A DNA stretch of 64,000 nt from NCBI GenBank assembly GCA_000471045.1, contig KI301992.1:440217-504216 (forward strand), written 5' to 3'. The position numbers were made by a program, and so were the translations under genes. Within the stretch, counting starts at the first letter, position 1, and each line of letters begins with the position of its first letter. The DNA comes from an actinobacterium LLX17 (GTDB lineage: Bacteria; Actinomycetota; Actinomycetes; Propionibacteriales; Nocardioidaceae). The notes beneath the pieces are model-generated. The model ran no database searches, had not been told where the DNA came from, and worked only from the letters and a program-made list of their open reading frames with translations. Below are positions 1 to 64,000 of this stretch, piece by piece.

Positions 1-1
1 C

Positions 2-349
2 ACCGCCGACCGCGACAACCACCTGCGCAGCGGCGACTTCTTCGACGTCGAGTCGCACCCGCAGATGACCTTCGTGACCACGGGCGTCGTGCAGAAGTCC
101 GACACCGACTTCGCGATCGCCGGCGACCTGACGATCCGCGGCACCACCAAGCCGGTCGAGCTCGCGGTCGAGTTCCTCGGCGAGGGCAAGGACCCGTGGG
201 GCGGCACCCGCGTGGGCATCGAGGCCACCGGCGTCATCAGCCGCAAGGACTTCGGCATCACCTTCAACATCCCCGTCGAGGGTGAGAAGGTCATGATCGG
301 CGACAAGATCACGCTGCAGATCTCGGCCGAGGCCGTCCTGCAGGCCTGA
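2..349 (+). CDS. YceI-family protein (5' truncated by window edge)
   Basis: C-terminal part of a YceI-like lipocalin-fold protein; the gene begins before the window. The frame is open from base 2 and reads RDNHLRSGDFFDVESHP followed by a beta-strand-rich segment with SRKDFGI, the signature region of the family, and it ends at TGA 347-349. YceI proteins bind polyisoprenoid or other long amphiphilic lipids in a beta-barrel and are usually periplasmic or extracellular; whether this one carries a signal peptide cannot be seen. It is followed after 14 bp by a convergent TetR gene, so it is not part of the downstream operon. Family assignment is firm, ligand unknown. Confidence 0.88.
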   Translation, partial: TADRDNHLRSGDFFDVESHPQMTFVTTGVVQKSDTDFAIAGDLTIRGTTKPVELAVEFLGEGKDPWGGTRVGIEATGVISRKDFGITFNIPVEGEKVMIGDKITLQISAEAVLQA

Positions 350-363
350 CCCGAGAGCTTGAG

Positions 364-948
364 TCAGACCGGCGTGCTGGGCGCCCTGACCATGCGGATC
401 GCCAGGTCCGCGTGCAGGTCGGCCAGCTCGCTCGCGGTGTGAGCGCCTGAGGGCTCGAACCACCGCACCAGGTCGACGCTGAGCGACAGCACGGCTCGCG
501 CCGTGCCGCGCACGTCGGCCACCTCGAGGACGCCCTCGTCGACCCCCGCGACGAGGGCGTCCCGCAGGTGCTGCTCCATCCGCCGGCGCAGGTCCGCGAT
601 GACCGCGCGGTGCTCGGGTGTGAGCGCACCGAACTCGTACTGCACGACCCGGCCGATGCGGCTGTTGCGCGCGTGCCAGTCGCTGAACGCCCGCACCATG
701 GCCCGGATGCGCTCGATGGGCTCGTCGCTCTCGGCCGATGCTGCTGACAGGACGCGCATGGCGTCCTCGTGCCCGGCCAGGGAGATCGCGAAGAGAAGCT
801 CTTCCTTGGTCGCGTGGTGCACGTAGACCGCGGCGGGGCTCATCTGCGCGCGCGACGCAATGTCACGCGTCGTCGTGGCGCCGTAGCCGTGCTCGGCGAA
901 CGCCTCGGTGGCGGCCTGGAGCAGGCGGTCACGCGCGGTCACTGTCAT
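364..948 (-). CDS. TetR-family transcriptional regulator
   Basis: A 194-aa TetR/AcrR-type repressor. The N-terminal helix-turn-helix covers about residues 6-52 (AFAEHGYGATTTRDIASRA, then MSPAAVYVHHATKEELL), followed by a helical ligand-binding domain with no recognisable specificity. It is transcribed divergently from the acyl-CoA dehydrogenase, thiolase and SDR genes, and an inverted repeat CTAAGC-N4-GCTTAG lies in the shared intergenic region at 997-1012. By analogy with other actinobacterial TetR proteins beside beta-oxidation genes, it probably represses that operon and itself and is released by an acyl-CoA. The ATG at 948 gives the usual TetR length. Family certain, ligand and targets inferred. 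Confidence 0.9.
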   Translation of the reverse strand: MTVTARDRLLQAATEAFAEHGYGATTTRDIASRAQMSPAAVYVHHATKEELLFAISLAGHEDAMRVLSAASAESDEPIERIRAMVRAFSDWHARNSRIGRVVQYEFGALTPEHRAVIADLRRRMEQHLRDALVAGVDEGVLEVADVRGTARAVLSLSVDLVRWFEPSGAHTASELADLHADLAIRMVRAPSTPV

Positions 949-996
949 CTGGATCTCCCGGGGTCTCGGTGGACAGCATGGACCAGCGGTGGCATG

Positions 997-1012
997 CTAA
1001 GCAAGCGCTTAG
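997..1012. promoter_or_regulatory. Palindromic operator CTAAGC-N4-GCTTAG
   Basis: Perfect 6-bp arms around the spacer AAGC, in the TetR / acyl-CoA dehydrogenase intergenic region (949-1085). The same sequence with 15 of 16 positions identical (opposite orientation) occurs at 16444-16459 in front of the SDR/phosphotransferase/TetR operon, which makes a chance palindrome unlikely. Likely binding site of a TetR regulator of lipid catabolism; which of the two local TetR proteins binds is not decided by the sequence. Confidence 0.75.
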
Positions 1013-1085
1013 TGACCTGGCGGTAACCCGTGCCGACCGGGAAGCGCGCCCGCACCGCTTCCGCCCGTGACCCCGAGAGGCCGCC

Positions 1086-2231
1086 ATGGACCGCACCATC
1101 TACTCCGACGACCACGAGACCTTCCGCGAGACCTGCGCCGGATTCCTGGCCAAGAAGGTCGCCCCGCACATCGAGTCCTACATCGAGGACAAGGCGCTGC
1201 CGCGCGACTTCTGGCTGCAGGCCGGCGAGATGGGTCTGCTCGGTCTCGAGATCCCGGACGACCTGGGTGGAGCCGGTGCCGAGGACTTCCGCTTCAACGC
1301 CGTGTGGGCCGAGGAGCTCAGCAAGGTCAGCGCCGCGCTCGCGTCGTGCGTCGGCATCCACTCCGACATCACCGCGCCCTACCTCGTGGACCTCGGCACC
1401 GACGAGCAGAAGAAGCGCTGGCTGCCGAAGGTCGCCACGGGTGAGACGCTGCTGGCCATCGGCATGACCGAGCCCAGCGGCGGCTCCGACCTCGCCGCGC
1501 TCAAGACCACCGCGGTCCGCGACGGCGACGGCTGGGTCATCAACGGCTCCAAGACCTTCATCACGAACGGCTTCAGCGCCGACCTCGTGGTCACCGCCGT
1601 GCGCACCTCGCCCGAGAAGGGCGCCAAGGGCATCACGCTGTTCGGCATCGAGGCCGGCGACGAGGGCTTCAGTCGTGGGCGCAAGCTCGACAAGGTCGGC
1701 CAGACCGAGTCCGACACCGCCGAGCTCTTCTTCGAGGACGTCCGCGTCGGCGACGACCGCGTCATCGGCGAGGTCGACCGCGGCTTCATCTACATGATGG
1801 AGCGCCTGCCGCAGGAGCGCCTCAGCTGCGCCATCTCGAACGTCGCGCACGCCAAGCAGATCCTCGCCGAGACGATCCAGTACGCCCACGACCGCAAGGC
1901 GTTCGGGCAGTCGATCGGCAGCCTGCAGTGGAACAAGTTCCTCATCGCCGAGCTGGTCACGCAGATCGAGGTCACCGAGGCCTACATCGACGCCGCCGTC
2001 GTCGCGCACGCCGAGGGCCGCCTCACCGCGATCGACGCCGCCAAGGCGAAGTGGTGGAGCTCGGACGTGCAGAACAAGGTCCTCGATCACTGCGTCCAGC
2101 TGCACGGCGGCTACGGCTTCATGAACGAGTACCGCGTCGCCCGCGCCTGGCGCGACGCCCGCGTCACCCGCATCTGGGCCGGCTCGAACGAGATCATGAA
2201 AGAGCTCATCGGCCGCGACCTCGGATTCTGA
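1086..2231 (+). CDS. Acyl-CoA dehydrogenase
   Basis: A 381-aa flavoprotein of the acyl-CoA dehydrogenase family that introduces the alpha-beta double bond in acyl-CoA, the first step of beta-oxidation, passing electrons to ETF. The three-part family layout is visible: helical N-domain (to about 115), beta domain with MTEPSGGSD (about 131) and WVINGSKTFITNG (about 150), and C-terminal helical domain with the QLHGGYGFM segment. The catalytic base is Glu369 in AGSNEIMKE near the C-terminus. It leads an operon with thiolase and SDR genes and has the palindromic operator about 75 bp upstream. Substrate chain length cannot be deduced. No truncation seen. Confidence 0.95.
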   Translation: MDRTIYSDDHETFRETCAGFLAKKVAPHIESYIEDKALPRDFWLQAGEMGLLGLEIPDDLGGAGAEDFRFNAVWAEELSKVSAALASCVGIHSDITAPYLVDLGTDEQKKRWLPKVATGETLLAIGMTEPSGGSDLAALKTTAVRDGDGWVINGSKTFITNGFSADLVVTAVRTSPEKGAKGITLFGIEAGDEGFSRGRKLDKVGQTESDTAELFFEDVRVGDDRVIGEVDRGFIYMMERLPQERLSCAISNVAHAKQILAETIQYAHDRKAFGQSIGSLQWNKFLIAELVTQIEVTEAYIDAAVVAHAEGRLTAIDAAKAKWWSSDVQNKVLDHCVQLHGGYGFMNEYRVARAWRDARVTRIWAGSNEIMKELIGRDLGF

Positions 2232-2276
2232 TCCAGTCTTCCCTTTCCACGAGTCCCACCTCACGAGGAGTTCCCC

Positions 2277-3494
2277 ATGCCCGAAGCCGTCATCGTCTCG
2301 ACCGCTCGCTCGCCGATCGGTCGCGCCAACAAGGGTTCGCTCAAGGACATGCGTCCTGACGACCTCACCGTCCAGATGGTCCAGGCCGCACTGGCGAAGG
2401 TCCCGGACCTCGATCCGAAGATCATCACCGACCTGCACCTCGGCATCGGCCAGCCGGCCGGCGAGGGCGGACACAACATCGCCCGCGCCGTGGCCGTGCT
2501 CGCGGGCATGGACCACCTGCCCGGCGTGACCGTCAACCGCTACTGCTCGTCGTCGCTGCAGACCACGCGCATGGCCTTCCACGCGATCAAGGCCGGCGAG
2601 GGTGACGCCTTCATCTCCGCGGGCGTCGAGACCGTCAGCCGGTTCGTCAACGGCTTCTCGGACCTGCCCGGTTCGGAGAACCCGCTGTTCGCCGAGGCGA
2701 TCGCCCGCACCGCCCAGCGCGCCGAGGGCGGCGCCGACACCTGGACCGACCCGCGTGAGTCCGGCGACCTGCCCGACCTCTACATCGCGATGGGCCAGAC
2801 GGCCGAGAACGTCGCCCAGCACCTCGGCATGAGCCGCCAGGAGCAGGACGAGTTCGCGGTCCGCAGCCAGAACCTCACCGAGCAGGGCATCGCCAACGGC
2901 TTCTGGGCCAAGGACATCACCCCGGTCACGCTGCCCGACGGCTCGCAGGCCACGACGGACGACGGCCCGCGCGCCGGCACCACGCTCGAGGCGGTCAGCC
3001 AGCTCAAGCCGGTCTTCCGGCCCGACGGCACCGTCACTGCCGGCAACGCCTGCCCGCTGAACGACGGCGCCGCCGCCGTCGTCATCATGAGCGACACGAA
3101 GGCCAAGGAGCTCGGCCTCACTCCGCTCGCGCGCATCGTGTCGACCGCCGTCACCGGCCTGTCGCCCGAGATCATGGGCCTCGGCCCGGTCGAGGCGATC
3201 CCCGCGGCGCTGAAGCACGCCGGCATGGGCATCGACGACATCGACCTGTACGAGATCAACGAGGCGTTCGCGGTCCAGGCCTGGGGCTCGGCGAAGGTGC
3301 TCGGCATCCCGATGGACAAGCTCAACGTCAACGGCGGTGCGATCGCCGTCGGTCACCCCTTCGGCATGACCGGCGCCCGCATCACCAGCACCCTGATCAA
3401 CTCCCTGCAGCACCACGACAAGCAGTTCGGCGTCGAGTCGATGTGTGTCGGTGGCGGCATGGGCATGGCCATGGTGCTGGAGCGCCTCTCGTGA
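2277..3494 (+). CDS. Acetyl-CoA C-acyltransferase (thiolase)
   Basis: A 405-aa thiolase; it cleaves 3-ketoacyl-CoA with CoA to acetyl-CoA and a shortened acyl-CoA (or runs in reverse). The nucleophile is Cys90 in NRYCSSSLQTT, the general-base His360 is in AVGHPFGMTGAR and the second Cys390 is in the CVGGGMGMAM motif, so all three catalytic residues are intact. An AGGAG ribosome site lies just before ATG 2277. It sits 45 bp after the acyl-CoA dehydrogenase, and its stop codon overlaps the start of the following SDR gene by 4 nt, indicating translational coupling in a beta-oxidation operon. It resembles FadA-type degradative thiolases in context and length. Confidence 0.95.
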   Translation: MPEAVIVSTARSPIGRANKGSLKDMRPDDLTVQMVQAALAKVPDLDPKIITDLHLGIGQPAGEGGHNIARAVAVLAGMDHLPGVTVNRYCSSSLQTTRMAFHAIKAGEGDAFISAGVETVSRFVNGFSDLPGSENPLFAEAIARTAQRAEGGADTWTDPRESGDLPDLYIAMGQTAENVAQHLGMSRQEQDEFAVRSQNLTEQGIANGFWAKDITPVTLPDGSQATTDDGPRAGTTLEAVSQLKPVFRPDGTVTAGNACPLNDGAAAVVIMSDTKAKELGLTPLARIVSTAVTGLSPEIMGLGPVEAIPAALKHAGMGIDDIDLYEINEAFAVQAWGSAKVLGIPMDKLNVNGGAIAVGHPFGMTGARITSTLINSLQHHDKQFGVESMCVGGGMGMAMVLERLS

Positions 3495-4246
3495 CAGGAC
3501 GGTTCGAGGGGCGCGTTGCCATCGTCACCGGCGCGAGCCGGGGCATCGGCTACGCGGTCGCCGAGCGCATCGTCGCCGAGGGCGGGCGGGTCGTCATCAC
3601 GGCCCGCAAGCCCGAGGCACTGACGGAGGCGGCTGAGTCGCTCGGTGGTCCCGACAAGGCTCGCTGGGTCGCGGGGCACGCCGGTGACGGAGCGCACCAG
3701 GACGAGGTCGTCGCCACGGCGCTCGAGGCCTTCGGCCGGCTCGACCACCTGGTCAACAACACCGGCATCAACCCGGCGTACGGGCGGATGATCGACATCG
3801 ACCTGGAGGCGGCCGAGAAGATCTTCGCCACCAACGTGGTCGCGGCGATCGGCTGGGCGCAGAAGGCCTACCGCGCCTCGTTCGAGGCCAACGGCGGCTC
3901 GATCGTCAACATCGCGTCGGTCGCGGGCCAGCGCCCTGCGCCCGGCATCGGTGTGTACGGCGCCTCGAAGTCGGCTCTGATCCACGTGACCGAGGAGCTG
4001 GCCGTCGAGCTCGGACCGAACATCCGCGTCAACGCGGTGGCCCCAGCCGTCGTCAAGACCAAGTTCGCCTCGGCCCTGTACGAGGGACGCGAGGACGAGG
4101 TCTCGGCGCCGTACCCGCTCAAGCGCCTGGGGGAGCCCGAGGACATCGGCTCGGTCGTCGCGTTCCTGTTGTCCGACGACGCGGGCTGGGTGACCGGCCA
4201 GACCGTCTCGGTCGACGGCGGCCTGCTGCTGACCGGCGGCGTCTGA
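3491..4246 (+). CDS. SDR-family oxidoreductase (FabG-like)
   Basis: Classical short-chain dehydrogenase/reductase of 251 aa. GTG 3491 is chosen because it forms the 4-nt GTGA overlap with the thiolase stop and gives the normal SDR N-terminus (VAIVTGASRGIG cofactor motif at about residues 9-20). The catalytic segment is YGASKSA, the NNTG variant of the NNAG motif is present, and the C-terminus ends in VSVDGGLLL as in FabG relatives. As third gene of the acyl-CoA dehydrogenase/thiolase operon it probably acts as a 3-hydroxyacyl-CoA dehydrogenase or related reductase. Exact substrate unknown. A strong hairpin follows at 4269-4296. Confidence 0.93.
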   Translation: MTGRFEGRVAIVTGASRGIGYAVAERIVAEGGRVVITARKPEALTEAAESLGGPDKARWVAGHAGDGAHQDEVVATALEAFGRLDHLVNNTGINPAYGRMIDIDLEAAEKIFATNVVAAIGWAQKAYRASFEANGGSIVNIASVAGQRPAPGIGVYGASKSALIHVTEELAVELGPNIRVNAVAPAVVKTKFASALYEGREDEVSAPYPLKRLGEPEDIGSVVAFLLSDDAGWVTGQTVSVDGGLLLTGGV

Positions 4247-4268
4247 CCCACCAGCGAGACACCCCGAC

Positions 4269-4296
4269 GGGCCGGCAGAGCATCTTCTGCCGGCCC
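4269..4296 (+). terminator. Hairpin terminator after the beta-oxidation operon
   Basis: Perfect 11-bp inverted repeat GGGCCGGCAGA / TCTGCCGGCCC with a 6-nt loop, 22 bp after the SDR stop. No T-run follows, as is common for actinobacterial terminators. It separates the operon from the fas promoter. Confidence 0.7.
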
Positions 4297-4349
4297 GCGG
4301 TCGTGGTCAGGCCCTCGCACGTCCAGATGGCTGCCCTCTTGTGACGAGA

Positions 4350-4394
4350 AACATGAGGAATCCCTCATGTAAAACTTGAGGAAGTCCTCATGTT
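4350..4394 (+). promoter_or_regulatory. fas promoter with two inverted-repeat operators
   Basis: Operator 1 (4350-4371) has arms AACATGAGG and CCTCATGTA, operator 2 (4373-4394) arms AACTTGAGG and CCTCATGTT; each has a 4-bp spacer and the centres are 23 bp apart. A -10 box AAAACT (4371-4376) lies between them and runs into operator 2, so bound protein should block initiation. The same arrangement occurs before the carboxylase gene at 16531-16581. The region 4297-4349 shows nothing else. Confidence 0.8.
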
Positions 4395-4437
4395 TCGTCA
4401 TGATGGAAGGACTTGCCGACCACGAGGGGTTCTTTCT

Positions 4438-7400
4438 GTGACCACGTTCGATGCCGATCTCGCCCACACGACCGACCGGACCGTCACGCGCCCCGGCGCC
4501 TTGCTGGATCGACTGCGCGACGGTGGTGCCTCGTACGGCGTGATCCTCGGTGGGCAGGGTGGCCCGTGGCTGCCGACGCTGGCCGAGCTGGTCCGTGACC
4601 ACGGCCTCGGCGGTGAGTTGCTCGCGCTGGTGCGTCGTGCGGAGGATCGCCTGGCGCCCGTCGCCCACGAGCTGGCTCGTGTCGATGCGCCGTTCGAGCC
4701 CCTCGCCTGGGCCGACGCGCTCGCCGTGGGGGAGTCCGCCGAGGACCTCGACGCGCCGACCGTGCCGAGCGAGTCCACGCTCGCCGCTCCGGCGACGTCC
4801 GTGCCCGGCATCCTGCTCGCCCAGCTGGCCGCCGTGCGCGCGCTGCGCGGCTGGGGCCTCGACCCGACCGCGAACGTGCCGGTGGCCGGTCACTCGCAGG
4901 GTTCGCTCGCCGCTGCGGTCGTCGCGGGTGCCGACGAGCTCGACGTGCTGGTTCTCTCGCGCCTGGTCGGCGTCGCGACCCAGCTCGTCGCTCGCCGCCG
5001 CGGACTGCTGGGCGGCATCGGGCGTCCCGTCATGCTTGCCGTCACCGGCGTGCGACCGGAGCAGGTCGACGAGATCCTCGCCGAGCTGCCCCCGTCGCTC
5101 CGCGTGGTGCGCCGCATGCGCAACGCCCGCCGTGGCGTCGTGCTCTCCGGACCGTCCGAGGGCCTCGCGACCGTGCAGGCGCGCTTCGCCGAGGTCGCAG
5201 CCGAGCAGAAGGCCGCCCGTGACCGCAAGGAGACCGGCGGCGCCCCCTTCGCCCCCGTCCTCGACGAGCTGCCCGCCGCGGCCGCCTTCCACCACCCGGA
5301 CCTCGCCGAGGTCGCCGACGTCGTCGCCGGCTGGGCGCCGGCGGTCGGCCTCGACGCCGACTGGACCCGCTCGCTCACCGCGGACGCGATCATCGACCCC
5401 GTCGACTGGGTCGCCGACCTGGCCTCCGTGCTCGACGCCGGCCCTCAGTGGCTGCTCGACCTCGGACCCACGAACCTCGCCACGCAGCTCTCCACGCGGG
5501 AGGCGAAGGTGCGCGGCGCCGCGTGCCTGGCCGTCACGACCCGCCGCGGTGCCCGCGAGCTCGTCGCGCCCGGCGCGGCGCCCGTGCGGCCCACCCCGTG
5601 GTCGGCCCACCTGCCCCGCGTCGTGCACCTGCCCGACGGCTCGGTGCGCCTCGAGACCGCCTTCACGCGCCTGACCGGCCACTCGCCGATCCTGCTGGCC
5701 GGCATGACCCCCACGACCGTCGACGCTCCGATCGTCGCCGCCGCCGCGAACGCCGGCTTCTGGGCCGAGCTCGCCGGCGGTGGCCAGGTCACCGAGGAGA
5801 TCTTCAACGCCCGGATCGCCGAGCTCGACGGCCTGCTGGAGCCGGGCCGCGGCTACTCCTTCAACTCCCTGTTCCTCGACCCGTACCTGTGGAAGCTGCA
5901 GCTCGGGCAGAAGCGCTTGGTGCAGCGGGCCCGCGCGGCCGGCTCGCCGATCGAGGCCGTCATCGTCACCGCCGGCATCCCCGAGCTCGACGAGGCCGTC
6001 GCGCTCGTGGAGGAGCTGCGGGAGGTCGGCATCGAGCACGTCGTCTTCAAGCCGGGCACCGTCCGGCAGATCAAGCAGGTGCTGGCGATCGCCGAGGCCG
6101 TCGCACCCGTCCCGATCATCGTGCAGATCGAGGGGGGCAAGGCCGGTGGCCACCACTCGTGGGAGGACCTCGACGAGCTCCTCATCACCACCTACCCCGA
6201 GCTGCGCGCGGCATCCAACGTCGTCGTCTGCGTCGGCGGAGGCATCGGCACGCCCGAGGCCGCGTCGTCCTACCTGACCGGCGAGTGGGCGCGCGACCAC
6301 GACCAGCCGCTGATGCCCGTCGATGGCATCCTCGTCGGCACGGCCGCGATGGCCACGCTCGAGGCCACGACGGCCCCGGAGGTCAAGCAGCTGCTGGTCG
6401 ACACCCCGGGCACGTCCGCCTGGATCGGTGCCGGCGCGGCCGTGCGCGGCATGTCGTCCGGCCGCAGCCAGCTGGGCGCCGACATCCACGAGATCGACAA
6501 CACTGCCTCGCGCACCGGTCGTCTGCTGGACGAGGTCGCCGGTGACGCCGACGCCGTGGCCGAGCGTCACGACGAGATCGTCGATGCCATCAACCGGACC
6601 GCCAAGCCGTACTTCGGCGACGTCGCCGCGATGACCTACGGTGCGCTCCTCGAGCGCTTCGTCGATCTCAGCACCCTTGACGGGACCTTCCTTGACGTCT
6701 CGTTCCGCGACCGCTTCCACCGGTTGCTGCAGCGGGCCGAGGCGCGCCTGAGCGCGGTCGACCACGGACCGATCGCCACCCTCTTCGGCGAGGCGACCGA
6801 CGCTTCCGACGCCGGAGCCGCGCTCGCCGTGCTTCGCGAGACGTACCCGACCGTCGAGGAGGTGCCCCTGCACCCCGCCGACGTCGCGTTCTTCGTCGAC
6901 GTCTGCCGCATGCCGGGCAAGCCGGTCACCTTCGTGCCGGTCATCGACAAGGACGTCCGTCGCTGGTGGCGCTCGGACTCGCTGTGGCAGGCCCACGACC
7001 CGCGCTACTCCGCCGACCAGGTCTGCGTGATCCCCGGCCCCGTCGCGGTCGCGGGCATCAGGCGCACCGACGAGCCGGTGGCCGAGCTGTTGCAGCGCTT
7101 CGAGGACGAGACCGTCGACGGCCTGCTGGCCGCCGGCCGCTCCGCCGGACGTCAGCCGGGTCGCCGCCGCGTGGACGGCGCCCACCCCGCGCTCGCCCTG
7201 GCACTCGCCGCGCACGACGTCGTGTGGGCAGGACGGGCCGCCGTCAGCCCCGTGCGTCGCGTCGGCGACGACTGGATCGTCACGGCCCCCGACCGGGCCG
7301 AGTCGCCGACCACCGGCGCCACCCTCGAGGCCGCCGCGGATCAGGTCCGCCTGACGGTCCCGGTCGGACCGTCGCGCAGTGTGACGATCGAGATCTCCGT

Positions 7401-10400
7401 GCCGGCCGAGGTCGCCACCGGTGCTGCGCCGGTCGTGACGACCTCAGCAGCCGCAGGCGCCATGAGCGAGCTGCTGCGCTCGGCTGCCGGCGGTTCCGTG
7501 CCGGAGGTCGAGGACGGCCGCGCCGTCGCGACTGTCTCGTGGACCCCCGACCTGGCCGCCGACCACGCGGGCGTGACCCGCGAGTCCGCCGGAGACCTCG
7601 CGGTTCCCGACGTGCTGGTGGGCCTGGCCTGGCCGGCCGTCTTCGCCGCGATCGCCGCCACGATGACCGAGGACGGCATCCCGGTCGTGGAGGGCATGCT
7701 CGACCTGGTGCACCTCGACCACGCGATCGCCGTGCCGAGCGCTCTGCCGACGACCCGCACCGACCTGCGCGTCACCGCCACCGCCTCGGACGTCGAGGAC
7801 ACCGAGGTCGGCCGCGTCGTCGCGATCGACGTGACCATCGCCAGCGCCGACGGCGTCATCGCGACCCTGCGCGAGCGCTTCGCGATCCGCGGCCGCACGG
7901 GTGCCGGATCGCTGTCCGACCCCGAGCGCGCCGGTGGCGTGCTGGGCGACGTGCGTGACACGCCGCGTCGCCTGCGCGGAGAGACCTCCCTCAAGGCGCC
8001 GACGGACCTGCGCGCCTTCGCCGCCGTCACGGGCGACCACAACCCGCTGCACACCAGCGTGGCCGCCGCCCACCTCGCCGGCCTGGACGGCCCGATCGTC
8101 CACGGCATGTGGCTGTCGGCCGTCGCCCAGCGCACGCTCAGCCGCCGCATCGAGGGCTGGACCGCGCGCTTCATGAGCCCGGTCCGTCCCGGTGCGGGTG
8201 TCGACGTCCGTGCCGATCGCATCGGCCTGGACGAGGCCACCGGCGCCGAGGTCGTCGAGGTGACCGTGCGCAGCGAAGGTGAGCTGGCGATGTCCGCCAC
8301 GGCCCGCCTGGCTCCGCCGCGCACCGCCTACGCCTTCCCGGGCCAGGGCATCCAGCACGCCGGCATGGGCATGGCCGGCTACCAGCGTTCGAAGGCCGCC
8401 CGCGAGGTCTGGGACCGCGCCGACGCCCACACCCGGTCCGCCTTGGGCTTCTCGATCCTGACCGTCGTGCGTGACAACCCGACTGTGCTCGTCGCCAACG
8501 GTGTCACCCACCGCCATCCCGACGGCGTGCTCTTCCTGACGCAGTTCACCCAGGTGGCGATGGCCGTGCTCGGCTCGGCGCAGATGGCCGAGCTGCGCGA
8601 GGCCGGCGCCTTCGTCGACGACGCGGTGCTGGCCGGACACTCGGTGGGCGAGTACAACGCGCTCGCCGCCGTCTCCGGCGTCATCCCGCTCGAGGCCGTC
8701 GTCGAGGTGGTCTTCCAGCGCGGTTCCGTCATGCACACGCTCGTCGAGCGCGACGCCGACGGACGCAGCGACTACCGCCTCGCCGCCATCCGCCCCTCGC
8801 AGATCGGCCTGGACGACACCACCGTCAAGGCCTACGTCGACGGCGTGGCCGAGCGCACCGGCGAGTTCATCCAGATCGTCAACTACAACCTGCGCGACTC
8901 GCAGTACGCGCTGGCCGGCTCGATCCGTGGCCTGAAGGCCCTGGAGGCCGACGTCGCCGAGCGCCGCGAGCGCTTCAACGGCAAGGGCGCCTTCATCTAC
9001 GTGCCCGGCATCGACGTGCCGTTCCACTCGCGGGTGCTGCACGGCGGCGTGCCGGACTTCCGCGCCCGCCTCGAGGAGCTGCTGCCGCCGGAGATCGATC
9101 CGTCCACCCTGCTCGGTCGCTACGTGCCCAACCTGGTGCCGCGTCCGTTCAGCCTCGAGCGGGACTTCATCACCGAGATCGCCGAGCTGGTCGACTCCCC
9201 GCAGATCAACGCTGTGCTCGCCGACTTCGATGCGTGGTCGGCTCGCCCGTCCGCGCTGTGCCGCACGGTGCTGATCGAGCTGCTGGCCTGGCAGTTCGCC
9301 AGCCCGGTCCGTTGGATCGAGACGCAGGACGTGCTGTTCACGCCGGTCGCCGACGGTGGCCTCGGGGTCGAGCGCTTCGTCGAGGTGGGGGTCGGCCAGT
9401 CGCCGACCGTCGCGAACCTCGCGTCGTCCACCCTGAAGCTGCCCGGTGGCCGCGGTGCCGCGGTGCAGGTGCTCAACATCGAGCGCGACGCCGCTGCCGT
9501 CTTCGCCACCGACGAGGAGCCGCCCGCCGTCGAGGAGGAGGCCCCGGCCGAGACCGAGGCGTCCACCTCCGGGCCGACCACCTCCGCCCCGGTGGCGGCT
9601 GCTCCCGCCGCCGGCGGGCCGGCCACCCAGACCGCCGCCGACCTGCCCTTCACGGCCTCCGACGCCACCCGCGTGCTGGTGGCCTGGTGGACCAAGATGC
9701 GTCCCGACCAGATCGGCGCCGCCGACTCGATCGAGTCGCTGTGCGACGGTGCGTCGTCGCGCCGCAACCAGCTGCTGGTCGACCTCGGCGGCGAGCTCTC
9801 GCTCGGCGCCATCGACGGCGCGGCCGACGCCGACATGCCGACGCTGGCCGGACAGGTCGACGGGCTCGCCCGCGGCTACAAGCCGTTCGGCCCGGTGCTC
9901 ACCGCCGCCCTGGGCGATCACCTCAAGAAGGTCCTCGGCCCGACGGGCAAGCGTCAGGCGAGCATCGCCGAGCGCGTGACCGAGGTCTGGCAGCTCGGCG
10001 GCGGCTGGGCCAGCCACGTGCTCGCCGAGGTCGCCCTCGCGACCCGTGACGGCGCCAGCGTGCGTGGGGGAGACCTGGGCGGCGCGTCCGTGGGCTCCGC
10101 TGCGGACCTCGACGGCGTGATCGACACCGCGGTGGCGCAGGTCGCCACCGCCCACGGCACGACCGTCGCGATGCCCACTGGCGCCAGCGCCGAGGGCGGC
10201 ACGGTCGACGTCGCCGCACTGGGTGAGCTCACCGCGCACATCGGCGGACCGGACGGCGCCCTTGCGTCGGCCGCCCGCGTCATCCTCGACAAGCTGGGGC
10301 TCACGCCGGCGGTCGAGCACACCGAGGTCGACGACACCGACGCCGCGATCGTCGAGCTGGTCGACTCCGAGCTGGGGTCCGACTGGGCCCAGCGCGTGGC

Positions 10401-13400
10401 GCCGGCGTTCGACGCCCGCCGCGCGGTGCTGCTCGACGACCGGTGGGCCTCCGCCCGCGAGGACCTCGCCCGCATCGCCCACGGGGACGACCTCACGGTC
10501 GACTTCACGGGCACCGGCGAGGCCGTCGCACGGCAGGCCACCTTCTGGGCCTCCACCGTCGCCGACTCCCGGCTGGCCGAGCGTCTGCACGAGATCGCCG
10601 CGGCCGCCCGGACCACCGAGAAAGGCGCCTGGGACGGTGACGTCGCCGTCGTGACCGGTGCCGGGCCCGGCTCGATCGCTGCTGCTGTCGTCGGAGACCT
10701 GCTGGCCGGTGGTGCGACGGTCGTCGCCACGTCGTCATCGCTCGGTCCGAAGCGGCTCGCGTTCTACAAGGACCTCTACCGCAGCCGGGCCCGCGCGGGC
10801 GCGACGCTGTGGGTCGTGCCGGCGAACCTGGCGTCCTTCGCGGACGTCGACGCCCTGGCGTCCTGGGTCACCGCGGAGCAGACCGTCACCGCGGGCCCGA
10901 CCACCACCGTGGTCAAGCCGGCGCTCACGCCCACGCTGCTCCTGCCGTTCGCGGCCGGGCCGGTCGCCGGTGACCTCGCCGAGGTCGGGGGCCGGACCGA
11001 GACCGACATGCGCATCCTGCTGTGGTCGGTCGAGCGTCTCATCGGTGCCTTCGCCACGAACGGACGCGACCACGACCTGGCCGCGCGCCTGCACGTGGTC
11101 CTGCCGGGCTCGCCCAACCGCGGCACCTTCGGTGGCGACGGCGGCTACGGCGAGGCCAAGGCCGCGCTCGACGCGATCTGCGCCAAGTGGAAGGTCGAGC
11201 CGCGCTGGGCCGAGCGCGTGACGCTCGTGCACGCCCTCATCGGCTGGGTGCGCGGCACCGGGCTGATGGGTGCCAACGACCCGCTGGTCGACGCTGTCGA
11301 GGCGGCCGGCATCACCACGTGGTCGACCGAGGACATGGCCGCCGCCCTGCTGCGCGAGTGCGACGGCCCGGCTCGTGCCGCCGCCGCGCACGCCCCGGCG
11401 ACGGTCGACCTGACCGGTGGCCTGCTGGGCGCCGACGTCAACCTGCGTGCCCTCGCCGAGGGTGTCGAGATGCCCGCCGCCGACGAGCCCGACGAGGTCG
11501 CGACGATCGGTGCGCTGATGCCGTCGCCGGCCGCCGTCGTCGAGCACGCCCCGGCCCCGGAGTGGGCCGAGATCGACGCCCGCCCCGAGGACCTCGTGGT
11601 CATCGTGGGCGCCGGCGAGCTCGGTCCCTACGGCTCGTCGCGCACGCGTTTCGAGGTCGAGGTCTCCGGCGAGCTCTCGGCCGCCGGCGTGCTCGAGCTG
11701 GCCTGGACCACCGGACTCGTCCGGTGGGAGAACGACGGCTGGGTCGACGCCGAGTCCGGTGACACCGTGGCGGAGGAGGACCTGCACGAGCGCTACCACG
11801 ACGTCGTGCTCGCGGCCTCCGGCGTCCGCACCTACGGTGACGACGGCACGATCGTCGACGGAACCATTCCGCTCCTCACCAGCGTCTACCTCGACGAGGA
11901 CCTCACCTTCACCGTCGGTGGCCGCACCGAGGCCGAGGCCATGCGCGCCGCCGACCCCGAGCACACCTCGATCACCGAGGGCGAGGACGGCGAGTGGGTC
12001 GTCACCCGCACGGCCGGCACCGAGATCCGCGTGCCGCGTCGACATCAGCTGACCCGCACGGTGGGCGGCCAGATCCCGACCGGCTTCGACCCCACGGTGT
12101 GGGGCGTCCCGGCCGAGATGGTCGAGTCGGTCGATCGTGTGGCGCTGTGGAACCTGATCTGCACGGTCGACGCGTTCCTCGGTGCCGGGTTCAGCCCCGC
12201 TGAGCTGATGCGCTGGGTCCACCCGGCGCTCGTGGCCAACACGCAGGGCACCGGCATGGGCGGCATGTCGTCGATGCAGTCCCTCTACCTCGACACGCTG
12301 CTGGGCGAGGCCAAGGCGAACGACATCCTGCAGGAAGCGCTGCCGAACGTCATCGCCGCGCACGTCGTGCAGTCCTACGTCGGCTCGTACGGCTCGATGA
12401 TCCATCCGGTCGCCGCGTGCGCCACCACGGCCGTCTCGGTCGAGGAGGGCGTCGACAAGATCAGGCTGGGCAAGGCCGAGTTCGTGGTCTCCGGCGGCTT
12501 CGACGACCTGAGTGCCGAGGGCATCGTGGGCTTCGCCGACATGTCCGCCACGGCCGACACCGAGGCCATGCGCGCCAAGGGTCTCGAGGACCGGTACCTG
12601 AGCCGGGCCAACGACCGCCGTCGTGGCGGGTTCGTGGAGTCACAGGGCGGCGGCACGCTGCTGCTCGCACGCGGCGACATCGCCCTCGCTGCCGGGCTGC
12701 CCGTGCTGGGCGTCGTCGCCTACGCGGGCTCGTTCGCCGACGGCGTGCACACGTCGATCCCGGCGCCGGGCATCGGTGCCCTGGCCGCGGGCCTCGGTGG
12801 CGAGCGTTCGCCGCTGGCCCGTGGGCTCGCCTCGGTGGGCTTGACCCACGACGACGTCGCGGTCGTGTCCAAGCACGACACCTCGACGGCAGCCAACGAC
12901 CCGAACGAGTCCGAGCTGCACGAACGACTCGCCGGAGCGCTGGGACGTGGTGAGGGCAACCCCCTCTTCGTCCTCTCGCAGAAGGCGCTGACCGGGCACG
13001 CCAAGGGCGGCGCCGCGGCCTTCCAGCTGATCGGCCTGTGCCAGGTGCTGGAGAGCGGTGTGCTGCCGCCCAACCGGAGCCTGGACTGCGTCGACGACGT
13101 GCTGGCCGAGCACGAGCACCTCGTGTGGCTGCGTCGTCCGCTCGCAGCAGGCGGGCTGAAGGCCGGTCTCGTGACGAGCCTCGGGTTCGGGCACGTCGCC
13201 GGACTGATCGCCCTGGCCCATCCGGCAGCGTTCCTCGCTGCCGTGCCGGCCGACCAGCGCGAGGACTACCTCGCCCGGGCGCAGGCCCGGCGCGTGGCCG
13301 GTCGAGTGCGACTGGTCGAGGCGATGCACGGGGGCGCTCCTGCCTACCGTCGTCCGGCTGACCGTCGCCTCGGCGACGCCGGCGTGCGTGAGCGCGAGGC

Positions 13401-13467
13401 CGGGCTGCTGCTCGACCCGCAGGCGCGCCTCGACGACGGTGTCTACGCGGGACCGGCCTGCCGGTGA
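4438..13467 (+). CDS. fas: Type I fatty acid synthase (single-chain, FAS-I)
   Basis: Multifunctional fatty acid synthase of 3,009 aa with the domain order of mycobacterial FAS-I: acetyltransferase (GHSQG, Ser153), enoyl reductase (about 400-750, with EGGKAGGHH), double-hotdog dehydratase (GDHNPLH, His1201), malonyl/palmitoyl transferase (GHSVGEY, Ser1402), an Ala/Pro-rich linker and acyl carrier domain (phosphopantetheine Ser1773 in DGASSRRNQ), ketoreductase (VVTGAGPGS, about 2070) and ketosynthase (Cys2661 in HPVAACATT, then KHDTSTAANDP and LTGHAKGG). All catalytic motifs are intact. The start is GTG 4438 with GAGGGG 8 nt upstream; an ATG at 4390 lies inside the operator and is rejected. Overlaps acpS by 4 nt. 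It makes acyl-CoAs from acetyl- and malonyl-CoA with NAD(P)H in the cytosol. Confidence 0.97.
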   Translation: MTTFDADLAHTTDRTVTRPGALLDRLRDGGASYGVILGGQGGPWLPTLAELVRDHGLGGELLALVRRAEDRLAPVAHELARVDAPFEPLAWADALAVGESAEDLDAPTVPSESTLAAPATSVPGILLAQLAAVRALRGWGLDPTANVPVAGHSQGSLAAAVVAGADELDVLVLSRLVGVATQLVARRRGLLGGIGRPVMLAVTGVRPEQVDEILAELPPSLRVVRRMRNARRGVVLSGPSEGLATVQARFAEVAAEQKAARDRKETGGAPFAPVLDELPAAAAFHHPDLAEVADVVAGWAPAVGLDADWTRSLTADAIIDPVDWVADLASVLDAGPQWLLDLGPTNLATQLSTREAKVRGAACLAVTTRRGARELVAPGAAPVRPTPWSAHLPRVVHLPDGSVRLETAFTRLTGHSPILLAGMTPTTVDAPIVAAAANAGFWAELAGGGQVTEEIFNARIAELDGLLEPGRGYSFNSLFLDPYLWKLQLGQKRLVQRARAAGSPIEAVIVTAGIPELDEAVALVEELREVGIEHVVFKPGTVRQIKQVLAIAEAVAPVPIIVQIEGGKAGGHHSWEDLDELLITTYPELRAASNVVVCVGGGIGTPEAASSYLTGEWARDHDQPLMPVDGILVGTAAMATLEATTAPEVKQLLVDTPGTSAWIGAGAAVRGMSSGRSQLGADIHEIDNTASRTGRLLDEVAGDADAVAERHDEIVDAINRTAKPYFGDVAAMTYGALLERFVDLSTLDGTFLDVSFRDRFHRLLQRAEARLSAVDHGPIATLFGEATDASDAGAALAVLRETYPTVEEVPLHPADVAFFVDVCRMPGKPVTFVPVIDKDVRRWWRSDSLWQAHDPRYSADQVCVIPGPVAVAGIRRTDEPVAELLQRFEDETVDGLLAAGRSAGRQPGRRRVDGAHPALALALAAHDVVWAGRAAVSPVRRVGDDWIVTAPDRAESPTTGATLEAAADQVRLTVPVGPSRSVTIEISVPAEVATGAAPVVTTSAAAGAMSELLRSAAGGSVPEVEDGRAVATVSWTPDLAADHAGVTRESAGDLAVPDVLVGLAWPAVFAAIAATMTEDGIPVVEGMLDLVHLDHAIAVPSALPTTRTDLRVTATASDVEDTEVGRVVAIDVTIASADGVIATLRERFAIRGRTGAGSLSDPERAGGVLGDVRDTPRRLRGETSLKAPTDLRAFAAVTGDHNPLHTSVAAAHLAGLDGPIVHGMWLSAVAQRTLSRRIEGWTARFMSPVRPGAGVDVRADRIGLDEATGAEVVEVTVRSEGELAMSATARLAPPRTAYAFPGQGIQHAGMGMAGYQRSKAAREVWDRADAHTRSALGFSILTVVRDNPTVLVANGVTHRHPDGVLFLTQFTQVAMAVLGSAQMAELREAGAFVDDAVLAGHSVGEYNALAAVSGVIPLEAVVEVVFQRGSVMHTLVERDADGRSDYRLAAIRPSQIGLDDTTVKAYVDGVAERTGEFIQIVNYNLRDSQYALAGSIRGLKALEADVAERRERFNGKGAFIYVPGIDVPFHSRVLHGGVPDFRARLEELLPPEIDPSTLLGRYVPNLVPRPFSLERDFITEIAELVDSPQINAVLADFDAWSARPSALCRTVLIELLAWQFASPVRWIETQDVLFTPVADGGLGVERFVEVGVGQSPTVANLASSTLKLPGGRGAAVQVLNIERDAAAVFATDEEPPAVEEEAPAETEASTSGPTTSAPVAAAPAAGGPATQTAADLPFTASDATRVLVAWWTKMRPDQIGAADSIESLCDGASSRRNQLLVDLGGELSLGAIDGAADADMPTLAGQVDGLARGYKPFGPVLTAALGDHLKKVLGPTGKRQASIAERVTEVWQLGGGWASHVLAEVALATRDGASVRGGDLGGASVGSAADLDGVIDTAVAQVATAHGTTVAMPTGASAEGGTVDVAALGELTAHIGGPDGALASAARVILDKLGLTPAVEHTEVDDTDAAIVELVDSELGSDWAQRVAPAFDARRAVLLDDRWASAREDLARIAHGDDLTVDFTGTGEAVARQATFWASTVADSRLAERLHEIAAAARTTEKGAWDGDVAVVTGAGPGSIAAAVVGDLLAGGATVVATSSSLGPKRLAFYKDLYRSRARAGATLWVVPANLASFADVDALASWVTAEQTVTAGPTTTVVKPALTPTLLLPFAAGPVAGDLAEVGGRTETDMRILLWSVERLIGAFATNGRDHDLAARLHVVLPGSPNRGTFGGDGGYGEAKAALDAICAKWKVEPRWAERVTLVHALIGWVRGTGLMGANDPLVDAVEAAGITTWSTEDMAAALLRECDGPARAAAAHAPATVDLTGGLLGADVNLRALAEGVEMPAADEPDEVATIGALMPSPAAVVEHAPAPEWAEIDARPEDLVVIVGAGELGPYGSSRTRFEVEVSGELSAAGVLELAWTTGLVRWENDGWVDAESGDTVAEEDLHERYHDVVLAASGVRTYGDDGTIVDGTIPLLTSVYLDEDLTFTVGGRTEAEAMRAADPEHTSITEGEDGEWVVTRTAGTEIRVPRRHQLTRTVGGQIPTGFDPTVWGVPAEMVESVDRVALWNLICTVDAFLGAGFSPAELMRWVHPALVANTQGTGMGGMSSMQSLYLDTLLGEAKANDILQEALPNVIAAHVVQSYVGSYGSMIHPVAACATTAVSVEEGVDKIRLGKAEFVVSGGFDDLSAEGIVGFADMSATADTEAMRAKGLEDRYLSRANDRRRGGFVESQGGGTLLLARGDIALAAGLPVLGVVAYAGSFADGVHTSIPAPGIGALAAGLGGERSPLARGLASVGLTHDDVAVVSKHDTSTAANDPNESELHERLAGALGRGEGNPLFVLSQKALTGHAKGGAAAFQLIGLCQVLESGVLPPNRSLDCVDDVLAEHEHLVWLRRPLAAGGLKAGLVTSLGFGHVAGLIALAHPAAFLAAVPADQREDYLARAQARRVAGRVRLVEAMHGGAPAYRRPADRRLGDAGVREREAGLLLDPQARLDDGVYAGPACR

Positions 13468-13856
13468 CCGTCGTGGGCGTGGGCGTCGACCTCGTGCACG
13501 TGCCGTCGTTCGCCGAGCAGCTGGACCGCCCGGGCACGCGATTCGCGGAGGCGTTCACGCCCGGTGAGCGCGCCGACGCCCACGACCGCCCCGACGCGCC
13601 TGCGGCCCACCTGGCCGCGCGGTGGGCGGCCAAGGAGGCCGTGGTCAAGGCGTGGTCGGCGGCGCTCTTCGGCAGTCCGCCGGTGATGGGGGAGCAGGTG
13701 CACCGCTTGATCGAGGTCGTCACCGACGCGTGGGGGCGGCCCGGCATCCGCCTGCACGGCGAGGTGGCCGAGCACCTGGCCGGGCACACGCTGCACGTCT
13801 CGCTCTCCCACGACGCCGACCACGCCACGGCCTACGTCACCCTCACCCGCCCCTGA
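13464..13856 (+). CDS. acpS: Holo-[acyl-carrier-protein] synthase
   Basis: A 130-aa AcpS-type phosphopantetheinyl transferase that moves 4'-phosphopantetheine from CoA to the carrier Ser of the FAS-I acyl carrier domain. Mg-binding Asp9 in VGVGVDLVHV and Glu58 in RWAAKEAVVKAW are present, with FTPGER between them. GTG 13464 forms the GTGA overlap with the fas stop, so synthesis of enzyme and modifier is coupled, as in mycobacteria where acpS follows fas. The protein has the usual length. Downstream is a cluster of short repeats and then a convergent gene. Confidence 0.95.
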   Translation: MTVVGVGVDLVHVPSFAEQLDRPGTRFAEAFTPGERADAHDRPDAPAAHLAARWAAKEAVVKAWSAALFGSPPVMGEQVHRLIEVVTDAWGRPGIRLHGEVAEHLAGHTLHVSLSHDADHATAYVTLTRP

Positions 13857-13970
13857 GCGGTGAATAGGTGGCCAAATGCGTCGGGCGGCGGTGAGTGAGG
13901 CGCCGAATGCCGCCGCGATTTGGCCTCTAGCTCACCTCCCGGAGCGCCGTTTGGCCTCTAGCTCACCGCC
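13857..13970. repeat. Cluster of four ~24-bp intergenic repeats
   Basis: Two copies of a unit like GCGGTGAATAGGTGGCCAAAT (13857-13880, 13888-13911) are followed by two copies on the opposite strand (13914-13937, 13946-13969). The last two share an identical 18-bp core TTTGGCCTCTAGCTCACC at 13919-13936 and 13950-13967, with a 31-bp period. The facing copies can fold into a large hairpin between convergent acpS and tetR. Probably a REP-like element that may also act as a terminator. Confidence 0.65.
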
Positions 13971-14000
13971 CAGAACTCACCGCCTTGGGCCGCGGGCCCG

Positions 14001-14624
14001 TCAGGACTCGGCGGAGAGCAGGTAGGCGGCGAGAAGACGCTTGAGCTCGATGACGGCCTCGTTGTGCTCCTGGCCGTCGCGGATCGAGAAGTTGAGCATC
14101 GAGTAGGTGACGTGCACCAGCACCTCGGCCATGATGCGGCGGCGCTCGCGCGGCGTGCCGGGCGTCAGCGGCGCAAGCGCGCGAGCGACTTCGGCCGCCA
14201 GCTCGCGTTCCGTGACGGCCGCCGTCGCGCGGGTGGCCGGGGTCGACTGCACGGCGTGCCAGACGGCCCGACGCGACGGGTCGGCGACCCACAGCGCGGC
14301 GACGTGGTCGATGAGCCGGTCCAGGAACCGCAGCCAGTCCAACGACGGGATCTGACCGGCGAACTCGACCAGCTCGTCGCGCACGGCCACGGCGTCCTGC
14401 CGGTCCAGCTCGCACACGATGACGTACTTGTTCGCGAAGAACTGGTAGAGCGTGCCGATCGGCAGCTGCGCCCGCTGCGCGACCTCCTCGCACGTGAACG
14501 ACTCGAAGCCGACCTCCAGCAGCAGGGCTCGCGAGACCTGCAGCAGGTGGTCGAACTTGATGCGGCTGCGCTCCTGCGTGGGGCGCCGCCGCGGCTCGAG
14601 GAGCTCTGCGGTCACGCGGCTCAC
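14001..14624 (-). CDS. TetR-family transcriptional regulator
   Basis: A 207-aa TetR/AcrR protein with an N-terminal arginine-rich tail, HTH at about residues 25-68 (FTCEEVAQRAQLPIGTLYQFF) and a helical effector domain. GTG 14624 is used. It is the last gene of a leftward operon SDR - phosphotransferase-like - tetR that starts from the promoter carrying the TAAGCGCTTGCTTA palindrome at 16444. It lies between the fas operon and the carboxylase operon, whose promoters share another operator pair, so it is a candidate regulator of either motif; the sequence does not decide. It is not obviously similar to M. tuberculosis FasR from memory. Confidence 0.9.
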   Translation of the reverse strand: MSRVTAELLEPRRRPTQERSRIKFDHLLQVSRALLLEVGFESFTCEEVAQRAQLPIGTLYQFFANKYVIVCELDRQDAVAVRDELVEFAGQIPSLDWLRFLDRLIDHVAALWVADPSRRAVWHAVQSTPATRATAAVTERELAAEVARALAPLTPGTPRERRRIMAEVLVHVTYSMLNFSIRDGQEHNEAVIELKRLLAAYLLSAES

Positions 14625-14647
14625 CCTAACGGGTTCGCCGGGGCCCT

Positions 14648-15658
14648 TCAGCGCGTCGCGGCCAGCCCACCCTCGATCAGCGGAGCGATCGCGTCGCCGA
14701 TGCCGTCGAACCCGTCACCGAGCGTCTGTCCCTGCGAGTGCCGCAGGTAGATGCCCTCGAGGATCACGGCCAGCTTGAAGAACGCGAGGCCGAGGTGGAA
14801 GTCCATCGTGCTGACGTCACGGCCGGAGCCGGCCGAGTAGCGCTGCAGGACGTCCTCGGGGGACGGGTACCCGGGGGCCGCGGGGGCGTCGGTGACGATC
14901 GCGCCGCTGCCTGCGAAGTGCGACAGCTGCTGGTAGGCCAGCATCAGCGCGAGGTCGGTCAGCGGGTCGCCGAGCGTGCTCATCTCCCAGTCGAGCACAG
15001 CGGTGATGTGGTCTGACTCGTCGACGAGTGCGTTGTCGAGCCGGTAGTCGCCGTGCACGATCGTGCCGTCACCACCGGCGGGCAACCGCTGCTCGAGGCG
15101 ATCGGCCAGCTCGTCGATGCCCGGCAGGTCGCGGCTGCGCGAGGCGTCGAGCTGCTTCTTCCACCGACGCAGCTGACGCTCGAGGTAGCCGTCGGGACGA
15201 CCGAAGTCGGCCAGACCGACCTCGGCCGGGTCGACCGCGTGCAGCGCCACGAGGGTGTCGATGAGTCGCTCGCCGATCTGCTGCGTGCGCTCGGCGCCGA
15301 GCTCCTGCAGCTGGGCGGCACGGCTGTAGGGCGTGCCGGCCATGCGCTCCATGACGTAGAACGGGGCGCCGATGACCGAGTCGTCGGCGCACATCGCGTG
15401 CATCGTGGGCACGGGCACGGCGGTGCCGGCGAGCGCGCCCATGACGCGGTGCTCGCGCGACATGTCGTGGGCCGTGGCCAGCACGTGGCCCAGCGGGGGG
15501 CGCCGGACGATGACCTCGGTCGAGCCGTCGGTGACCGCGTACGTCAGGTTCGACTTGCCGCCAGTGATGAGCGAGGCCTCCAGTGGCCCGTCCAGGAGGC
15601 CGGGGGCCTCCCGGGCGAGCCAGCCGGAGAGCGCGTCGAGGTCGAGTCCGGAGACCAT
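14648..15658 (-). CDS. APH-fold phosphotransferase family protein (ACAD10/11-like)
   Basis: A 336-aa protein with the aminoglycoside phosphotransferase / choline kinase fold. The catalytic loop HGDYRLDN (about 205) and metal-binding DWEMSTLGDPLTD are intact, and the N-lobe carries the ITGGKSNLTY nucleotide loop. In Actinobacteria and in the N-terminus of human ACAD10/11, this subfamily is linked to acyl-CoA metabolism, where 4-hydroxyacyl-CoA phosphorylation has been shown, rather than antibiotic resistance. Its position directly after a FabG-like SDR (1-nt gap) and 23 nt before a tetR gene under a lipid-type operator fits a role in fatty-acid degradation. Substrate is inferred. Confidence 0.88.
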   Translation of the reverse strand: MVSGLDLDALSGWLAREAPGLLDGPLEASLITGGKSNLTYAVTDGSTEVIVRRPPLGHVLATAHDMSREHRVMGALAGTAVPVPTMHAMCADDSVIGAPFYVMERMAGTPYSRAAQLQELGAERTQQIGERLIDTLVALHAVDPAEVGLADFGRPDGYLERQLRRWKKQLDASRSRDLPGIDELADRLEQRLPAGGDGTIVHGDYRLDNALVDESDHITAVLDWEMSTLGDPLTDLALMLAYQQLSHFAGSGAIVTDAPAAPGYPSPEDVLQRYSAGSGRDVSTMDFHLGLAFFKLAVILEGIYLRHSQGQTLGDGFDGIGDAIAPLIEGGLAATR

Positions 15659-15659
15659 G

Positions 15660-16415
15660 TCAGTCCTTCGGTCCGCCGGCGACGTAGATGACCTGGCCCG
15701 AGACGAACCCGGCCGCCTCGCCGACGAAGAACGAGACGGTGTTGGCGATGTCGTCGGGCTGGCCGACGCGCGCCACGGGGATCTGCTCGGCGCTGAACTT
15801 GATGAAGTCGTCGAACGGCACGCCGATGCGCTCGGCGGTGGCCGCCGTCATGTCGGTCTGGATGAAGCCGGGCGCGATGGCGTTGGCGGTGACGCCGAAC
15901 TTGCCGAGCTCGATGGCGAGGGTCTTGGTGTAGCCCTGCAGTCCGGCCTTGGCGGCGGAGTAGTTGGCCTGGCCGCGGTTGCCCAGGGCCGAGGTCGACG
16001 ACAGGTTGACGATGCGGCCGAACTTCGCCTCGACCATGTACTTCTGCGTGGCCTTGACGGTGTTGAACGAGCCGCGCAGGTGGACGGCCATGACGGCGTC
16101 CCAGTCGTCGACGGTCATCTTGAAGAGCAGGTTGTCGCGGATGATGCCGGCGTTGTTGATGACGACGGTCGGCGCACCGAGCTCCTCGGCGACGCGCGAG
16201 ACGGCGGCCTCGACGCTGTCGGCGTCGGACACGTCGGCGCCGACGGCGATGGCCTTGCCGCCGGCGTTGGTGATGGCGTCGGCGACGGGCTGGGCCTGGC
16301 CGGCGTCGAGGTCGAGGACGGCGACGTTGAGTCCGTCGGCGGCGAGGCGCTGGGCGGTGGCGGCGCCGATGCCGCGGGCGGCTCCGGTCACGATCGCGGT
16401 GCGGGTCTCGGTCAC
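15660..16415 (-). CDS. SDR-family oxidoreductase (3-oxoacyl reductase type)
   Basis: A 251-aa classical SDR close to FabG: AIVTGAARGIG cofactor motif at the N-terminus, NNAG motif, catalytic YSAAKAGL, and a C-terminus ending FVSGQVIYVAGGPKD. GTG 16415 is chosen because AAGGAG lies at the right distance upstream (CTCCTT at 16421-16426 on the plus strand) and the protein then starts in the standard place; the longer reading frame upstream would cross the operator. It leads the leftward operon with the phosphotransferase-like and TetR genes, so a role in acyl-CoA degradation is more likely than in de novo synthesis, which is done by FAS-I here. Confidence 0.92.
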   Translation of the reverse strand: MTETRTAIVTGAARGIGAATAQRLAADGLNVAVLDLDAGQAQPVADAITNAGGKAIAVGADVSDADSVEAAVSRVAEELGAPTVVINNAGIIRDNLLFKMTVDDWDAVMAVHLRGSFNTVKATQKYMVEAKFGRIVNLSSTSALGNRGQANYSAAKAGLQGYTKTLAIELGKFGVTANAIAPGFIQTDMTAATAERIGVPFDDFIKFSAEQIPVARVGQPDDIANTVSFFVGEAAGFVSGQVIYVAGGPKD

Positions 16416-16443
16416 GAGAGCTCCTTGGGTTCGAGGTGTGCTG

Positions 16444-16459
16444 GTAAGCGCTTGCTTAG
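16444..16459. promoter_or_regulatory. Second copy of the TAAGCAAGCGCTTA-type operator
   Basis: GTAAGCGCTTGCTTAG, the reverse complement of the 997-1012 site with one terminal mismatch. It lies 28 bp before the SDR start codon, where a repressor would block the leftward operon. Predicted to be bound by the same regulator as the site at 997. Confidence 0.75.
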
Positions 16460-16530
16460 GTCCTTGAGCACGGTAGCGCATCCGTGACGCAGACGGAACG
16501 GGCCTGGGTGGCGTCGAGGGTGACGCAACG

Positions 16531-16581
16531 AACATGAGGTACTCCTCATGTTTTGTGTATACTTGAGGAAACCCTCATGTT
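16531..16581 (+). promoter_or_regulatory. Carboxylase promoter with the fas-type operator pair
   Basis: Operator 1 (16531-16552) has perfect 9-bp arms AACATGAGG / CCTCATGTT around TACT; operator 2 (16560-16581) has arms TACTTGAGG / CCTCATGTT around AAAC. Centres are 29 bp apart, against 23 at fas. A near-consensus -10 TATACT (16558-16563) overlaps the left arm of operator 2, in the same register as the fas -10. This ties carboxylase and fas transcription together. Confidence 0.85.
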
Positions 16582-16592
16582 TAGGAGGCACC

Positions 16593-18086
16593 GTGACGCA
16601 GACCGACCTGCACCAGCTGGACGCCACCGCCCATCGCGCCGCCCTCACGCAGCGCCGTCGTGACGCCGCGGTGCGCGTCGAGCCACGCGGTCGGCGGCAG
16701 TACACGGCCCGGGAACGGGTCGACATGTTCGTGGACGCCGGGTCCTTCGTCGAGATCACGCCGTTGCGCACGGCTGACGGACGAGGGACCGGCGTGCTCA
16801 CGGGCTGGGGGATGGTCGAGGGCCGCCCGGTCGTCGTCATCGCCCACGACGCCGCTGTCGCCTCCGGCGCCATCGGTGCGGTGTTCGCGAACGCCGTGAC
16901 CAAGGCCCAGCGCCTGGCGATCGACCGGGGCTTCCCGATCGTCTACGTCAACGACTCCGGCGGCGCCCGGGTGCCCGACGGCATCTTCGCCCTGCACGGT
17001 TGCGGCGAGGTCTTCGCCCTCAACGTCGCCGCCCAGCGGCGGGTGCCGCAGATCTCGGTGATCCTCGGGCCGTGCGCCGGAGCCGCCGCCTACTCGCCGG
17101 CCCTGACCGACTGGACGATCATGGTCAAGGGTCACGGTCACATGTTCCTGACCGGCCCCGACATCGTGAAGGCCGCGACCGGCGAGGATGCCAGCGCCGA
17201 CGACATCGGCGGCAGCCGTCTGCACACCGAGAAGTCCGGCGTGGCTCACCTGGAGGCCGAGGACGAGGAGTCCGCGCTCGCCGCGGCCCGCCAGATCCTC
17301 TCGTTCCTGCCGTCCCACGTCGGCGCCGCGCCGGCGATCACCGAGCCCGAGCCCGCCGATCCCACGGCGGTCTCCCAGCTGCCGTTCGTCGTGCCCGAGC
17401 GGGCCAGCGTCGTCTTCGACATGCACCGCGTGCTCGACGGCGTCCTGGACGCCGGTCCCCGCCTCGAGCTCATGCCGGGCCACGCCCGCAGCGTGCTCAC
17501 CGTGCTGGGCCGGCTCGAGGGCCGCCCAGTCGGCATCGTGGCCAACCAGCCCGACGCCCGCGGCGGCATCCTCGACTCGCTGGCGTCGGTCAAGGCGGCC
17601 CGGTTCGTCGAGTTCTGCGGCCGCTTCGGCCTGCCGGTGCTGACGTTCGTCGACGTGCCCGGCTTCCTGCCGGGCACGGTCGAGGAGGGACGTGGCGTCA
17701 TCACGCATGGCGCCAAGCTCCTCAAGGCCTACATCGAGGCGCCCACGCCCGTGCTCACCGTCGTGGTGCGCAAGGCGTATGGCGGCGCCTACATCGCGAT
17801 GGGTGCCAAGTCGCTGGGTGCGGACTTCCAGTGGGCCTGGTCGAACGCCGAGATCGCGGTGATGGGACCCGGCGGTGCCGTCACGCTGCTCAACCGGCGC
17901 GAGCTGGCCGCCGCCGACGACCCGATCGCCCTGCGCGACGAGCTGGCCGCGACGTACCGCGAGGAGGTCGCGCGCCCGTACCTCGCCGCGGAGGCCGGCA
18001 TCGTCGACGACGTGATCCTGCCCGAGGAGACCCGAGGCCGGCTCTCCGACGCACTCGAGATGCTGACCGCGGGCACCGCTCGATGA
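16593..18086 (+). CDS. Acyl-CoA carboxylase, carboxyltransferase (beta) subunit
   Basis: A 497-aa carboxyltransferase of the AccD/PccB family that moves carboxyl from carboxybiotin to acetyl- or propionyl-CoA, giving malonyl- or methylmalonyl-CoA. Both crotonase-fold halves are present: N-half with NDSGGARVPDGI and GPCAGAAAYSPAL, C-half with GIVANQPDARGG, VDVPGFLPG and RKAYGGAYIAMG. GTG 16593 follows AGGAGG by 4 nt; an upstream ATG at 16548 lies in the operator. It overlaps the biotin carrier gene by 4 nt. No biotin carboxylase subunit is in the window, so the alpha subunit must be encoded elsewhere. Shared operators with fas suggest it supplies malonyl-CoA. Confidence 0.93.
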   Translation: MTQTDLHQLDATAHRAALTQRRRDAAVRVEPRGRRQYTARERVDMFVDAGSFVEITPLRTADGRGTGVLTGWGMVEGRPVVVIAHDAAVASGAIGAVFANAVTKAQRLAIDRGFPIVYVNDSGGARVPDGIFALHGCGEVFALNVAAQRRVPQISVILGPCAGAAAYSPALTDWTIMVKGHGHMFLTGPDIVKAATGEDASADDIGGSRLHTEKSGVAHLEAEDEESALAAARQILSFLPSHVGAAPAITEPEPADPTAVSQLPFVVPERASVVFDMHRVLDGVLDAGPRLELMPGHARSVLTVLGRLEGRPVGIVANQPDARGGILDSLASVKAARFVEFCGRFGLPVLTFVDVPGFLPGTVEEGRGVITHGAKLLKAYIEAPTPVLTVVVRKAYGGAYIAMGAKSLGADFQWAWSNAEIAVMGPGGAVTLLNRRELAAADDPIALRDELAATYREEVARPYLAAEAGIVDDVILPEETRGRLSDALEMLTAGTAR

Positions 18087-18310
18087 TCGAGGCGCGCGCC
18101 GACATCGTCGCGAACGTGTGGAAGATCGTGGTGCGCGAGGGCGATCCGGTCGGTGCCGGTGACCCCGTTGCGGTGCTCGAGACCATGAAGATGGAAATAC
18201 CCGTGATCGCTCCGTCGGGCGGCTACGTCTCGCGGATCCTGGTGAACGAGGGACAGATCGTGCAGGAAGGTGACGTCGTCGCCGAGATCGACGCCGCCAC
18301 CATCGGCTGA
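18083..18310 (+). CDS. Stand-alone biotin carboxyl carrier protein (TB7.3-like)
   Basis: Small 75-aa biotinyl domain, too short to stand out in a simple ORF scan. The biotinylation motif LETMKMEIP places the modified Lys at residue 36, and the rest follows the biotinyl fold (EGDPVGAGDPVAV before, NEGQIVQEGDVVAEI after). It closely resembles M. tuberculosis TB7.3 (Rv3221c, 71 aa), a biotin-binding protein. ATG 18083 overlaps the carboxyltransferase stop (ATGA), so the two are co-translated and probably work in one acyl-CoA carboxylase together with an alpha subunit encoded elsewhere. Confidence 0.92.
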   Translation: MIEARADIVANVWKIVVREGDPVGAGDPVAVLETMKMEIPVIAPSGGYVSRILVNEGQIVQEGDVVAEIDAATIG

Positions 18311-18343
18311 CCGACGCCTCGAGCGGTCTGGGACGATCGGTCG

Positions 18344-19075
18344 GTGCACGTCTACCGGATGCCCATGCGCTGGGCCGACCTCGACCAGCTGAACCACGTC
18401 AACAACGTGGTCTACCTCGCCTACGCGGCCGAGTCGCGTGCCGCCATGGTCGAGGAGGGGCTGCTCGACGCCGCTCTCGTGCCCGAGCGGGTGACGGTGG
18501 AGTTCCTGCTGCCGATGCAGCTGACGCGCCGTCCCGTGGTCATCGAGTCGACCCTCGACGGCGCCGATGGTGCTGGCAGTGAGGTGGTGCAGGAGATCGT
18601 GCAGCACCACGACGACGAGCGGCGGTTGTTCGCCCGCGTGACGACCCGGCTCGGTCCCGGCCTGGACCTCGGGCCGGCGACGATCGACACCCCGCCCATG
18701 CCGTTCCACGGCCGCCGTGCCGACCTCGACCAGTCGGGGCTCGTCGATCCCGTGCGCGTCTTCGAGTACTTCCAGGAGACCCGCGTCTTGTCGCTGGCCG
18801 CGCTGCGGCACGCTCTCGGCGCCTTCGTCATCGCGCGGCTCGAGGTCGAGTACGGGCCGCGGGCGACCTGGCGTCCCGAGCCGTGGGACGTCTCCACCGA
18901 GCTGCGCAGCCTGGGTGGCGCGTCGTTCACGGTCGGCGCGGAGTGGCGCGACGGCTCCACGGTGCACGGCCGCAGCACGGCGGTGCTGGTGGGCTTCGAC
19001 CCGGTCACGCAGCGCTCACGCCGGTTCTCGGAGGAAGAGCGCGAGGCCCTGCAGAGCTTCGGCCGCACCCGCTGA
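18344..19075 (+). CDS. Acyl-CoA thioesterase family protein (double hotdog)
   Basis: A 243-aa protein with two hotdog domains. The first starts with RWADLDQLNHVNNVVYL, the 4HBT active-site segment with Asp and His; the second begins near residue 140 (VFEYFQETRVLSL). Such proteins hydrolyse acyl-CoA thioesters or act as acyl-ACP thioesterases. It lies 33 bp after the biotin carrier gene on the same strand and is probably in the same operon, possibly limiting acyl-CoA levels or releasing FAS-I products. GTG 18344 is 6 nt after a GACGAT sequence that could be a weak -10. Substrate not known. Confidence 0.85.
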   Translation: MHVYRMPMRWADLDQLNHVNNVVYLAYAAESRAAMVEEGLLDAALVPERVTVEFLLPMQLTRRPVVIESTLDGADGAGSEVVQEIVQHHDDERRLFARVTTRLGPGLDLGPATIDTPPMPFHGRRADLDQSGLVDPVRVFEYFQETRVLSLAALRHALGAFVIARLEVEYGPRATWRPEPWDVSTELRSLGGASFTVGAEWRDGSTVHGRSTAVLVGFDPVTQRSRRFSEEEREALQSFGRTR

Positions 19076-19091
19076 TCCAGCCGCGGTTCGG

Positions 19092-19463
19092 TCAGTCGGA
19101 CGTGTTGACCATGAACGTGGCTGCGTGCTGCACGTAGGTCCAGAACTGGGCGTCCTGCTCGGGCGTCAGCTCGGCCGCGTCGAGACCGGCCCGGAAGTGG
19201 TGGAGCCACCGGTCGCGGGCCGTGGTGGTGACGGCGAAGGGACCATGACGCATCCGCAGTCGCGGGTGGCCGCGCTCGGAGCTGTAGGTGTTGGGACCGC
19301 CCCAGTACTGCTCGAGGAACTGCGTGAAGCGCTCCGCCGCGGGGCCGAGGTCCTCCTCGGGGTACATCGGGCGCAGCAGGGGGTCGGTGGCGACCCCCTC
19401 GTAGAAGACGTCGACGATCTTCTGGATCGTGGCGCGTCCGCCGATCTCCTCGTAGAAGGTCAC
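19092..19463 (-). CDS. glbO: Group II truncated haemoglobin (GlbO-like)
   Basis: A 123-aa truncated haemoglobin. Proximal haem ligand His73 is in GHPRLRMRHGPF, and the group II distal residues Tyr21 (B10), Tyr34 (CD1) and Trp86 (G8) are all conserved, matching M. tuberculosis GlbO (Rv2470). The family binds O2 and detoxifies NO or peroxide. GTG 19463 overlaps the stop of the upstream mscS gene by 4 nt (GTGA), so it is translated with the channel as a two-gene operon. It meets the thioesterase gene convergently with a 16-bp gap that shows nothing notable. Confidence 0.93.
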   Translation of the reverse strand: MTFYEEIGGRATIQKIVDVFYEGVATDPLLRPMYPEEDLGPAAERFTQFLEQYWGGPNTYSSERGHPRLRMRHGPFAVTTTARDRWLHHFRAGLDAAELTPEQDAQFWTYVQHAATFMVNTSD

Positions 19464-20365
19464 TGCGGCTCCTCGACGGTGGTGCGGAAGGCGGCCGGCA
19501 GGCGGATGCCGGCCTCGTCGAAGCGCCGCTTGATGCGCTGGCGCATGGCGCGGGCGACGCTCCACTGCTCGAGGGGTGCGGTCTTCAGGGCCACGCGGAC
19601 GACGGCCCCGAGGTCGTCGAATCGTTCGACGCCCCACACCTCGGGCTCCTCGATGACCCGGCCACGGAACGCCTCGTCCTCCCACACGGCGTGCGCCTCC
19701 TCCGCGAGGATGCGCTGCACCTCGTCGAGGTCGGACTCGTAGCCGACGGTGATGTCGAGCACCGTGCGCGCCCAGTTCTGCGACTGGTTGCCGACCCGCA
19801 CGACCTCGCCGTTGCGGGCGTACCAGACGGTGCCGTTGATGTCGCGCAACCGCGTGACGCGCAGGCCGACGGCCTCGACGGTGCCGGTGGCCTCGCCCAT
19901 GTCGATGACGTCACCGACGCCGTACTGGTCCTCCATGATCATGAAGATGCCGGCCAGGAAGTCCTTGACGAGCGTCTGTGCGCCGAAGCCCAGGGCGACG
20001 CCGAGGATGCCGGCGCCGGTCAGCAGCGGGGCGATGTTGACGCCCATCTTGTCGAGCACCATGACGAACGCGATGCCGACGATGACGATGGTGGCGATCG
20101 AGTAGAGCAGGTCGCCCATGGCCTCGGCGCGCTGCTTGCGTCGCTCGGAGGCGCCGGGGCGGGCCAGGAACTCACCGGCGCGGCTGCTGGCGAGCACCCC
20201 GGGGACGGTGCCACCGCTCGCGCGGCGCACCACGCGGCGAATCGCGCGGCGGACGAGCCAGCGGATCCCGAGGGCCACGAGGATGATGAGCAGGACCGAC
20301 GAGGGGCGTTCGACGAGGTACTCGAAGAGCTTGCCCTGGGGCAGGTTCAGGTCGAGGTCAGGCAT
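19460..20365 (-). CDS. MscS-family mechanosensitive channel
   Basis: A 301-aa small-conductance mechanosensitive channel in the cytoplasmic membrane that releases solutes on hypo-osmotic shock. Membrane segments: about 22-40, 85-107 and the pore-lining TM3 with GILGVALGFGAQTLVKDF (about 118-140), followed by the beta domain (YGVGDVIDMGEATGTVEAV) and a C-terminal alpha/beta domain. Arginine-rich stretches sit between TM1 and TM2. A TACGCT -10 box lies 6 nt before ATG 20365, giving a leaderless mRNA. It is the first gene of an operon with glbO and divergent from a small membrane protein. Confidence 0.92.
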   Translation of the reverse strand: MPDLDLNLPQGKLFEYLVERPSSVLLIILVALGIRWLVRRAIRRVVRRASGGTVPGVLASSRAGEFLARPGASERRKQRAEAMGDLLYSIATIVIVGIAFVMVLDKMGVNIAPLLTGAGILGVALGFGAQTLVKDFLAGIFMIMEDQYGVGDVIDMGEATGTVEAVGLRVTRLRDINGTVWYARNGEVVRVGNQSQNWARTVLDITVGYESDLDEVQRILAEEAHAVWEDEAFRGRVIEEPEVWGVERFDDLGAVVRVALKTAPLEQWSVARAMRQRIKRRFDEAGIRLPAAFRTTVEEPQ

Positions 20366-20397
20366 GTGGCCAGCGTACGGGCCGGTACGATGACGCC
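20366..20397. promoter_or_regulatory. Divergent leaderless promoter pair in 32 bp
   Basis: Minus-strand -10 TACGCT (plus-strand AGCGTA 20372-20377) ends 6 nt before ATG 20365 (mscS). Plus-strand -10 TACGAT (20386-20391) ends 6 nt before ATG 20398. No leader fits between either box and its start codon, so both mRNAs should begin at the AUG. The two polymerases would compete for the same 32 bp. Confidence 0.65.
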
Positions 20398-20712
20398 ATG
20401 TCGACTCCCGCCCGTCTGCTCGCCGTCGCCACCTCCACCCTGGTCCTCGTGCTCGCCTCCGCGGCGACCGCGACGGCTGCCGAGCCCGTCGGGTCCGGCT
20501 GGGAGCACGACGGTTACAGCGGTCTGCAGTACCTGGGCCTGCTGGTCGGCGCGCCGGTCCTGCTGATGCTCGTCATCTGGCTGTTGGCGCTGCTCACGGC
20601 GCGTCGCAACTTCGTGCCGGTCGAGGCCGGGGTCGCGAAGGAGCACCACCGCCGCGAGGTCGAGCCCCACGCCCCGCAGACCGACTCCAAGCGCCCCGCC
20701 AGCGACCACTGA
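20398..20712 (+). CDS. Small secreted/membrane protein of unknown function
   Basis: A 104-aa protein I do not recognise. It has a cleavable-looking signal peptide (LLAVATSTLVLVLASAATATAA, cut after about residue 28), a short extracytoplasmic stretch of about 16 residues, one transmembrane helix (about 44-68, LGLLVGAPVLLMLVIWLLALL) and a charged cytoplasmic tail rich in His, Glu and Lys. It is monocistronic: leaderless promoter upstream, strong terminator downstream. Divergence from mscS might suggest a membrane-stress role, but that is only context. Confidence 0.75.
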   Translation: MSTPARLLAVATSTLVLVLASAATATAAEPVGSGWEHDGYSGLQYLGLLVGAPVLLMLVIWLLALLTARRNFVPVEAGVAKEHHRREVEPHAPQTDSKRPASDH

Positions 20713-20744
20713 CCCACCCCGGCCCGCTGGGCCACCGCAGAGAT

Positions 20745-20780
20745 CAGGCGCCGGACCCCGAGGGGACCGGCGCCTGTTTC
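20745..20780. terminator. Intrinsic terminator between convergent genes
   Basis: Perfect 10-bp arms CAGGCGCCGG (20745-20754) and CCGGCGCCTG (20767-20776), with inner CCCC/GGGG pairing, then TTTC. It ends the small membrane-protein gene and, as a palindrome, could also serve pepN transcription arriving from the other side. Confidence 0.8.
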
Positions 20781-20815
20781 ACGCCCAATGCGCGAGGGTC
20801 GAGGTCTGAGGCGGG

Positions 20816-23329
20816 TCAGCGGGTGCGGGCGCGGAGGGCTCGCGCGAGGTCGTCGCGACCCTCGCGGACGTACCGCTGCGCGGCTGCGGGCGCCTCGGTC
20901 TTCGCCAACCAGGCGTCGACCTTCTTCAACGTGGCCGAGCTGGGGTTGGCGGACGGGAACAGCGAGATCAGCGCGACCTGGCCGATCCAGACGCCCATGT
21001 CGTCGATGACGGTCTCGGCCAGCTCGAGGTAGCGGTCGACGTACGGCTCCAGCACGTGGGCCTGGCCGGCGACCTGGAAGCCCGCGGCGATGCTCCGGCG
21101 GGTCTCGTTGGGGGTCGACGGGTCGACGGCAGCGCGCTCCCAGGCCTCGGCCTTGGCCTCGGCGGTGGGCCGGATGGCGCGTGCGCCGGCTGCGTGCTCG
21201 CGGCCGGAGTTGGTGTCGTCGCGCTGGAGCTCGGCCGCGATGTCGCGCTCCGAGGCGGCTCCGATGCGTGCCAGGGCGGTGACCAGGGTCCAGCGCAGGT
21301 CGGCGTCGACGCTCAGTCCCTCGAGCCCGCCGTCGAGCATGCGGCGCAACAGCTGCGGCTCACGGGCGGCCCCGGCGTATCCACGCACGAGGGCGAGCTG
21401 GTGGTCGCTGCCGGGGTCGGCCGCCTCGACGAGCTCGGCGAGCCCGTCGGCCCAGCGGGTCGCGAGCTCGTCGAGCTCGGCCTCGGAGGTGTAGAGATTC
21501 ACGGCACCGAGTCCTTGGCGCAGCAGGGCGCTGACGGCCACGAGGTCGGTCTCGGTGCCGACACCACCGAGCACCAGCTCGATGAAGTCGTGGGAGGCCA
21601 GCTCGGCGTCACGCGTCATGTCCCAGGCGGCGCCCCAGCAGAGCGCCCTGGGGAGCGACTCGCGGATCGTGGCGATGCCCTCGCGCAACGTGGCGAACGA
21701 CTGCTCGTCGAGCCGGATCTTGGCGTAGGTGAGGTCGTCGTCGTTCAGCAGCACGAGGTCGGGCTGGGGGCTGCCGACGAGCGCCGCGATCGGCGTCAGT
21801 GCGTCGTGGACGTCGACCTCGAGGCGGTCGGTGCGCACCAGGTGGTCGCCCTCGCGGTCGTACAGGCCGATCGCGATGCGGTGACGACGCAACGTCGGGT
21901 GGTCCGGGTGCGCGGACTGCGCGATGTCGAACGACGTGAAGCGGCCGTCCTCGTCGGTCTCGAACTGTGCTTGCAGCGTGTTGACGCCGGTGGTCTGCAA
22001 CCACTCGGCCGCCCACGACTGCAGCTCACGGCCCGAGGAGGCCTCGAGCTCGCGCAGCAGGTCGGACAGCTCGGTGTTGCCGAACGCGTGGCGCGTGAAG
22101 TAGGCGCGCAGCCCGGCCAGGAAGTCGTCCTCGCCGACCCAGCTGACCAGCTGCTTCAACGACGACGCGCCCTTGGCGTAGGTGATGCCGTCGAAGTTGG
22201 CCTCGACCGCGTGCAGGTCGTAGTTGTCGGCCGCGATGGGGTGCGTCGAGGGCAGCTGGTCCTGGCGGTAGGCCCAGTTCTTGCGGTTGTTGGTGAAGCC
22301 CGTCCACGCCTCGGTGAAGCGGGTGGCCTTGACGCTGGAGTGGTGCGCGGCCCACTCGGCGAACGACTCGTTGAGCCAGAGGTCGTCCCACCACTTCATG
22401 GTCACGAGATCGCCGAACCACATGTGGGCCATCTCGTGCAGGATCGTGTTGGCGCGCTGCTCGTAGGCGGCCTGCGTCTGGCGGCTGCGGAAGATCATCT
22501 CGTCGCGGAACGTCACGCAGCCGGCGTTCTCCATCGCGCCCATGTTGTACTCCGGCACGAACAGCTGGTCGTACTTGCCGAACGGGTAGCCCATCGCGAA
22601 GGCGTCCTCGAAGAACGCAAAACCCTGCTTCGTGATGAGCAGGATGTCGTCGGCGTCGAGGTGCTCGACGAGCGACTGGCGGCAGAACACGCCGAGCGGG
22701 ATCTCGCCGTGCTCACCCGAGTAGGTGTCGCGGACGACGTGGTACTCGCCGGCCACCAGGGCGGTGATGTAGGTCGACATGGTCTTGGTCGGGGCGAAGC
22801 GCCAGATCGAGCTGGTCTCGTCGCGGCGCTCCGGCTGGGGGGTCGGCGAGTTGGAGACGACCTCCCAGTGCGACGGCGCGGTGACGTGGAACGTGAACTC
22901 GGCCTTGAGGTCGGGCTGCTCGAACGTCGCGTACACCCGGCGGGCGTCGGGCACCTCGAACTGCGTGTAGAGGTAGACGCGGTCATCGGTCGGGTCGACG
23001 AACCGGTGCAGGCCCTCGCCGGAGTGGGAGTAGGCGCAGCGCGCGACGACCACGAGCTCGTTCTCGGCCGCGAGCTCGGTGATCGGGATGCGACTGTCGG
23101 CGTAGACGCCGGTGTCGATGGAGCGGCCGTTCAGCGTGACCGACTCGAGCTCGGCGTCGACGAGATCGACGAACGTCTCACTGCCGGGGACCGCGCCGAA
23201 CCGGAGGGTGGTGGTGGACCCGAATCGCTCGTCGCCGGTCGTCAGGTCGAGCTCGATGACGTAGGAGTCGGTCGAGACGACGGCGGCGCGCTGCTGCGCT
23301 TCTTCACGGGTCAGGTTGGTTCCGGGCAT
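20816..23329 (-). CDS. pepN: Aminopeptidase N (M1 family)
   Basis: An 837-aa zinc metalloaminopeptidase removing N-terminal residues from peptides in the cytosol. The zinc site is HEMAH (His298, Glu299, His302) with Glu321 in NESFAEW, and the exopeptidase motif GAMEN occurs in YNMGAMENAG. N-terminal beta-saddle, thermolysin-like catalytic domain and ERAP1-like C-terminal helical domain are all represented, and the length is normal for actinobacterial PepN. ATG 23329 is chosen (MPGTNLTREEAQ), the usual N-terminus; the frame upstream is low-complexity. It corresponds to Rv2467 in the syntenic mycobacterial stretch. Confidence 0.95.
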   Translation of the reverse strand: MPGTNLTREEAQQRAAVVSTDSYVIELDLTTGDERFGSTTTLRFGAVPGSETFVDLVDAELESVTLNGRSIDTGVYADSRIPITELAAENELVVVARCAYSHSGEGLHRFVDPTDDRVYLYTQFEVPDARRVYATFEQPDLKAEFTFHVTAPSHWEVVSNSPTPQPERRDETSSIWRFAPTKTMSTYITALVAGEYHVVRDTYSGEHGEIPLGVFCRQSLVEHLDADDILLITKQGFAFFEDAFAMGYPFGKYDQLFVPEYNMGAMENAGCVTFRDEMIFRSRQTQAAYEQRANTILHEMAHMWFGDLVTMKWWDDLWLNESFAEWAAHHSSVKATRFTEAWTGFTNNRKNWAYRQDQLPSTHPIAADNYDLHAVEANFDGITYAKGASSLKQLVSWVGEDDFLAGLRAYFTRHAFGNTELSDLLRELEASSGRELQSWAAEWLQTTGVNTLQAQFETDEDGRFTSFDIAQSAHPDHPTLRRHRIAIGLYDREGDHLVRTDRLEVDVHDALTPIAALVGSPQPDLVLLNDDDLTYAKIRLDEQSFATLREGIATIRESLPRALCWGAAWDMTRDAELASHDFIELVLGGVGTETDLVAVSALLRQGLGAVNLYTSEAELDELATRWADGLAELVEAADPGSDHQLALVRGYAGAAREPQLLRRMLDGGLEGLSVDADLRWTLVTALARIGAASERDIAAELQRDDTNSGREHAAGARAIRPTAEAKAEAWERAAVDPSTPNETRRSIAAGFQVAGQAHVLEPYVDRYLELAETVIDDMGVWIGQVALISLFPSANPSSATLKKVDAWLAKTEAPAAAQRYVREGRDDLARALRARTR

Positions 23330-23375
23330 GGGATCCACTCTGTCACGCGCGGCGTGTCGCTGCGGGTGTGACGCG

Positions 23376-24038
23376 TCAGGAACGCGTCGCGTGGAAGTAG
23401 GTGATGCCGCCCGCGACCTCGAGCTCGGCATCGACGAACCCGGCGTCGGCGAGCCACCGCCTCACCTGGCTGCGGGTGGCGCCGGGCCCGAGCACGCCGA
23501 TCGCTCGGCCGCCGGTGTGGACCGGGAGGAAGCGGAGGCCGGCGTCGGTCGAGAAGATGCTGCCGCACAACCGACCTCCCGGGGCGAGGACTCGGGCCAG
23601 CTCGTGCACGGCGCGCTCGGGGTCGGGCAGGCAGTGCAGGCTGGTGAAGGTCAGCACCAGGTCGTACGCGCCGTCGGGGTCGGAGAGGTTCTGCATGTCG
23701 GCCTCGCGCACCACGACGCCGTCGACTCCTCGTGCGGCGGCTTCGCGGGCGGTGCGGTGCAGCATGGCGGGGGAGATGTCGGCGGCGACGTACCGCAGGT
23801 CGCGTCCGTGCGGCACGTCCTGCAGGGCGATGCCACCGCCGCACGGCACGTCGAGCACGCGGGACCCGGGCGGGAGTGCCTCCAGCTCGCGTCGAGCGTG
23901 GCGGTGCAGCTCGCTGACACCCGCACCGGTGCCGAGGCGCCAGAGCAGGGCTCCGACGCGTTCCCCGCCGGTGACGGCCTGGTAGATGCGGGCCCACGGG
24001 TGGTCGCGCTGCCAGGCGCGGCTGGGATCGAGTGCCAT
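23376..24038 (-). CDS. Class I SAM-dependent methyltransferase
   Basis: A 220-aa protein with the Rossmann methyltransferase motifs: motif I VLDVPCGGGIAL (about 61), Asp-containing motif II, motif for the acceptor YDLVLTFTSLHCL and post motif LAPGGRLCGS. No substrate-specific domain is seen. ATG 24038 is used; a TACGCT box lies 7 nt upstream, giving a leaderless mRNA. It is followed by pepN on the same strand after 46 bp and may be its operon partner. Function beyond methyl transfer is unknown. Confidence 0.87.
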   Translation of the reverse strand: MALDPSRAWQRDHPWARIYQAVTGGERVGALLWRLGTGAGVSELHRHARRELEALPPGSRVLDVPCGGGIALQDVPHGRDLRYVAADISPAMLHRTAREAAARGVDGVVVREADMQNLSDPDGAYDLVLTFTSLHCLPDPERAVHELARVLAPGGRLCGSIFSTDAGLRFLPVHTGGRAIGVLGPGATRSQVRRWLADAGFVDAELEVAGGITYFHATRS

Positions 24039-24045
24039 GAGGGGG

Positions 24046-24051
24046 AGCGTA
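24046..24051 (-). promoter_or_regulatory. -10 box TACGCT, leaderless start of the methyltransferase
   Basis: Minus-strand TACGCT (AGCGTA on the plus strand) ends 7 nt before ATG 24038. Spacing allows no 5' leader. Confidence 0.5.
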
Positions 24052-24114
24052 GGCCCCCGATCCGGCAGTACGGGGGTTGTGCGCGATTTCCGCGGGCTCG
24101 GGCAGGATGGAGGA

Positions 24115-25263
24115 ATGCGCCTCCCCTTTGCCTCCTCGGACCGTTCGACGGTCGGCATCGAGTGGGAGCTCGCGCTGGTCGACGCTGACTCCGGTGACCT
24201 GCGTCAGGTGGCCGAGACGGTGCTGGAGGCGGTGGCGCCGGAGGGCGGCGGCGACCATCCGCTGATCCGCCAGGAGCTGTTGCTCAACACCGTCGAGGTG
24301 GTCTCGCGCGTGCGGCGCACCGTGGCCGAGGCCGGAGCCGACCTGCAGGAGGCGATCGACGAGCTGCGCCCCGTGCTGGAGCCGCTGCGAGTCGAGCTGA
24401 TGTGTGCGGGCACCCACCCGTTCGCGCGGTGGGACAACCAGCAGGTGACCGACAAGCAGCGCTACGCGACGCTGATCGACCGCACCCAGTGGTGGGGCCG
24501 GCAGATGCTGATCTACGGCGTCCACGTGCACGTGGGCATCGAGGACCGCGACAAGGTCCTGCCGATCGCCAACGCGATGCTGTCCTACTACGGGCACCTG
24601 CAGGCGCTCAGTGCGTCGTCGCCGTTCTGGGGCGGGAAGGACACCGGGTACGCCTCGAACCGGGCTCTCATGTTCCAGCAGCTGCCCACCGCGGGACTGC
24701 CGTTCCACTTCGAGCAGTGGTCCGAGCTCGAGCGCTACGTGCAGGACCTCACCACGACCGGCGTCATCGACATCTTCGACGAGATCCGTTGGGACCTGCG
24801 CCCGTCGCCGAAGTTCGGCACGCTCGAGGTGCGCGTGTGTGACGGCATCCCGTCGATGAGCGAGCTGCTGAGCATCTCGGCGCTGACGCACTGTCTGGTC
24901 GAGCACTTCTCGTCCGAGCTCGACGCGGGCCGCACGCTGCCGAACCTGCCGCCGTGGTTCGCGCAGGAGAACAAGTGGCGGTCGGCGCGGTACGGCATGG
25001 ACTCGTGGCTGATCCTCGACGAGCACGCCGAGGAGGACCTCGTCACGGCCGACCTGAAGCGTCTGCTGGTGCGGCTGGAGCCGGTGGCCGAGCGCCTCCG
25101 CTGCCTCGACGAGCTGGCCGGGATCGACGACATCCTGCGCCACGGTCCCTCGTACCAACGGCAGCGTCGGGTCGCTACGGCGAACGACGGCCGGCTCGAT
25201 GCGGTGGTCGGATCGCTGGTGCAGGAAATGCGTGCCGGTCATCCGGTGTTGCCCTCTACATGA
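24115..25263 (+). CDS. GCS2-type carboxylate-amine ligase (YbdK / gamma-glutamylcysteine ligase-like)
   Basis: A 382-aa protein of the glutamate-cysteine ligase family 2. Typical family segments are [12 protein letters not shown] at the N-terminus, [32 protein letters not shown] and [12 protein letters not shown], covering the ATP-grasp-like fold. Homologues are annotated as weak glutamate-cysteine ligases; the true substrate in Actinobacteria, which use mycothiol, is usually unproven. ATG 24115 follows a GGAGG site. Its stop overlaps the start of an Rv2466c-like mycothiol-linked protein by 4 nt, which supports a role in thiol or redox metabolism. Confidence 0.88.
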
Positions 25264-25889
25264 GTCCCCAGCGAAGCGCCCCGTCCGACACCGAGACCGT
25301 CGACTTCTGGTTCGACCCCCTCTGCCCATTCGCCTGGATCACCTCGCGCTGGATGCTCGAGGTCGAGCAGGTCCGCGACGTCGAGACGACCTTCCACGTC
25401 ATGAGCCTGTCGGTGCTGAACGAGGGCAAGGACGTCCCGCAGGACTACAAGGACATGATCGAGCGCGGGTGGGGCCCGGTGCGCCTGGCCATCGCGATCG
25501 AGCAGCAGCACGGACAGAAGGCGCTGCGCGAGTACTACACCGCCATCGGCACCAAGCACCACAACGAGGAGCGTGAGTTCGACGCCGACCTCTACGTCGA
25601 GGTGCTGACCGAGATCGGGCTGCCCACCGAGCTGGCTGCAGCGGCCGACGACGCCTCGCTCGACGAGCTGCTGCGTGCCTCGCACGAGGCCGGCATCAGC
25701 AAGGTCGGCGAGGAGGTCGGCACCCCCGTGGTCTCGATCGCCGACACCGCGTTCTTCGGACCGGTGCTCACCAGCATTCCCCGCGGCGAAACGGCCGGCG
25801 TGGTCTTCGACGGCGCTCGGGCCCTGGCCGGCTTCCCGGACTTCTTCGAGCTGAAGCGCACCCGCACGGGCGACCTCGACTTCTCCTGA
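25260..25889 (+). CDS. DsbA-like, Rv2466c (mycothiol-dependent nitroreductase) family protein
   Basis: A 209-aa thioredoxin-fold protein with an inserted helical domain, very close along its length to M. tuberculosis Rv2466c (shared blocks [40 protein letters not shown]). In Rv2466c the active site is CPWC; here it reads C22-P-F-A25, so the nucleophilic Cys is kept but the resolving Cys is replaced by Ala. A one-Cys mechanism with mycothiol as reductant is still possible. ATG 25260 overlaps the ligase stop (ATGA). Followed after 44 bp by rpiB, as in the mycobacterial order. Confidence 0.9.
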
Positions 25890-25933
25890 GGCCCCTGCCC
25901 GGTCCGCCGCGACGCCCCTGAGAGACTGACCTC

Positions 25934-26392
25934 ATGCGCGTCCACGTCGCGGCGGACCACGCCGGTTACGAGCTCAAGACCCACCTCATCTCCTGGCTGA
26001 CCGAGCAGGGTCACGAGCCGGTCGACCACGGGGCGTTCGAGTACGACGCCGACGACGACTACCCGCCGTTCTGTGTCGCGGCGTCGCAGGCCGCGGTCGA
26101 CGAGCCGGGCTCGCTCGGCATCGTGATCGGTGGTTCGGGCAACGGCGAGCAGATCGCCGCCAACAAGGTCACCGGCGCCCGCGCGGCCCTCGCGTGGAGC
26201 ACCGAGACGGCCGCCCTGGCTCGCCAGCACAACAACGCGCAGGTCGTCTCGATCGGTGCGCGCATGCACACCGTCGAGGAGGCCGAGGCGATCGTCGAGA
26301 CCTTCCTGACGACGCCGTGGAGCGAGGCCGACCGCCACCAGCGCCGCATCGACCTGCTGCGCGGCTACGAGGAGACCGGCACCTTTGCCTGA
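25934..26392 (+). CDS. rpiB: Ribose-5-phosphate isomerase B
   Basis: A 152-aa RpiB, interconverting ribose 5-phosphate and ribulose 5-phosphate in the pentose phosphate pathway. The phosphate-binding N-terminus VAADHAGYELK and the GGSGNGEQIAANK active-site loop are clear; Glu72 occupies the base position, as in the mycobacterial enzyme (Glu75), instead of the Cys of E. coli RpiB. Its 3' end overlaps the nei gene by 8 nt, so the two are translationally coupled, matching Rv2465c-Rv2464c. Confidence 0.96.
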   Translation: MRVHVAADHAGYELKTHLISWLTEQGHEPVDHGAFEYDADDDYPPFCVAASQAAVDEPGSLGIVIGGSGNGEQIAANKVTGARAALAWSTETAALARQHNNAQVVSIGARMHTVEEAEAIVETFLTTPWSEADRHQRRIDLLRGYEETGTFA

Positions 26393-27221
26393 GGGGCACA
26401 CCCTCCACCGGCTCGCTCTCGACCTCACCGCGGCGTTCGCCGGTCGCCGCCTCACCTCCACCAGCCCGCAGGGGCGGTTCCTCGCGAGCCGCCTGGACGG
26501 TCGCCGGTTCGAGCGGGCCGAGGCGTGGGGCAAGCACCTCTTCGTCACCGTCGCCGACCAGCCCCGCCTGGTGCACGTGCACCTCGGTCTGTACGGCGGG
26601 TTCCGCCTCATGCCCGGCACGGGTCATGCGGTCGTGGGGCAGGTGCGCTGGCGCCTCACCGCGTCGGCGCGCAGCGGTCGTCCCGTGACGGCTGACCTGC
26701 GGGGGCCGAACGTGTGCGAGCTCCTCGGACCCGGTGAGGTCGACACGCTCCTCGCGCGGCTCGGTCCCGACCCCTTGCGTCCCGATGCGGACCCCGAGGC
26801 GGCCTGGACGCGCATCTCCCGTTCCCGGACGCCGATCGCCGTGCTGCTGCTGGACCAGACGGTCGTCTCGGGCGTCGGCAACGTCTACCGGGCCGAGGTG
26901 CTGTTCCGGCACGGCATCGACCCGTTGTTGCCGGGCCACGAGCTGACCCGCGAGCAGTGGACCGCCATCTGGTCGGACCTCGTCCACCTCATGCAGGTCG
27001 GCGTCGAGCGCAACCGCATCGACACGGTCAGGCCGGAGCACGAGCCCGAGGCCATGGGCCGGCCGGCGCGTGCCGACGACCACGGAGGCGAGGTCTACGT
27101 CTACCGGCGGGCCGGCGCGCCGTGCCATGTCTGCGGCACTCCGGTGGCCACTCAGGTGGTCGCGGCAAGAAATCTGTTCTGGTGCCCGGCGTGCCAACCG
27201 GCCGATAGGGTCGCTGGGTGA
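26385..27221 (+). CDS. nei: Fpg/Nei-family DNA glycosylase (endonuclease VIII type)
   Basis: A 278-aa base-excision DNA glycosylase/AP lyase. It begins PEGHT after the initiator, giving catalytic Pro2 and Glu3; Lys50 in AWGKHLFV is the conserved beta-hairpin lysine; the H2TH region carries DQTVVSGVGNVYRAE, and the C-terminal zinc finger is CHVC-x16-CPAC. PEGHT rather than PELPE indicates the Nei side of the family, which removes oxidised pyrimidines. The start is TTG 26385, an uncommon codon but the only one placing Pro second. Equivalent to Rv2464c. Confidence 0.93.
   Translation: MPEGHTLHRLALDLTAAFAGRRLTSTSPQGRFLASRLDGRRFERAEAWGKHLFVTVADQPRLVHVHLGLYGGFRLMPGTGHAVVGQVRWRLTASARSGRPVTADLRGPNVCELLGPGEVDTLLARLGPDPLRPDADPEAAWTRISRSRTPIAVLLLDQTVVSGVGNVYRAEVLFRHGIDPLLPGHELTREQWTAIWSDLVHLMQVGVERNRIDTVRPEHEPEAMGRPARADDHGGEVYVYRRAGAPCHVCGTPVATQVVAARNLFWCPACQPADRVAG
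27206..27211 (+). promoter_or_regulatory. Internal -10 TAGGGT before the phosphatase gene
   Basis: TAGGGT lies within the last codons of nei and ends 6 nt before GTG 27218, so the phosphatase can be made from its own leaderless mRNA in addition to read-through from nei. Confidence 0.5.
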
Positions 27222-28321
27222 CCACGACCCTGCGCCGCATCGTGCGGGCCGTGACGCAGTCGGGCAACGACTCGGTGGTCCGCTGGCGCAGCGGAAGCCG
27301 CGAGGGCCAGCTGATCGTGCTGGTCCTGCTCGCGCTGCTGGACCTCGTGTTCTTCGTCATCTCCCTGTGGGACTACAACCGCATGCCCATCAGCGGCTTC
27401 TACGTGCCGTTGCTGATGGGCGTCCTGCTCCTGCGGTTCTGGCCGCTGGTGGGGCTGGTCGCGTTCACCACGGTGCTGGGCAGCATCACGGTCATCAGTG
27501 AGGGGCCGCTCACGACCGCGCGGATCACGTCGATCTGTCTCATGACGTTCTCGATCACCCTGTTGCTGTGGGAGGCCAGCCGGCACCGCAGTGGGCTGCC
27601 CGGTCCCCTGGGCGAGGCGATGCTCGTCGACCTGCGCAACAAGCTGCAGTCGCAGAGCATCGTGCCGCCGTTGCCGACCGGGTGGCGCAGCCAGTCGGCC
27701 ATGCGCACGGCCGGCGGCGTCAACTTCGCCGGTGACTTCCTGGTGGCCAACCTGTCCAAGGACGAACGGCGCCTCGAGATGGTGCTGGTCGACGTGTGCG
27801 GCAAGGGCGTCGGCGCGGGCTCGCAGTCGCTGCAGTTCGCCGGAGCCCTCGGTGGCCTGATCGGGGCGCTGCCGCCCCTGGGGCTCTTCGCGGCGGCCAA
27901 CGACTTCATGATGCGTCAGCGGTGGGACGACGGCTTCGCGACGGCGGTGCACGTGCTGGTCGACCTCCGCACCGGCGAGTACGTCATCACCAATGCCGGC
28001 CACCCGCCCGCCATGCGTTGGGACGCCGTCGCCGGGGAGTGGATCGTCGATGGCGCCCGCGGCATGGCGCTCGGCATCACCGACCTGCCGGAGTTCCATC
28101 AGGCCACGGGCCGGCTCGACCATGGCGACGCGCTGATGTTCTACACCGATGGGGTCATCGAGAGCCGCACGCAGGGCGTGACCGAGGGCATCGAGTGGCT
28201 GCGCCAGACCGCCCGCTCGGCCGTGACGTCGGGGTTCGAGAACGCCCCGAAGCGGATCCTCGCGAAGGTAGCGCACAGTCATGACGACCGTGCCGTCCTG
28301 ATCCTCGACCGTCGCGCCTGA
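27218..28321 (+). CDS. Membrane-anchored PP2C/SpoIIE-type serine phosphatase (RsbU-like)
   Basis: A 367-aa protein with an N-terminal membrane region of four or so helices (about 31-50, 65-83, 84-102, 104-122) and a cytoplasmic SpoIIE/PP2C phosphatase domain (about 150-365). Metal-binding residues are seen in MVLVDVCGKGVGAG, MFYTDGVIESR and HDDRAVLIL; NAGHPPAM is also typical. Such RsbU-like phosphatases dephosphorylate anti-anti-sigma factors, but no anti-sigma or STAS gene is nearby, so the target is unknown. GTG 27218 overlaps the nei stop by 4 nt. Confidence 0.88.
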   Translation: MTTTLRRIVRAVTQSGNDSVVRWRSGSREGQLIVLVLLALLDLVFFVISLWDYNRMPISGFYVPLLMGVLLLRFWPLVGLVAFTTVLGSITVISEGPLTTARITSICLMTFSITLLLWEASRHRSGLPGPLGEAMLVDLRNKLQSQSIVPPLPTGWRSQSAMRTAGGVNFAGDFLVANLSKDERRLEMVLVDVCGKGVGAGSQSLQFAGALGGLIGALPPLGLFAAANDFMMRQRWDDGFATAVHVLVDLRTGEYVITNAGHPPAMRWDAVAGEWIVDGARGMALGITDLPEFHQATGRLDHGDALMFYTDGVIESRTQGVTEGIEWLRQTARSAVTSGFENAPKRILAKVAHSHDDRAVLILDRRA

Positions 28322-28340
28322 CGCCCCTGCTGCACCCGAA

Positions 28341-28378
28341 CGTGAACCGCCCCCGACCATCAGGGCGGGGGCGGCACG
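28341..28378. terminator. Bidirectional hairpin terminator
   Basis: Arms CCGCCCCC (28347-28354) and GGGGGCGG (28367-28374), extended by CGTG / CACG at the outer edges. It lies between the phosphatase gene and the 3' end of the oppositely transcribed tRNA-Gly and can stop transcription from both sides. Confidence 0.75.
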
Positions 28379-28382
28379 TGGA

Positions 28383-28454
28383 GCGGAAGACGGGACTCGA
28401 ACCCGCAACATTCTGCTTGGAAGGCAGAGACTCTAGCCATTGAGCTACTTCCGC
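28383..28454 (-). tRNA. tRNA-Gly (anticodon TCC)
   Basis: A 72-nt cloverleaf on the minus strand: acceptor GCGGAAG pairs with CTTCCGC, D-arm GCTC..GAGT, anticodon stem CTGCC/GGCAG around loop CTTCCAA with anticodon TCC (plus-strand 28419-28421), T-arm GCGGGTTCGAGTCCCGT. No CCA is encoded. The anticodon reads GGA/GGG codons. Confidence 0.95.
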
Positions 28455-28513
28455 ACTGTTGCCGGAGCAACGCCCCCATGATGCCACAGGGGCCCCGCGA
28501 GACGTACGACCAC

Positions 28514-28519
28514 TAGACT
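28514..28519 (+). promoter_or_regulatory. -10 box TAGACT of tRNA-Pro
   Basis: TAGACT ends 11 nt before the 5' end of tRNA-Pro, leaving a few nt of precursor leader for RNase P. The same hexamer serves the tig, valS and rplU promoters in this window. Confidence 0.6.
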
Positions 28520-28530
28520 CGCGGCGACCA

Positions 28531-28604
28531 CGGGATGTAGCGCAGCTTGGTAGCGCATCCGCTTTGGGAGCGGAGGGTCGCAGGTTCAAATCCTGTCATC
28601 CCGA
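28531..28604 (+). tRNA. tRNA-Pro (anticodon TGG)
   Basis: A 74-nt cloverleaf: acceptor CGGGATG pairs with CATCCCG, D-arm GCGC..GCGC with GG in the loop, anticodon stem TCCGC/GCGGA around TTTGGGA with anticodon TGG (28565-28567), T-arm CAGGTTCAAATCCTG, discriminator A. No CCA is encoded. Confidence 0.95.
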
Positions 28605-28722
28605 CCGATCGCGCTCGCGCGCGTGAAGCTCCCGCTGACGAACGTCGAATCGTCCGCAGGGTGTCGACCGACGTTCACCGAGAGGTCGACGTCGTCTCCC
28701 TCGCGTACGACGTGATGGGGGC

Positions 28723-30363
28723 GTGCGGATCGTCCCTGACGTCGTCAGTCGTCGCCAGGTCCTCATCGGTGGCATGAGCCTCGCGGCCGTCGCCGGCGTG
28801 GTGGGCCCGGCGGCCTTCCCCTCCCCGGCCACCGGCTACAAGCACCATCGGTTCCGGCACGGCGTGGCGTCGGGCGACCCGCTGGCCGACGCCGTCGTGA
28901 TCTGGACGCGCGTCAGTCCCTCGGTCGACGCGAAGCCCGGCTCGGGCCTCGGCGAGCCCGTCGAGGTGCGGTGGGACGTGGCCCTCGACGAGAACTTCCT
29001 CGAGATCGTGCAGACCGGCACCGTCACGACCGACCCCCGCAGCGACCACACCGTCAAGCTCGACGTGACCGGCCTGCTGCCCGGCAGCGACTACTTCTAC
29101 CGGTTCGTCTCGGGCCCCGACACCTCGCCGGTGGGCCGCACGCGCACGGCGCCGGCCCACCATGCCACCGCCGGGGCGCTGCGCTTCGGCGTGGTCTCGT
29201 GCGCGAACTGGCAGGCCGGTTGGTTCAGCGCCTACCGCCACCTCGCCGAGCGCGGCGACCTCGACGCGGTCATCCACCTCGGCGACTACCTGTACGAGTA
29301 CCAGCCGGGCAAGTACTCCTACGGCGCCGACTGGGACGACGTGCGGCACCACGAGCCACCGCACGAGACCGTCACGCTCGCGGACTACCGCATCCGTCAC
29401 GCGCAGTACAAGACCGACCCGGACCTGCAGCGGCTCCACGCCCAGGTGCCGTTCGTGGTGACGTGGGACGACCACGAGGTCGCCGACGGCTGGTACCCCG
29501 ACGGCGCGTTCGAGCACCAGCCGGACGAAGGCCCGTTCGCCGACCGCAAGTGGGCTGCGCAGCGCGCCTACGACGAATGGATGCCGGTGCGACTCGGCGG
29601 CACCGCGCAGGTGGGGGACGGTGAGCGCATCTACCGGCTTCTGCGCTTCGGCGGACTGGTCGACCTGATGATGCTCGACCTGCGCGGCCACCGCGACCAG
29701 CGTCTCGAGGTCGGCGATCCGGCCACCGACGGTGAGGACCGCACGCTGACCGGCGGGGACCAGCTCGCCTGGCTCGCTGAAGAGCTGCGCGTCTCCGACG
29801 CCCGCTGGAAGCTCGTCGGCAACCCCGTGATGATCGCGCCGATGCTGATGCCGCAACGTCCCAAGGCCCAGCAGATCGCCCTGCAGGCCTCGACCGACCC
29901 GATGACGTGGGGGCCGGCCGAGCCCAACACCGACACGTGGGACGGCTACCCGGCCGAACGGCGCCGCCTCCTGGAACTGATCGAGGACGAGCGCGTCGAC
30001 GACGTCGTCTTCCTCAGCGGCGACGTGCACACCGCCTGGGCCAACGAGGTGGCCGGTCCGGGTCGTACCCCAGTCGCAGCCGAGTTCGTCTGCGCGTCCG
30101 TCACCAGCAACAACGTCGACGACTTCATGGGCACCGCGCCCCGCTCGGTCTCGCTCGCGATGGAGGAGGCGATCGTCGAGCTGAACCCGCACGTGAAGTT
30201 CGTCAACCTCGACGACCACGGCTACTGCGTCCTGGAGCTGACCGACGACGAGGCGCGGATGGAGTGGTGGGCGATCGACGACCGGGCCGATGCCAACACG
30301 GGGGTGCGCCGCCAAGCGGTCCGCACGCTGAGCGCGGGTTCGTCGCGCATCGGCACCCCCTGA
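28723..30363 (+). CDS. phoD: Secreted alkaline phosphatase D / phosphodiesterase (PhoD)
   Basis: A 546-aa PhoD-family enzyme releasing phosphate from phosphomono- or diesters outside the cell. The N-terminus has a Tat signal (SRRQVLIGG with Arg10-Arg11, then a hydrophobic stretch ending near AFPSPATG, about residue 37), fitting PhoD, which folds with metals before export. The N-terminal PhoD domain (HGVASGDP) is followed by the metallophosphatase domain: SCANWQAGW, HLGDYLYEYQ, TWDDHEVADGW, LVGNPVMI and LSGDVHTAWA. GTG 28723 is preceded by a G-rich ribosome site. It stands alone between tRNA-Pro and tig. Confidence 0.94.
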   Translation: MRIVPDVVSRRQVLIGGMSLAAVAGVVGPAAFPSPATGYKHHRFRHGVASGDPLADAVVIWTRVSPSVDAKPGSGLGEPVEVRWDVALDENFLEIVQTGTVTTDPRSDHTVKLDVTGLLPGSDYFYRFVSGPDTSPVGRTRTAPAHHATAGALRFGVVSCANWQAGWFSAYRHLAERGDLDAVIHLGDYLYEYQPGKYSYGADWDDVRHHEPPHETVTLADYRIRHAQYKTDPDLQRLHAQVPFVVTWDDHEVADGWYPDGAFEHQPDEGPFADRKWAAQRAYDEWMPVRLGGTAQVGDGERIYRLLRFGGLVDLMMLDLRGHRDQRLEVGDPATDGEDRTLTGGDQLAWLAEELRVSDARWKLVGNPVMIAPMLMPQRPKAQQIALQASTDPMTWGPAEPNTDTWDGYPAERRRLLELIEDERVDDVVFLSGDVHTAWANEVAGPGRTPVAAEFVCASVTSNNVDDFMGTAPRSVSLAMEEAIVELNPHVKFVNLDDHGYCVLELTDDEARMEWWAIDDRADANTGVRRQAVRTLSAGSSRIGTP

Positions 30364-30404
30364 GGGCCGTCAGACCTGCCTTCGGCACAAACGCCGCCGT
30401 TCCG

Positions 30405-30410
30405 TAGACT
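30405..30410 (+). promoter_or_regulatory. -10 box of tig
   Basis: TAGACT 67 nt before the tig start, with a weak TTCGGC 18 bp upstream as -35. This predicts a leader of about 60 nt ending in an AGGAG ribosome site at 30464-30468. Confidence 0.55.
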
Positions 30411-30476
30411 GGCCGTTGGCCCACGTGTGGATCGTCCGTGGGCGGATTCATTTTCGTCGTCCCAGGAGACCCCCAC

Positions 30477-31841
30477 GTGAAGAGCACCACCGAGACCCTG
30501 AGCCCCACCCGGGTCAAGCTCACCATCGAGGTCCCGTTCGAGGAGTTCAAGCCGGCTCTCGACGCGGCCTACAAGTCCATCGGGTCCCAGATCCAGGTGC
30601 CGGGCTTCCGGCGCGGCAAGGTGCCGGCGGCCATCGTCGACCAGCGCATCGGCCGCGGAGCCGTCCTCGACGAGGCCATCAACTCGGCCCTGCCCGGCTG
30701 GTACAGCCAGGCCGTCGCCGAGACCGACCTGCAGCCGCTCGGCCAGCCCGAGATCGATCTGACCAAGTTCGACGACGGCGCCGACATCGAGATCACCGCC
30801 GAGCTCGACGTCCGTCCCGAGGTCGACCTGCCCGACCTGGCGAGCATCGAGGTCCAGGTCTCCGACGCCGAGGTCTCCGACGCCGACATCGACGAGCAGC
30901 TCGAGGGCCTGCGCGAGCGCTTCGCCACCTTCACCGCCGTCGAGCGCGCCGCCGCCGACGGCGACGCCGTCACGATCGACCTGTCGGCCGCGCACAAGGA
31001 CGGCACCGCCATCGAGGCCGCCACCGCCGACGGCCTGCCCTACACGATCGGCACGGAGGGCATGCTCGACGGACTCGACGAGGCCGTCACGGGCCTGTCG
31101 GCCGGCGAGACCACCACCTTCTCCACCACGCTGGTCGGCGGCGAGCTCAAGGGCACCGAGGTCGACGTCACCGTCACGGTCACCGAGGTCAAGGAGACCC
31201 AGCTGCCCGACCTCGACGAGGAGTTCGTGCAGATGGCGTCGGAGTTCGACACCCTCGACGAGCTGCGCGCCGACCTGCGCGAGCGGGTCACCCGCGGCAA
31301 GCGCATCGAGCAGGCCGGCGAGGCCCGCGACCTGGTGCTCGACGAGATCCTCGAGAGGGTCGACGTCCCGCTGCCCGAGCACCTCGTCACCGAGGAGATC
31401 ACGGCGCGCCGCGAGCAGATCGAGCAGCAGCTCGGTCAGGCCGGCATCCCGTTCCAGCAGTACCTCGACGACGAGGAGAAGACGGTCGACGAGTTCGAGG
31501 CCGAGCTCGAGCAGTCGGTGCGCGACGCGATCGTGTCGCAGTTCGTGCTCGACCAGATCGTCAAGACCGAGGAGATCGGCCTGGACGACAACGAGCTGAC
31601 GCAGCACATCATGCGTCGCGCGCAGCAGTCCGGCCAGGACCCGAACGCCTACATCCAGCACATCATGGAGCACAACCACGTGCCCGAGATGGTCAGCGAG
31701 GTGCTGCGCGGCAAGGCGCTCGCCTCCCTCGTCGAGGGTGCGACCGTCAAGGACGCCTCCGGCAACGAGGTCGACCTGAAGTCGCTGCAGGCCGACGGCT
31801 CCCTCGGCACCCCCGGTGAGGACGCCGAGCCCGAGGCCTGA
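30477..31841 (+). CDS. tig: Trigger factor (ribosome-associated chaperone / PPIase)
   Basis: A 454-aa trigger factor that binds the ribosome near protein L23 at the tunnel exit and shields nascent chains. N-terminal ribosome-binding domain with the signature GFRRGKVP at about residues 42-49, FKBP-like peptidyl-prolyl isomerase domain (about 145-240, with GLSAGETTTF), and the SurA-like helical C-terminal arms (about 245-430), ending in an acidic tail. GTG 30477 is chosen for the AGGAG 8 nt upstream; the frame continues further upstream but without such a site. It heads the tig ... clpP1-clpP2 ... clpX proteostasis block found in most Actinobacteria. Confidence 0.96.
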   Translation: MKSTTETLSPTRVKLTIEVPFEEFKPALDAAYKSIGSQIQVPGFRRGKVPAAIVDQRIGRGAVLDEAINSALPGWYSQAVAETDLQPLGQPEIDLTKFDDGADIEITAELDVRPEVDLPDLASIEVQVSDAEVSDADIDEQLEGLRERFATFTAVERAAADGDAVTIDLSAAHKDGTAIEAATADGLPYTIGTEGMLDGLDEAVTGLSAGETTTFSTTLVGGELKGTEVDVTVTVTEVKETQLPDLDEEFVQMASEFDTLDELRADLRERVTRGKRIEQAGEARDLVLDEILERVDVPLPEHLVTEEITARREQIEQQLGQAGIPFQQYLDDEEKTVDEFEAELEQSVRDAIVSQFVLDQIVKTEEIGLDDNELTQHIMRRAQQSGQDPNAYIQHIMEHNHVPEMVSEVLRGKALASLVEGATVKDASGNEVDLKSLQADGSLGTPGEDAEPEA

Positions 31842-31865
31842 CCCTCCCGCACGACTCGTTCACAG

Positions 31866-31896
31866 CTGGCCCGTTCCTGACTCAGGGACGGGCCAG
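31866..31896 (+). terminator. Hairpin terminator after tig
   Basis: CTGGCCCGT (31866-31874) pairs with ACGGGCCAG (31888-31896), with further CCTGA/TCAGG pairing inside. There is no T-run. Confidence 0.7.
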
Positions 31897-31982
31897 ATGT
31901 GCACTCATCCCAGGCAGAGCGTGACGAAGGTTGCGGGACCGTGATGTTGGCAGCGTCGTGACCGGCTTGGCACCATAGGTCC

Positions 31983-33236
31983 ATGCCCACCGAACCCGCG
32001 CGGACGACCGACGTCGCCGCGCTCGCCCTCGACTACGGCGACCGGCTGCTCGTCGGCACCGCGCGCGACGTCCATCGCGCCGTGGCCCAGCGAGTCTTCC
32101 GCGCCACCCGGGTCGTGGGAGGACGGGTGCCGGAGTCGTTGCACGACGCCGTCGCCACGTCCATCTACGGCGGGCTGTCGGGCGTCCTGCGCATCTCCAG
32201 CGGTTCGGTGCGCGCGCTCTCGGCCCGTGGCGTCGGTCGCCCCGTCGAGTCCAGCCGGCTCGGCCGGGGCATCGTCTCGGCGGTCAACGGGCTGATCGGC
32301 GACGAGCTGCGACTGCTCGACGACCCCCAGGCCATCACGATGGCGGTCCGGGTCGACGGTGCCGACGTGCCGGCCAACGGCTGGCCGCTCACCGAGGCTT
32401 TCCGCGACGCCACCAGCCACGTCGTCGTCTTCCTCCACGGTCTGTGCGAGGACGACGAGTCGTGGTCGATCGGCCTCCGGGTCCACGGCACCACGTACGG
32501 CGAGCGCATCGCGGCCGAGACCGACGGCACCCCCGTCTTCGTCCGCTACAACACCGGGCTGCACGTCTCCGAGAACGGCCGCCACCTCGACGCCCTGATG
32601 CGCCAGCTCGTCGACGCCTGGCCCGTGCGCGTCACCCGCATCACCCTCGTCGGGCACTCGATGGGCGGGCTGGTCGTGCGTTCGGCCACGAACTACGCCA
32701 CGGCGGCAGGAGCCACCTGGACCGGGCTGGTCCGCGACGTGGTGTGCCTCGGCACGCCCCATTCCGGCGCCGTGCTCGAGAAGGCTGCGCACGTCGGCTC
32801 GCGGGTGCTGAAGTTCCTGCCCGAGTCGCGACCCTTCGCCCGCATCCTCGACAGTCGCTCCGCCGGCATCGTCGACCTGCGGCATGGCTACATCAGCTCC
32901 GACGAGTGGGAGGGCCAGGACCTCACGGCCCAGTGGGGTCTCGACCGCATCGCCGCCGCGCCCCTGCCGCACGCCGAGTACCACTTCGTCGCCGCCACGA
33001 TGGGTGCCACGCAGAAGCACCCGTTCAGCTCCGTGCTGGGCGACCTGCTGGTGCACTTCTCGTCGGCCACGGGCGTCGGGCGCACGGGCGCCGTGGTCGA
33101 GGGCGCCAGCTTCGAGTACATTCCGAGCGCGCACCACTTCGCGCTGCTCAACCACCCCCGGGTGGGCGACTGGCTCGTCGAGTGGATCAAGGCGTCGGCG
33201 CGTCCGCGTCGTGCGATCGCCTCCGGCGCTCGCTGA
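31983..33236 (+). CDS. Alpha/beta-hydrolase (PGAP1/lipase-like)
   Basis: A 417-aa alpha/beta hydrolase. The nucleophile elbow GHSMGGLVV (about residue 221), oxyanion segment VVVFLHGLCED (about 140) and a late HHFALLNHP histidine give a complete Ser-Asp-His set. The first 120 residues are helical and lack an obvious signal peptide. PGAP1-like hydrolases act on lipid esters. It stands in the place occupied by esterase lipP (Rv2463) in mycobacteria but looks like a different subfamily. It precedes two SRPBCC genes by 37 bp, so the three may form an operon. Substrate unknown. Confidence 0.85.
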   Translation: MPTEPARTTDVAALALDYGDRLLVGTARDVHRAVAQRVFRATRVVGGRVPESLHDAVATSIYGGLSGVLRISSGSVRALSARGVGRPVESSRLGRGIVSAVNGLIGDELRLLDDPQAITMAVRVDGADVPANGWPLTEAFRDATSHVVVFLHGLCEDDESWSIGLRVHGTTYGERIAAETDGTPVFVRYNTGLHVSENGRHLDALMRQLVDAWPVRVTRITLVGHSMGGLVVRSATNYATAAGATWTGLVRDVVCLGTPHSGAVLEKAAHVGSRVLKFLPESRPFARILDSRSAGIVDLRHGYISSDEWEGQDLTAQWGLDRIAAAPLPHAEYHFVAATMGATQKHPFSSVLGDLLVHFSSATGVGRTGAVVEGASFEYIPSAHHFALLNHPRVGDWLVEWIKASARPRRAIASGAR

Positions 33237-33273
33237 CCCCGCCCCCTCAGGCCCCCACCGCCCAGGAGTCACC

Positions 33274-33750
33274 ATGGCCAATCGTGAGCTGATCACGTCC
33301 AGCATCGAGATCGACGCATCGCCCGAGGCCGTCTGGTCGGTCGTCTCCGACCTGCGCCGCATGGGCGAGTGGAGCCCGCAGTGCCGGCGCATGTTCATCC
33401 GCGGCGGTGAGGTCAAGGCCGGCACCCGCACCCTCAACATCAACCGTCAGGGCCTGCTGGTCTGGCCGACGCGTTCCGTGGTCAAGGTCTTCGAGCCGAA
33501 CCGTCAGCTCGACTTCAAGATCGCCGAGAACGGCACGATCTGGAGCTTCGAGCTCGAGCCGACGGCCACGGGCACCCGCCTGACCGAGTCGCGCAAGGCC
33601 CCGCACGGCGTCTCCAAGCTGTCGAACACGCTGACCAAGAACGTCCTCGGCGGCACTGACAACTTCGAAGAGGCCCTCCAGGCCGGCATCGAGCAGACCC
33701 TTGCCCGAGTCAAGGCCGCGGCTGAGTCGGCTTCGTCGCGAGCCGCCTGA
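33274..33750 (+). CDS. SRPBCC-family protein (first of tandem pair)
   Basis: A 158-aa START/Bet v1-like (polyketide cyclase/dehydrase) domain protein. The start has SIEIDASPEAVWSVVSDL, then RRMGEWSPQC, VWPTRSV, FELEPTATGTRLTE and a C-terminal long helix, a helix-grip fold enclosing a hydrophobic cavity. Function is unknown; such proteins often bind lipids or polyketides. ATG 33274 has CAGGAG upstream. Its stop shares one base with the ATG of a paralogue (TGATG), so the two are co-translated and probably arose by duplication. Confidence 0.85.
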   Translation: MANRELITSSIEIDASPEAVWSVVSDLRRMGEWSPQCRRMFIRGGEVKAGTRTLNINRQGLLVWPTRSVVKVFEPNRQLDFKIAENGTIWSFELEPTATGTRLTESRKAPHGVSKLSNTLTKNVLGGTDNFEEALQAGIEQTLARVKAAAESASSRAA

Positions 33751-34223
33751 TGGCGCGCAAGCACGTCGCACCGCTCGAGGTCGAGATCGAGATCGACGCC
33801 TCGCCGGTCGCAGTGTGGGACGTCCTGTACGACCAGCGCCGCATGAACGAGTGGTCGCCCGAGACCTACAAGCAGGCCTTCATCGGCTCGCCGCTCAAGG
33901 CGGGCACGCTGAGCCTCAACCTGAACAAGCGCAAGGCCGCCGTGTGGCCCACGCTGAGCCGCTACCGCGAGGTCGTGCCTGCCCGTCGTCTGGCGTTCCA
34001 CGTCTACGGTCCGGCCGCGGTGTGGAGCTACGACCTCGAGCCGACCGAGTCCGGCGGCACGCGGGTGGTCGAGCGTCGGCGGCTCGTCAACGATCGCGCG
34101 GCCATCGCGTCCGTCGTGACCGCCACGCTCATGCTGGGCGGCGCCGAGAGCCACGACCGCGAGATCCTCGAGGGCATGCACACGACGCTGCAGCGTCTCA
34201 AGGTCGAGGTCGAGTCGCGCTAG
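33750..34223 (+). CDS. SRPBCC-family protein (second of tandem pair)
   Basis: A 157-aa paralogue of the preceding gene, with the same landmarks in order: [59 protein letters not shown]. The cavity-lining strands differ clearly, so the two may bind different ligands or form a heterodimer. It begins in the stop codon of its neighbour. After it comes an 88-bp gap with the clpP1 promoter. No enzymatic residues can be named. Confidence 0.85.
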
Positions 34224-34298
34224 CCGACTCGGCGTCAGCCCTTCTCCGCCGACAGCGAACAGGGGCGGGTCATCCGTGTGTCTGGGCGTTTCGCCAAC

Positions 34299-34304
34299 TA
34301 GGGT
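34299..34304 (+). promoter_or_regulatory. -10 box TAGGGT of the clpP1-clpP2 operon
   Basis: TAGGGT ends 7 nt before GTG 34312, the spacing of a leaderless transcript. This supports GTG 34312 as the start over GTG 34276 or ATG 34348. Confidence 0.55.
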
Positions 34305-34311
34305 CGAGAAC

Positions 34312-34926
34312 GTGAACACCCACGACGAGACACTCCAGGATCATCGGATGGCCGGCGACGCCGGGCCGTCCGACCTCGACGGACACATCTACCAGCGGCT
34401 TCTCAAGGAGCGCATCGTCTTCCTCGGTTCCGAGGTGCGCAACGAGAACGCCAACGCGATCTGTGCGCAGATGCTGCTGCTCAACGCTGAGAAGCCCGAC
34501 CAGGACATCTACCTGTACATCAACTCCCCGGGTGGATCGGTCGACGCCGGCATGGCGATCTACGACACGATGCAGTTCATCTCCAACGACGTCGCCACGG
34601 TCGGCATGGGCCTGGCGGCCTCGATGGGGCAGTTCCTGCTCGCGGCCGGCACCAAGGGCAAGCGGTACGCCCTGCCGCACGCGCGCATCATGATGCACCA
34701 GCCCTCGGGCGGCATCGGCGGTTCGGCCTCCGACATCAAGATCCAGGCCGAGCAGTCCATCCTGCTGAAGAAGCAGCTCAACCAGCTCCAGGCCCACCAC
34801 ACGGGCCAGAGCATCGAGCAGGTCGAGCTCGACGCCGATCGCGACCGCTGGTTCACGCCGGAGCAAGCCAAGGAGTACGGCTTCATCGACCACGTCGTCA
34901 CGACTGCAGGGGAAGTGAACCGATGA
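34312..34926 (+). CDS. clpP1: ATP-dependent Clp protease proteolytic subunit 1
   Basis: A 204-aa serine protease subunit that assembles with ClpP2 into the two-ring barrel fed by ClpX or ClpC. Catalytic Ser104 is in GLAASMGQ and His129 in MMHQPSGG; the Asp lies in the [11 protein letters not shown] segment. The [12 protein letters not shown] strand-helix is canonical. The start is uncertain: GTG 34312 fits a leaderless promoter; ATG 34348 with AGGA upstream is an alternative, and propeptide processing blurs the difference. It overlaps clpP2 by 4 nt, as in mycobacteria where both are needed for an active mixed complex. Confidence 0.95.
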
Positions 34927-35525
34927 GTTATTACATCCCGCAGTGGGAAGAGCGCACGTCCTACGGATTCCGCCGGATCGACCCCTTCGCGAAGCTGTTC
35001 GAGGACCGCATCATCTTCCTCGGCACGCCGATCAGCGACGACGTCGCCAACGCCGTCATCGCGCAGCTGCTGAGCCTGCAGGTCATGGAGCCCGACCGCG
35101 ACATCAGCATCTACATCAACAGCCCCGGCGGCTCGTTCACGGCCATGACGGCCATCTACGACACGATCCGCTACCTGAAGCCGGACGTGCAGACGTTCTG
35201 CCTCGGCCAGGCTGCTTCGGCCGCCGCGGTGCTGCTGGCTGCCGGTGCGCCGGGCAAGCGCTTCGCGCTCCCCAACGCGCGCATCCTGATCCACCAGCCG
35301 TACACCGAGGGCACCGGTGGCCAGATCTCCGACCTCGAGATCCAGGCCAACGAGATCCTGCGCATGCGCGAGCTGATGGAGCAGATGATCGCCGATGCCA
35401 CCGGCAAGGATCTGGCGCAGGTCAGCAAGGACGTCGACCGCGACAAGATCCTCACGGCGCAGCAGGCGCTCGAGTACGGACTCATCGACCAGGTGCTCGA
35501 CACCCTCAAGACCCCCGCCGTCTGA
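34923..35525 (+). CDS. clpP2: ATP-dependent Clp protease proteolytic subunit 2
   Basis: A 200-aa second ClpP paralogue with Ser99 in GQAASAAAV and His124 in RILIHQPY. The sequence differs from ClpP1 around the active site (AASAAAV against AASMGQF), as expected for the two-ring heteromeric actinobacterial enzyme. ATG 34923 overlaps the clpP1 stop (ATGA), ensuring equal synthesis. A perfect 12-bp hairpin follows before clpX. Confidence 0.96.
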
Positions 35526-35531
35526 CGACAC

Positions 35532-35573
35532 GATCCGGGCCGTTCGCGCAGTCACGCGCTGACGGCCCGGATC
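35532..35573 (+). terminator. Hairpin terminator between clpP2 and clpX
   Basis: Perfect 12-bp arms GATCCGGGCCGT (35532-35543) and ACGGCCCGGATC (35562-35573), with further GCGC pairing in the loop; no T-run follows. It separates clpP1P2 from clpX, which has its own promoter immediately downstream. Confidence 0.75.
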
Positions 35574-35578
35574 GCGGT

Positions 35579-35584
35579 TAGTGT
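35579..35584 (+). promoter_or_regulatory. -10 box TAGTGT of clpX
   Basis: TAGTGT 27 nt before GTG 35612; a GAGGAAAGGA ribosome site fills the short leader. It lies directly behind the clpP2 terminator hairpin, so clpX can be expressed independently. Confidence 0.5.
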
Positions 35585-35611
35585 GGATGGCAGCCGAGGA
35601 AAGGACTACTC

Positions 35612-36895
35612 GTGGCGCGCATCGGTGAAACCGCCGACCTGCTGAAGTGCTCGTTCTGTGGAAAGAGCCAGAAGCAGGTCAAGAAGCTCATCGCCGGCCC
35701 CGGTGTGTACATCTGCGACGAGTGCATCGACCTCTGCAACGAGATCATCGAGGAAGAGCTCGCCGAGGGTGCCGAGCTCAGCCTGGGCGAGCTGCCCAAG
35801 CCGCACGAGATCTTCGAGTTCCTCAACGGGTACGTCATCGGGCAGGACCACGCCAAGAAGTCGCTGGCCACGGCCGTCTACAACCACTACAAGCGGGTGC
35901 AGGCGCAGACCGCCGGAGGACGGGCCAAGGAGGAGCAGGTCGAGCTCGCCAAGTCCAACATCCTCATGGTGGGCCCCACCGGCTGCGGCAAGACCTACCT
36001 GGCGCAGACGCTGGCCCGCATGCTCAACGTGCCGTTCGCCATCGCCGACGCCACGGCGCTGACCGAGGCCGGCTACGTCGGTGAGGACGTCGAGAACATC
36101 CTCCTCAAGCTCATCCAGGCTGCTGACTACGACGTCAAGAAGGCCGAGACGGGCATCATCTACATCGACGAGATCGACAAGATCTCGCGCAAGAGCGAGA
36201 ACCCCTCCATCACCCGCGACGTCTCGGGCGAGGGTGTGCAGCAGGCGCTGCTGAAGATCCTCGAGGGCACCACCGCCTCGGTCCCGCCGCAGGGCGGTCG
36301 CAAGCACCCGCACCAAGAGTTCATCCAGATCGACACCACCAACGTGCTGTTCATCGTGGGTGGCGCGTTCGCCGGGCTCGAGGAGATCATCGAGCAGCGT
36401 CACGGCAAGGTCAGCGTCGGCTTCAACGCCGAGTCCCCCGACCCGGGGGCCAGCAAGAAGAGCGCCGCCGAGATCGCCAAGACGTATGCGCGCGTCGAGC
36501 CCACCGACCTGCTGAAGTTCGGCTTGATCCCGGAGTTCATCGGCCGCCTGCCGGTCATCGCCAGCGTCAACAAGCTCGACCGCGAGGCCCTGGTGCGCAT
36601 CCTCACCGAGCCGCGCAACGCGCTCAGCAAGCAGTACCAGCGCCTGTTCGAGATCGACGACATCGAGCTGGAGTTCACCGACGACGCGATCGACGAGATG
36701 GCCGAGCTGGCCCTTCGCCGCGACACCGGCGCCCGCGGTCTGCGCTCGATCATCGAGGAAGTCCTGCAGGAGACGATGTTCGAGGTGCCCAGCAACGAGC
36801 ACGCGGCCCGCGTCATCGTCGACGGCGGCACGGTGCGTGGCGAGAAGCCGCCCACGGTGTTGACGCGCGACGAGGTCGAGAAGAAGGCGTCCTGA
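35612..36895 (+). CDS. clpX: ATP-dependent Clp protease ATP-binding subunit ClpX
   Basis: A 427-aa AAA+ unfoldase delivering substrates to ClpP1P2. The N-terminal dimerising zinc domain has Cys13, Cys16, Cys35 and Cys38. Then come Walker A GPTGCGKT (about 121), pore loop GYVGED, Walker [10 protein letters not shown], the RKHPHQEF loop and the sensor-2 segment [11 protein letters not shown]. Length and motifs match actinobacterial ClpX. GTG 35612 is preceded by AAAGGA. The following gene starts 4 nt after its stop and may be co-transcribed. Confidence 0.97.
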
Positions 36896-36899
36896 TCAC

Positions 36900-38051
36900 G
36901 TGAGCGCTGTCGACCTCACGCTGCTCGGAGCCACCGGCTACACCGGAGGACTCACCGCCGACTACCTCGCTGCGCACATGCCCGAGGGTGGCCGCTGGGC
37001 CATCGCCGGTCGCAACCGCGGCAGGCTCGACGCCGTGGCCCGCCGTATCGAGTCTGCCGGGGGAGTGCGACCCGAGATCATCGAGGCCGACACCACCGAC
37101 GACGCGTCCATGGCGGCGTTGGCCGCGCGCACGCGGGTGCTCGTCACCACCGTCGGCCCGTACCTGAAGCATGGCGAGGGCGCCGTGAAGGCCGCCGCCG
37201 AGGCCGGCATCGGCTACCTCGACCTCACCGGTGAGCCGCAGTTCGCCGACGAGATGTGGCTCAAGTACCACGACGTCGCGGTGGTCTCCGGCGCTCGCCT
37301 CATCCACGCGGCCGGTTTCGACTCCATCCCGTACGACATGGGCGTGCTCTACACGGTCGACCAGCTGCCCAGCGACGTGCCCATCACCGTCAACGCCTAC
37401 CTGCGCGCGGGCATTACCCCGTCCGGTGGCACCTACCACTCGGCCATCAACCAGTTCGCCAGCTTCCGCGAGTCCGGGCGGGTGGCGCAGCGGCGTCGCG
37501 CGGCCGAAGCGCGTCCGACGGACCGCAAGATCCGCGGCACCGGCAAGCTCGGCCGCGCCCCGCACGACTCCGGCTGGGCCGTTCCGCTGCCCACCATCGA
37601 CCCGCAGATCGTGCTGCGCTCAGCGCGCGCTCTCGAGACCTACGGTCCCGAGTTCACCTACGGTCACTTCGCCCACGTCCGCACCACCCGCATGCTCGCG
37701 GCCGGCGCCGTGGGCGTCGGCGTACTCGGCATCGGCTCGCAGGTGCCGCCGCTGCGCAAGCTGCTGCTCAAGGCCATCGACGTCGGCGACGGCCCGGAGA
37801 TCGAGAAGCGCGAAAAGGCCTGGTTCAAGCTCGACCTGCTGGCTGAGGCGGGCGGGCAGAAGCTGCACACGCGCGTGACCGGCAGCGATCCCGGCTACGG
37901 CGGCACGGCCAAGATGCTGGGCGAGGCCGCGCTGTGCCTGGCGCACGACGACCTCCCCGAGGTCTCCGGCCAGACCACCACTGCCGTGGCCCTGGGCCAG
38001 AAGCTCATCGAGCGTCTGCACCCCGACGCCATGCGCTTCGAGACCCTGTAG
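36900..38051 (+). CDS. Saccharopine dehydrogenase-like NAD(P)-binding protein (Rv2449c-like)
   Basis: A 383-aa protein with an N-terminal Rossmann domain (LTLLGATGYTGGLTADYL) and a C-terminal domain of the saccharopine-dehydrogenase-like / trans-acting enoyl reductase family (VTTVGPYLKHGEGAVKA, LDLTGEPQF, GFDSIPYDMG). In mycobacteria relatives include Rv2953, a trans-acting enoyl reductase for phenolic lipid synthesis, and Rv2449c, which lies next to valS as here. Real substrate unknown. A hydrophobic Gly-rich stretch (about 264-281) could touch the membrane. GTG 36900 is used, directly after clpX. Confidence 0.87.
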   Translation: MSAVDLTLLGATGYTGGLTADYLAAHMPEGGRWAIAGRNRGRLDAVARRIESAGGVRPEIIEADTTDDASMAALAARTRVLVTTVGPYLKHGEGAVKAAAEAGIGYLDLTGEPQFADEMWLKYHDVAVVSGARLIHAAGFDSIPYDMGVLYTVDQLPSDVPITVNAYLRAGITPSGGTYHSAINQFASFRESGRVAQRRRAAEARPTDRKIRGTGKLGRAPHDSGWAVPLPTIDPQIVLRSARALETYGPEFTYGHFAHVRTTRMLAAGAVGVGVLGIGSQVPPLRKLLLKAIDVGDGPEIEKREKAWFKLDLLAEAGGQKLHTRVTGSDPGYGGTAKMLGEAALCLAHDDLPEVSGQTTTAVALGQKLIERLHPDAMRFETL

Positions 38052-38079
38052 GCACCGAGCACCTCAGCGGGCGGCAGGC

Positions 38080-38658
38080 TCAGGCGGTGACCTCGTGGCG
38101 CTCGGTGCGGTTGGCGAGGGCGAGCCAGCCCCAGCCGGCGGCGAGCAGGACCATCGCGGTCACGCCCCAGGGGCGGTACACGTGCTCCTGCCAGAACATC
38201 ACCGCGCCGACCAGCACCAGCACGGCGCCGGGAAGGGTCCGCACCACACCGATGGTGCGCGTGGCGGCGACGATCGCGACCACCGAGGCAGCCATGTATG
38301 CGAAGACGCCGACCTCGCCGAGGTCCGTGGCCAGGCCGAACACCACGCCGAGGTCTTCGGACTCGGCCGCCTTCAGGGCCCCGGCCGTGATGCCGGCGAT
38401 GACGTCGAGGCTCGTGTAGAAGCACGCGTAGACGAACGCCAACACTCCCGCGACGATGCCGGAGACGCTGCTCGAGCGGCGGGCCACCAACCACGGCCCC
38501 AGCGCCAGCAGTGGGAAGACCGGCAGCAGCACCGTGTGCATCATCTGCCAGTGCTCGGCGGCCTCCAGCGTGAGCCGGTGCGGATGGGTCAGCCCCACAG
38601 CGGCAGCCACCAGCGGGGGCACCGTGACGGCGACGATCAGGCGGGTGCGCGCATCCAT
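38080..38658 (-). CDS. Integral membrane protein of unknown function (about six helices)
   Basis: A 192-aa polytopic membrane protein I cannot name. Hydrophobic helices at about residues 7-24, 39-60, 64-86, 115-133, 139-157 and 163-181; short loops, with charged residues only at the ends. No transport or enzyme motif is visible. It is transcribed alone, leftwards, from a leaderless promoter (TAGCGT, 6 nt before ATG 38658), converging on the saccharopine-dehydrogenase-like gene with a 28-bp gap. Confidence 0.75.
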   Translation of the reverse strand: MDARTRLIVAVTVPPLVAAAVGLTHPHRLTLEAAEHWQMMHTVLLPVFPLLALGPWLVARRSSSVSGIVAGVLAFVYACFYTSLDVIAGITAGALKAAESEDLGVVFGLATDLGEVGVFAYMAASVVAIVAATRTIGVVRTLPGAVLVLVGAVMFWQEHVYRPWGVTAMVLLAAGWGWLALANRTERHEVTA

Positions 38659-38664
38659 GCCCCC

Positions 38665-38670
38665 ACGCTA
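38665..38670 (-). promoter_or_regulatory. -10 box TAGCGT of the membrane-protein gene
   Basis: Minus-strand TAGCGT (plus-strand ACGCTA) ends 6 nt before ATG 38658, again a leaderless arrangement. Confidence 0.5.
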
Positions 38671-38706
38671 GGCGCGCCGGGCGACCCCCGCCGGTGACCA
38701 CCCGCA

Positions 38707-38765
38707 AGATTTGTGCACTTCTGCCCGCGACACGCCGTGTCAGGCGTGCCGAAGTGCACAAATCT
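38707..38765. repeat. 59-bp intergenic palindrome (REP-like hairpin)
   Basis: Perfect 15-bp outer arms AGATTTGTGCACTTC (38707-38721) and GAAGTGCACAAATCT (38751-38765), and a nested CACGCC (38731-38736) / GGCGTG (38743-38748) stem; GACAC/GTGTC is an alternative inner pairing. The arms are AT-rich against the high-GC background. It lies downstream of valS, which reads into it, so it may terminate valS, but its composition and symmetry look like a dispersed repeat. Confidence 0.75.
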
Positions 38766-38779
38766 GAAGGCGACGGACC

Positions 38780-41365
38780 CTAGGCGGGGAGGTCGAGGGT
38801 CGCGTCGACAGTGAGGGCATCGGCGGACTCGTCGGCCGACAGGGTCACCTCGCCCGTCACACGGCCCGCAGCCTTCACGTCGACCAGCGTCTGCGCCAGC
38901 CGGTCGAGCGCCTGCTGGCGCCCGGTGAAGGTGGCAGCCGTGATCTCGGTCTTCATGCCGACCTTGGCCACCGACTTCGCGCCGCGCAGCCCGGCGAGGG
39001 CCTGCGCCGCCACGACCTGCAGCTCGGGATCGCCGGCCTCGACAGCGAGGTCGTCCAGCGTCGGCCAGGCGGCGCGGTGGATCGAGCCCTCCTGCCACCA
39101 CGACCAGACCTCCTCGGTCACATACGGCAGGAACGGCGCCAGGAGCCGCAGCTGCACCGAGAGCGCCAGCACGAACGCAGACTTGGAGGACCGCCCCTCG
39201 GGCGACTCCGCCCGCACCCGATCCTTGACCAGCTCGAGGTAGTCGTCGCAGAAGTCCCAGAAGAACTTCTCGGTGGTCTCCAGCGCCGTGGTGTAGTCGT
39301 AGGCGTCGAAGGCCGCGGTGGCGGTCTCGACGACGGTGCGCAGGCGGGCCAGCATCGACAGGTCGAGCGCCTCGGTGACGCGCGAGGGGTCGAGGTCGTC
39401 GACGCCCGCGCCCAGGCCGTACTCCTCGGGGGCGGCCAGCACGAACTTGCTGGCGTTGAGCACCTTCATGGCCAGCCGGCGGCCGACCTTCATCTGCGCC
39501 TCGTCGAACGGCGAGTCGGCACCCGGACGGGCGCCGGCGGCACGCCAGCGCACGGCGTCGGCACCGTACTTGTCGAGGATCTCGTCCGGCACGACGACGT
39601 TCCCCTTGGACTTGCTCATCTTCTTGCGGTCGGGATCGACCACGAAGCCCGACAGCGCCGTGTGGCTCCACGGCACGCCACCGAACTCGGCGTGGGCGCG
39701 GACGACCGAGCTGAACAGCCAGGTGCGGATGATGTCGTGACCCTGCGGACGCAGGTCCATCGGGTAGGTGCGCTCGAAGAGGTCCTGGTCGCGCTCCCAG
39801 CCGGTGACCAGCTGCGGCGTCAGCGACGACGTGGCCCAGGTGTCGAGCACGTCGGGGTCGGCCATGAAGCCGCCCGGCTCACCGCGCTGCGACTCCTCGT
39901 AGCCTGGGGGAGCCTGCGAGGCGGGATCGACCGGCAGCGACTCCTCGGACGCGAAGATCGGGTCGTCGTGGTCGGGCTGGCCGTCGGCGTCGAGCCGGTA
40001 CCAGACCGGGAACGGGATGCCGAAGAAGCGCTGGCGCGAGACCAACCAGTCGCCGTTGAGCCCCTCGATCCAGTTGGTGAAGCGCGACTGCATGTAGCCG
40101 GGCTTCCAGTCGATCTCATCGCCACGTGCCACGAGCGCACGCCGGAGGTCGGCGTCGCGGCCACCGTTGGCGATGTACCACTGACGCGTCGAGACGATCT
40201 CGAGCGGCTTGTCGCCCTTCTCGTAGAAGTTGGCGACGCGCTGGGTCGGCTCCGGGTCGCCGTCGAGGTCACCGCTCTGGCGCAGCGCCTCGACGATGAG
40301 CTCGCGCGCGGTGAAGGTGGTCTTGCCGGCCAGCTCCGCGTACAGGCCCTCGCCGGCCCCGCCGGCGATCCACTCGGGCGTCTCGCGCAGGAAGCGGCCG
40401 TCGCGACCGATGACGGTGCGGTTGGGCAGCTGCAGCTCGCGCCACCACTGCACGTCGGTGAGGTCACCGAAGGTGCAGCAGTGCACGATGCCCGAGCCCT
40501 TCTCGGGATCGGCCAGGGTGTGCGGGATGACGGGCACCTCGACGCCGAAGAGGGGCGACGTGGCGGTGGTGCCGAAGAGGTGGCGGTAGCGCTCGTCGTC
40601 CGGGTGCGCGATGAGTGCGACGGCGGCGGGCGTCAGCTCCGGGCGCGTGGTCTCGACGTGCACCGTCTGGCCATCGGACAAGTGGTACGCCACGCGGTGG
40701 TAGGCACCGGGGTAGTCGCGCGCCTCGAGCTCGGCCTGGGCCACGGCGGTCTGGAACGTGACGTCCCACAGGGTGGGGGCGTCCTGGCTGTAGGCCTCGC
40801 CGCGGGCGACGTTGCGCAGGAAGGCGCGCTGGCTGACCTGCTGCGCCGCGGTGCCGATGGTGGTGTAGGTCTGCGACCAGTCGACGCTCAGGCCCAGCGT
40901 GCGCCACAGCCGCTCGAAGACCTGCTCGTCCTCGGCCACCAGCTGGTTGCACAGCTCGATGAAGTTGCGGCGGCTGATCGGCACCTGCTTCTTCGGATCG
41001 GGCTTCTCCGGCGGGGTGAAGGACTCGTCATACGGGATGGACGGGTCGCAGCGCACGCCGAAGTAGTTCTGCACGCGGCGCTCGGTGGGCAGGCCGTTGT
41101 CGTCCCAGCCCATCGGGTAGAACACCTCGTCGCCCCGCATGCGCCGGTAGCGCGCGATGACGTCGGTGTGCGTGTAGCTGAACACGTGACCCACGTGCAG
41201 GGAGCCCGAGACCGTCGGCGGCGGCGTGTCGATCGAGTACACCTGGTCGCGCGTCTTGGTGCGGTCGAAGCGGTACGTGCCCTGCTCCTCCCATACCGCG
41301 GACCACCGCTCCTCGAGGCCTTCGAGGACGGGCTTGGCCGGGACGCGCGAGCTGGGACTGGTCAC
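38780..41365 (-). CDS. valS: Valyl-tRNA synthetase
   Basis: An 861-aa class Ia synthetase charging tRNA-Val. The HIGH-type motif is GSLHVGHVF, the catalytic loop has [11 protein letters not shown], and the editing CP1 domain contains [34 protein letters not shown] after the HIGH region is characteristic of the ValS subtype shared by archaea, some alphaproteobacteria and some Actinobacteria rather than the E. coli type; this subtype call is from memory. GTG 41365 is chosen for a protein beginning [20 protein letters not shown], with a TAGACT box 8 nt upstream. It keeps the clpX - Rv2449c - valS - folC neighbourhood. Confidence 0.95.
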
Positions 41366-41373
41366 GAGGGAAC

Positions 41374-41379
41374 AGTCTA
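41374..41379 (-). promoter_or_regulatory. -10 box TAGACT of valS
   Basis: Minus-strand TAGACT (plus-strand AGTCTA) ends 8 nt before GTG 41365; the transcript would be leaderless or have a 1-2-nt leader. There is no room for a T-box in front of the start. Confidence 0.5.
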
Positions 41380-41418
41380 GGAGGCGCGGCGGCCTCTCCG
41401 TCTCGTGCCCGGGGCCGC

Positions 41419-43671
41419 CTACGCCCGGTGCTCGGGCTCGTGGCCGGCCGGGACCGCCACGGGATCGGCCGGGTGGTGGTCGTCGGCGAGGTGGTCGGGC
41501 CCGTCGGTGCGCCACAGGGCGCTGGGCCACCACATCCACCGGCCGATGTCGAGGTTGAGGGCCGTCACCAGCACCGAGCGCACGACGATCGTGTCGAGCA
41601 GCACGCCCAGGGCCACCACGAAGCCGAGCTCGGCCAGGAACACGATGGGCAGCGTGGCGAGGGCCGAGAACGTGCCGGCCAGCACCAGGCCGGCCGACGT
41701 GATGACACCACCCGTGGCTGCGAGGCCGATCAGCGCGCCCTTGCGGGTGCCGTGCTGCAGCGTCTCCTCCCGCACCCGGGTCATGAGGAAGATGTTGTAG
41801 TCGATGCCCAGCGCGACCAGGAAGACGAAGGCGAACAGCGGGAACGAGGTGTCGGCGCCCTCGAAGCCGAAGATGTGCCGGAACACCAGGGCGCTGATGC
41901 CGACGGCAGCGCCGAACGACAGCACCACGGTGCCCAACAGGATCAACGGCGCCACGATGGCCCGCAGCAGCAGCCCGAGGATGACGAGCACGACGACGAG
42001 GATGATCGGGATGATCAGCAAGTTGTCGTGCGACGAGGCGTCCTGGACGTCCTTGACGATGGCCGTCATGCCGCCGACCAGGGCGTCGGCGCCGTCGACG
42101 TCGTGCACCGCGTCGCGGGCGCGCTCGACGGTCTGGGCCGCCGCGGGGGAGTCGGACGCGTCGGTCAGGGTGCGCTCGAAGTAGACCGTGTCACCCTGCA
42201 CCACGCCGGTGGGCCCCTCGGCAGGATTGCCACCCGGGGCCGCGGCCTCGAGCCCGTCGACGTCCTCGAGCGCGGTGGCGACGTCGGCCGCGCGGTCGGC
42301 GTTGGCGACGATCTGCAGGGGCTGGCCCTCGCCGGCCGGGAAGTGCTCGGCGATGACCTCGTCGGCCTCGATCGACGGCTGCGACGTGGTGAAGCTGTCG
42401 GCGTTGGACAGGCCGTTGGCATCGAGCTGGACGATGCCGATCGTGCAGGCGGCGAGCAGGCCGACCGTGACGACCCAGACGGCGCGGGGACGATGCGAGA
42501 TGCGTCGGCCGACCCGGCTCCAGATGCCGTTCTGCGAGGGCTCGGGGTCACCGAAGTGGGGGATGAACGGCCAGAAGACCCACCGACCGAAGATCACCAG
42601 CAGCACCGGCAGCAGGATGAGCATGAGGGCCAGCGAGACGACGATGCCGGCAGCAGCCACGGGACCGAGGCCCGACGTGGAGTTGAGCTCGGCGAACGTC
42701 AGGCACAGCAGGCCGATGATGACGGTGGCACCGCTGGCCAGGATGGCCGGTGCCGCGCGGTGCAGGGCGTGCGCCATCGCCTCGTGCCGGTCGGCGTAGC
42801 GGCGCAGCTCCTCGCGGTAGCGCGCCACCAGCAGCAGGGCGTAGTCGATGCCGGCACCCAGCACGAGCACGGCGAGGATGCCGGCGCTCTGGCCGTTGAC
42901 GGTGAGGTCGGCGTACTCGGCCAGCAGGTAGACCACGCCCTGGGCGGCGCCGACGCTGAGCACGCCGCAGATGAGCGGGATGAGCCACAGGACGGGGCTG
43001 CGGTAGGTGAGCAGCAGCATGATGACGACGACCGCCACCGCCGCGAGCAGCAGGATGCCGTCGATGCCCGCGAAGGCCTCGGACTGGTCGGCACCGAACG
43101 CGGCGGGTCCGCCCACCCACGCGGTGAGGCCCTCGGACTCGGTGTCGTCGACCACGTCACGGATCTCGCCGATCAGGTCGGGCAGCCGCTCCCACCCGTC
43201 GGTGCTGTCGACCCGCACCGTGACGAACAGCTGCACGGCCTGCCCGTCCTCGGACGTGAACGCGCTGACCTGCTCGGGCGTGAGGTCGCTGAGGGCTCCG
43301 CCGTCCAGTGCTGCCTGCTGGTCCGGTGGCAGCTGCAGGAGCGCGGGGGAGACGACCGAGACGACGTCGTCGAGTCGGGTGAGCTCCTCGGCGTCGGCCA
43401 GCACGGCCTGCAGGTCGCCGGCGGTGATGCCGTCCTCGCGAACGTACGCCACGATGGCCGGCATCTCCTCGTCGTCGGCGAACTCAGCGGTGCGCTCGAT
43501 GACCTTGGTGGACTCGGCGTCGCCCGGCAGGAACGCGGCGATGTCGTTCTCCTGGGCACCCGTGAGCTTGCTCGCGAACATGGCGAGGCCGAGCACGACG
43601 CTCAGCGTCAGCACGAGCACGACCCACTTGGCCCAGCGGTGCGTGATCCAGCCGGCGATCTGTTGATTCAT
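41419..43671 (-). CDS. MMPL-family (RND-type) membrane transporter
   Basis: A 750-aa RND-like exporter with the duplicated MMPL layout: TM1 (about 15-33), an extracytoplasmic domain (about 35-180), TM2-6 (about 184-340), TM7 (about 390), a second extracytoplasmic domain (about 410-530) and TM8-12 to about 715. [17 protein letters not shown] and [17 protein letters not shown] are the proton-relay Asp-Tyr motifs in TM4 and TM10. MMPL proteins move lipids, drugs or siderophores; the cargo cannot be told. An acidic/His tail ends the protein. It is monocistronic and divergent from folC, with a 125-bp intergenic region. Confidence 0.92.
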
Positions 43672-43783
43672 GACGTTGCCTCTCGAGCCGTGTGTCCGCG
43701 ATCATCATGGCGGAAACCACCGACGTTCGGGCCATCCGGAAGAACCCTGGTCCGACCCTGAGGGGCCGTCACGGGCGTGCTGC

Positions 43784-43789
43784 GATACT
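43784..43789 (+). promoter_or_regulatory. -10 box GATACT of folC
   Basis: GATACT ends 7 nt before ATG 43797, consistent with a leaderless folC transcript. The rest of the 43672-43796 region shows only the mmpL ribosome site. Confidence 0.5.
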
Positions 43790-43796
43790 GGCCGGG

Positions 43797-45146
43797 ATGA
43801 GACCCTCCTTCGCCGAGGTCCAGCAGACCTTGCTCGGCCGCTGGCCCGAGACCCGCCTCGAGCCCTCCCTCGACCGCATCGCCGCCCTGTGCGGCCTGAT
43901 CGGCGACCCGCAGCACGCCTATCCGGTCATCCACCTCACCGGCACGAACGGCAAGACGTCGACGAGCCGGATGATCGACGCGCTGCTGCGGACGCTGGAC
44001 GTCCGTACGGGTCGCTTCACCAGCCCGCACCTGGAGTCGATGACCGAGCGCATCTCGATCGACGGCGTGCCGCTCGACGAGGACGCCTTCGTCGACGCCT
44101 ACGCCGACGTCGCGGCCTACGCCGGCATCGTCGACGAGACCCAGCCGCACCCGTTGTCGTTCTTCGAGCTCGTGGTGGCGATGGCCTACGCCGCGTTCGC
44201 CGACACGCCCGTCGACGTCGCCGTCGTCGAGGTCGGCATGGGCGGCGCGTGGGACGCCACCAACGTCGCCGACGGCACCGTCGCCGTCATCGGTCCGATC
44301 GCTGTCGACCACGCCCGCTACCTGGGTGACGAGCCCGAGGTCATCGCCACCGAGAAGGCCGGCATCATCAAGCCGGGCGCGCGCGTCGTGATTGCCGAGC
44401 AGGACCCCGAGGTCATGGACGTGCTGATGCGCCGCGCCGTCGACGTGGGCGCTGCCGCCGTGCGCGAGGGCGTGGACTTCGGTGTCGCCGCGCGCCTTCC
44501 TGCCCTCGGCGGGCAGCAGATCGACCTGCAGGGGCTCGCTGGGCACTACGAGGACATCTTCCTGCCGCTGCACGGTGCCCACCAGGCGCGCAACGCGGCC
44601 GTGGCCCTGGCGGCTGTCGAGTCGTTCACGGGAGCCCGCGAGCTCGACCACGACCTCGTGCGCACGGCCTTCGCGATGGTCGACTCCCCGGGGCGCCTCG
44701 AGGTCGTGCGCCGCGGGCCCACGGTCCTGCTCGACGCCGCGCACAACCCGCACGGCGTGCGCGCGGCGATGGCGGCGATCACCGAGGAGTTCTCGTTCAG
44801 CCCGCTGATCGGCGTGGTGGGCGTGATGGCCGACAAGGACGTCGACGAGATCCTGCGTGAGCTCGAGCCGGTGCTGGCGCACATCGTGTGCACCGCACCG
44901 TCGACCGACCGAGCCCTGCCGGCCCGCGAGCTGGCCGAGATCGCGGCCGACCTGTTCGGTGACGACCGCGTGACGGTCGCCCCGCGCCTCGACGAGGCGA
45001 TCGAGCGGGGCATGGCCCTGTCCGAGGCGCTCGAGGGCTACGAGGACGGCATCGGCAGCGGCGGCGTGCTCGTCACGGGCTCGGTCGTCACGGTCGGCGA
45101 GGCGCGCACCCTGCTGGGCCCGGGCACCGGTGGTGCGGACGCATGA
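43797..45146 (+). CDS. folC: Folylpolyglutamate synthase / dihydrofolate synthase
   Basis: A 449-aa Mur-ligase-fold enzyme adding glutamate to dihydropteroate and folates. P-loop TGTNGKTSTSRM (about 47), central domain VVEVGMGGAWDATN, and the C-terminal hinge motif LLDAAHNPHG are intact. ATG 43797 gives the standard N-terminus; earlier starts run through the promoter. It overlaps a DUF4233 membrane protein by 4 nt. In mycobacteria valS - folC - Rv2446c - ndk are consecutive; here the valS-folC junction holds mmpL and the folC-ndk junction a 7.6-kb insertion. Confidence 0.96.
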   Translation: MRPSFAEVQQTLLGRWPETRLEPSLDRIAALCGLIGDPQHAYPVIHLTGTNGKTSTSRMIDALLRTLDVRTGRFTSPHLESMTERISIDGVPLDEDAFVDAYADVAAYAGIVDETQPHPLSFFELVVAMAYAAFADTPVDVAVVEVGMGGAWDATNVADGTVAVIGPIAVDHARYLGDEPEVIATEKAGIIKPGARVVIAEQDPEVMDVLMRRAVDVGAAAVREGVDFGVAARLPALGGQQIDLQGLAGHYEDIFLPLHGAHQARNAAVALAAVESFTGARELDHDLVRTAFAMVDSPGRLEVVRRGPTVLLDAAHNPHGVRAAMAAITEEFSFSPLIGVVGVMADKDVDEILRELEPVLAHIVCTAPSTDRALPARELAEIAADLFGDDRVTVAPRLDEAIERGMALSEALEGYEDGIGSGGVLVTGSVVTVGEARTLLGPGTGGADA

Positions 45147-45502
45147 GGGCACGGCTCTGCGCGGCGATCCTCGCCTTCGAGGCCATCTTGCTGGGCCTCT
45201 CGACGCCGGTCATGATCTCGGTCGAGGACGTCGATCCCGCTCTCGCGCTGGCGCTCGGCCTCGGACTGATGGTGATCTGCATCGTGGCGGCGGGCATGCT
45301 GCGCCGTCCTGGGGGGATGGTGCTGGGCCACCTCATCCAGGTGGCCTCGATCGCGCTGGGCCTGCTGGTTCCGGTCATGTACTTCGTGGGCGGCCTCTTC
45401 GCCCTGCTGTGGGGCACGGCGTTCGTGCTCGGCGGACGCATCGACGCCGATCGGGCGGCCTGGACCGACCCCGAGGAACCGGGTACGCCAGAGCAGGTGT
45501 GA
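45143..45502 (+). CDS. DUF4233-family membrane protein (Rv2446c-like)
   Basis: A 119-aa protein with about four transmembrane helices (about 5-25, 33-54, 62-80, 84-106) and a short acidic C-terminus (TDPEEPGTPEQV). DUF4233 proteins occur almost only in Actinobacteria, directly behind folC; function unknown. ATG 45143 overlaps the folC stop (ATGA). The assignment rests on position, length and topology. Confidence 0.85.
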   Translation: MRARLCAAILAFEAILLGLSTPVMISVEDVDPALALALGLGLMVICIVAAGMLRRPGGMVLGHLIQVASIALGLLVPVMYFVGGLFALLWGTAFVLGGRIDADRAAWTDPEEPGTPEQV

Positions 45503-45519
45503 CCCTTCCGGCGCAGGGC

Positions 45520-45525
45520 TAGGCT
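45520..45525 (+). promoter_or_regulatory. -10 box TAGGCT of the phosphoesterase/ParB-like pair
   Basis: TAGGCT ends 6 nt before ATG 45532, a leaderless start. The pair can thus be expressed apart from folC. Confidence 0.55.
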
Positions 45526-45531
45526 CGGGAC

Positions 45532-46131
45532 ATGGTGCGCGTCCTGGCGGTCGCCGACGAGGTCGTGCCCCGATTCCACGAGGTCGGCCTCGAGGGTGCC
45601 GGGGTGCCCGACCCGCGCCCGGACCTGGTGCTCGCGGCCGGTGACCTGCCGTGGGACTACCTCGAGGCCCTCGCGAGCAACTTCGACGTGCCCGTGGTGT
45701 TCGTGCCCGGCAACCACGACCCGGCCATCGGCTCGCGTCCCGCGCCGCGTGGCGTGCTGAACGCCGACGGCTTCGTCGTCCCAGCCGCCGGTCTCCGCGT
45801 CGCCGGGCTGGGTGGTTGCGTGCGCTACAACGACGGCCCCCACCAGTACACGCAGCGTCAGTACCACCGCCGGGCCCGGCGGCTGGCCCGTCGCGCCCGC
45901 CGGGCCGGCAAGGTCGACGTGCTGCTCACGCACGCGCCGCCGAAGGGCCTCGGCGACGAGGACGACCGCACCCACGTCGGTGTGGAGGCGATGCACGACC
46001 TGCTGCGCGACCTGGAGCCGCGGTTCCACGTCCACGGCCACATCCATCCCCACGGCTTCGCCAAGCCCGACCGTCACGTCGGCGCCACGACCATCACCAA
46101 CGTGGTGCCGTGGCGCCTCCTGGAGGTGTGA
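45532..46131 (+). CDS. Calcineurin-like metallophosphoesterase
   Basis: A 199-aa metallophosphoesterase. Motifs: LVLAAGDLPWDY, VPGNHDPAIG, LLTHAPPKGLGDED and HVHGHIHPHG. The usual first motif D-x-H reads A-D-E-V here (residues 7-10), so one metal ligand is altered, though Asp8 may still serve. Small cytosolic enzymes of this group hydrolyse nucleotides or cyclic nucleotides, but specificity is open. It is followed after 1 nt by a ParB-like gene on the same strand, forming a two-gene unit with its own promoter. Confidence 0.87.
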   Translation: MVRVLAVADEVVPRFHEVGLEGAGVPDPRPDLVLAAGDLPWDYLEALASNFDVPVVFVPGNHDPAIGSRPAPRGVLNADGFVVPAAGLRVAGLGGCVRYNDGPHQYTQRQYHRRARRLARRARRAGKVDVLLTHAPPKGLGDEDDRTHVGVEAMHDLLRDLEPRFHVHGHIHPHGFAKPDRHVGATTITNVVPWRLLEV

Positions 46132-46132
46132 G

Positions 46133-46987
46133 ATGCCCCGAGAGAGTGGTTCGCCCCGCGTCGATGCCGAGAGCGACTTCATGCGCGCGCGGCGCCACCA
46201 GGTGCTGTCGGGCCTGGCAGCCCGAGTGCGCAACGACTCCGACGACGTCGTGCAGTCGATGTCGTTCGACGAGGTCGTCGCCGCGCTGGGCCGGCGGGGT
46301 GAGCACTACGGCGGCACGCGGGTCATCCCGCTCGACGCCATCGTCGGCTCGGTCGACAAGGTGCGTGACTTCGACCGGCGCTTCCGGCCCACGTCGACCC
46401 GTAGCCGCGAACGGTGGGAGCGGTTGGCGCGCGCGAGCCGCACCGGCGAGGACATCCCGCCCATCGAGGTCTACCAGGTCGGCGACTACTACTTCGTGCG
46501 CGACGGCCACCACCGAGTCTCGGTGGCCCGCAGCCTCGACCTCAAGCTGATCGAGGCCCAGGTGACGGTGGTCGACACGTTGCTGACGCCGGTGGGCATC
46601 GCCGACCGCGCCGCGCTCGAGCTCAAGCACTGGCGGCGCATGATGCTGGAGCGCGTGCCGTTCGCCGGGGAGGCCCGTGCCGCCATCACGGTCGACACGC
46701 CCGCGTTCTACGGCGAGATCGCCGAGACGGTGGAGGCCTGGGCGGCCCGCCAGATGCATGCCGAGGGCGCCTACATGGATCGTGACACGATGGCCCGGCG
46801 CTGGTACGAGGAGGAGTTCCTCCCCGTCGCCGAGCTCATCGACGAGGCCGGCGTGAAGGGTCCCACCGAGACGCTCGCCGAGGCCTACCTGCGTGTCGCG
46901 TGCGAGCGTTACCGCCTCATCCGCGAGCACGACTGGAACGCCGACATCATGGAGCAGGTCGGCAAGATCAAGCGCAAGCGTCGTTGA
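46133..46987 (+). CDS. ParB/Srx-fold domain protein of unknown function
   Basis: A 284-aa protein with a ParB N-terminal-like (ParB/sulfiredoxin) fold in the middle: PLDAIVGSVDKVRDFDRRF (about 62-80), IPPIEVYQVGDYYFVRDGHH (about 106-125) and RVSVARSL. The DGHHR sequence corresponds to the GERR/GHHR nucleotide-binding motif of ParB-type domains. There is no ParB HTH or dimer domain, so it is unlikely to be the chromosome-segregation ParB; the C-terminal 120 residues are helical, and the protein ends KIKRKRR. The 1-nt gap to the phosphoesterase suggests joint function. Its 3' end meets the ABC transporter genes convergently within 4 bp. Confidence 0.75.
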   Translation: MPRESGSPRVDAESDFMRARRHQVLSGLAARVRNDSDDVVQSMSFDEVVAALGRRGEHYGGTRVIPLDAIVGSVDKVRDFDRRFRPTSTRSRERWERLARASRTGEDIPPIEVYQVGDYYFVRDGHHRVSVARSLDLKLIEAQVTVVDTLLTPVGIADRAALELKHWRRMMLERVPFAGEARAAITVDTPAFYGEIAETVEAWAARQMHAEGAYMDRDTMARRWYEEEFLPVAELIDEAGVKGPTETLAEAYLRVACERYRLIREHDWNADIMEQVGKIKRKRR

Positions 46988-46991
46988 GCCC

Positions 46992-48155
46992 TCAGAGGCC
47001 GACCGTCAGGTTCTCACCTGACGAGGGGTCGAAGAGGTGCATCTGGTCGGTGTCGATGAACAGCGTCGTGTGCTCACCGTCCTCGCCCTTGCTGGCGGCG
47101 TCGAGCGAGACCACCAGCTGGGTGCGCAGCGACTCGCCGTCGGACTCCCGGGCCAGCTGCTTGAGCTGGTCCTGCACCGCGGCCTCGGCCTCGTAGGGGA
47201 CGTAGGCGTACTGCTGGTCGCCGAGCCACTCACGCACGTCGATCGTCGCCTCGAAGGTGCGCGACTCGTCGACCGACCCGTCACCGATGACCGAGACGTC
47301 CTCGAAGTGCTCGGGACGGATGCCGGCCATCAGCAGTCCCTTGCCCTCGGCCTTCTTCGCCTTGTCGGCTGCCAGGGGGAAGGTGCCGAATGGCAGCTGC
47401 ACCTGGCCGTTCTCGACGGTGGCGGGCAGGAAGTTCATGGGCGGTGAGCCGATGAAGCCCGCGACGAAGAGGTTGACGGGCTGCTCGTACAGCTCACGGG
47501 GTGTGGCGAGCTGCTGCAGGATGCCGCGCTTCAGGACCGCGACCCGGTCGCCCAGCGTCATGGCCTCGGTCTGGTCGTGGGTGACGTAGACCGTGGTGAT
47601 GCCGAGCTTCTTCTGCAGGCGGGCGATCTCGGTACGCATCTGGCCGCGCAGCTTGGCGTCGAGGTTCGACAGCGGCTCGTCGAACAGGAACGCCTTGGCG
47701 TCGCGGACGATGGCACGGCCCATCGCGACGCGCTGGCGCTGGCCGCCGGAGAGGTTGCCGGGCTTGCGCTCGAGGTGCTCGTCGAGGTCGAGCGTCTTGC
47801 TCGCCTCGCGCACCTTCTCGTCGATCTCCTTCTCGGGGCGCTTGGCGAGCCGCAGCGGGAAGGCGATGTTCTCGTAGACCGTCAGGTGCGGGTAGAGCGC
47901 GTAGTTCTGGAACACCATCGACAGGTCGCGGTCGCGCGGCGCCAGGTCGTTGACGCGCTTGCCGCCGATGATCATGTCGCCCTCGGTGATGTCCTCGAGG
48001 CCGACGATCATGCGCAGCAGCGTCGACTTCCCGCAGCCGGACGGGCCGACCAGGATCATGAACTCCCCGTCGGCGACGTCGATGCTGACGTCGTTGACCG
48101 CGGCGAATCCGTCTCCGTACTTCTTGACGATGTTCTTCATCTCGATGGCAGCCAT
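46992..48155 (-). CDS. Sugar ABC transporter ATP-binding protein (UgpC/MsmK/SugC type)
   Basis: A 387-aa CUT1-family ATPase that powers sugar import. Walker A GPSGCGKST (about 37-45), Q-loop VFQNYALYPH, signature LSGGQRQRV, Walker B FLFDEPLSNLDA and H-loop VYVTHDQTEA are complete; residues from about 240 on form the regulatory OB/TOBE domain. Last gene of a leftward operon GH13 - binding protein - two permeases - ATPase, with 4 bp to the preceding permease. The SugC-like C-terminal extension suggests trehalose or an alpha-glucoside as cargo. Confidence 0.94.
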   Translation of the reverse strand: MAAIEMKNIVKKYGDGFAAVNDVSIDVADGEFMILVGPSGCGKSTLLRMIVGLEDITEGDMIIGGKRVNDLAPRDRDLSMVFQNYALYPHLTVYENIAFPLRLAKRPEKEIDEKVREASKTLDLDEHLERKPGNLSGGQRQRVAMGRAIVRDAKAFLFDEPLSNLDAKLRGQMRTEIARLQKKLGITTVYVTHDQTEAMTLGDRVAVLKRGILQQLATPRELYEQPVNLFVAGFIGSPPMNFLPATVENGQVQLPFGTFPLAADKAKKAEGKGLLMAGIRPEHFEDVSVIGDGSVDESRTFEATIDVREWLGDQQYAYVPYEAEAAVQDQLKQLARESDGESLRTQLVVSLDAASKGEDGEHTTLFIDTDQMHLFDPSSGENLTVGL

Positions 48156-48159
48156 GAGA

Positions 48160-49014
48160 TCAACCCTTCACTGCGCCGGCGGTCAGGCCCGCGACGATCT
48201 TGCGCTGGAAAAACAGGACGAGGATGACGATCGGGACCGTGGCGACCACGGCTCCGGCGGCCAGCAGTGACGCCGGCCGGTTGAACGGGTCGTCGCCGAC
48301 GAAGAACGACAGCGCGGCCGGGATGGGACGGGCCCGCTCCGTGGACGTCAGCGAGATGCCGAAGACGAAGTCGTTCCACGCGAAGAAGAACGTCAGGATC
48401 GCCGCGGTGAACACGCCGGGCGCAGCCAGCGGAACGATGACCTTGCGGAAGGCCTGCCACGACGTGGCGCCGTCGACCTGCGCGGCCTGCTCCATCTCCC
48501 ACGGGATCTCGCGGAAGAATGCCGAGAGCGTCCAGATCGCCAGGGGCAACGTGAAGCTCATGTAGGGGATGATCAGGCCGGGCCACGTGTCGTAGAGGCC
48601 GATCGTGCGCCACATGTCGAACAGCGGGCCGACGAGCGAGACCACCGGGAACATCGCGATGACGAGCGCCGTGGTGAGCACGAACTTCTTGCCGCGGAAC
48701 TCGAGCCGTGCGATCGCGTAGGCCGCGAGGGTCGCGAGGGCGACCGACAGGATCGTGGCGATCAGCGAGATGCCGATCGAGTTGATGATGGCCTTGCCGA
48801 ACTGGTCGTTCTGGATGACGTCGACGTAGTTCTGGAAGCCGGCACCGCCGCCGTCCGACGGGAAGAAGCCGGGGCTGCCGTTGGTGACCGCGCTCTGCGA
48901 CTTGAACGACAGCGAGATGATCCAGACCACCGGCAGCAGGCACCAGGTGAGGATCAGGGCAACCCCGAGTCCGGTCAGGACGCGGCTCTTGAGCTCGCTC
49001 TTTCCGGATGCCAT
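48160..49014 (-). CDS. Sugar ABC transporter permease (MalG/SugB type)
   Basis: A 284-aa inner-membrane permease with six helices (first about 16-35) and the EAA loop EQAAQVDGATSWQAFRKVI (about 197-215) that docks on the ATPase. ATG 49014 lies 1 nt after the stop of the other permease gene, so the two are tightly coupled. MalG-like subunit of a CUT1 importer; cargo inferred from the adjacent GH13 alpha-glucosidase. Confidence 0.93.
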   Translation of the reverse strand: MASGKSELKSRVLTGLGVALILTWCLLPVVWIISLSFKSQSAVTNGSPGFFPSDGGGAGFQNYVDVIQNDQFGKAIINSIGISLIATILSVALATLAAYAIARLEFRGKKFVLTTALVIAMFPVVSLVGPLFDMWRTIGLYDTWPGLIIPYMSFTLPLAIWTLSAFFREIPWEMEQAAQVDGATSWQAFRKVIVPLAAPGVFTAAILTFFFAWNDFVFGISLTSTERARPIPAALSFFVGDDPFNRPASLLAAGAVVATVPIVILVLFFQRKIVAGLTAGAVKG

Positions 49015-49015
49015 G

Positions 49016-49969
49016 TCAGTTCTCCTGCCTGGCCGACGCGAGGTCGACCTTGAACAGCTTGACGATGAGGAAGGCGACCACGAGCACCGACAGGAACAGC
49101 AGCACCGAGAGCGCCGAGCCGATGCCGAGCTGGAACTGCTCGATCACCTGGCGGTACGTCAGGAACGAGATGGACTCCGTGCCGTTGGCACCGGCCGTCA
49201 TGACGAAGATGTTGTCGAAGATGCGGTAGGCGTCGAGCGCGCGGAACAGCACGGCCACCATGATCGCTGCCTTCATGTTCGGCAGGATCACCTTCCACAG
49301 CCGCTGCCACCACGTGGCGCCGTCGACCTTCGCGGCCTCGAGCATGTCGTTGGAGACCTGGGCCAGGCCGGCCAGCAGGAGCAACGACATGAACGGCGTC
49401 GTCTTCCAGATCTCCGACGCCATGATCGCGATCATCGAGGGTTCGTACGAGGCGAACCAGTTGAAGTCGTCGCCGATGAACGGCAACCACCCGTTGACGA
49501 AGCCGTTGGTGTTGGAGAACGCGAACTGCCATGCGAAGCCCGACACGACCGTGATGACGCCGTAGGGGATGAGGATCGAGGTGCGGATGACCCCGCGGGC
49601 GAAGATCAGCTTGTGCATGACCATCGCGAAGGCGAAGCCGATGACCAGCTCGATCGCGACCGTCACCACCATGATGAGGACGGTGTTGAGCGTGGTCAGC
49701 CAGAACAGGCTGTCGGTCAGGGCGGTCACGTAGTTGGAGAAGCCCACGAACTCGCGGTCGTCGGGTGCGGTGAGCGAGTAGCTGAACAGTGAGAGGTACA
49801 GCGCCCGCAGCATCGGGAACGCCGTCACGAACAGCATCAGGATCAGCGCCGGGGCCACCAGCTTGTAGGCCAGGCGGTTCTCCGAGCGTGAGCGGTCGGA
49901 GTCCGGCGGCTTCGGGTCCTTCGCCTTGTCCTTCTTCGTCGTCGCGGCCGCGTTCTGCACCGTGCTCAT
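49016..49969 (-). CDS. Sugar ABC transporter permease (MalF/SugA type)
   Basis: A 317-aa permease with a charged, Lys/Asp-rich cytoplasmic N-terminus (about 1-33), six transmembrane helices (first about 35-57) and the EAA loop LEAAKVDGATWWQRLWKVI (about 211-229). It pairs with the MalG-like subunit. It follows the binding-protein gene by 25 bp. Confidence 0.93.
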   Translation of the reverse strand: MSTVQNAAATTKKDKAKDPKPPDSDRSRSENRLAYKLVAPALILMLFVTAFPMLRALYLSLFSYSLTAPDDREFVGFSNYVTALTDSLFWLTTLNTVLIMVVTVAIELVIGFAFAMVMHKLIFARGVIRTSILIPYGVITVVSGFAWQFAFSNTNGFVNGWLPFIGDDFNWFASYEPSMIAIMASEIWKTTPFMSLLLLAGLAQVSNDMLEAAKVDGATWWQRLWKVILPNMKAAIMVAVLFRALDAYRIFDNIFVMTAGANGTESISFLTYRQVIEQFQLGIGSALSVLLFLSVLVVAFLIVKLFKVDLASARQEN

Positions 49970-49994
49970 GATTCAGCCTCCTGGTCGCGCTCGC

Positions 49995-51317
49995 TCATAG
50001 AAGAGCCTCTCCACTCAGGACCGCGGACAGGAACTCGGCCGACTCCTCCGGGGTGGTCTCGGGATCGACCGAGTTGGGGGAGTGCCAGCGGTTCTGCACG
50101 GCGCTGGACACCTGGCTGTAGTAGGCGCTCTTGGGGCGGGGGCCGCCGGTCTCGATGCTCTCGCTGAAGAGCGTCAGGAGGTCCTCGGGATAGGCATCGT
50201 TCAGCTCGGGGGAGTCGTAGACCGACTGGCGCGACGGCATCAGGCCCTCGTTGACCGCGAGTGCCGTCTGGGCCTCTGCGCTGGTGGCGCACACGGCCGC
50301 CTCCTGGGCGAACTCGAGGTTCTTGGAGTAGGCACCCACGCCGATCGTGATGCCACCGATCGGGGGCTTGGACTCCTCGCCCTCCACGGTTTGGGGGTAA
50401 CGCGTGTACCCGAGGTCGTCGAACTCGGCCTCGTCGGCGGGACCGCTGGGCTCACCGATCTGGCCCTCGTAGTTCTTGTAGACGAAGGTCCAGTTGGTCA
50501 TGAACTCGCCGGGCCCCTCCTCGGGATACATCTGCCCCAGGCTGGTGCCCTCGTTCGAGGTGGTGAAGTCCGACTGCGCGGCCTCGGACTCGGCGAGCTT
50601 CTGGATGACGGAGGCCGCCGCGGCTCCGGCCTCGGAGTCGATCGTGACCTCGGCGTCGCGACCGTCCTCGACGGTGTCGGGGTCGAGGATGTTGCCGCCG
50701 GCGCCCTTGATGAGTGCGTTGATCCACACGACGTAGGCCTCGTACTTGTTGGCCTGCACGCCGACGGTGCCGCCGTTGTCGGCGGCCGCGTCGATGACCT
50801 GGTCCCAGGTGACCGGCTGCTCCATGTCGAGTCCGGCGGCCTCGGCCAGCGACTTGCGGTACCAGAGCAGCTGCGTGTTGGACCACTGCGGCGCGGCGAC
50901 GACCTCGTCGTTCCACTGGACGGTCTCGGCCGCACCGGCCAGCACGTCGTCGTCGAGCACCTGGTCGGCCAGCTCGCCGTCGAACGGCTCGAGCCATCCG
51001 GCGTTGGCGAACTCGGGCACGAAGACCGGGTCGAGGCTCATCAGGTCGGTGGAGTCGTCACCGGCCGCGAGGCGACGGGCGAGCTGGGTGCGCTGGTCGG
51101 TGGCGCTGGCCGGCAGGAGCTGGATCTCGATGTCGTACTCGTCGGTGCTGCAGTCCTCGGCGATCTGGTTCAGCGTCTCCTGGCCGTCGGGGTTGATGTA
51201 CCAGTTGAGCGTGGGCTTGCCGCCGTCTCCGCCGCACGCCGCCAGCATCGTGCCGGCGAGCACGAGGCTCGTCGTGATGGCGATCTCGCGGCGTCGACCT
51301 GATGAACGATGCTGCAT
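49995..51317 (-). CDS. Sugar-binding lipoprotein of the ABC importer
   Basis: A 440-aa solute-binding protein anchored to the outer face of the membrane. A short basic N-region, hydrophobic core and lipobox MLAAC give acylated Cys28 after signal peptidase II. The mature part is a family-1 (MalE/UgpB-like) binding protein with typical QLARRLAAGDDSTDLMSLDP and WDQVIDAAADNGGT regions. ATG 51317 has GGGGAGG upstream. It has a recognisable promoter of its own (51370-51398), so it can be made in excess of the membrane subunits. Ligand is probably an alpha-glucoside or trehalose-like sugar. Confidence 0.93.
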   Translation of the reverse strand: MQHRSSGRRREIAITTSLVLAGTMLAACGGDGGKPTLNWYINPDGQETLNQIAEDCSTDEYDIEIQLLPASATDQRTQLARRLAAGDDSTDLMSLDPVFVPEFANAGWLEPFDGELADQVLDDDVLAGAAETVQWNDEVVAAPQWSNTQLLWYRKSLAEAAGLDMEQPVTWDQVIDAAADNGGTVGVQANKYEAYVVWINALIKGAGGNILDPDTVEDGRDAEVTIDSEAGAAAASVIQKLAESEAAQSDFTTSNEGTSLGQMYPEEGPGEFMTNWTFVYKNYEGQIGEPSGPADEAEFDDLGYTRYPQTVEGEESKPPIGGITIGVGAYSKNLEFAQEAAVCATSAEAQTALAVNEGLMPSRQSVYDSPELNDAYPEDLLTLFSESIETGGPRPKSAYYSQVSSAVQNRWHSPNSVDPETTPEESAEFLSAVLSGEALL

Positions 51318-51369
51318 GCGTCCTCCCCGTGGCCGGACGAGGCGTTGTGTGCCGCGTCACGGTCATCGC

Positions 51370-51398
51370 ACCGTAACCCCGCCCTCACAGGGACGCAA
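51370..51398 (-). promoter_or_regulatory. Promoter of the binding-protein gene
   Basis: On the minus strand, -35 TTGCGT (plus 51393-51398) and -10 TACGGT (plus 51370-51375) are separated by 17 bp, within the 89-bp gap behind the GH13 gene. CCGCCC (51379-51384) and GGGCGG (51401-51406) in the same gap can form a hairpin at the GH13 mRNA end. Confidence 0.6.
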
Positions 51399-51406
51399 CA
51401 GGGCGG

Positions 51407-53095
51407 TCAGGCGGGGCTCAGCCAGACCGTCGTGTCGGTCGGGACGGCTCGACCGTCGTCGTCGAGCGGGCCAGATGCGACCAGTGGGACGAGCCCGTCG
51501 GGCACCGGCACGGCGGTCTCGCCGAGGTTGACGAGCACGACGGTCGGGGCCGTGTGGTCGCCGGTCAGCTCGAAGGTCAGCGCGTCCGGGCCGGAGTCGA
51601 GCCACCGCAGCCCGCCGAGCCCCAGGCCACGCTCACGCCGTACGCGGAGCAGGGTGCGGTAGAGCTCGAGGGTCGAGCCGGCGACGCCGTCCTGCTGGTC
51701 GACGGCCAGCGCGCGGTAGGACTCCGGCTGCGGCAACCACGGGGTGCCGCCCGGCCCGAACCCCATCGCCGGGCCGTCCGCCGTCCACGGCATCGGGACG
51801 CGACAGCCGTCGCGGCCGCGGGAGGTGTGGCCGGACCGCTCCCAGGTGGGGTCCTGGCGCACGTCGTCGGGCAGCTGGGTCGCTTCCGGCAGGCCGAGCT
51901 CCTCGCCCTGGTAGAGGTAGGCCGAACCGGGCAGCGCGAGCATGAGGGCGGTGGCGGCGCGGGCACGTCGGAGGCCGAGCTCGGCGTCCGGCTGCGGGTC
52001 GTCGGCCCCGATCCCCTCGATGCGCAGCCGACCCGGCAGCTGCGGGTAGCCGAGGCGGCTGGCGTGCCGGACCACGTCGTGGTTCGACAGCACCCAGGTC
52101 TGCGGAGCTCCGACCTCGGCCACCGCAGCGAGACCCTCGTGGATCGCCTCATGCAGCTCGTCGGCGATCCACGGGGTCATCAGGAAGGCGAAGTTGAACG
52201 ACTGGTGCAGCTCGTCGGGGCGCACGTACTTGGCCAGCGACTCGACCGGCAGCACCCACGCCTCGGCGCACAGCAGGCGGTCCTGACCGGTCGTGGCGGC
52301 GTACTCGTCGGCGATGCGCCGCCACCGGCGGTAGACCTCGTGCACGCCCGGCTGGTCGAACATCGGCTGCCACGCAGTGGGGTGCACGGTGGCGTCGAAG
52401 TCGTCGGGGCCGTCGGGCAGCCCGTCGGCCTTCACGAGTCCGTGGGCCACGTCGATGCGGAAGCCGTCGACGCCGCGGTCGAGCCAGAAGCGCAGCACCG
52501 ACTCCATCTCGTCGCCGACCTCGGGATTGGTCCAGTCGAGGTCGGGCTGGGTGACGTCGAACAGGTGCAAGTACCACTGGCCCGGGCTGCCGTCGGCCTC
52601 CGTGACCCGCTCCCACGCGGTGCCACCGAACATGCTCTGCCAGTTGTTGGGAGGCAGAGTGTTCGGCGGGAGCGAGCCGTCGTCGCCGCGACCCTCGCGG
52701 AAGATGTACCGCGCTCGTTCGGGCGATCCGGGTGGGGCGGCCAGGGCGGCCTGGAACCACTCGTGCTCGTCGGAGGTGTGGTTGGGCACGAGGTCGACCA
52801 CCACGCGCAGACCCAGCTCGTGCGCGCGGGCCACGAGGGCGTCGGCATCCTCGAGCCGGCCGAACAGCGGGTCGACGTCGCGGTAGTCGGCCACGTCGTA
52901 TCCGGCATCGTGCTGGGGCGAGGTGTAGAACGGCGACAGCCAGACGGCGTCGACGCCCAGCGCGGCCAGGTGTGGGAGTCGGCTCGTGATGCCCGGCAGG
53001 TCGCCGATCCCGTCGCCGTCGCCGTCGGCCCATGACCGCGGATAGACCTGGTAGATCACTGCGTCGCGCCACCAGGCGGTCTCGGCTGCCGACAT
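51407..53095 (-). CDS. GH13 alpha-glucosidase
   Basis: A 562-aa glycoside hydrolase family 13 enzyme, cytosolic (no signal peptide), cleaving alpha-glucosidic bonds of imported oligosaccharides. Conserved regions: DLVPNHTS (I), GFRIDVAHG with the nucleophile Asp (II), CAEAWV with the acid Glu (III) and SNHDVVRH (IV); the start AVIYQVYPRSWADGDGDG is typical of oligo-1,6- and alpha-glucosidases. ATG 53095 gives the standard N-terminus. It is first in the operon with the sugar ABC importer, implying uptake followed by hydrolysis. M. tuberculosis Rv2471 (aglA) in the syntenic region is of the same family. Confidence 0.93.
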   Translation of the reverse strand: MSAAETAWWRDAVIYQVYPRSWADGDGDGIGDLPGITSRLPHLAALGVDAVWLSPFYTSPQHDAGYDVADYRDVDPLFGRLEDADALVARAHELGLRVVVDLVPNHTSDEHEWFQAALAAPPGSPERARYIFREGRGDDGSLPPNTLPPNNWQSMFGGTAWERVTEADGSPGQWYLHLFDVTQPDLDWTNPEVGDEMESVLRFWLDRGVDGFRIDVAHGLVKADGLPDGPDDFDATVHPTAWQPMFDQPGVHEVYRRWRRIADEYAATTGQDRLLCAEAWVLPVESLAKYVRPDELHQSFNFAFLMTPWIADELHEAIHEGLAAVAEVGAPQTWVLSNHDVVRHASRLGYPQLPGRLRIEGIGADDPQPDAELGLRRARAATALMLALPGSAYLYQGEELGLPEATQLPDDVRQDPTWERSGHTSRGRDGCRVPMPWTADGPAMGFGPGGTPWLPQPESYRALAVDQQDGVAGSTLELYRTLLRVRRERGLGLGGLRWLDSGPDALTFELTGDHTAPTVVLVNLGETAVPVPDGLVPLVASGPLDDDGRAVPTDTTVWLSPA

Positions 53096-53114
53096 GCCCG
53101 ATACGTTACCGACC
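53096..53114. promoter_or_regulatory. Overlapping divergent leaderless promoters (GH13 / ndk)
   Basis: Only 19 bp separate the two start codons. Plus-strand -10 TACGTT (53102-53107) ends 7 nt before ndk ATG 53115; minus-strand -10 TAACGT (plus 53103-53108) ends 7 nt before GH13 ATG 53095. The two boxes overlap by 5 bp, so only one polymerase can open DNA here at a time. Confidence 0.65.
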
Positions 53115-53525
53115 ATGACGCAACGCACTCTCGTGCTGATCAAGCCCGACGCCGTCCGCCGTGGCCTGGTCGGTGCCGTCCTGTCGCGCTTCGAGGCCAA
53201 GGGGCTCTCGATCGTCGCGATGGAGCACCGCGCGATCGACGCCGAGATGGCCGACGCCCACTACGCCGAGCACGTCGAGCAGCCCTGGTACCCGCCGCTG
53301 CGCGAGTTCGCCGTCTCCGGTCCGCTCGTGGCTCTGGTGCTCGAGGGCGACGAGGCGATCTCGGTCGTCCGCACCCTCAACGGTGCCACTGACGGCCGTC
53401 AGGCCGCGCCCGGCACGATTCGCGGCGACCTCTCGCTGTCGAACCGCGAGAACCTCGTGCACGCCTCCGACTCCGAGGAGTCCAGCGCTCGCGAGATCGC
53501 CCTCTGGTTCCCCCAGCTCGGCTGA
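53115..53525 (+). CDS. ndk: Nucleoside diphosphate kinase
   Basis: A 136-aa NDK transferring the gamma-phosphate between nucleoside triphosphates and diphosphates through phospho-His116, in RENLVHASDS. N-terminal TLVLIKPDAVRRGLVG is the family start. ATG 53115 is 21 nt inside a longer frame whose extra codons lie in the promoter. In most Actinobacteria ndk follows folC-DUF4233; here it is separated from them by the phosphoesterase/ParB-like pair and the sugar operon. Confidence 0.97.
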   Translation: MTQRTLVLIKPDAVRRGLVGAVLSRFEAKGLSIVAMEHRAIDAEMADAHYAEHVEQPWYPPLREFAVSGPLVALVLEGDEAISVVRTLNGATDGRQAAPGTIRGDLSLSNRENLVHASDSEESSAREIALWFPQLG

Positions 53526-53549
53526 CCCTGCCCGGCTGACCCTGCGGCG

Positions 53550-54260
53550 TCAGACCGTCCGCACCTCGGCGTGAGCGAGGGCGCTCGCCGTCGTGCGACC
53601 GACGATGGCTGGCGCCTCATGGACGAGTGAGTCGCCGTCGAGTGCCGCGACCATGAACAGCGCGAAGTCGGTGCGTCGTGTGCGGTTGCTGGCCAGCACC
53701 GGGTCACCCACGTGCCGGCTCCAGACAGGGAGCCCCTGGCTCTCGCCCTCCTCGAGGTCGCTGCCACGCACCACCGTCCAGCGTCGGTCGCTCGCGAAGA
53801 TCAGCCGGGTCGCCCGCACCTGGTCGTCGATGTCGGCCAGCCGCGCCCAGCGGGCCACCAGCGTCATGATCTTCACCAGTGCGAGGAAGCGGCGCTTGTA
53901 CCGGTCCTGGCCGTCCTTGGTGATGTGCCAGCCGCACGAGAACACGAGCCGCGCGTCCGGCTCGGCGTGGTCCAGCACCGCGCGTGCCGTCCCGGAGGCA
54001 TAGTCCTTCACGCCCCAGGGGACCAGCACGGTGAGCACGCCGTCGCACCCTGCGACGGCGCGGCGGATGACGTCCGGGTCATCGGTCTGCCCGGGGATGA
54101 TCGTGATCCGGTCGGCGAGGTCGGCCAGCTTCGGCACGCTCTTCTCGCGACAGACCCCCACGACCTCGTAGCCGCGCGCGAGGGCGTGGCGGGTCATGTA
54201 GGTCCCGAGCTTGCCCGAGACCCCCACGATGCAGATCCGGCGAACGGGGTCGACCTCCAT
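53550..54260 (-). CDS. NAD(P)-binding protein (NmrA/atypical SDR-like)
   Basis: A 236-aa Rossmann protein beginning RICIVGVSGKLGTYMTRHAL, the GxxGxxG-type motif of atypical SDR/NmrA relatives. DDPDVIRRAVAGCDGVL fits the binding domain; no catalytic Tyr-Lys pair is evident, so it may be a reductase with unusual chemistry or a sensor. ATG 54260 is used. It is divergent from a tetR gene with two operator copies between them, so it is probably induced by the TetR ligand. Its 3' end converges with ndk. Confidence 0.82.
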   Translation of the reverse strand: MEVDPVRRICIVGVSGKLGTYMTRHALARGYEVVGVCREKSVPKLADLADRITIIPGQTDDPDVIRRAVAGCDGVLTVLVPWGVKDYASGTARAVLDHAEPDARLVFSCGWHITKDGQDRYKRRFLALVKIMTLVARWARLADIDDQVRATRLIFASDRRWTVVRGSDLEEGESQGLPVWSRHVGDPVLASNRTRRTDFALFMVAALDGDSLVHEAPAIVGRTTASALAHAEVRTV

Positions 54261-54291
54261 GGTCGCCACCGCCTTTCGCGTCGGGATGAGA

Positions 54292-54327
54292 CTTACGCTG
54301 TAAGGCAATCTAGACTTACGGCGTAAG
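54292..54327. promoter_or_regulatory. Two CTTAC-N3-GTAAG operators of the divergent tetR pair
   Basis: CTTACGCTGTAAG (54292-54304) and CTTACGGCGTAAG (54315-54327), centres 23 bp apart, in the 88-bp space between the NAD(P)-binding gene and tetR. Both are preceded by GA and have the size of TetR half-site pairs, so they should mediate autoregulation and control of the divergent gene. Confidence 0.8.
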
Positions 54328-54348
54328 TTCCGTCAAGGAGGGGTGTTC

Positions 54349-54996
54349 GTGGTGCCACGTCGTGAGCCGCTCGACCGAGAGCGCATCGTGATGGCCGCCG
54401 TCGCGTTGGCGGACGAGTCCGGGGCCGAAGGCGTCACCATGCGGGCCGTCGCGCGTCGCGTCGGCGTGGAGGCGATGTCGCTCTATCACCACGTGCGGGG
54501 ACGGGAGGCGATGCTCGACGGCATGGTCGACGTGGTCTTCGCGGAGATCGTGCTGCCCGAGCCCACCGCCGACTGGCGGGACGCCATGCGGGCCCGGGCG
54601 GTCTCGGCGCGCGAGGCCCTGCGACGGCACCCGTGGGCGGTGGGCCTGATGGACTCACGTCGCCAGCCCGGCCCGGCCACGCTGCAGCACCACGACGCGG
54701 TGCTCGGCCTCCTGCGCGCGGGCGGCTTCTCGGTCGCGGGCGCCGTGCACGCGTTCTCGGCCGTCGACAGCTACGTGTACGGCTTCGTGCTGCAGGAGGT
54801 GAGCCTGCCGTTCAGCACGCCGGACGAGCTCGAGACCGTGGCGGACGAGATCACGGCGCAGATGCCCGTGGGTCTCTACCCGCACCTGGCCGAGGTGATG
54901 GAGGAACAGGTTCGTGGCGGCACGTACGCCTACGCCGACGAGTTCGCGATCGGCCTGGACCTGATTCTCGGCGCGCTCGAGCCCGACGCCTGGTGA
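54349..54996 (+). CDS. TetR-family regulator (TetR_C_1-like)
   Basis: A 215-aa TetR protein resembling the tetracycline-repressor branch: HTH at about residues 8-50 (EGVTMRAVARRVGVEAMSLYHHV), then the C-terminal domain with LLRAGGFSVAGAVHAFSAVDSYVYGFVLQE. GTG 54349 (or 54352) is preferred because AAGGAGG lies 6-9 nt upstream; a GTG at 54343 sits inside that ribosome site. Two palindromic operators lie upstream, shared with the divergent NAD(P)-binding gene. No efflux pump is adjacent. Inducer unknown. Confidence 0.9.
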   Translation: MVPRREPLDRERIVMAAVALADESGAEGVTMRAVARRVGVEAMSLYHHVRGREAMLDGMVDVVFAEIVLPEPTADWRDAMRARAVSAREALRRHPWAVGLMDSRRQPGPATLQHHDAVLGLLRAGGFSVAGAVHAFSAVDSYVYGFVLQEVSLPFSTPDELETVADEITAQMPVGLYPHLAEVMEEQVRGGTYAYADEFAIGLDLILGALEPDAW

Positions 54997-55000
54997 GCGA

Positions 55001-55627
55001 CTACGCGAGCGGCGGAGCGGCGACGGCGCCGAGGACGTCGTGGTAGCGACCGCGAACGCCTTCAGGGAGCCAGACGACGTCGTGTGACTGCGGCTCCAGC
55101 TCCACGTCGCCCTCGAGGCTGACCCAGTCGACAGGCTGCCGCGGGTTGTCGCCGTCGCGCTCCTCGAGCTCGACCAGCGTGACGCGCACCCGCATCTCGG
55201 CGTCGGTCTGGTTCTGCACGCCGATGCCCCAGAAGTTCTCCGGGTCACGGGTGGCCTGCTTGTCGAGGTCGACCATGACCGTCACCGGCACCTTGTCGAC
55301 ACCGGTGGGCTCGGCCTCGACCAGCTCGAGCACCTCGGTGTCGACGAAGCGCACCGACCGACACCCGGGGCCCTCGAAGCGCAGCAGGTCGCGGACCTCC
55401 AGCCCGGCCGGCACGATGACTTGCCCGCGGCTCGTGCCCTGGACGGTCGTGACCGAGACCAGCGGCAGCTCGCGCCCGTAGAAGTCGAGCGGGCGGTACC
55501 GCAGCACCGGCACGACGTCGGCCTCGGTGTGGTTCGCCATCGTGAGCACCTGGTCGAGGCCACCCTCGGAGGACTTCGCCTCGTACCGCACGGTGAACGG
55601 TCGCTGGCGCTTGGAGAACAGGCCCAT
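55001..55627 (-). CDS. Hypothetical protein, 208 aa
   Basis: I do not recognise this protein. It starts MGLFSKRQRPFTVRYEAKSS, has no signal peptide or membrane segment, and is predicted to be mostly beta-strand with alternating hydrophobic residues (VTVMVDLDK, RVRVTLVELEE), perhaps a beta-sandwich. It ends in a Pro/Ala-rich tail. TAGGCT lies 6 nt before ATG 55627, so the mRNA is leaderless. It is divergent from the radical SAM gene and convergent with tetR. Confidence 0.65.
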   Translation of the reverse strand: MGLFSKRQRPFTVRYEAKSSEGGLDQVLTMANHTEADVVPVLRYRPLDFYGRELPLVSVTTVQGTSRGQVIVPAGLEVRDLLRFEGPGCRSVRFVDTEVLELVEAEPTGVDKVPVTVMVDLDKQATRDPENFWGIGVQNQTDAEMRVRVTLVELEERDGDNPRQPVDWVSLEGDVELEPQSHDVVWLPEGVRGRYHDVLGAVAAPPLA

Positions 55628-55633
55628 GACCCG

Positions 55634-55701
55634 AGCCTAGGTGCAGCGCCCGGCGCCGCCGACTCCGGCGTGCCCGAGGGTGCACACGACGGCGTTAGGC
55701 T
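55634..55701. promoter_or_regulatory. Two divergent leaderless -10 boxes
   Basis: Minus-strand TAGGCT (plus 55634-55639) serves the hypothetical gene (6-nt spacing to ATG 55627). Plus-strand TAGGCT (55696-55701) ends 7 nt before ATG 55709 of the radical SAM gene. The boxes are identical. Confidence 0.55.
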
Positions 55702-55708
55702 GGAACCC

Positions 55709-57637
55709 ATGTCCGTCGAGTCGCTGTTCCCCCGCCTGGAGCCCCTGCTGCCCTCGGTCAGCAAGCCGATCCAGTACGTGGGAGGCGAGCTGAACGCCAC
55801 GGTCAAGGACTGGGACTCCGTCGCGGTCCGCTGGGCGCTGATGTACCCCGACGCCTACGAGGTCGGCCTGCCCAACCAGGGCGTGCAGATCCTGTACGAG
55901 ATCCTCAACGAGCAGGACTGGATCCTCGCCGAGCGCACCTACGCCGTCTTCCCCGACATGGAGGCGGTGCTGCGCGAGCACGGCATCAGCCAGTTCACGG
56001 TCGACGCGCACCGTCCGATCGGTGCGTTCGACGTCCTGGGTGTCTCGTTCTCGACCGAGCTCGGCTACACCAACCTGCTCACCGCTCTCGACCTCGCCGG
56101 CATCCCGCTGCACAGCACGGACCGCACCGACGACCACCCGATCGTGCTGGTCGGCGGTCACGCCTCGTTCAACCCCGAGCCGGTCGCCGACTTCATCGAC
56201 GCCGCCGTGCTGGGCGACGGCGAGGAGATCGTGCTCGCCATCAGCGACCTCATTCGCGAGTTCCGCGAGGAGGGCAGCCCGGGTGGCCGCGACGAGCTGC
56301 TGCGGCGCCTGGCCGCGTCCGGCGGCGTGTACGTGCCGAAGTTCTACGACGTCGACTACGACGACGCCGGCTTCATCGAGGCGATCATGCCCAACCGGGC
56401 GGGCGTGCCTGAGCGGGTCGCCAAGCACACGCTGATGGACCTCGACGCCTGGCCGTACCCCCGCAACCCGCTGGTGCCGCTGGCCGAGACGGTCCACGAG
56501 CGCTTCAGCGTCGAGATCTTCCGCGGCTGCACCCGTGGTTGCCGCTTCTGCCAGGCCGGCATGATCACCCGGCCCGTGCGCGAGCGGTCGCTGCAGGGCA
56601 TCGGCAAGATGATTGACAACGGCCTCGCCAAGACCGGCTTGGACGAGGTCGGCCTGCTGAGCCTGTCGAGCGCCGACCACTCCGAGATCGGCGAGATCGC
56701 CACCCAGCTGGCCGACCGCTACGACGGCACCAACACCTCGCTGTCGCTGCCGTCCACCCGTGTGGACGCCTTCAACATCACGCTGGCCAACGAGTTCAGC
56801 CGCAACGGCCGCCGCTCGGGCCTGACGTTCGCGCCCGAGGGCGGCAGCGAGCGCCTGCGCCGGGTCATCAACAAGATGGTCAGCGAGGACGACCTCATCC
56901 GCACGGTCGCGGCGGCGTACTCGCACGGCTGGCGTCAGGTGAAGCTCTACTTCATGTGCGGTCTGCCCACCGAGACCGACGAGGACGTCATGCAGATCGG
57001 TGCGCTCGCGAAGCGGGTCATCGACACCGGCCGCGAGGTCTCGGGTCGCAAGGACATCCGGTGCACGGTCTCGATCGGCGGGTTCGTGCCCAAGCCGCAC
57101 ACGCCGTTCCAGTGGGCCGGCCAGCTCGGTCACGAGGCCACCGACGAGCGGCTGCGTAAGCTGCGCGAGTCGGTGCAGTCCGACAAGAAGTACGGCCGCG
57201 CCATCGGCTTCCGCTACCACGACGGCAAGCCCGGCACGGTCGAAGGACTGCTCTCCCGCGGTGACCGCCGCGTCGGCCGCATCATCGAGGCCGTGTGGCG
57301 TGACGGTGGCCGCTTCGACGGCTGGAGCGAGCACTTCTCCTACGACCGCTGGGCCACGATGGCCGAGCAGGCGCTGGCCGACGAGCCGGTCGACCTCGAC
57401 TGGTACACGACCCGCGAGCGGGGGGCCGACGAGATCCTGCCGTGGGACCACCTCGACTCCGGTCTCGACAAGGACTGGCTCTGGGAGGACTGGCAGGACG
57501 CCCTCGCCGACGACCCCGTCGAGATCGAGGACTGCCGCTGGACGCCGTGCTTCGACTGCGGCGTGTGCCCAGCCATGGACACCGACATCCAGATGGGCCC
57601 GACGGGCCAGAAGCTGATCCCGCTCAGCGTGGTCTGA
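55709..57637 (+). CDS. B12-binding-domain radical SAM protein (TIGR03960 type)
   Basis: A 642-aa radical SAM protein. An N-terminal cobalamin-binding-like Rossmann region (about 30-250, with VGLPNQGVQILYE and LVGGHASFNPEPVADF) precedes the radical SAM barrel whose [4Fe-4S] cluster ligands are Cys274, Cys278 and Cys281 in FRGCTRGCRFCQAG. The C-terminus has CRWTPCFDCGVCPAMD, a further cysteine cluster. The family is widespread, usually paired with a TIGR03936 partner and next to RNase E/G and L21 genes; its reaction is not established. ATG 55709 is chosen by the leaderless promoter. Its partner lies 1.27 kb downstream, past an inserted MFS gene. Confidence 0.92.
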   Translation: MSVESLFPRLEPLLPSVSKPIQYVGGELNATVKDWDSVAVRWALMYPDAYEVGLPNQGVQILYEILNEQDWILAERTYAVFPDMEAVLREHGISQFTVDAHRPIGAFDVLGVSFSTELGYTNLLTALDLAGIPLHSTDRTDDHPIVLVGGHASFNPEPVADFIDAAVLGDGEEIVLAISDLIREFREEGSPGGRDELLRRLAASGGVYVPKFYDVDYDDAGFIEAIMPNRAGVPERVAKHTLMDLDAWPYPRNPLVPLAETVHERFSVEIFRGCTRGCRFCQAGMITRPVRERSLQGIGKMIDNGLAKTGLDEVGLLSLSSADHSEIGEIATQLADRYDGTNTSLSLPSTRVDAFNITLANEFSRNGRRSGLTFAPEGGSERLRRVINKMVSEDDLIRTVAAAYSHGWRQVKLYFMCGLPTETDEDVMQIGALAKRVIDTGREVSGRKDIRCTVSIGGFVPKPHTPFQWAGQLGHEATDERLRKLRESVQSDKKYGRAIGFRYHDGKPGTVEGLLSRGDRRVGRIIEAVWRDGGRFDGWSEHFSYDRWATMAEQALADEPVDLDWYTTRERGADEILPWDHLDSGLDKDWLWEDWQDALADDPVEIEDCRWTPCFDCGVCPAMDTDIQMGPTGQKLIPLSVV

Positions 57638-57640
57638 GCG

Positions 57641-58846
57641 TCAGCGGTCGAGCTCGTCCTCGAGGATGCGATCGCGGTTGACCATCGTGCCGAGCACCCC
57701 GATGGGGACGGCGGCGACCATGAGCACGACCAGCGGCACGGTCCACGAGCCCGTGACGTCGTGCAGGAACCCGGCGCCGAACGGGCCGAGCCCCGCCAGG
57801 AGATAGCCGATCGACTGGGCGAACCCCGAGAGGGCCGCGGTCCCCTCGGTGCTGGCGGTGCGCCGACCGAACATCGTCAGTGTCCAGGTGAAGGTGCAGC
57901 CACCCATGCCGAGCATGATCGCCCAGAGCCACGGTGCGGCGGTGGGTGCCCAGAGGACACCGGCCCACCCGCCGCCGGTCAGCAGTGCGAAGGACCACGG
58001 CAGCACGGGTCCCTGCGGCGCGCGGGCGATGAGGGCCGGCAGCAGCAGCGTCAGGGGGATCCCGACCCCGGTGACCAGGCCCAGCATCAGCCCGGCCTCG
58101 CCCTGGCTCAGACCCGCGTCGACCAGGATCGCCGGGAACCAGCCGAACTGGGCGTAGGCCTGCCCGGACTGGACCCCGAACAGCAGGGCGCAGGCCCACG
58201 CGAGCGGACTGCGCGACAGGGCCGCCAGTGTCGGTCCCGCGGGTCGGATCACCCGACCGTGCCGGCCTGCCCGCACCGCGGCCGGCAACCACGGCAGGAA
58301 CGCGGCGAGAGCGAGCACGGCCCAGGCGCCGAGCCCCGCACGCCAGCTGCCGAACACGTCGGACACGGGGACGGTCAGGACGGCGCCGAGCGTCGCGCCA
58401 CCCATCAGAGCCGCTCCGTACAGCGAGCTGACGAGCGGCACGTGACCGGGGAAGTGCTCCTTGGTGAGCGCTGGCAGCAGCACGTTGCCCACGGCGCAGC
58501 CGGACAGGGCCACCACGGTGAGCACCATGAAGGCCGGGGTGGAGTCGACGACGGCGCGGAGCGCGAGACCCGTGGCGGTCACGACCAGCAGGCCCGCAGC
58601 CGCACGGTCCAGGCCCACGGCGCGCACGAGGCGAGCGGTCTGCGACCCGAAGAACGCGAAGCACAGCACCGGCAGCGTCGTGAGCACGCCGGCCACCGTG
58701 GTGCTCATGCCCAGGTCGGCACGCAACGGCTCGAGCACCACGCCGAGGCTGCCGATGGCGGCGCGGAGGTTGAGCGCCAGCAGCACGATGGCGGCACCGA
58801 CCACCCACGCCGGGCCGGGACGTGGTGGGGAGGCTGAGACGCTCAC
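57641..58846 (-). CDS. MFS transporter (CynX/NimT cyanate-transporter-like)
   Basis: A 401-aa major facilitator with 12 helices, beginning VVGAAIVLLALNLRAAIGSLG, the N-terminus typical of the CynX/NimT (YeaN) group. The TM2-3 loop GSQTARLVRAVGLDRA matches the MFS motif region, and GAALMGGATLGAVLTVPV lies in TM4-5. Substrates of this group include cyanate and nitroimidazoles, but here cargo is unknown. GTG 58846 is used; GTG 58864 is a possible alternative. It is reversed between two genes that are usually adjacent, suggesting later insertion. Confidence 0.88.
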   Translation of the reverse strand: MSVSASPPRPGPAWVVGAAIVLLALNLRAAIGSLGVVLEPLRADLGMSTTVAGVLTTLPVLCFAFFGSQTARLVRAVGLDRAAAGLLVVTATGLALRAVVDSTPAFMVLTVVALSGCAVGNVLLPALTKEHFPGHVPLVSSLYGAALMGGATLGAVLTVPVSDVFGSWRAGLGAWAVLALAAFLPWLPAAVRAGRHGRVIRPAGPTLAALSRSPLAWACALLFGVQSGQAYAQFGWFPAILVDAGLSQGEAGLMLGLVTGVGIPLTLLLPALIARAPQGPVLPWSFALLTGGGWAGVLWAPTAAPWLWAIMLGMGGCTFTWTLTMFGRRTASTEGTAALSGFAQSIGYLLAGLGPFGAGFLHDVTGSWTVPLVVLMVAAVPIGVLGTMVNRDRILEDELDR

Positions 58847-58894
58847 CGAGCCATCCAACGCCACGGTTCGCTCGGGTCGACGCCGGGGGTTGAC

Positions 58895-58900
58895 TAGGGT
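58895..58900 (+). promoter_or_regulatory. -10 box TAGGGT of the TIGR03936 gene
   Basis: TAGGGT ends 6 nt before ATG 58907 (leaderless). A minus-strand TAGTCA on the same bases (plus TGACTA 58891-58896) could drive the MFS gene. Confidence 0.5.
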
Positions 58901-58906
58901 CGTGGC

Positions 58907-59647
58907 ATGACTGATCGCGGCACCACGCTGGAGGGCACCCCGAATCCCGAGGCGCCCAACCCGCAGCTGCCGATCGTGCAGAAGCTGCGCCTGCGGTACG
59001 CCAAGCGTGGCCGGCTGCGCTTCACGAGCCACCGCGACTTCGGCCGAGCCTTCGAGCGGGCGATCCGCCGGGCCGGGCTGCCCATCGGGCACTCGTCGGG
59101 CTTCTCCCCGCACCCCAAGATCTCCTACGCCAACGCCGCCCCGACGGGCGCGGCCAGCGAGGCCGAGTACCTCGAGATCGGCCTGACCCGCGTCTGCGAC
59201 CCCGCCGAGGTCCAGGCGGCCCTCGACGCCTCCTTGCCGCCCGGACTCGACATCGTCGACGTCGTGGTGGCCGAGCCCGGCGCCCTCGCCGACCTGCTCG
59301 AGGCCTCCCGCTGGAGCATCGCGCTGCCGGAGGCTGACGTCGCGTCGCTCCAGGTGGCCGCCGAGGCCTTCCTCGCTGCCGAGACGGTCACCGTGGAGCG
59401 GATGACGAAGCGCGGCCTGCGCGACATCGACGTCCGCGGCGCCGTGGTGTCGCTGACGGTCGAGGCTGGGTGCGAGACCCCAGCCGTCAGTGCCGTCGTG
59501 CGCACCATGGTGCCGACCGTGCGACCGGACGACGTCGTCGGCGCATTGCGGGCCCACGGGGCCGTGGTGGCTGGCGTGCCGGTCTCGACCCGCGCTGCGC
59601 AGGGCCCGCTCGTGGATGGCGTCGTCGGCGACCCCCTGCGGACCTGA
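58907..59647 (+). CDS. TIGR03936-family radical-SAM-associated protein
   Basis: A 246-aa protein of the DUF2344/TIGR03936 family, the regular partner of TIGR03960 radical SAM proteins. Diagnostic segments: LRYAKRGRLRFTSHRDFGRA, AGLPIGHSSGFSPHPKISYA and EAEYLEIGL. It is fused to the radical SAM domain in some Firmicutes, which supports joint function, possibly in RNA or ribosome modification given the neighbouring rne and rplU. The actual reaction is unknown. ATG 58907 has a leaderless promoter. Followed by the long rne leader. Confidence 0.9.
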   Translation: MTDRGTTLEGTPNPEAPNPQLPIVQKLRLRYAKRGRLRFTSHRDFGRAFERAIRRAGLPIGHSSGFSPHPKISYANAAPTGAASEAEYLEIGLTRVCDPAEVQAALDASLPPGLDIVDVVVAEPGALADLLEASRWSIALPEADVASLQVAAEAFLAAETVTVERMTKRGLRDIDVRGAVVSLTVEAGCETPAVSAVVRTMVPTVRPDDVVGALRAHGAVVAGVPVSTRAAQGPLVDGVVGDPLRT

Positions 59648-60019
59648 AACCAGGTGACGTCCCGGTGACGCGCAGGTGACTGTGCGATACTGGCCACGGT
59701 CGTTCCTGCGTCCCCGACGCTGTTCGACCGGACGACGTTCCGCCGGTTCCCGACGACGGTGACCGCGCAGCCTGCGCGGCTCACCCCCCGAGCACCGGCA
59801 CGACCGGTGGGGTCCTGCCCTCGACCGCGACGCACCACACAGGTGTTGACCGCGGCGGTGGGTCCGCATCGCGTGACAGGTCGAGCGACCGTCGCCCACC
59901 CGGACCGTGGCGCACCAGCCCTGGGTCGGGAGCCCGAAGACTTTTGAAGGTCCGCTCGACGGACCGTGACCACGACCTCCGGACGGTCCGTCGACCGGCC
60001 GGGGGTGGAGGAGAGCACC
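59648..60019 (+). promoter_or_regulatory. rne promoter and ~320-nt structured leader
   Basis: No gene is seen here. GATACT (59686-59691) is a probable -10, giving a leader of about 320 nt. Hairpins: CCGCGCA/TGCGCGG (59763-59779), GGTCCG/CGGACC (59949-59965), and ACGGACCGT pairing with ACGGTCCGT further on (59959-59967 with 59983-59991), mutually exclusive with the former. CGAAGACTTTTGA (59935-59947) recurs almost unchanged in the rplU leader. RNase E autoregulates through its leader in E. coli, so the same may hold here (inference). Confidence 0.6.
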
Positions 60020-62695
60020 ATGCTCGACCACGACAAGGACAGCAACACCGCCAGCACCACCTCGGCCACCTCCCGCCCGCGGCGTCGCGCCGCCGGCCGG
60101 CCCGCCGGTCCGCCGGCCCCCATCAGTGCCGATCCGTTCGCGGTCCCCGCTCGCGAGGAGAAGCCCGAGAAGGCCCCTCGCGAGAAGGCCCCCGAGCAGA
60201 AGCCTGCTGCTGAAGTCGCTCCGCCGCCCCCGCCGCCGGCCGAGGAGCCCGCGGTCGCCGAGGTTCCCGCCGAGGTCGTCGACGAGGCCGCCACCGCGGT
60301 CGCCGAGACCGTGGCCGAGGAAGCCGCTGCCGAAGACTCTGCTGCCGAAGAGCCTGCCGAGCAGCAGCCGCCGGCCCGTCCGCCGGTCGCCGGTGGCCTC
60401 ATGTTCCAGGCGCCGGTGCACGTGCCCGCCCCCCAGCGCTCGAAGCCGGTCGTCCAGGACCTCGACGACGACGAGGACGACGACTCCGACGACCGCGACT
60501 CCGACGACCGCGAGTCCGACGACTCGGGCGACGACGGCTCCGGCCAGGGCGGTCAGCGCCGCCGCCGTCGCAGCCGCGGCGGCCGCCGTCGCCGCAAGAG
60601 CGACGGTGACTCCTCGTCCGACGACGACTCCGACAGCTCCGACGCCGGCGACGACACTGACAGCAACGCTGATGGCGACACGAGCGACGACTCCGACGAC
60701 GACGCCGAGGGCGGGGGACAGGGTGGCTCCAGCCGCCGCCGCCGCAGCCGTCGCCGCGCGGGCGACTCCAACGGCAACGCCAACGACGACCCCGAGAACA
60801 CCGTGGTCAAGGTCCGCGAGGGCCGCTCCGCCGAGGACGAGATCACCGGCGTCGCCGGCTCCACGCGTCTCGAGGCCAAGAAGCAGCGCCGCCGCGAGGG
60901 CCGCGAGGCCGGCCGTCGCCGCGCGCCGATCGTCTCCGAGGCCGAGTTCCTGGCCCGTCGCGAGGCCGTCGACCGCACCATGGTCGTGCGCCAGCACACC
61001 GGCAGCTCCAACGGCGACAACTACACGCAGATCGCGGTGCTGGAGGACAAGGTCCTCGTCGAGCACTACGTCGCCCGTGAGTCGCAGACCTCGCTGATCG
61101 GCAACGTCTACCTGGGCAAGGTCCAGAACGTGCTGCCCAGCATGGAGGCCGCCTTCGTCGACATCGGCGCCGGCCGCAACGCCGTCATCTACGCCGGCGA
61201 GGTCGACTGGTCCGCTGTGGGCAACGGCAAGCAGCGAAAGATCGAGGAGGCTCTGACCCCCGGGCAGACGATCCTCGTGCAGGTCAGCAAGGACCCCGTC
61301 GGCCAGAAGGGCGCCCGGCTGACCAGCCAGATCAGCCTGCCGGGCCGGTTCCTGGTCTTCGTGCCGGGCGGTCAGACCAGCGGCATCTCGCGCAAGCTGC
61401 CCGACACCGAGCGCCACCGTCTCAAGACCCTCCTCAAGGAGGTCCTGCCCGAGAACGCCGGTGTCATCGTGCGCACCGCGGCGGAGGGTGCCACCGAGGA
61501 CCAGCTGACGCGCGACGTCACGGCCCTGAAGGCCCGCTGGGACGACATCGAGCGCAAGGTCGCCGCCGGCCGCAGCCCCGAGCTGCTCTACGCCGAGCCC
61601 GACCTGGTCATCAAGGTCGTCCGCGACCTGTTCAACGAGGACTTCAGCTCCCTCGTCGTGGAGGGCCGCGAGGCCTGGGACAACATCTCCAGCTACATCG
61701 GCCATGTGGCGTCCGACCTCGCCGAGCGCGTGCAGCGCTGGGAGCCGGACCCCGACGGCGGCACCGCCGCCGACGTGTTCACCGAGTACCGCATCGAGGA
61801 GCAGATCCACAAGGCGCTCGAGCGCAAGGTCTGGCTGCCGTCGGGCGGCTCACTGGTCATCGACCGCACCGAGGCCATGACGGTCGTCGACGTCAACACC
61901 GGCAAGTTCACCGGCTCCGGGGGCAACCTCGAGGAGACCGTCACCAAGAACAACCTCGAGGCCGCCGAGGAGATCGTGCGTCAGCTCCGGCTGCGCGACA
62001 TCGGCGGCATCATCGTCATCGACTTCATCGACATGGTGCTCGAGAACAACCGTGACCTCGTGCTGCGTCGTCTGGTCGAGTGCCTCGGCCGCGACCGCAC
62101 GCGCCACCAGGTCGCCGAGGTCACCTCGCTCGGTCTGGTGCAGATGACCCGCAAGCGCATCGGCACGGGTCTGCTCGAGTCGTTCAGCACCGACTGCGAC
62201 CACTGCAAGGGCCGCGGCATCGTCATCGAGTCCGAGCCCATCGAGCCCAAGAAGGACGACGGGCGCGGGGGCCGGCGTGGTGGCCGTGGTGGCCGTGGTG
62301 GCCGCGGCGGCAACGACCCCGGTGGCCAGCAGGGCAGCGGCGGAGGTGGCAACGGCAACAGCGGCGGCAATGGCGGAGGCCGCGGCAACGGCAACGGGCG
62401 GAACAAGTCCGACGCCGAGGCGAAGGACACTGAGCCGAAGAACACCGAGCCGAAGAATGCCGAGCCCAAGAATGCCGAGCCCAAGAATGCCGGGCCCAGC
62501 GAGGCAGACGTGGCGAGCGACCCGACCCCGGTCGAGGCGCCCGTCGAGACCGCTCAGACGACGTCTGAGCCGGTCTCCGAGACGGCTGCCGCGGCGCCGG
62601 CGGAGCCGCAGCAGGACGCTGCTCCCCAGGACCAGCCGACCGCCACGCCGGACGAGACGGGACCCGTTTTGACCGACGAGGGTCACGCTCCGTAG
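60020..62695 (+). CDS. rne: Ribonuclease E/G family protein
   Basis: An 891-aa endoribonuclease for mRNA decay and rRNA/tRNA processing. A long disordered N-terminal extension (about 1-310) has Pro/Ala/Glu stretches, an Asp/Ser-rich segment (about 150-185) and Arg-rich blocks (RRRRRSRGGRRRRKS and SRRRRSRRR). The catalytic core follows: S1 domain (about 350-430, IGNVYLGKVQNVLPSMEAAF), RNase H-like part, active-site aspartates in VVDVNTGKFTG and IDFIDM, and the zinc-link CDHCKGRG. The C-terminal tail is Gly-rich and has four 15-bp tandem repeats encoding TEPKN/AEPKN (62429-62488). ATG 60020 follows GGAGGAGA. Its stop lies in the rplU -10 box. Confidence 0.95.
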   Translation: MLDHDKDSNTASTTSATSRPRRRAAGRPAGPPAPISADPFAVPAREEKPEKAPREKAPEQKPAAEVAPPPPPPAEEPAVAEVPAEVVDEAATAVAETVAEEAAAEDSAAEEPAEQQPPARPPVAGGLMFQAPVHVPAPQRSKPVVQDLDDDEDDDSDDRDSDDRESDDSGDDGSGQGGQRRRRRSRGGRRRRKSDGDSSSDDDSDSSDAGDDTDSNADGDTSDDSDDDAEGGGQGGSSRRRRSRRRAGDSNGNANDDPENTVVKVREGRSAEDEITGVAGSTRLEAKKQRRREGREAGRRRAPIVSEAEFLARREAVDRTMVVRQHTGSSNGDNYTQIAVLEDKVLVEHYVARESQTSLIGNVYLGKVQNVLPSMEAAFVDIGAGRNAVIYAGEVDWSAVGNGKQRKIEEALTPGQTILVQVSKDPVGQKGARLTSQISLPGRFLVFVPGGQTSGISRKLPDTERHRLKTLLKEVLPENAGVIVRTAAEGATEDQLTRDVTALKARWDDIERKVAAGRSPELLYAEPDLVIKVVRDLFNEDFSSLVVEGREAWDNISSYIGHVASDLAERVQRWEPDPDGGTAADVFTEYRIEEQIHKALERKVWLPSGGSLVIDRTEAMTVVDVNTGKFTGSGGNLEETVTKNNLEAAEEIVRQLRLRDIGGIIVIDFIDMVLENNRDLVLRRLVECLGRDRTRHQVAEVTSLGLVQMTRKRIGTGLLESFSTDCDHCKGRGIVIESEPIEPKKDDGRGGRRGGRGGRGGRGGNDPGGQQGSGGGGNGNSGGNGGGRGNGNGRNKSDAEAKDTEPKNTEPKNAEPKNAEPKNAGPSEADVASDPTPVEAPVETAQTTSEPVSETAAAAPAEPQQDAAPQDQPTATPDETGPVLTDEGHAP

Positions 62696-62698
62696 ACT
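62669..62698 (+). promoter_or_regulatory. rplU-rpmA promoter overlapping the rne stop codon
   Basis: -35 TTGACC (62669-62674), 18-bp spacer, -10 TAGACT (62693-62698), the strongest promoter match in the window. The TAG of the -10 box is also the stop codon of rne. The leader to rplU is about 85 nt. Confidence 0.75.
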
Positions 62699-62791
62699 GG
62701 ACCGTCGGTGCAGGCCCGCTCACGCGACTGCTCGACTCTCACTCATGGACGCTCGGCGTCCGCGAAGACTTTCGACCTGAAGGAATTTCCT

Positions 62792-63103
62792 GTGGTGTAC
62801 GCAATCGTGCGCAGTGGTGGTGGCCAGCAGAAGGTGGCCGTCGGCGACGTCATCCAGATCGACAAGGTCGAGACGGCTGCCGGTGAGTCCGTCTCCCTGC
62901 CGGCCGTGCTGCTGGTCGACGGCGACGCCGTTACGTCCGACGCCGATGCGCTGGCCAAGGCCTCCGTCACGGCCGAGGTCGTCGGCGCCACCAAGGGCAA
63001 GAAGATCATCATCCAGAAGTACAAGAACAAGACCGGCTACAAGAAGCGTCAGGGTCATCGCCAGCAGTACACCCAGGTGAAGATCACCGGGATCTCGAAG
63101 TAG
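62792..63103 (+). CDS. rplU: 50S ribosomal protein L21
   Basis: A 103-aa bL21, an early-assembling protein of the large subunit that contacts 23S rRNA and L20. It begins VYAIVRSGG and has [21 protein letters not shown], the family signature, near the C-terminus. GTG 62792 is chosen with GAAGGA 7 nt upstream; the in-frame GTG at 62795 is the alternative and differs by one residue. The leader contains CGAAGACTTTCGA (62763-62775), which is shared with the rne leader. First gene of the rplU-rpmA unit. Confidence 0.96.
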
Positions 63104-63132
63104 TCGACCGGACCAGGTAAAGGACCACTCTC

Positions 63133-63387
63133 ATGGCACACAAGAAGGGCGCCGCGTCCACCAAGAACGGTCGCGACTCCAACGCGCAACGACTCGGCGT
63201 CAAGCGCTTCGGCGGTCAGGAAGTCAACGCCGGCGAGATCATCGTCCGCCAGCGCGGCACGCACTTCCACCCCGGGTCCAACGTGGGCCGTGGCGGCGAC
63301 GACACGCTGTTCGCGCTCTCGGCCGGTGCGGTCGAGTTCGGCACGAAGCGCGGCCGCAAGGTCGTCAACATCGTCCCGGCGGGTTGA
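63133..63387 (+). CDS. rpmA: 50S ribosomal protein L27
   Basis: An 84-aa bL27, whose N-terminal tail reaches the peptidyl transferase centre. The start [15 protein letters not shown] and the later [15 protein letters not shown] are diagnostic. Residues after Met begin directly with the AHKKG tail, so no Firmicutes-type cleavable extension is present. It follows rplU by 29 bp and ends at a strong terminator. Confidence 0.97.
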
Positions 63388-63411
63388 TCCCGGGACACAC
63401 GAGCAATCGTT

Positions 63412-63454
63412 GAAGGGGTGGTCCGCACGAGCGGGCCGCCCCTTCGTCCTTTCT
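63412..63454 (+). terminator. Intrinsic terminator after rpmA
   Basis: A 15-bp stem GAAGGGGTGGTCCGC (63412-63426) / GCGGGCCGCCCCTTC (63431-63445), two positions being G-T wobbles, with an ACGA loop, then GTCCTTTCT. It separates or attenuates rplU-rpmA from obg. Confidence 0.85.
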
Positions 63455-63505
63455 ATTCACGAGTGCCAGTCACTCACGAGCACGACCCATCCAGGGAGAT
63501 GACCG

Positions 63506-64000
63506 ATGGCGATCCCCAGCTTCGTCGACCGCGTGACGCTGCACGTCGCGGGAGGCAGCGGTGGCCACGGTGTTGCTTCCGTGCACCGCGAGAAGTTCAA
63601 GCCGCTCGGCGGGCCTGACGGCGGCAACGGCGGACACGGCGGTGACGTGATCCTTCGGGTTGCTGCCGACGTCACCACGCTGATCGACTACCACCACGAG
63701 CCGCACCGCGCGGCGGGCAACGGCGCCCCCGGCGCGGGCTCGAACCGCAGCGGCGGCCACGGCGACGACCTCGTGCTGCCCGTGCCCGACGGCACCGTGG
63801 TGCGCGACCAGCAGGGCGAGGTGCTCGCCGACCTGATCGGCGCGGGCACCGAGCTGGTGATTGCCGCCGGTGGACGCGGTGGCCTCGGCAACGCCGCCCT
63901 CGCGTCCAGCAAGCGCAAGGCTCCCGGCTTCGCGCTCAAGGGCGAGCCCGGCGACGAACTGACCGTCACCCTCGAGCTGAAGGTTGTGGCCGACATCGGC
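63506..64000 (+). CDS. obgE: GTPase Obg (3' truncated by window edge)
   Basis: First 165 codons of Obg, a ribosome-associated GTPase involved in late 50S assembly and stress responses. The glycine-rich Obg-fold domain is clear: [42 protein letters not shown] and [10 protein letters not shown]. The frame is open to base 64000; the G domain lies beyond the window. ATG 63506 has AGGGAG 7 nt upstream. Standard position behind rplU-rpmA. Confidence 0.96.

Follow-up and report, generated by a model that had tools for sequence, protein, structure and literature searches.

The stretch of the LLX17 genome analysed here (64 kb, hereafter the window) carries fas, the gene for a type I fatty acid synthase (FAS-I), and genes of an acyl-CoA carboxylase (acc), and two similar inverted repeats precede both. 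We asked if these repeats are one shared operator that places fas and acc under common control and which protein might read it.

Results

Paired inverted repeats precede fas and the acc genes

The features of the locus are listed in Table 1. The fas start was taken as GTG 4438 in preference to a longer ORF from 4390, and FAS-I tblastn identified Aeromicrobium as the closest named relatives. An AGGAGG sequence lies ahead of the GTG start of the carboxyltransferase gene. An Rfam scan of the window returned two tRNAs.

Table 1. Genes, inverted repeats and proposed promoter elements of the fas/acc locus (window coordinates).
Feature	Position	Strand	Basis or remark
fas operator 1, fasO-like inverted repeat	4350..4371	+	AACATGAGGAATCCCTCATGTA; 1 mismatch to AACWTGAGGNNNNCCTCAWGTT
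fas operator 2, inverted repeat	4373..4394	+	AACTTGAGGAAGTCCTCATGTT; 0 mismatches to AACWTGAGGNNNNCCTCAWGTT
proposed fas -35, TTGAGG	4376-4381	+	within fas operator 2
proposed fas -10, CATGAT	4399..4404	+	17 bp after TTGAGG; inferred from pattern
fas, type I fatty acid synthase	4438..13467	+	ORF; tblastn relatives in named genomes
acpS, holo-ACP synthase	13464..13856	+	NCBIfam NF000831 above cut-off
TetR-type regulator, filed as FasR orthologue	14001..14624	-	Pfam TetR_N and TetR_C_22
acc operator 1, inverted repeat	16531..16552	+	AACATGAGGTACTCCTCATGTT; 0 mismatches to AACWTGAGGNNNNCCTCAWGTT
proposed acc -35, ATGAGG	16534-16539	+	within acc operator 1
acc -10, TATACT	16558..16563	+	shares 4 bp with operator 2 at its left edge
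acc operator 2, inverted repeat	16560..16581	+	TACTTGAGGAAACCCTCATGTT; 1 mismatch to AACWTGAGGNNNNCCTCAWGTT
acyl-CoA carboxylase carboxyltransferase subunit	16593..18086	+	Pfam PF01039 (Carboxyl_trans)
biotin carboxyl carrier protein, 75 aa	18083..18310	+	Pfam PF00364
acyl-CoA thioesterase-like protein	18344..19075	+ (strand of acc genes)	Pfam PF13279

Four 22-bp inverted repeats, two at fas and two at acc, lie exactly where an earlier note on this DNA had placed them, and their centre spacings, 23 bp at fas and 29 bp at acc, are those it had given. Searching the window with AACWTGAGGNNNNCCTCAWGTT at up to three mismatches returned four matches, all of them the fas and acc operators, against a mean of 0.00 over 100 dinucleotide shuffles of the window. 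Reduced to its 14-bp core, the motif matched 45 times with up to two mismatches, 33.7 being expected, and 3 of 100 shuffles reached 45; the bare core is thus only slightly above chance at this stringency, indicating that the outer arms matter. Sites with a 3-bp instead of a 4-bp centre were absent from the window at up to three mismatches.

In the whole genome, a single contig of 3.00 Mb, the 24-bp form of the motif occurs at five places with up to three mismatches and at none in the backwards-read control; the fifth place has an exact core and lies 27 bp upstream of a 56-codon ORF. The exact 14-bp core was found at 12 places (backwards control 0), which include the four fas/acc operators and the one upstream of the 56-codon ORF; one exact core lies about 8 bp upstream of a 3-hydroxybutyryl-CoA dehydrogenase gene, and another (L009) between two divergent genes, without outer arms. 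Five of the 12 exact cores fall within predicted ORFs; the gene calls around these additional sites were based on ORFs and third-position GC content rather than on annotation. The full motif is thus nearly unique to the fas and acc promoters in the genome. Chance palindromes are ruled out for the full motif by the shuffles and the backwards controls.

The operator pairs are conserved among relatives

All 37 genomes of the genus (LLX17 included) contain sites, at 147 places versus 2 in the backwards control (summed from a scan of 58 genomes), and the 21 genomes from other families of the order contain 4 places versus 7 in the control. We then compared both promoters in 14 loci, namely the window, 11 Aeromicrobium, one Mumia and one unclassified locus. 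Two sites are present at each promoter, fas and acc, in 14/14, and the centre spacing at fas is 23 bp throughout; at acc it is 28 bp in seven loci, 29 bp in five and 30 bp in two. The outer arms of the operators are kept in relatives. Paired fas sites 23 bp apart are found in the Mumia locus L114 and in Nocardioides jejuensis (L118), and loci from Nocardia, Gordonia, Tomitella, Skermania and Speluncibacter whose fas start could be located have at least one site (up to three mismatches) upstream.

The proposed promoter geometry would account for the wider spacing at acc

The earlier note placed the -10 box in one register relative to operator 2 at fas and acc alike. This is not supported at fas, where the 14 loci retain no comparable box at the corresponding position. 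In 10 of the 14 loci the -10 slot of acc is TATAGT or TATACT, and the other four have TTTACT, TAGAGT, TAAGGT and CAGTCC; the ATGAGG slot of operator 1 lies 17-19 bp upstream of it. At fas, nAnnAT follows the (T/A)TGAGG of operator 2 at a distance of 17 bp (eight loci), 18 bp (four) or 19 bp (two), a pattern selected after inspecting the loci, so that the kept -10-like element sits downstream of operator 2.

Promoter spacers are usually 17-19 bp long. By simple arithmetic, the extra 5-7 bp between the acc operators give just such a spacer separating the -35 slot within operator 1 from the -10 slot on operator 2, and promoter geometry would thus account for the acc spacing without a helical-phase rule, such as one based on the half helical turn pointed out in the earlier note. 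With these assignments acc operator 2 would cover the -10 box and the expected transcription start, and fas operator 2 the -35 element and the spacer.

The operator co-occurs with the TetR gene next to fas

TetR_C_22, the C-terminal domain of the TetR protein encoded at 14001-14624, has one match in the LLX17 genome, and among 14 named control genomes C. glutamicum alone has one. In 296 genomes of the class, TetR orthologues (at least 60% identity) were found in 17, including all nine of the genus, the next-best TetR matches reaching at most 37% identity; overall, orthologues at 51% identity or more are separated from other TetR proteins at 37% or less. Family f7 (121 genomes) was surveyed as well; the names used for this family and its genera are inferred, with g13 and g145 being Mycobacterium-type and g121 Corynebacterium-type. 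FAS-I is encoded in 114 of the f7 genomes, and 97 of these 114 have a TetR orthologue, counting one partial protein (G411, of which residues 114-206 were found) and leaving out a 24%-identical match in G105. None of the seven f7 genomes without FAS-I has one. The 17 FAS-I genomes devoid of the TetR gene belong to g13 (6), g145 (6), g125 (2) and g121 (3); in g121 the orthologue is present in 85/161 genomes. Among 38 hand-picked genomes, TetR was found in 11/15 with FAS-I versus 0/23 without, the four FAS-I genomes lacking it being g13.

The region from -450 to +60 of fas was scanned in 90 of 117 stretches, the rest having no usable fas start or less than 450 bp upstream; the 90 comprise 77 with the TetR gene, 10 without, two of unclear TetR status and the truncated G411. 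A core with at most one mismatch precedes fas in 74 of the 77 TetR-bearing loci (60 exact), many of which are from Nocardia species and hence not independent, versus 0/10 loci without TetR. The backwards core scored 3/77 and 0/10, and shuffles about 2%. Among the exceptions, L311 has a 2-mismatch site at fas. The two stretches of unclear TetR status and G411 carry exact cores upstream of fas, G411 retaining two. The operator and its association with this TetR gene are thus well supported.

The TetR gene in the window has no operator of its own, the best candidate having three core mismatches. A site precedes the TetR gene in 3/68 loci scanned, from two genomes (Nocardioides jejuensis with an exact core, G290 with one mismatch). 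In a Foldseek search with the AlphaFold model of the TetR protein the nearest structures were FadR proteins (TM 0.61-0.67). FadR proteins bind acyl-CoA. This likeness is weak evidence, however, given that folds are similar throughout the TetR family and that M. tuberculosis FasR is itself among the matches (rank 14).

Recognition helix and operator change together

In the AlphaFold model a helix at residues 56-62 occupies the recognition region. Its sequence is GSLYRYF in G346 and G373 and GT(L/I)YQ(F/Y)F in the others. Both genomes have a site with a AACGCGAGG left arm and a 3-bp centre, and G346 (L275) has three fas sites with a 3-bp centre. In G290 (L272) the fas site is degenerate (AACGTGAGGAGAGATTCGTGTT); its TetR has GSLYQFFGNK in the helix and GSLYQFFGNKYAI where the window protein has GTLYQFFANKYVI. 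As F62Y and A64Q occur also without operator change, T58S and Q61R alone are informative. Two lineages with altered predicted recognition helices thus have altered predicted operators. Co-occurrence and this joint change support both proposals of the earlier note, that fas and acc share one operator and that the TetR at 14001-14624 is a candidate for its regulator.

The motif resembles the corynebacterial FasR site

The TetR-type repressor FasR of C. glutamicum controls accBC, accD1, fasA and fasB via fasO sites (PMC6460773, PMC7316851), and oleoyl-CoA and palmitoyl-CoA are regarded as its effectors (PMC7316851). Its binding sequence is given as AaaANATGAcNaNNtCCTCAtNttT in a review citing Irzik 2014 (PMC10933834). 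The motif, which the earlier note had not recognised as the corynebacterial site, matches this consensus, as quoted there, in register: each operator agrees on each strand at 10-11 of the 12 strict and 4-7 of the 8 looser bases, which is not base for base. In the 64 kb, both strands considered, at least 10 of the 12 strict bases are reached by the four operators alone, and the best match is fas operator 2 with 18/20 defined bases. The sites of other regulators that the review quotes do not resemble the motif.

Three Corynebacterium-type orthologues share 51-55% identity with the window TetR. The gene order bcp-tetR-acpS is found near fas in 8/8 Corynebacterium-type stretches; L281 has bcp-tetR, with acpS beside fas instead. 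In C. glutamicum, too, bcp is presumably a neighbour of fasR. A bcp gene lies near TetR in 31/76 named loci and in none of the Aeromicrobium loci checked. AAGATGACGNTTTCCTCATGAT-like sites precede fas in 8/8 g121 stretches with TetR, one of them with two core mismatches, and in 3/3 of another TetR-bearing g121 set, where they are more varied. Based on the consensus match, the Corynebacterium-type orthologues and the gene order we file the window TetR as an orthologue of C. glutamicum FasR, a classification made via the Corynebacterium-type proteins and not cg2737. Ser-20 is invariant in 24 aligned TetR orthologues and, assuming the same numbering, may be the position of the S20N exchange, which raises target expression in C. 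glutamicum (PMC7316851).

As far as the cited accounts describe it, the corynebacterial system resembles that of LLX17 in its pathway targets, FAS-I and acyl-CoA carboxylase, and in the register of the operator (AaaANATGAcNaNNtCCTCAtNttT there, AAACWTGAGGNNNNCCTCATGTTT in LLX17). In contrast, the tenth base of the consensus is a C in C. glutamicum and a G in LLX17, making the LLX17 half-sites more symmetric. LLX17 has two operators per promoter, whereas the eight Corynebacterium-type stretches have one clear fas site; moreover, its TetR gene is located between the two targets, and its regulon likely extends to the gene for 3-hydroxybutyryl-CoA dehydrogenase. Searches of open-licence PMC papers, judged by their listings, brought up no account of the regulator in Aeromicrobium or in further genera.

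The window TetR differs from M. tuberculosis FasR

M. tuberculosis FasR, which we take to be Rv3208, is described in the accounts at hand as a TetR-family activator of fas-acpS that is released from DNA by long acyl-CoA and has three inverted repeats in the fas promoter. It belongs to the same family as the window TetR and would share with it the fas target and the response to long acyl-CoA, and differs in being described as an activator. We considered it as the regulator type and rejected it: profile matches of the window TetR to the M. tuberculosis structures (6o6n/6o6p) cover the DNA-binding domain only (residues 11-69 or 25-75, E 1.3e-5 and 2.9e-5), and a single-sequence search gave no match at E 0.01. 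Judged by these searches, the window TetR is not an orthologue of M. tuberculosis FasR.

Upstream of fas in five Mycobacterium-type genomes (g13/g145) no site with fewer than three core mismatches was detected. In 3/3 g13 genomes acpS has bcp in its vicinity but no TetR gene is present, which fits loss in place. A g145 stretch without TetR has acpS, with no bcp found, and in a g121 stretch without TetR neither was found. MabR and Streptomyces FasR likewise regulate fatty acid synthase genes in Actinobacteria; in contrast to the window TetR, they belong to a different regulator type, PucR by the title of PMC11617747, and have FAS-II targets.

Candidate targets beyond fas and acc

A core with at most one mismatch lies between -150 and +20 of the 3-hydroxybutyryl-CoA dehydrogenase gene in 12 of the 26 genus loci that the scan took in (of 29), versus 0.15 expected and 1 in the backwards control; three more loci have a 3-bp-centre site, judged by eye. 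A site also precedes the gene for a 55-61 aa protein in at least eight genomes, LLX17 among them, a malic enzyme gene in at least three, and in at least five the gene for a 467-478 aa protein, three copies of which were scanned and had no Pfam match. Divergently transcribed biotin ligase and acyl-CoA carboxylase carboxyltransferase genes flank a 2-mismatch site in G193, a genome of f7; as this is one genome, the site is perhaps due to chance. The other 2-mismatch sites fetched away from fas in f7 genomes revealed no link to lipid synthesis, and the matches L060 (within a gene) and L068, considered as targets, look like chance. The FasR-type regulon likely has further targets, among which 3-hydroxybutyryl-CoA dehydrogenase is the best supported prediction.

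Discussion

Very probably, an acyl-CoA-sensing TetR repressor, the protein encoded at 14001-14624 and presumed orthologue of corynebacterial FasR, has the four repeats as its operators and shuts off acc and fas. Long-chain acyl-CoA, the product of FAS-I, would accumulate and lead the repressor to bind the paired sites, and the bound repressor would shut off fas, and with it the synthesis of fatty acids, as well as the malonyl-CoA supply by acc. In the acc promoter, operator 1 would lie on the -35 element and operator 2 on the -10 box and the transcription start; at fas, operator 2 would lie on the -35 element and the spacer with operator 1 just upstream, and both arrangements should block RNA polymerase. 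We infer binding and repression by this TetR, acyl-CoA as effector and both promoter layouts, the acyl-CoA-dependent repression being modelled on corynebacterial FasR and on the promoter overlap. LLX17 would thus possess a system of an already described type, in a different order, with its operators in pairs and a regulon that has probably been enlarged.

The same TetR and operators could also act with a different sign, the protein being an activator at fas and a repressor at acc only, or being released from DNA by acyl-CoA. At fas, operator 1 is found on the upstream side of the proposed -35 element and the 23-bp spacing is strictly kept, which would suit such a role, and M. tuberculosis FasR, as described, behaves in this way. 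However, the placement of operator 2 at either promoter suits repression, and by published accounts C. glutamicum FasR represses together with acyl-CoA, rendering this alternative unlikely. Less probable still is that another conserved factor binds the sites, even though TetR_N matches number 42 in the genome and include two further proteins of the window, the 14001-14624 protein is a candidate by sequence association, and G411 keeps its sites with part of the TetR found; across families the TetR gene and the fas site go together, ten FAS-I loci have neither, recognition helix and operator change together, and the motif fits the corynebacterial consensus as quoted. That the repeats are leader RNA hairpins or chance palindromes rather than protein operators can practically be dismissed since, although acc operator 2 would be partly within the leader, both fas repeats lie upstream of the proposed start, none is expected by chance in the window and the outer arms persist in relatives.

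Beyond FasR-type repression at this locus, we tentatively consider a broader scenario, which we regard as somewhat less than an even bet: FasR and its operator might be the original control module of actinobacterial FAS-I, travelling with the synthase across orders while helix and operator change together (from a 4-bp to a 3-bp centre, from TGAGG to CGAGG arms). Mycobacterium would have lost it in place and substituted a non-orthologous TetR activator, and in Aeromicrobium it would have spread to new targets including the 55-61 aa protein of no known family, maybe an effector of the lipid state.

With these assignments a motif without a name can be attributed to a regulon in an order other than that of the original FasR, with a candidate binder named. 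Two regulators that share the name FasR are not orthologous, and Mycobacterium-type genomes retain the fas-acpS-bcp neighbourhood without the window-type regulator, as in 3/3 g13 genomes. The natural helix and operator changes amount to an experiment already set up by evolution for asking how spacing and bases are recognised by TetR proteins. Finally, a regulon of fas, acc and 3-hydroxybutyryl-CoA dehydrogenase, joined by malic enzyme in some species, would couple malonyl-CoA to one signal, which would perhaps also cover NADPH supply.

The TetR gene and further TetR domains

Besides the TetR at 14001-14624 of the window, the candidate binder of the operator, two more TetR_N matches were found in the window. 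Scanning upstream of this TetR gene revealed no operator-like site. Such sites do precede the TetR gene in Nocardioides jejuensis and in genome G290, which suggests TetR autoregulation there. In G411, a genome of family f7 (121 genomes surveyed for FAS-I and TetR), the TetR was found as a C-terminal part only, yet two exact operator cores are located before fas (stretches L282 and L276); part of the gene may have been lost naturally, or the assembly may be faulty at this point.

Features associated with operator-like sites and TetR_N matches (L, fetched stretch; C1, contig of the LLX17 genome G000)
Feature	Location	Remark
467-478 aa protein gene	L054, L064, L323, L327, L329, around 3001	operator at start
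56-aa ORF	L017:1547-1717 (G000:C1 about 939363-939533)	operator 23 bp upstream
2-mismatch site	L320, around 3001	genome G193 (f7); between divergent genes
Operator-like sites before malic enzyme gene	L053, L056, L067, around 3001	distance 12-14 bp
Operator-like site before TetR gene	L118:13045-13066	Nocardioides jejuensis
Operator-like site upstream of TetR gene	L283	genome G290
TetR_N match	window about 784-924 (G000:C1 441000-441140)	(-)
TetR_N match	window about 54385-54519 (G000:C1 494601-494735)	(+)

Additional genes next to the operator

The operator lies near a gene for a 55-61 aa protein at eight of the fetched loci, counting that of the 56-aa ORF of LLX17, and most of these relatives share a C-terminal end like HAWDEGGHL; Pfam and NCBIfam searches with this protein gave no match. 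In at least five genomes the operator overlaps or touches the start of a gene encoding a 467-478 aa protein, whose divergent neighbour is a zinc-type quinone oxidoreductase gene. No match for the larger protein was obtained in Pfam (copies from L054, L323 and L329) or NCBIfam (L329 copy).

In L324 and L328 a molybdopterin oxidoreductase gene (assigned by Pfam for the L328 copy) is preceded, around position 3001, by the palindrome AACATGAGAG-NN-CTCTCATGTT, whose arms resemble those of the operator whereas its core differs.

The 2-mismatch site of G193, a single f7 genome, has an acyl-CoA carboxylase carboxyltransferase gene on one side and a biotin ligase gene, divergent from the first, on the other; if real, the site would make acc a target in family f7 as well. 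Finally, at least three genomes carry an operator-like site closely upstream of a malic enzyme gene; NADPH supply may in this way be tied to the regulon.
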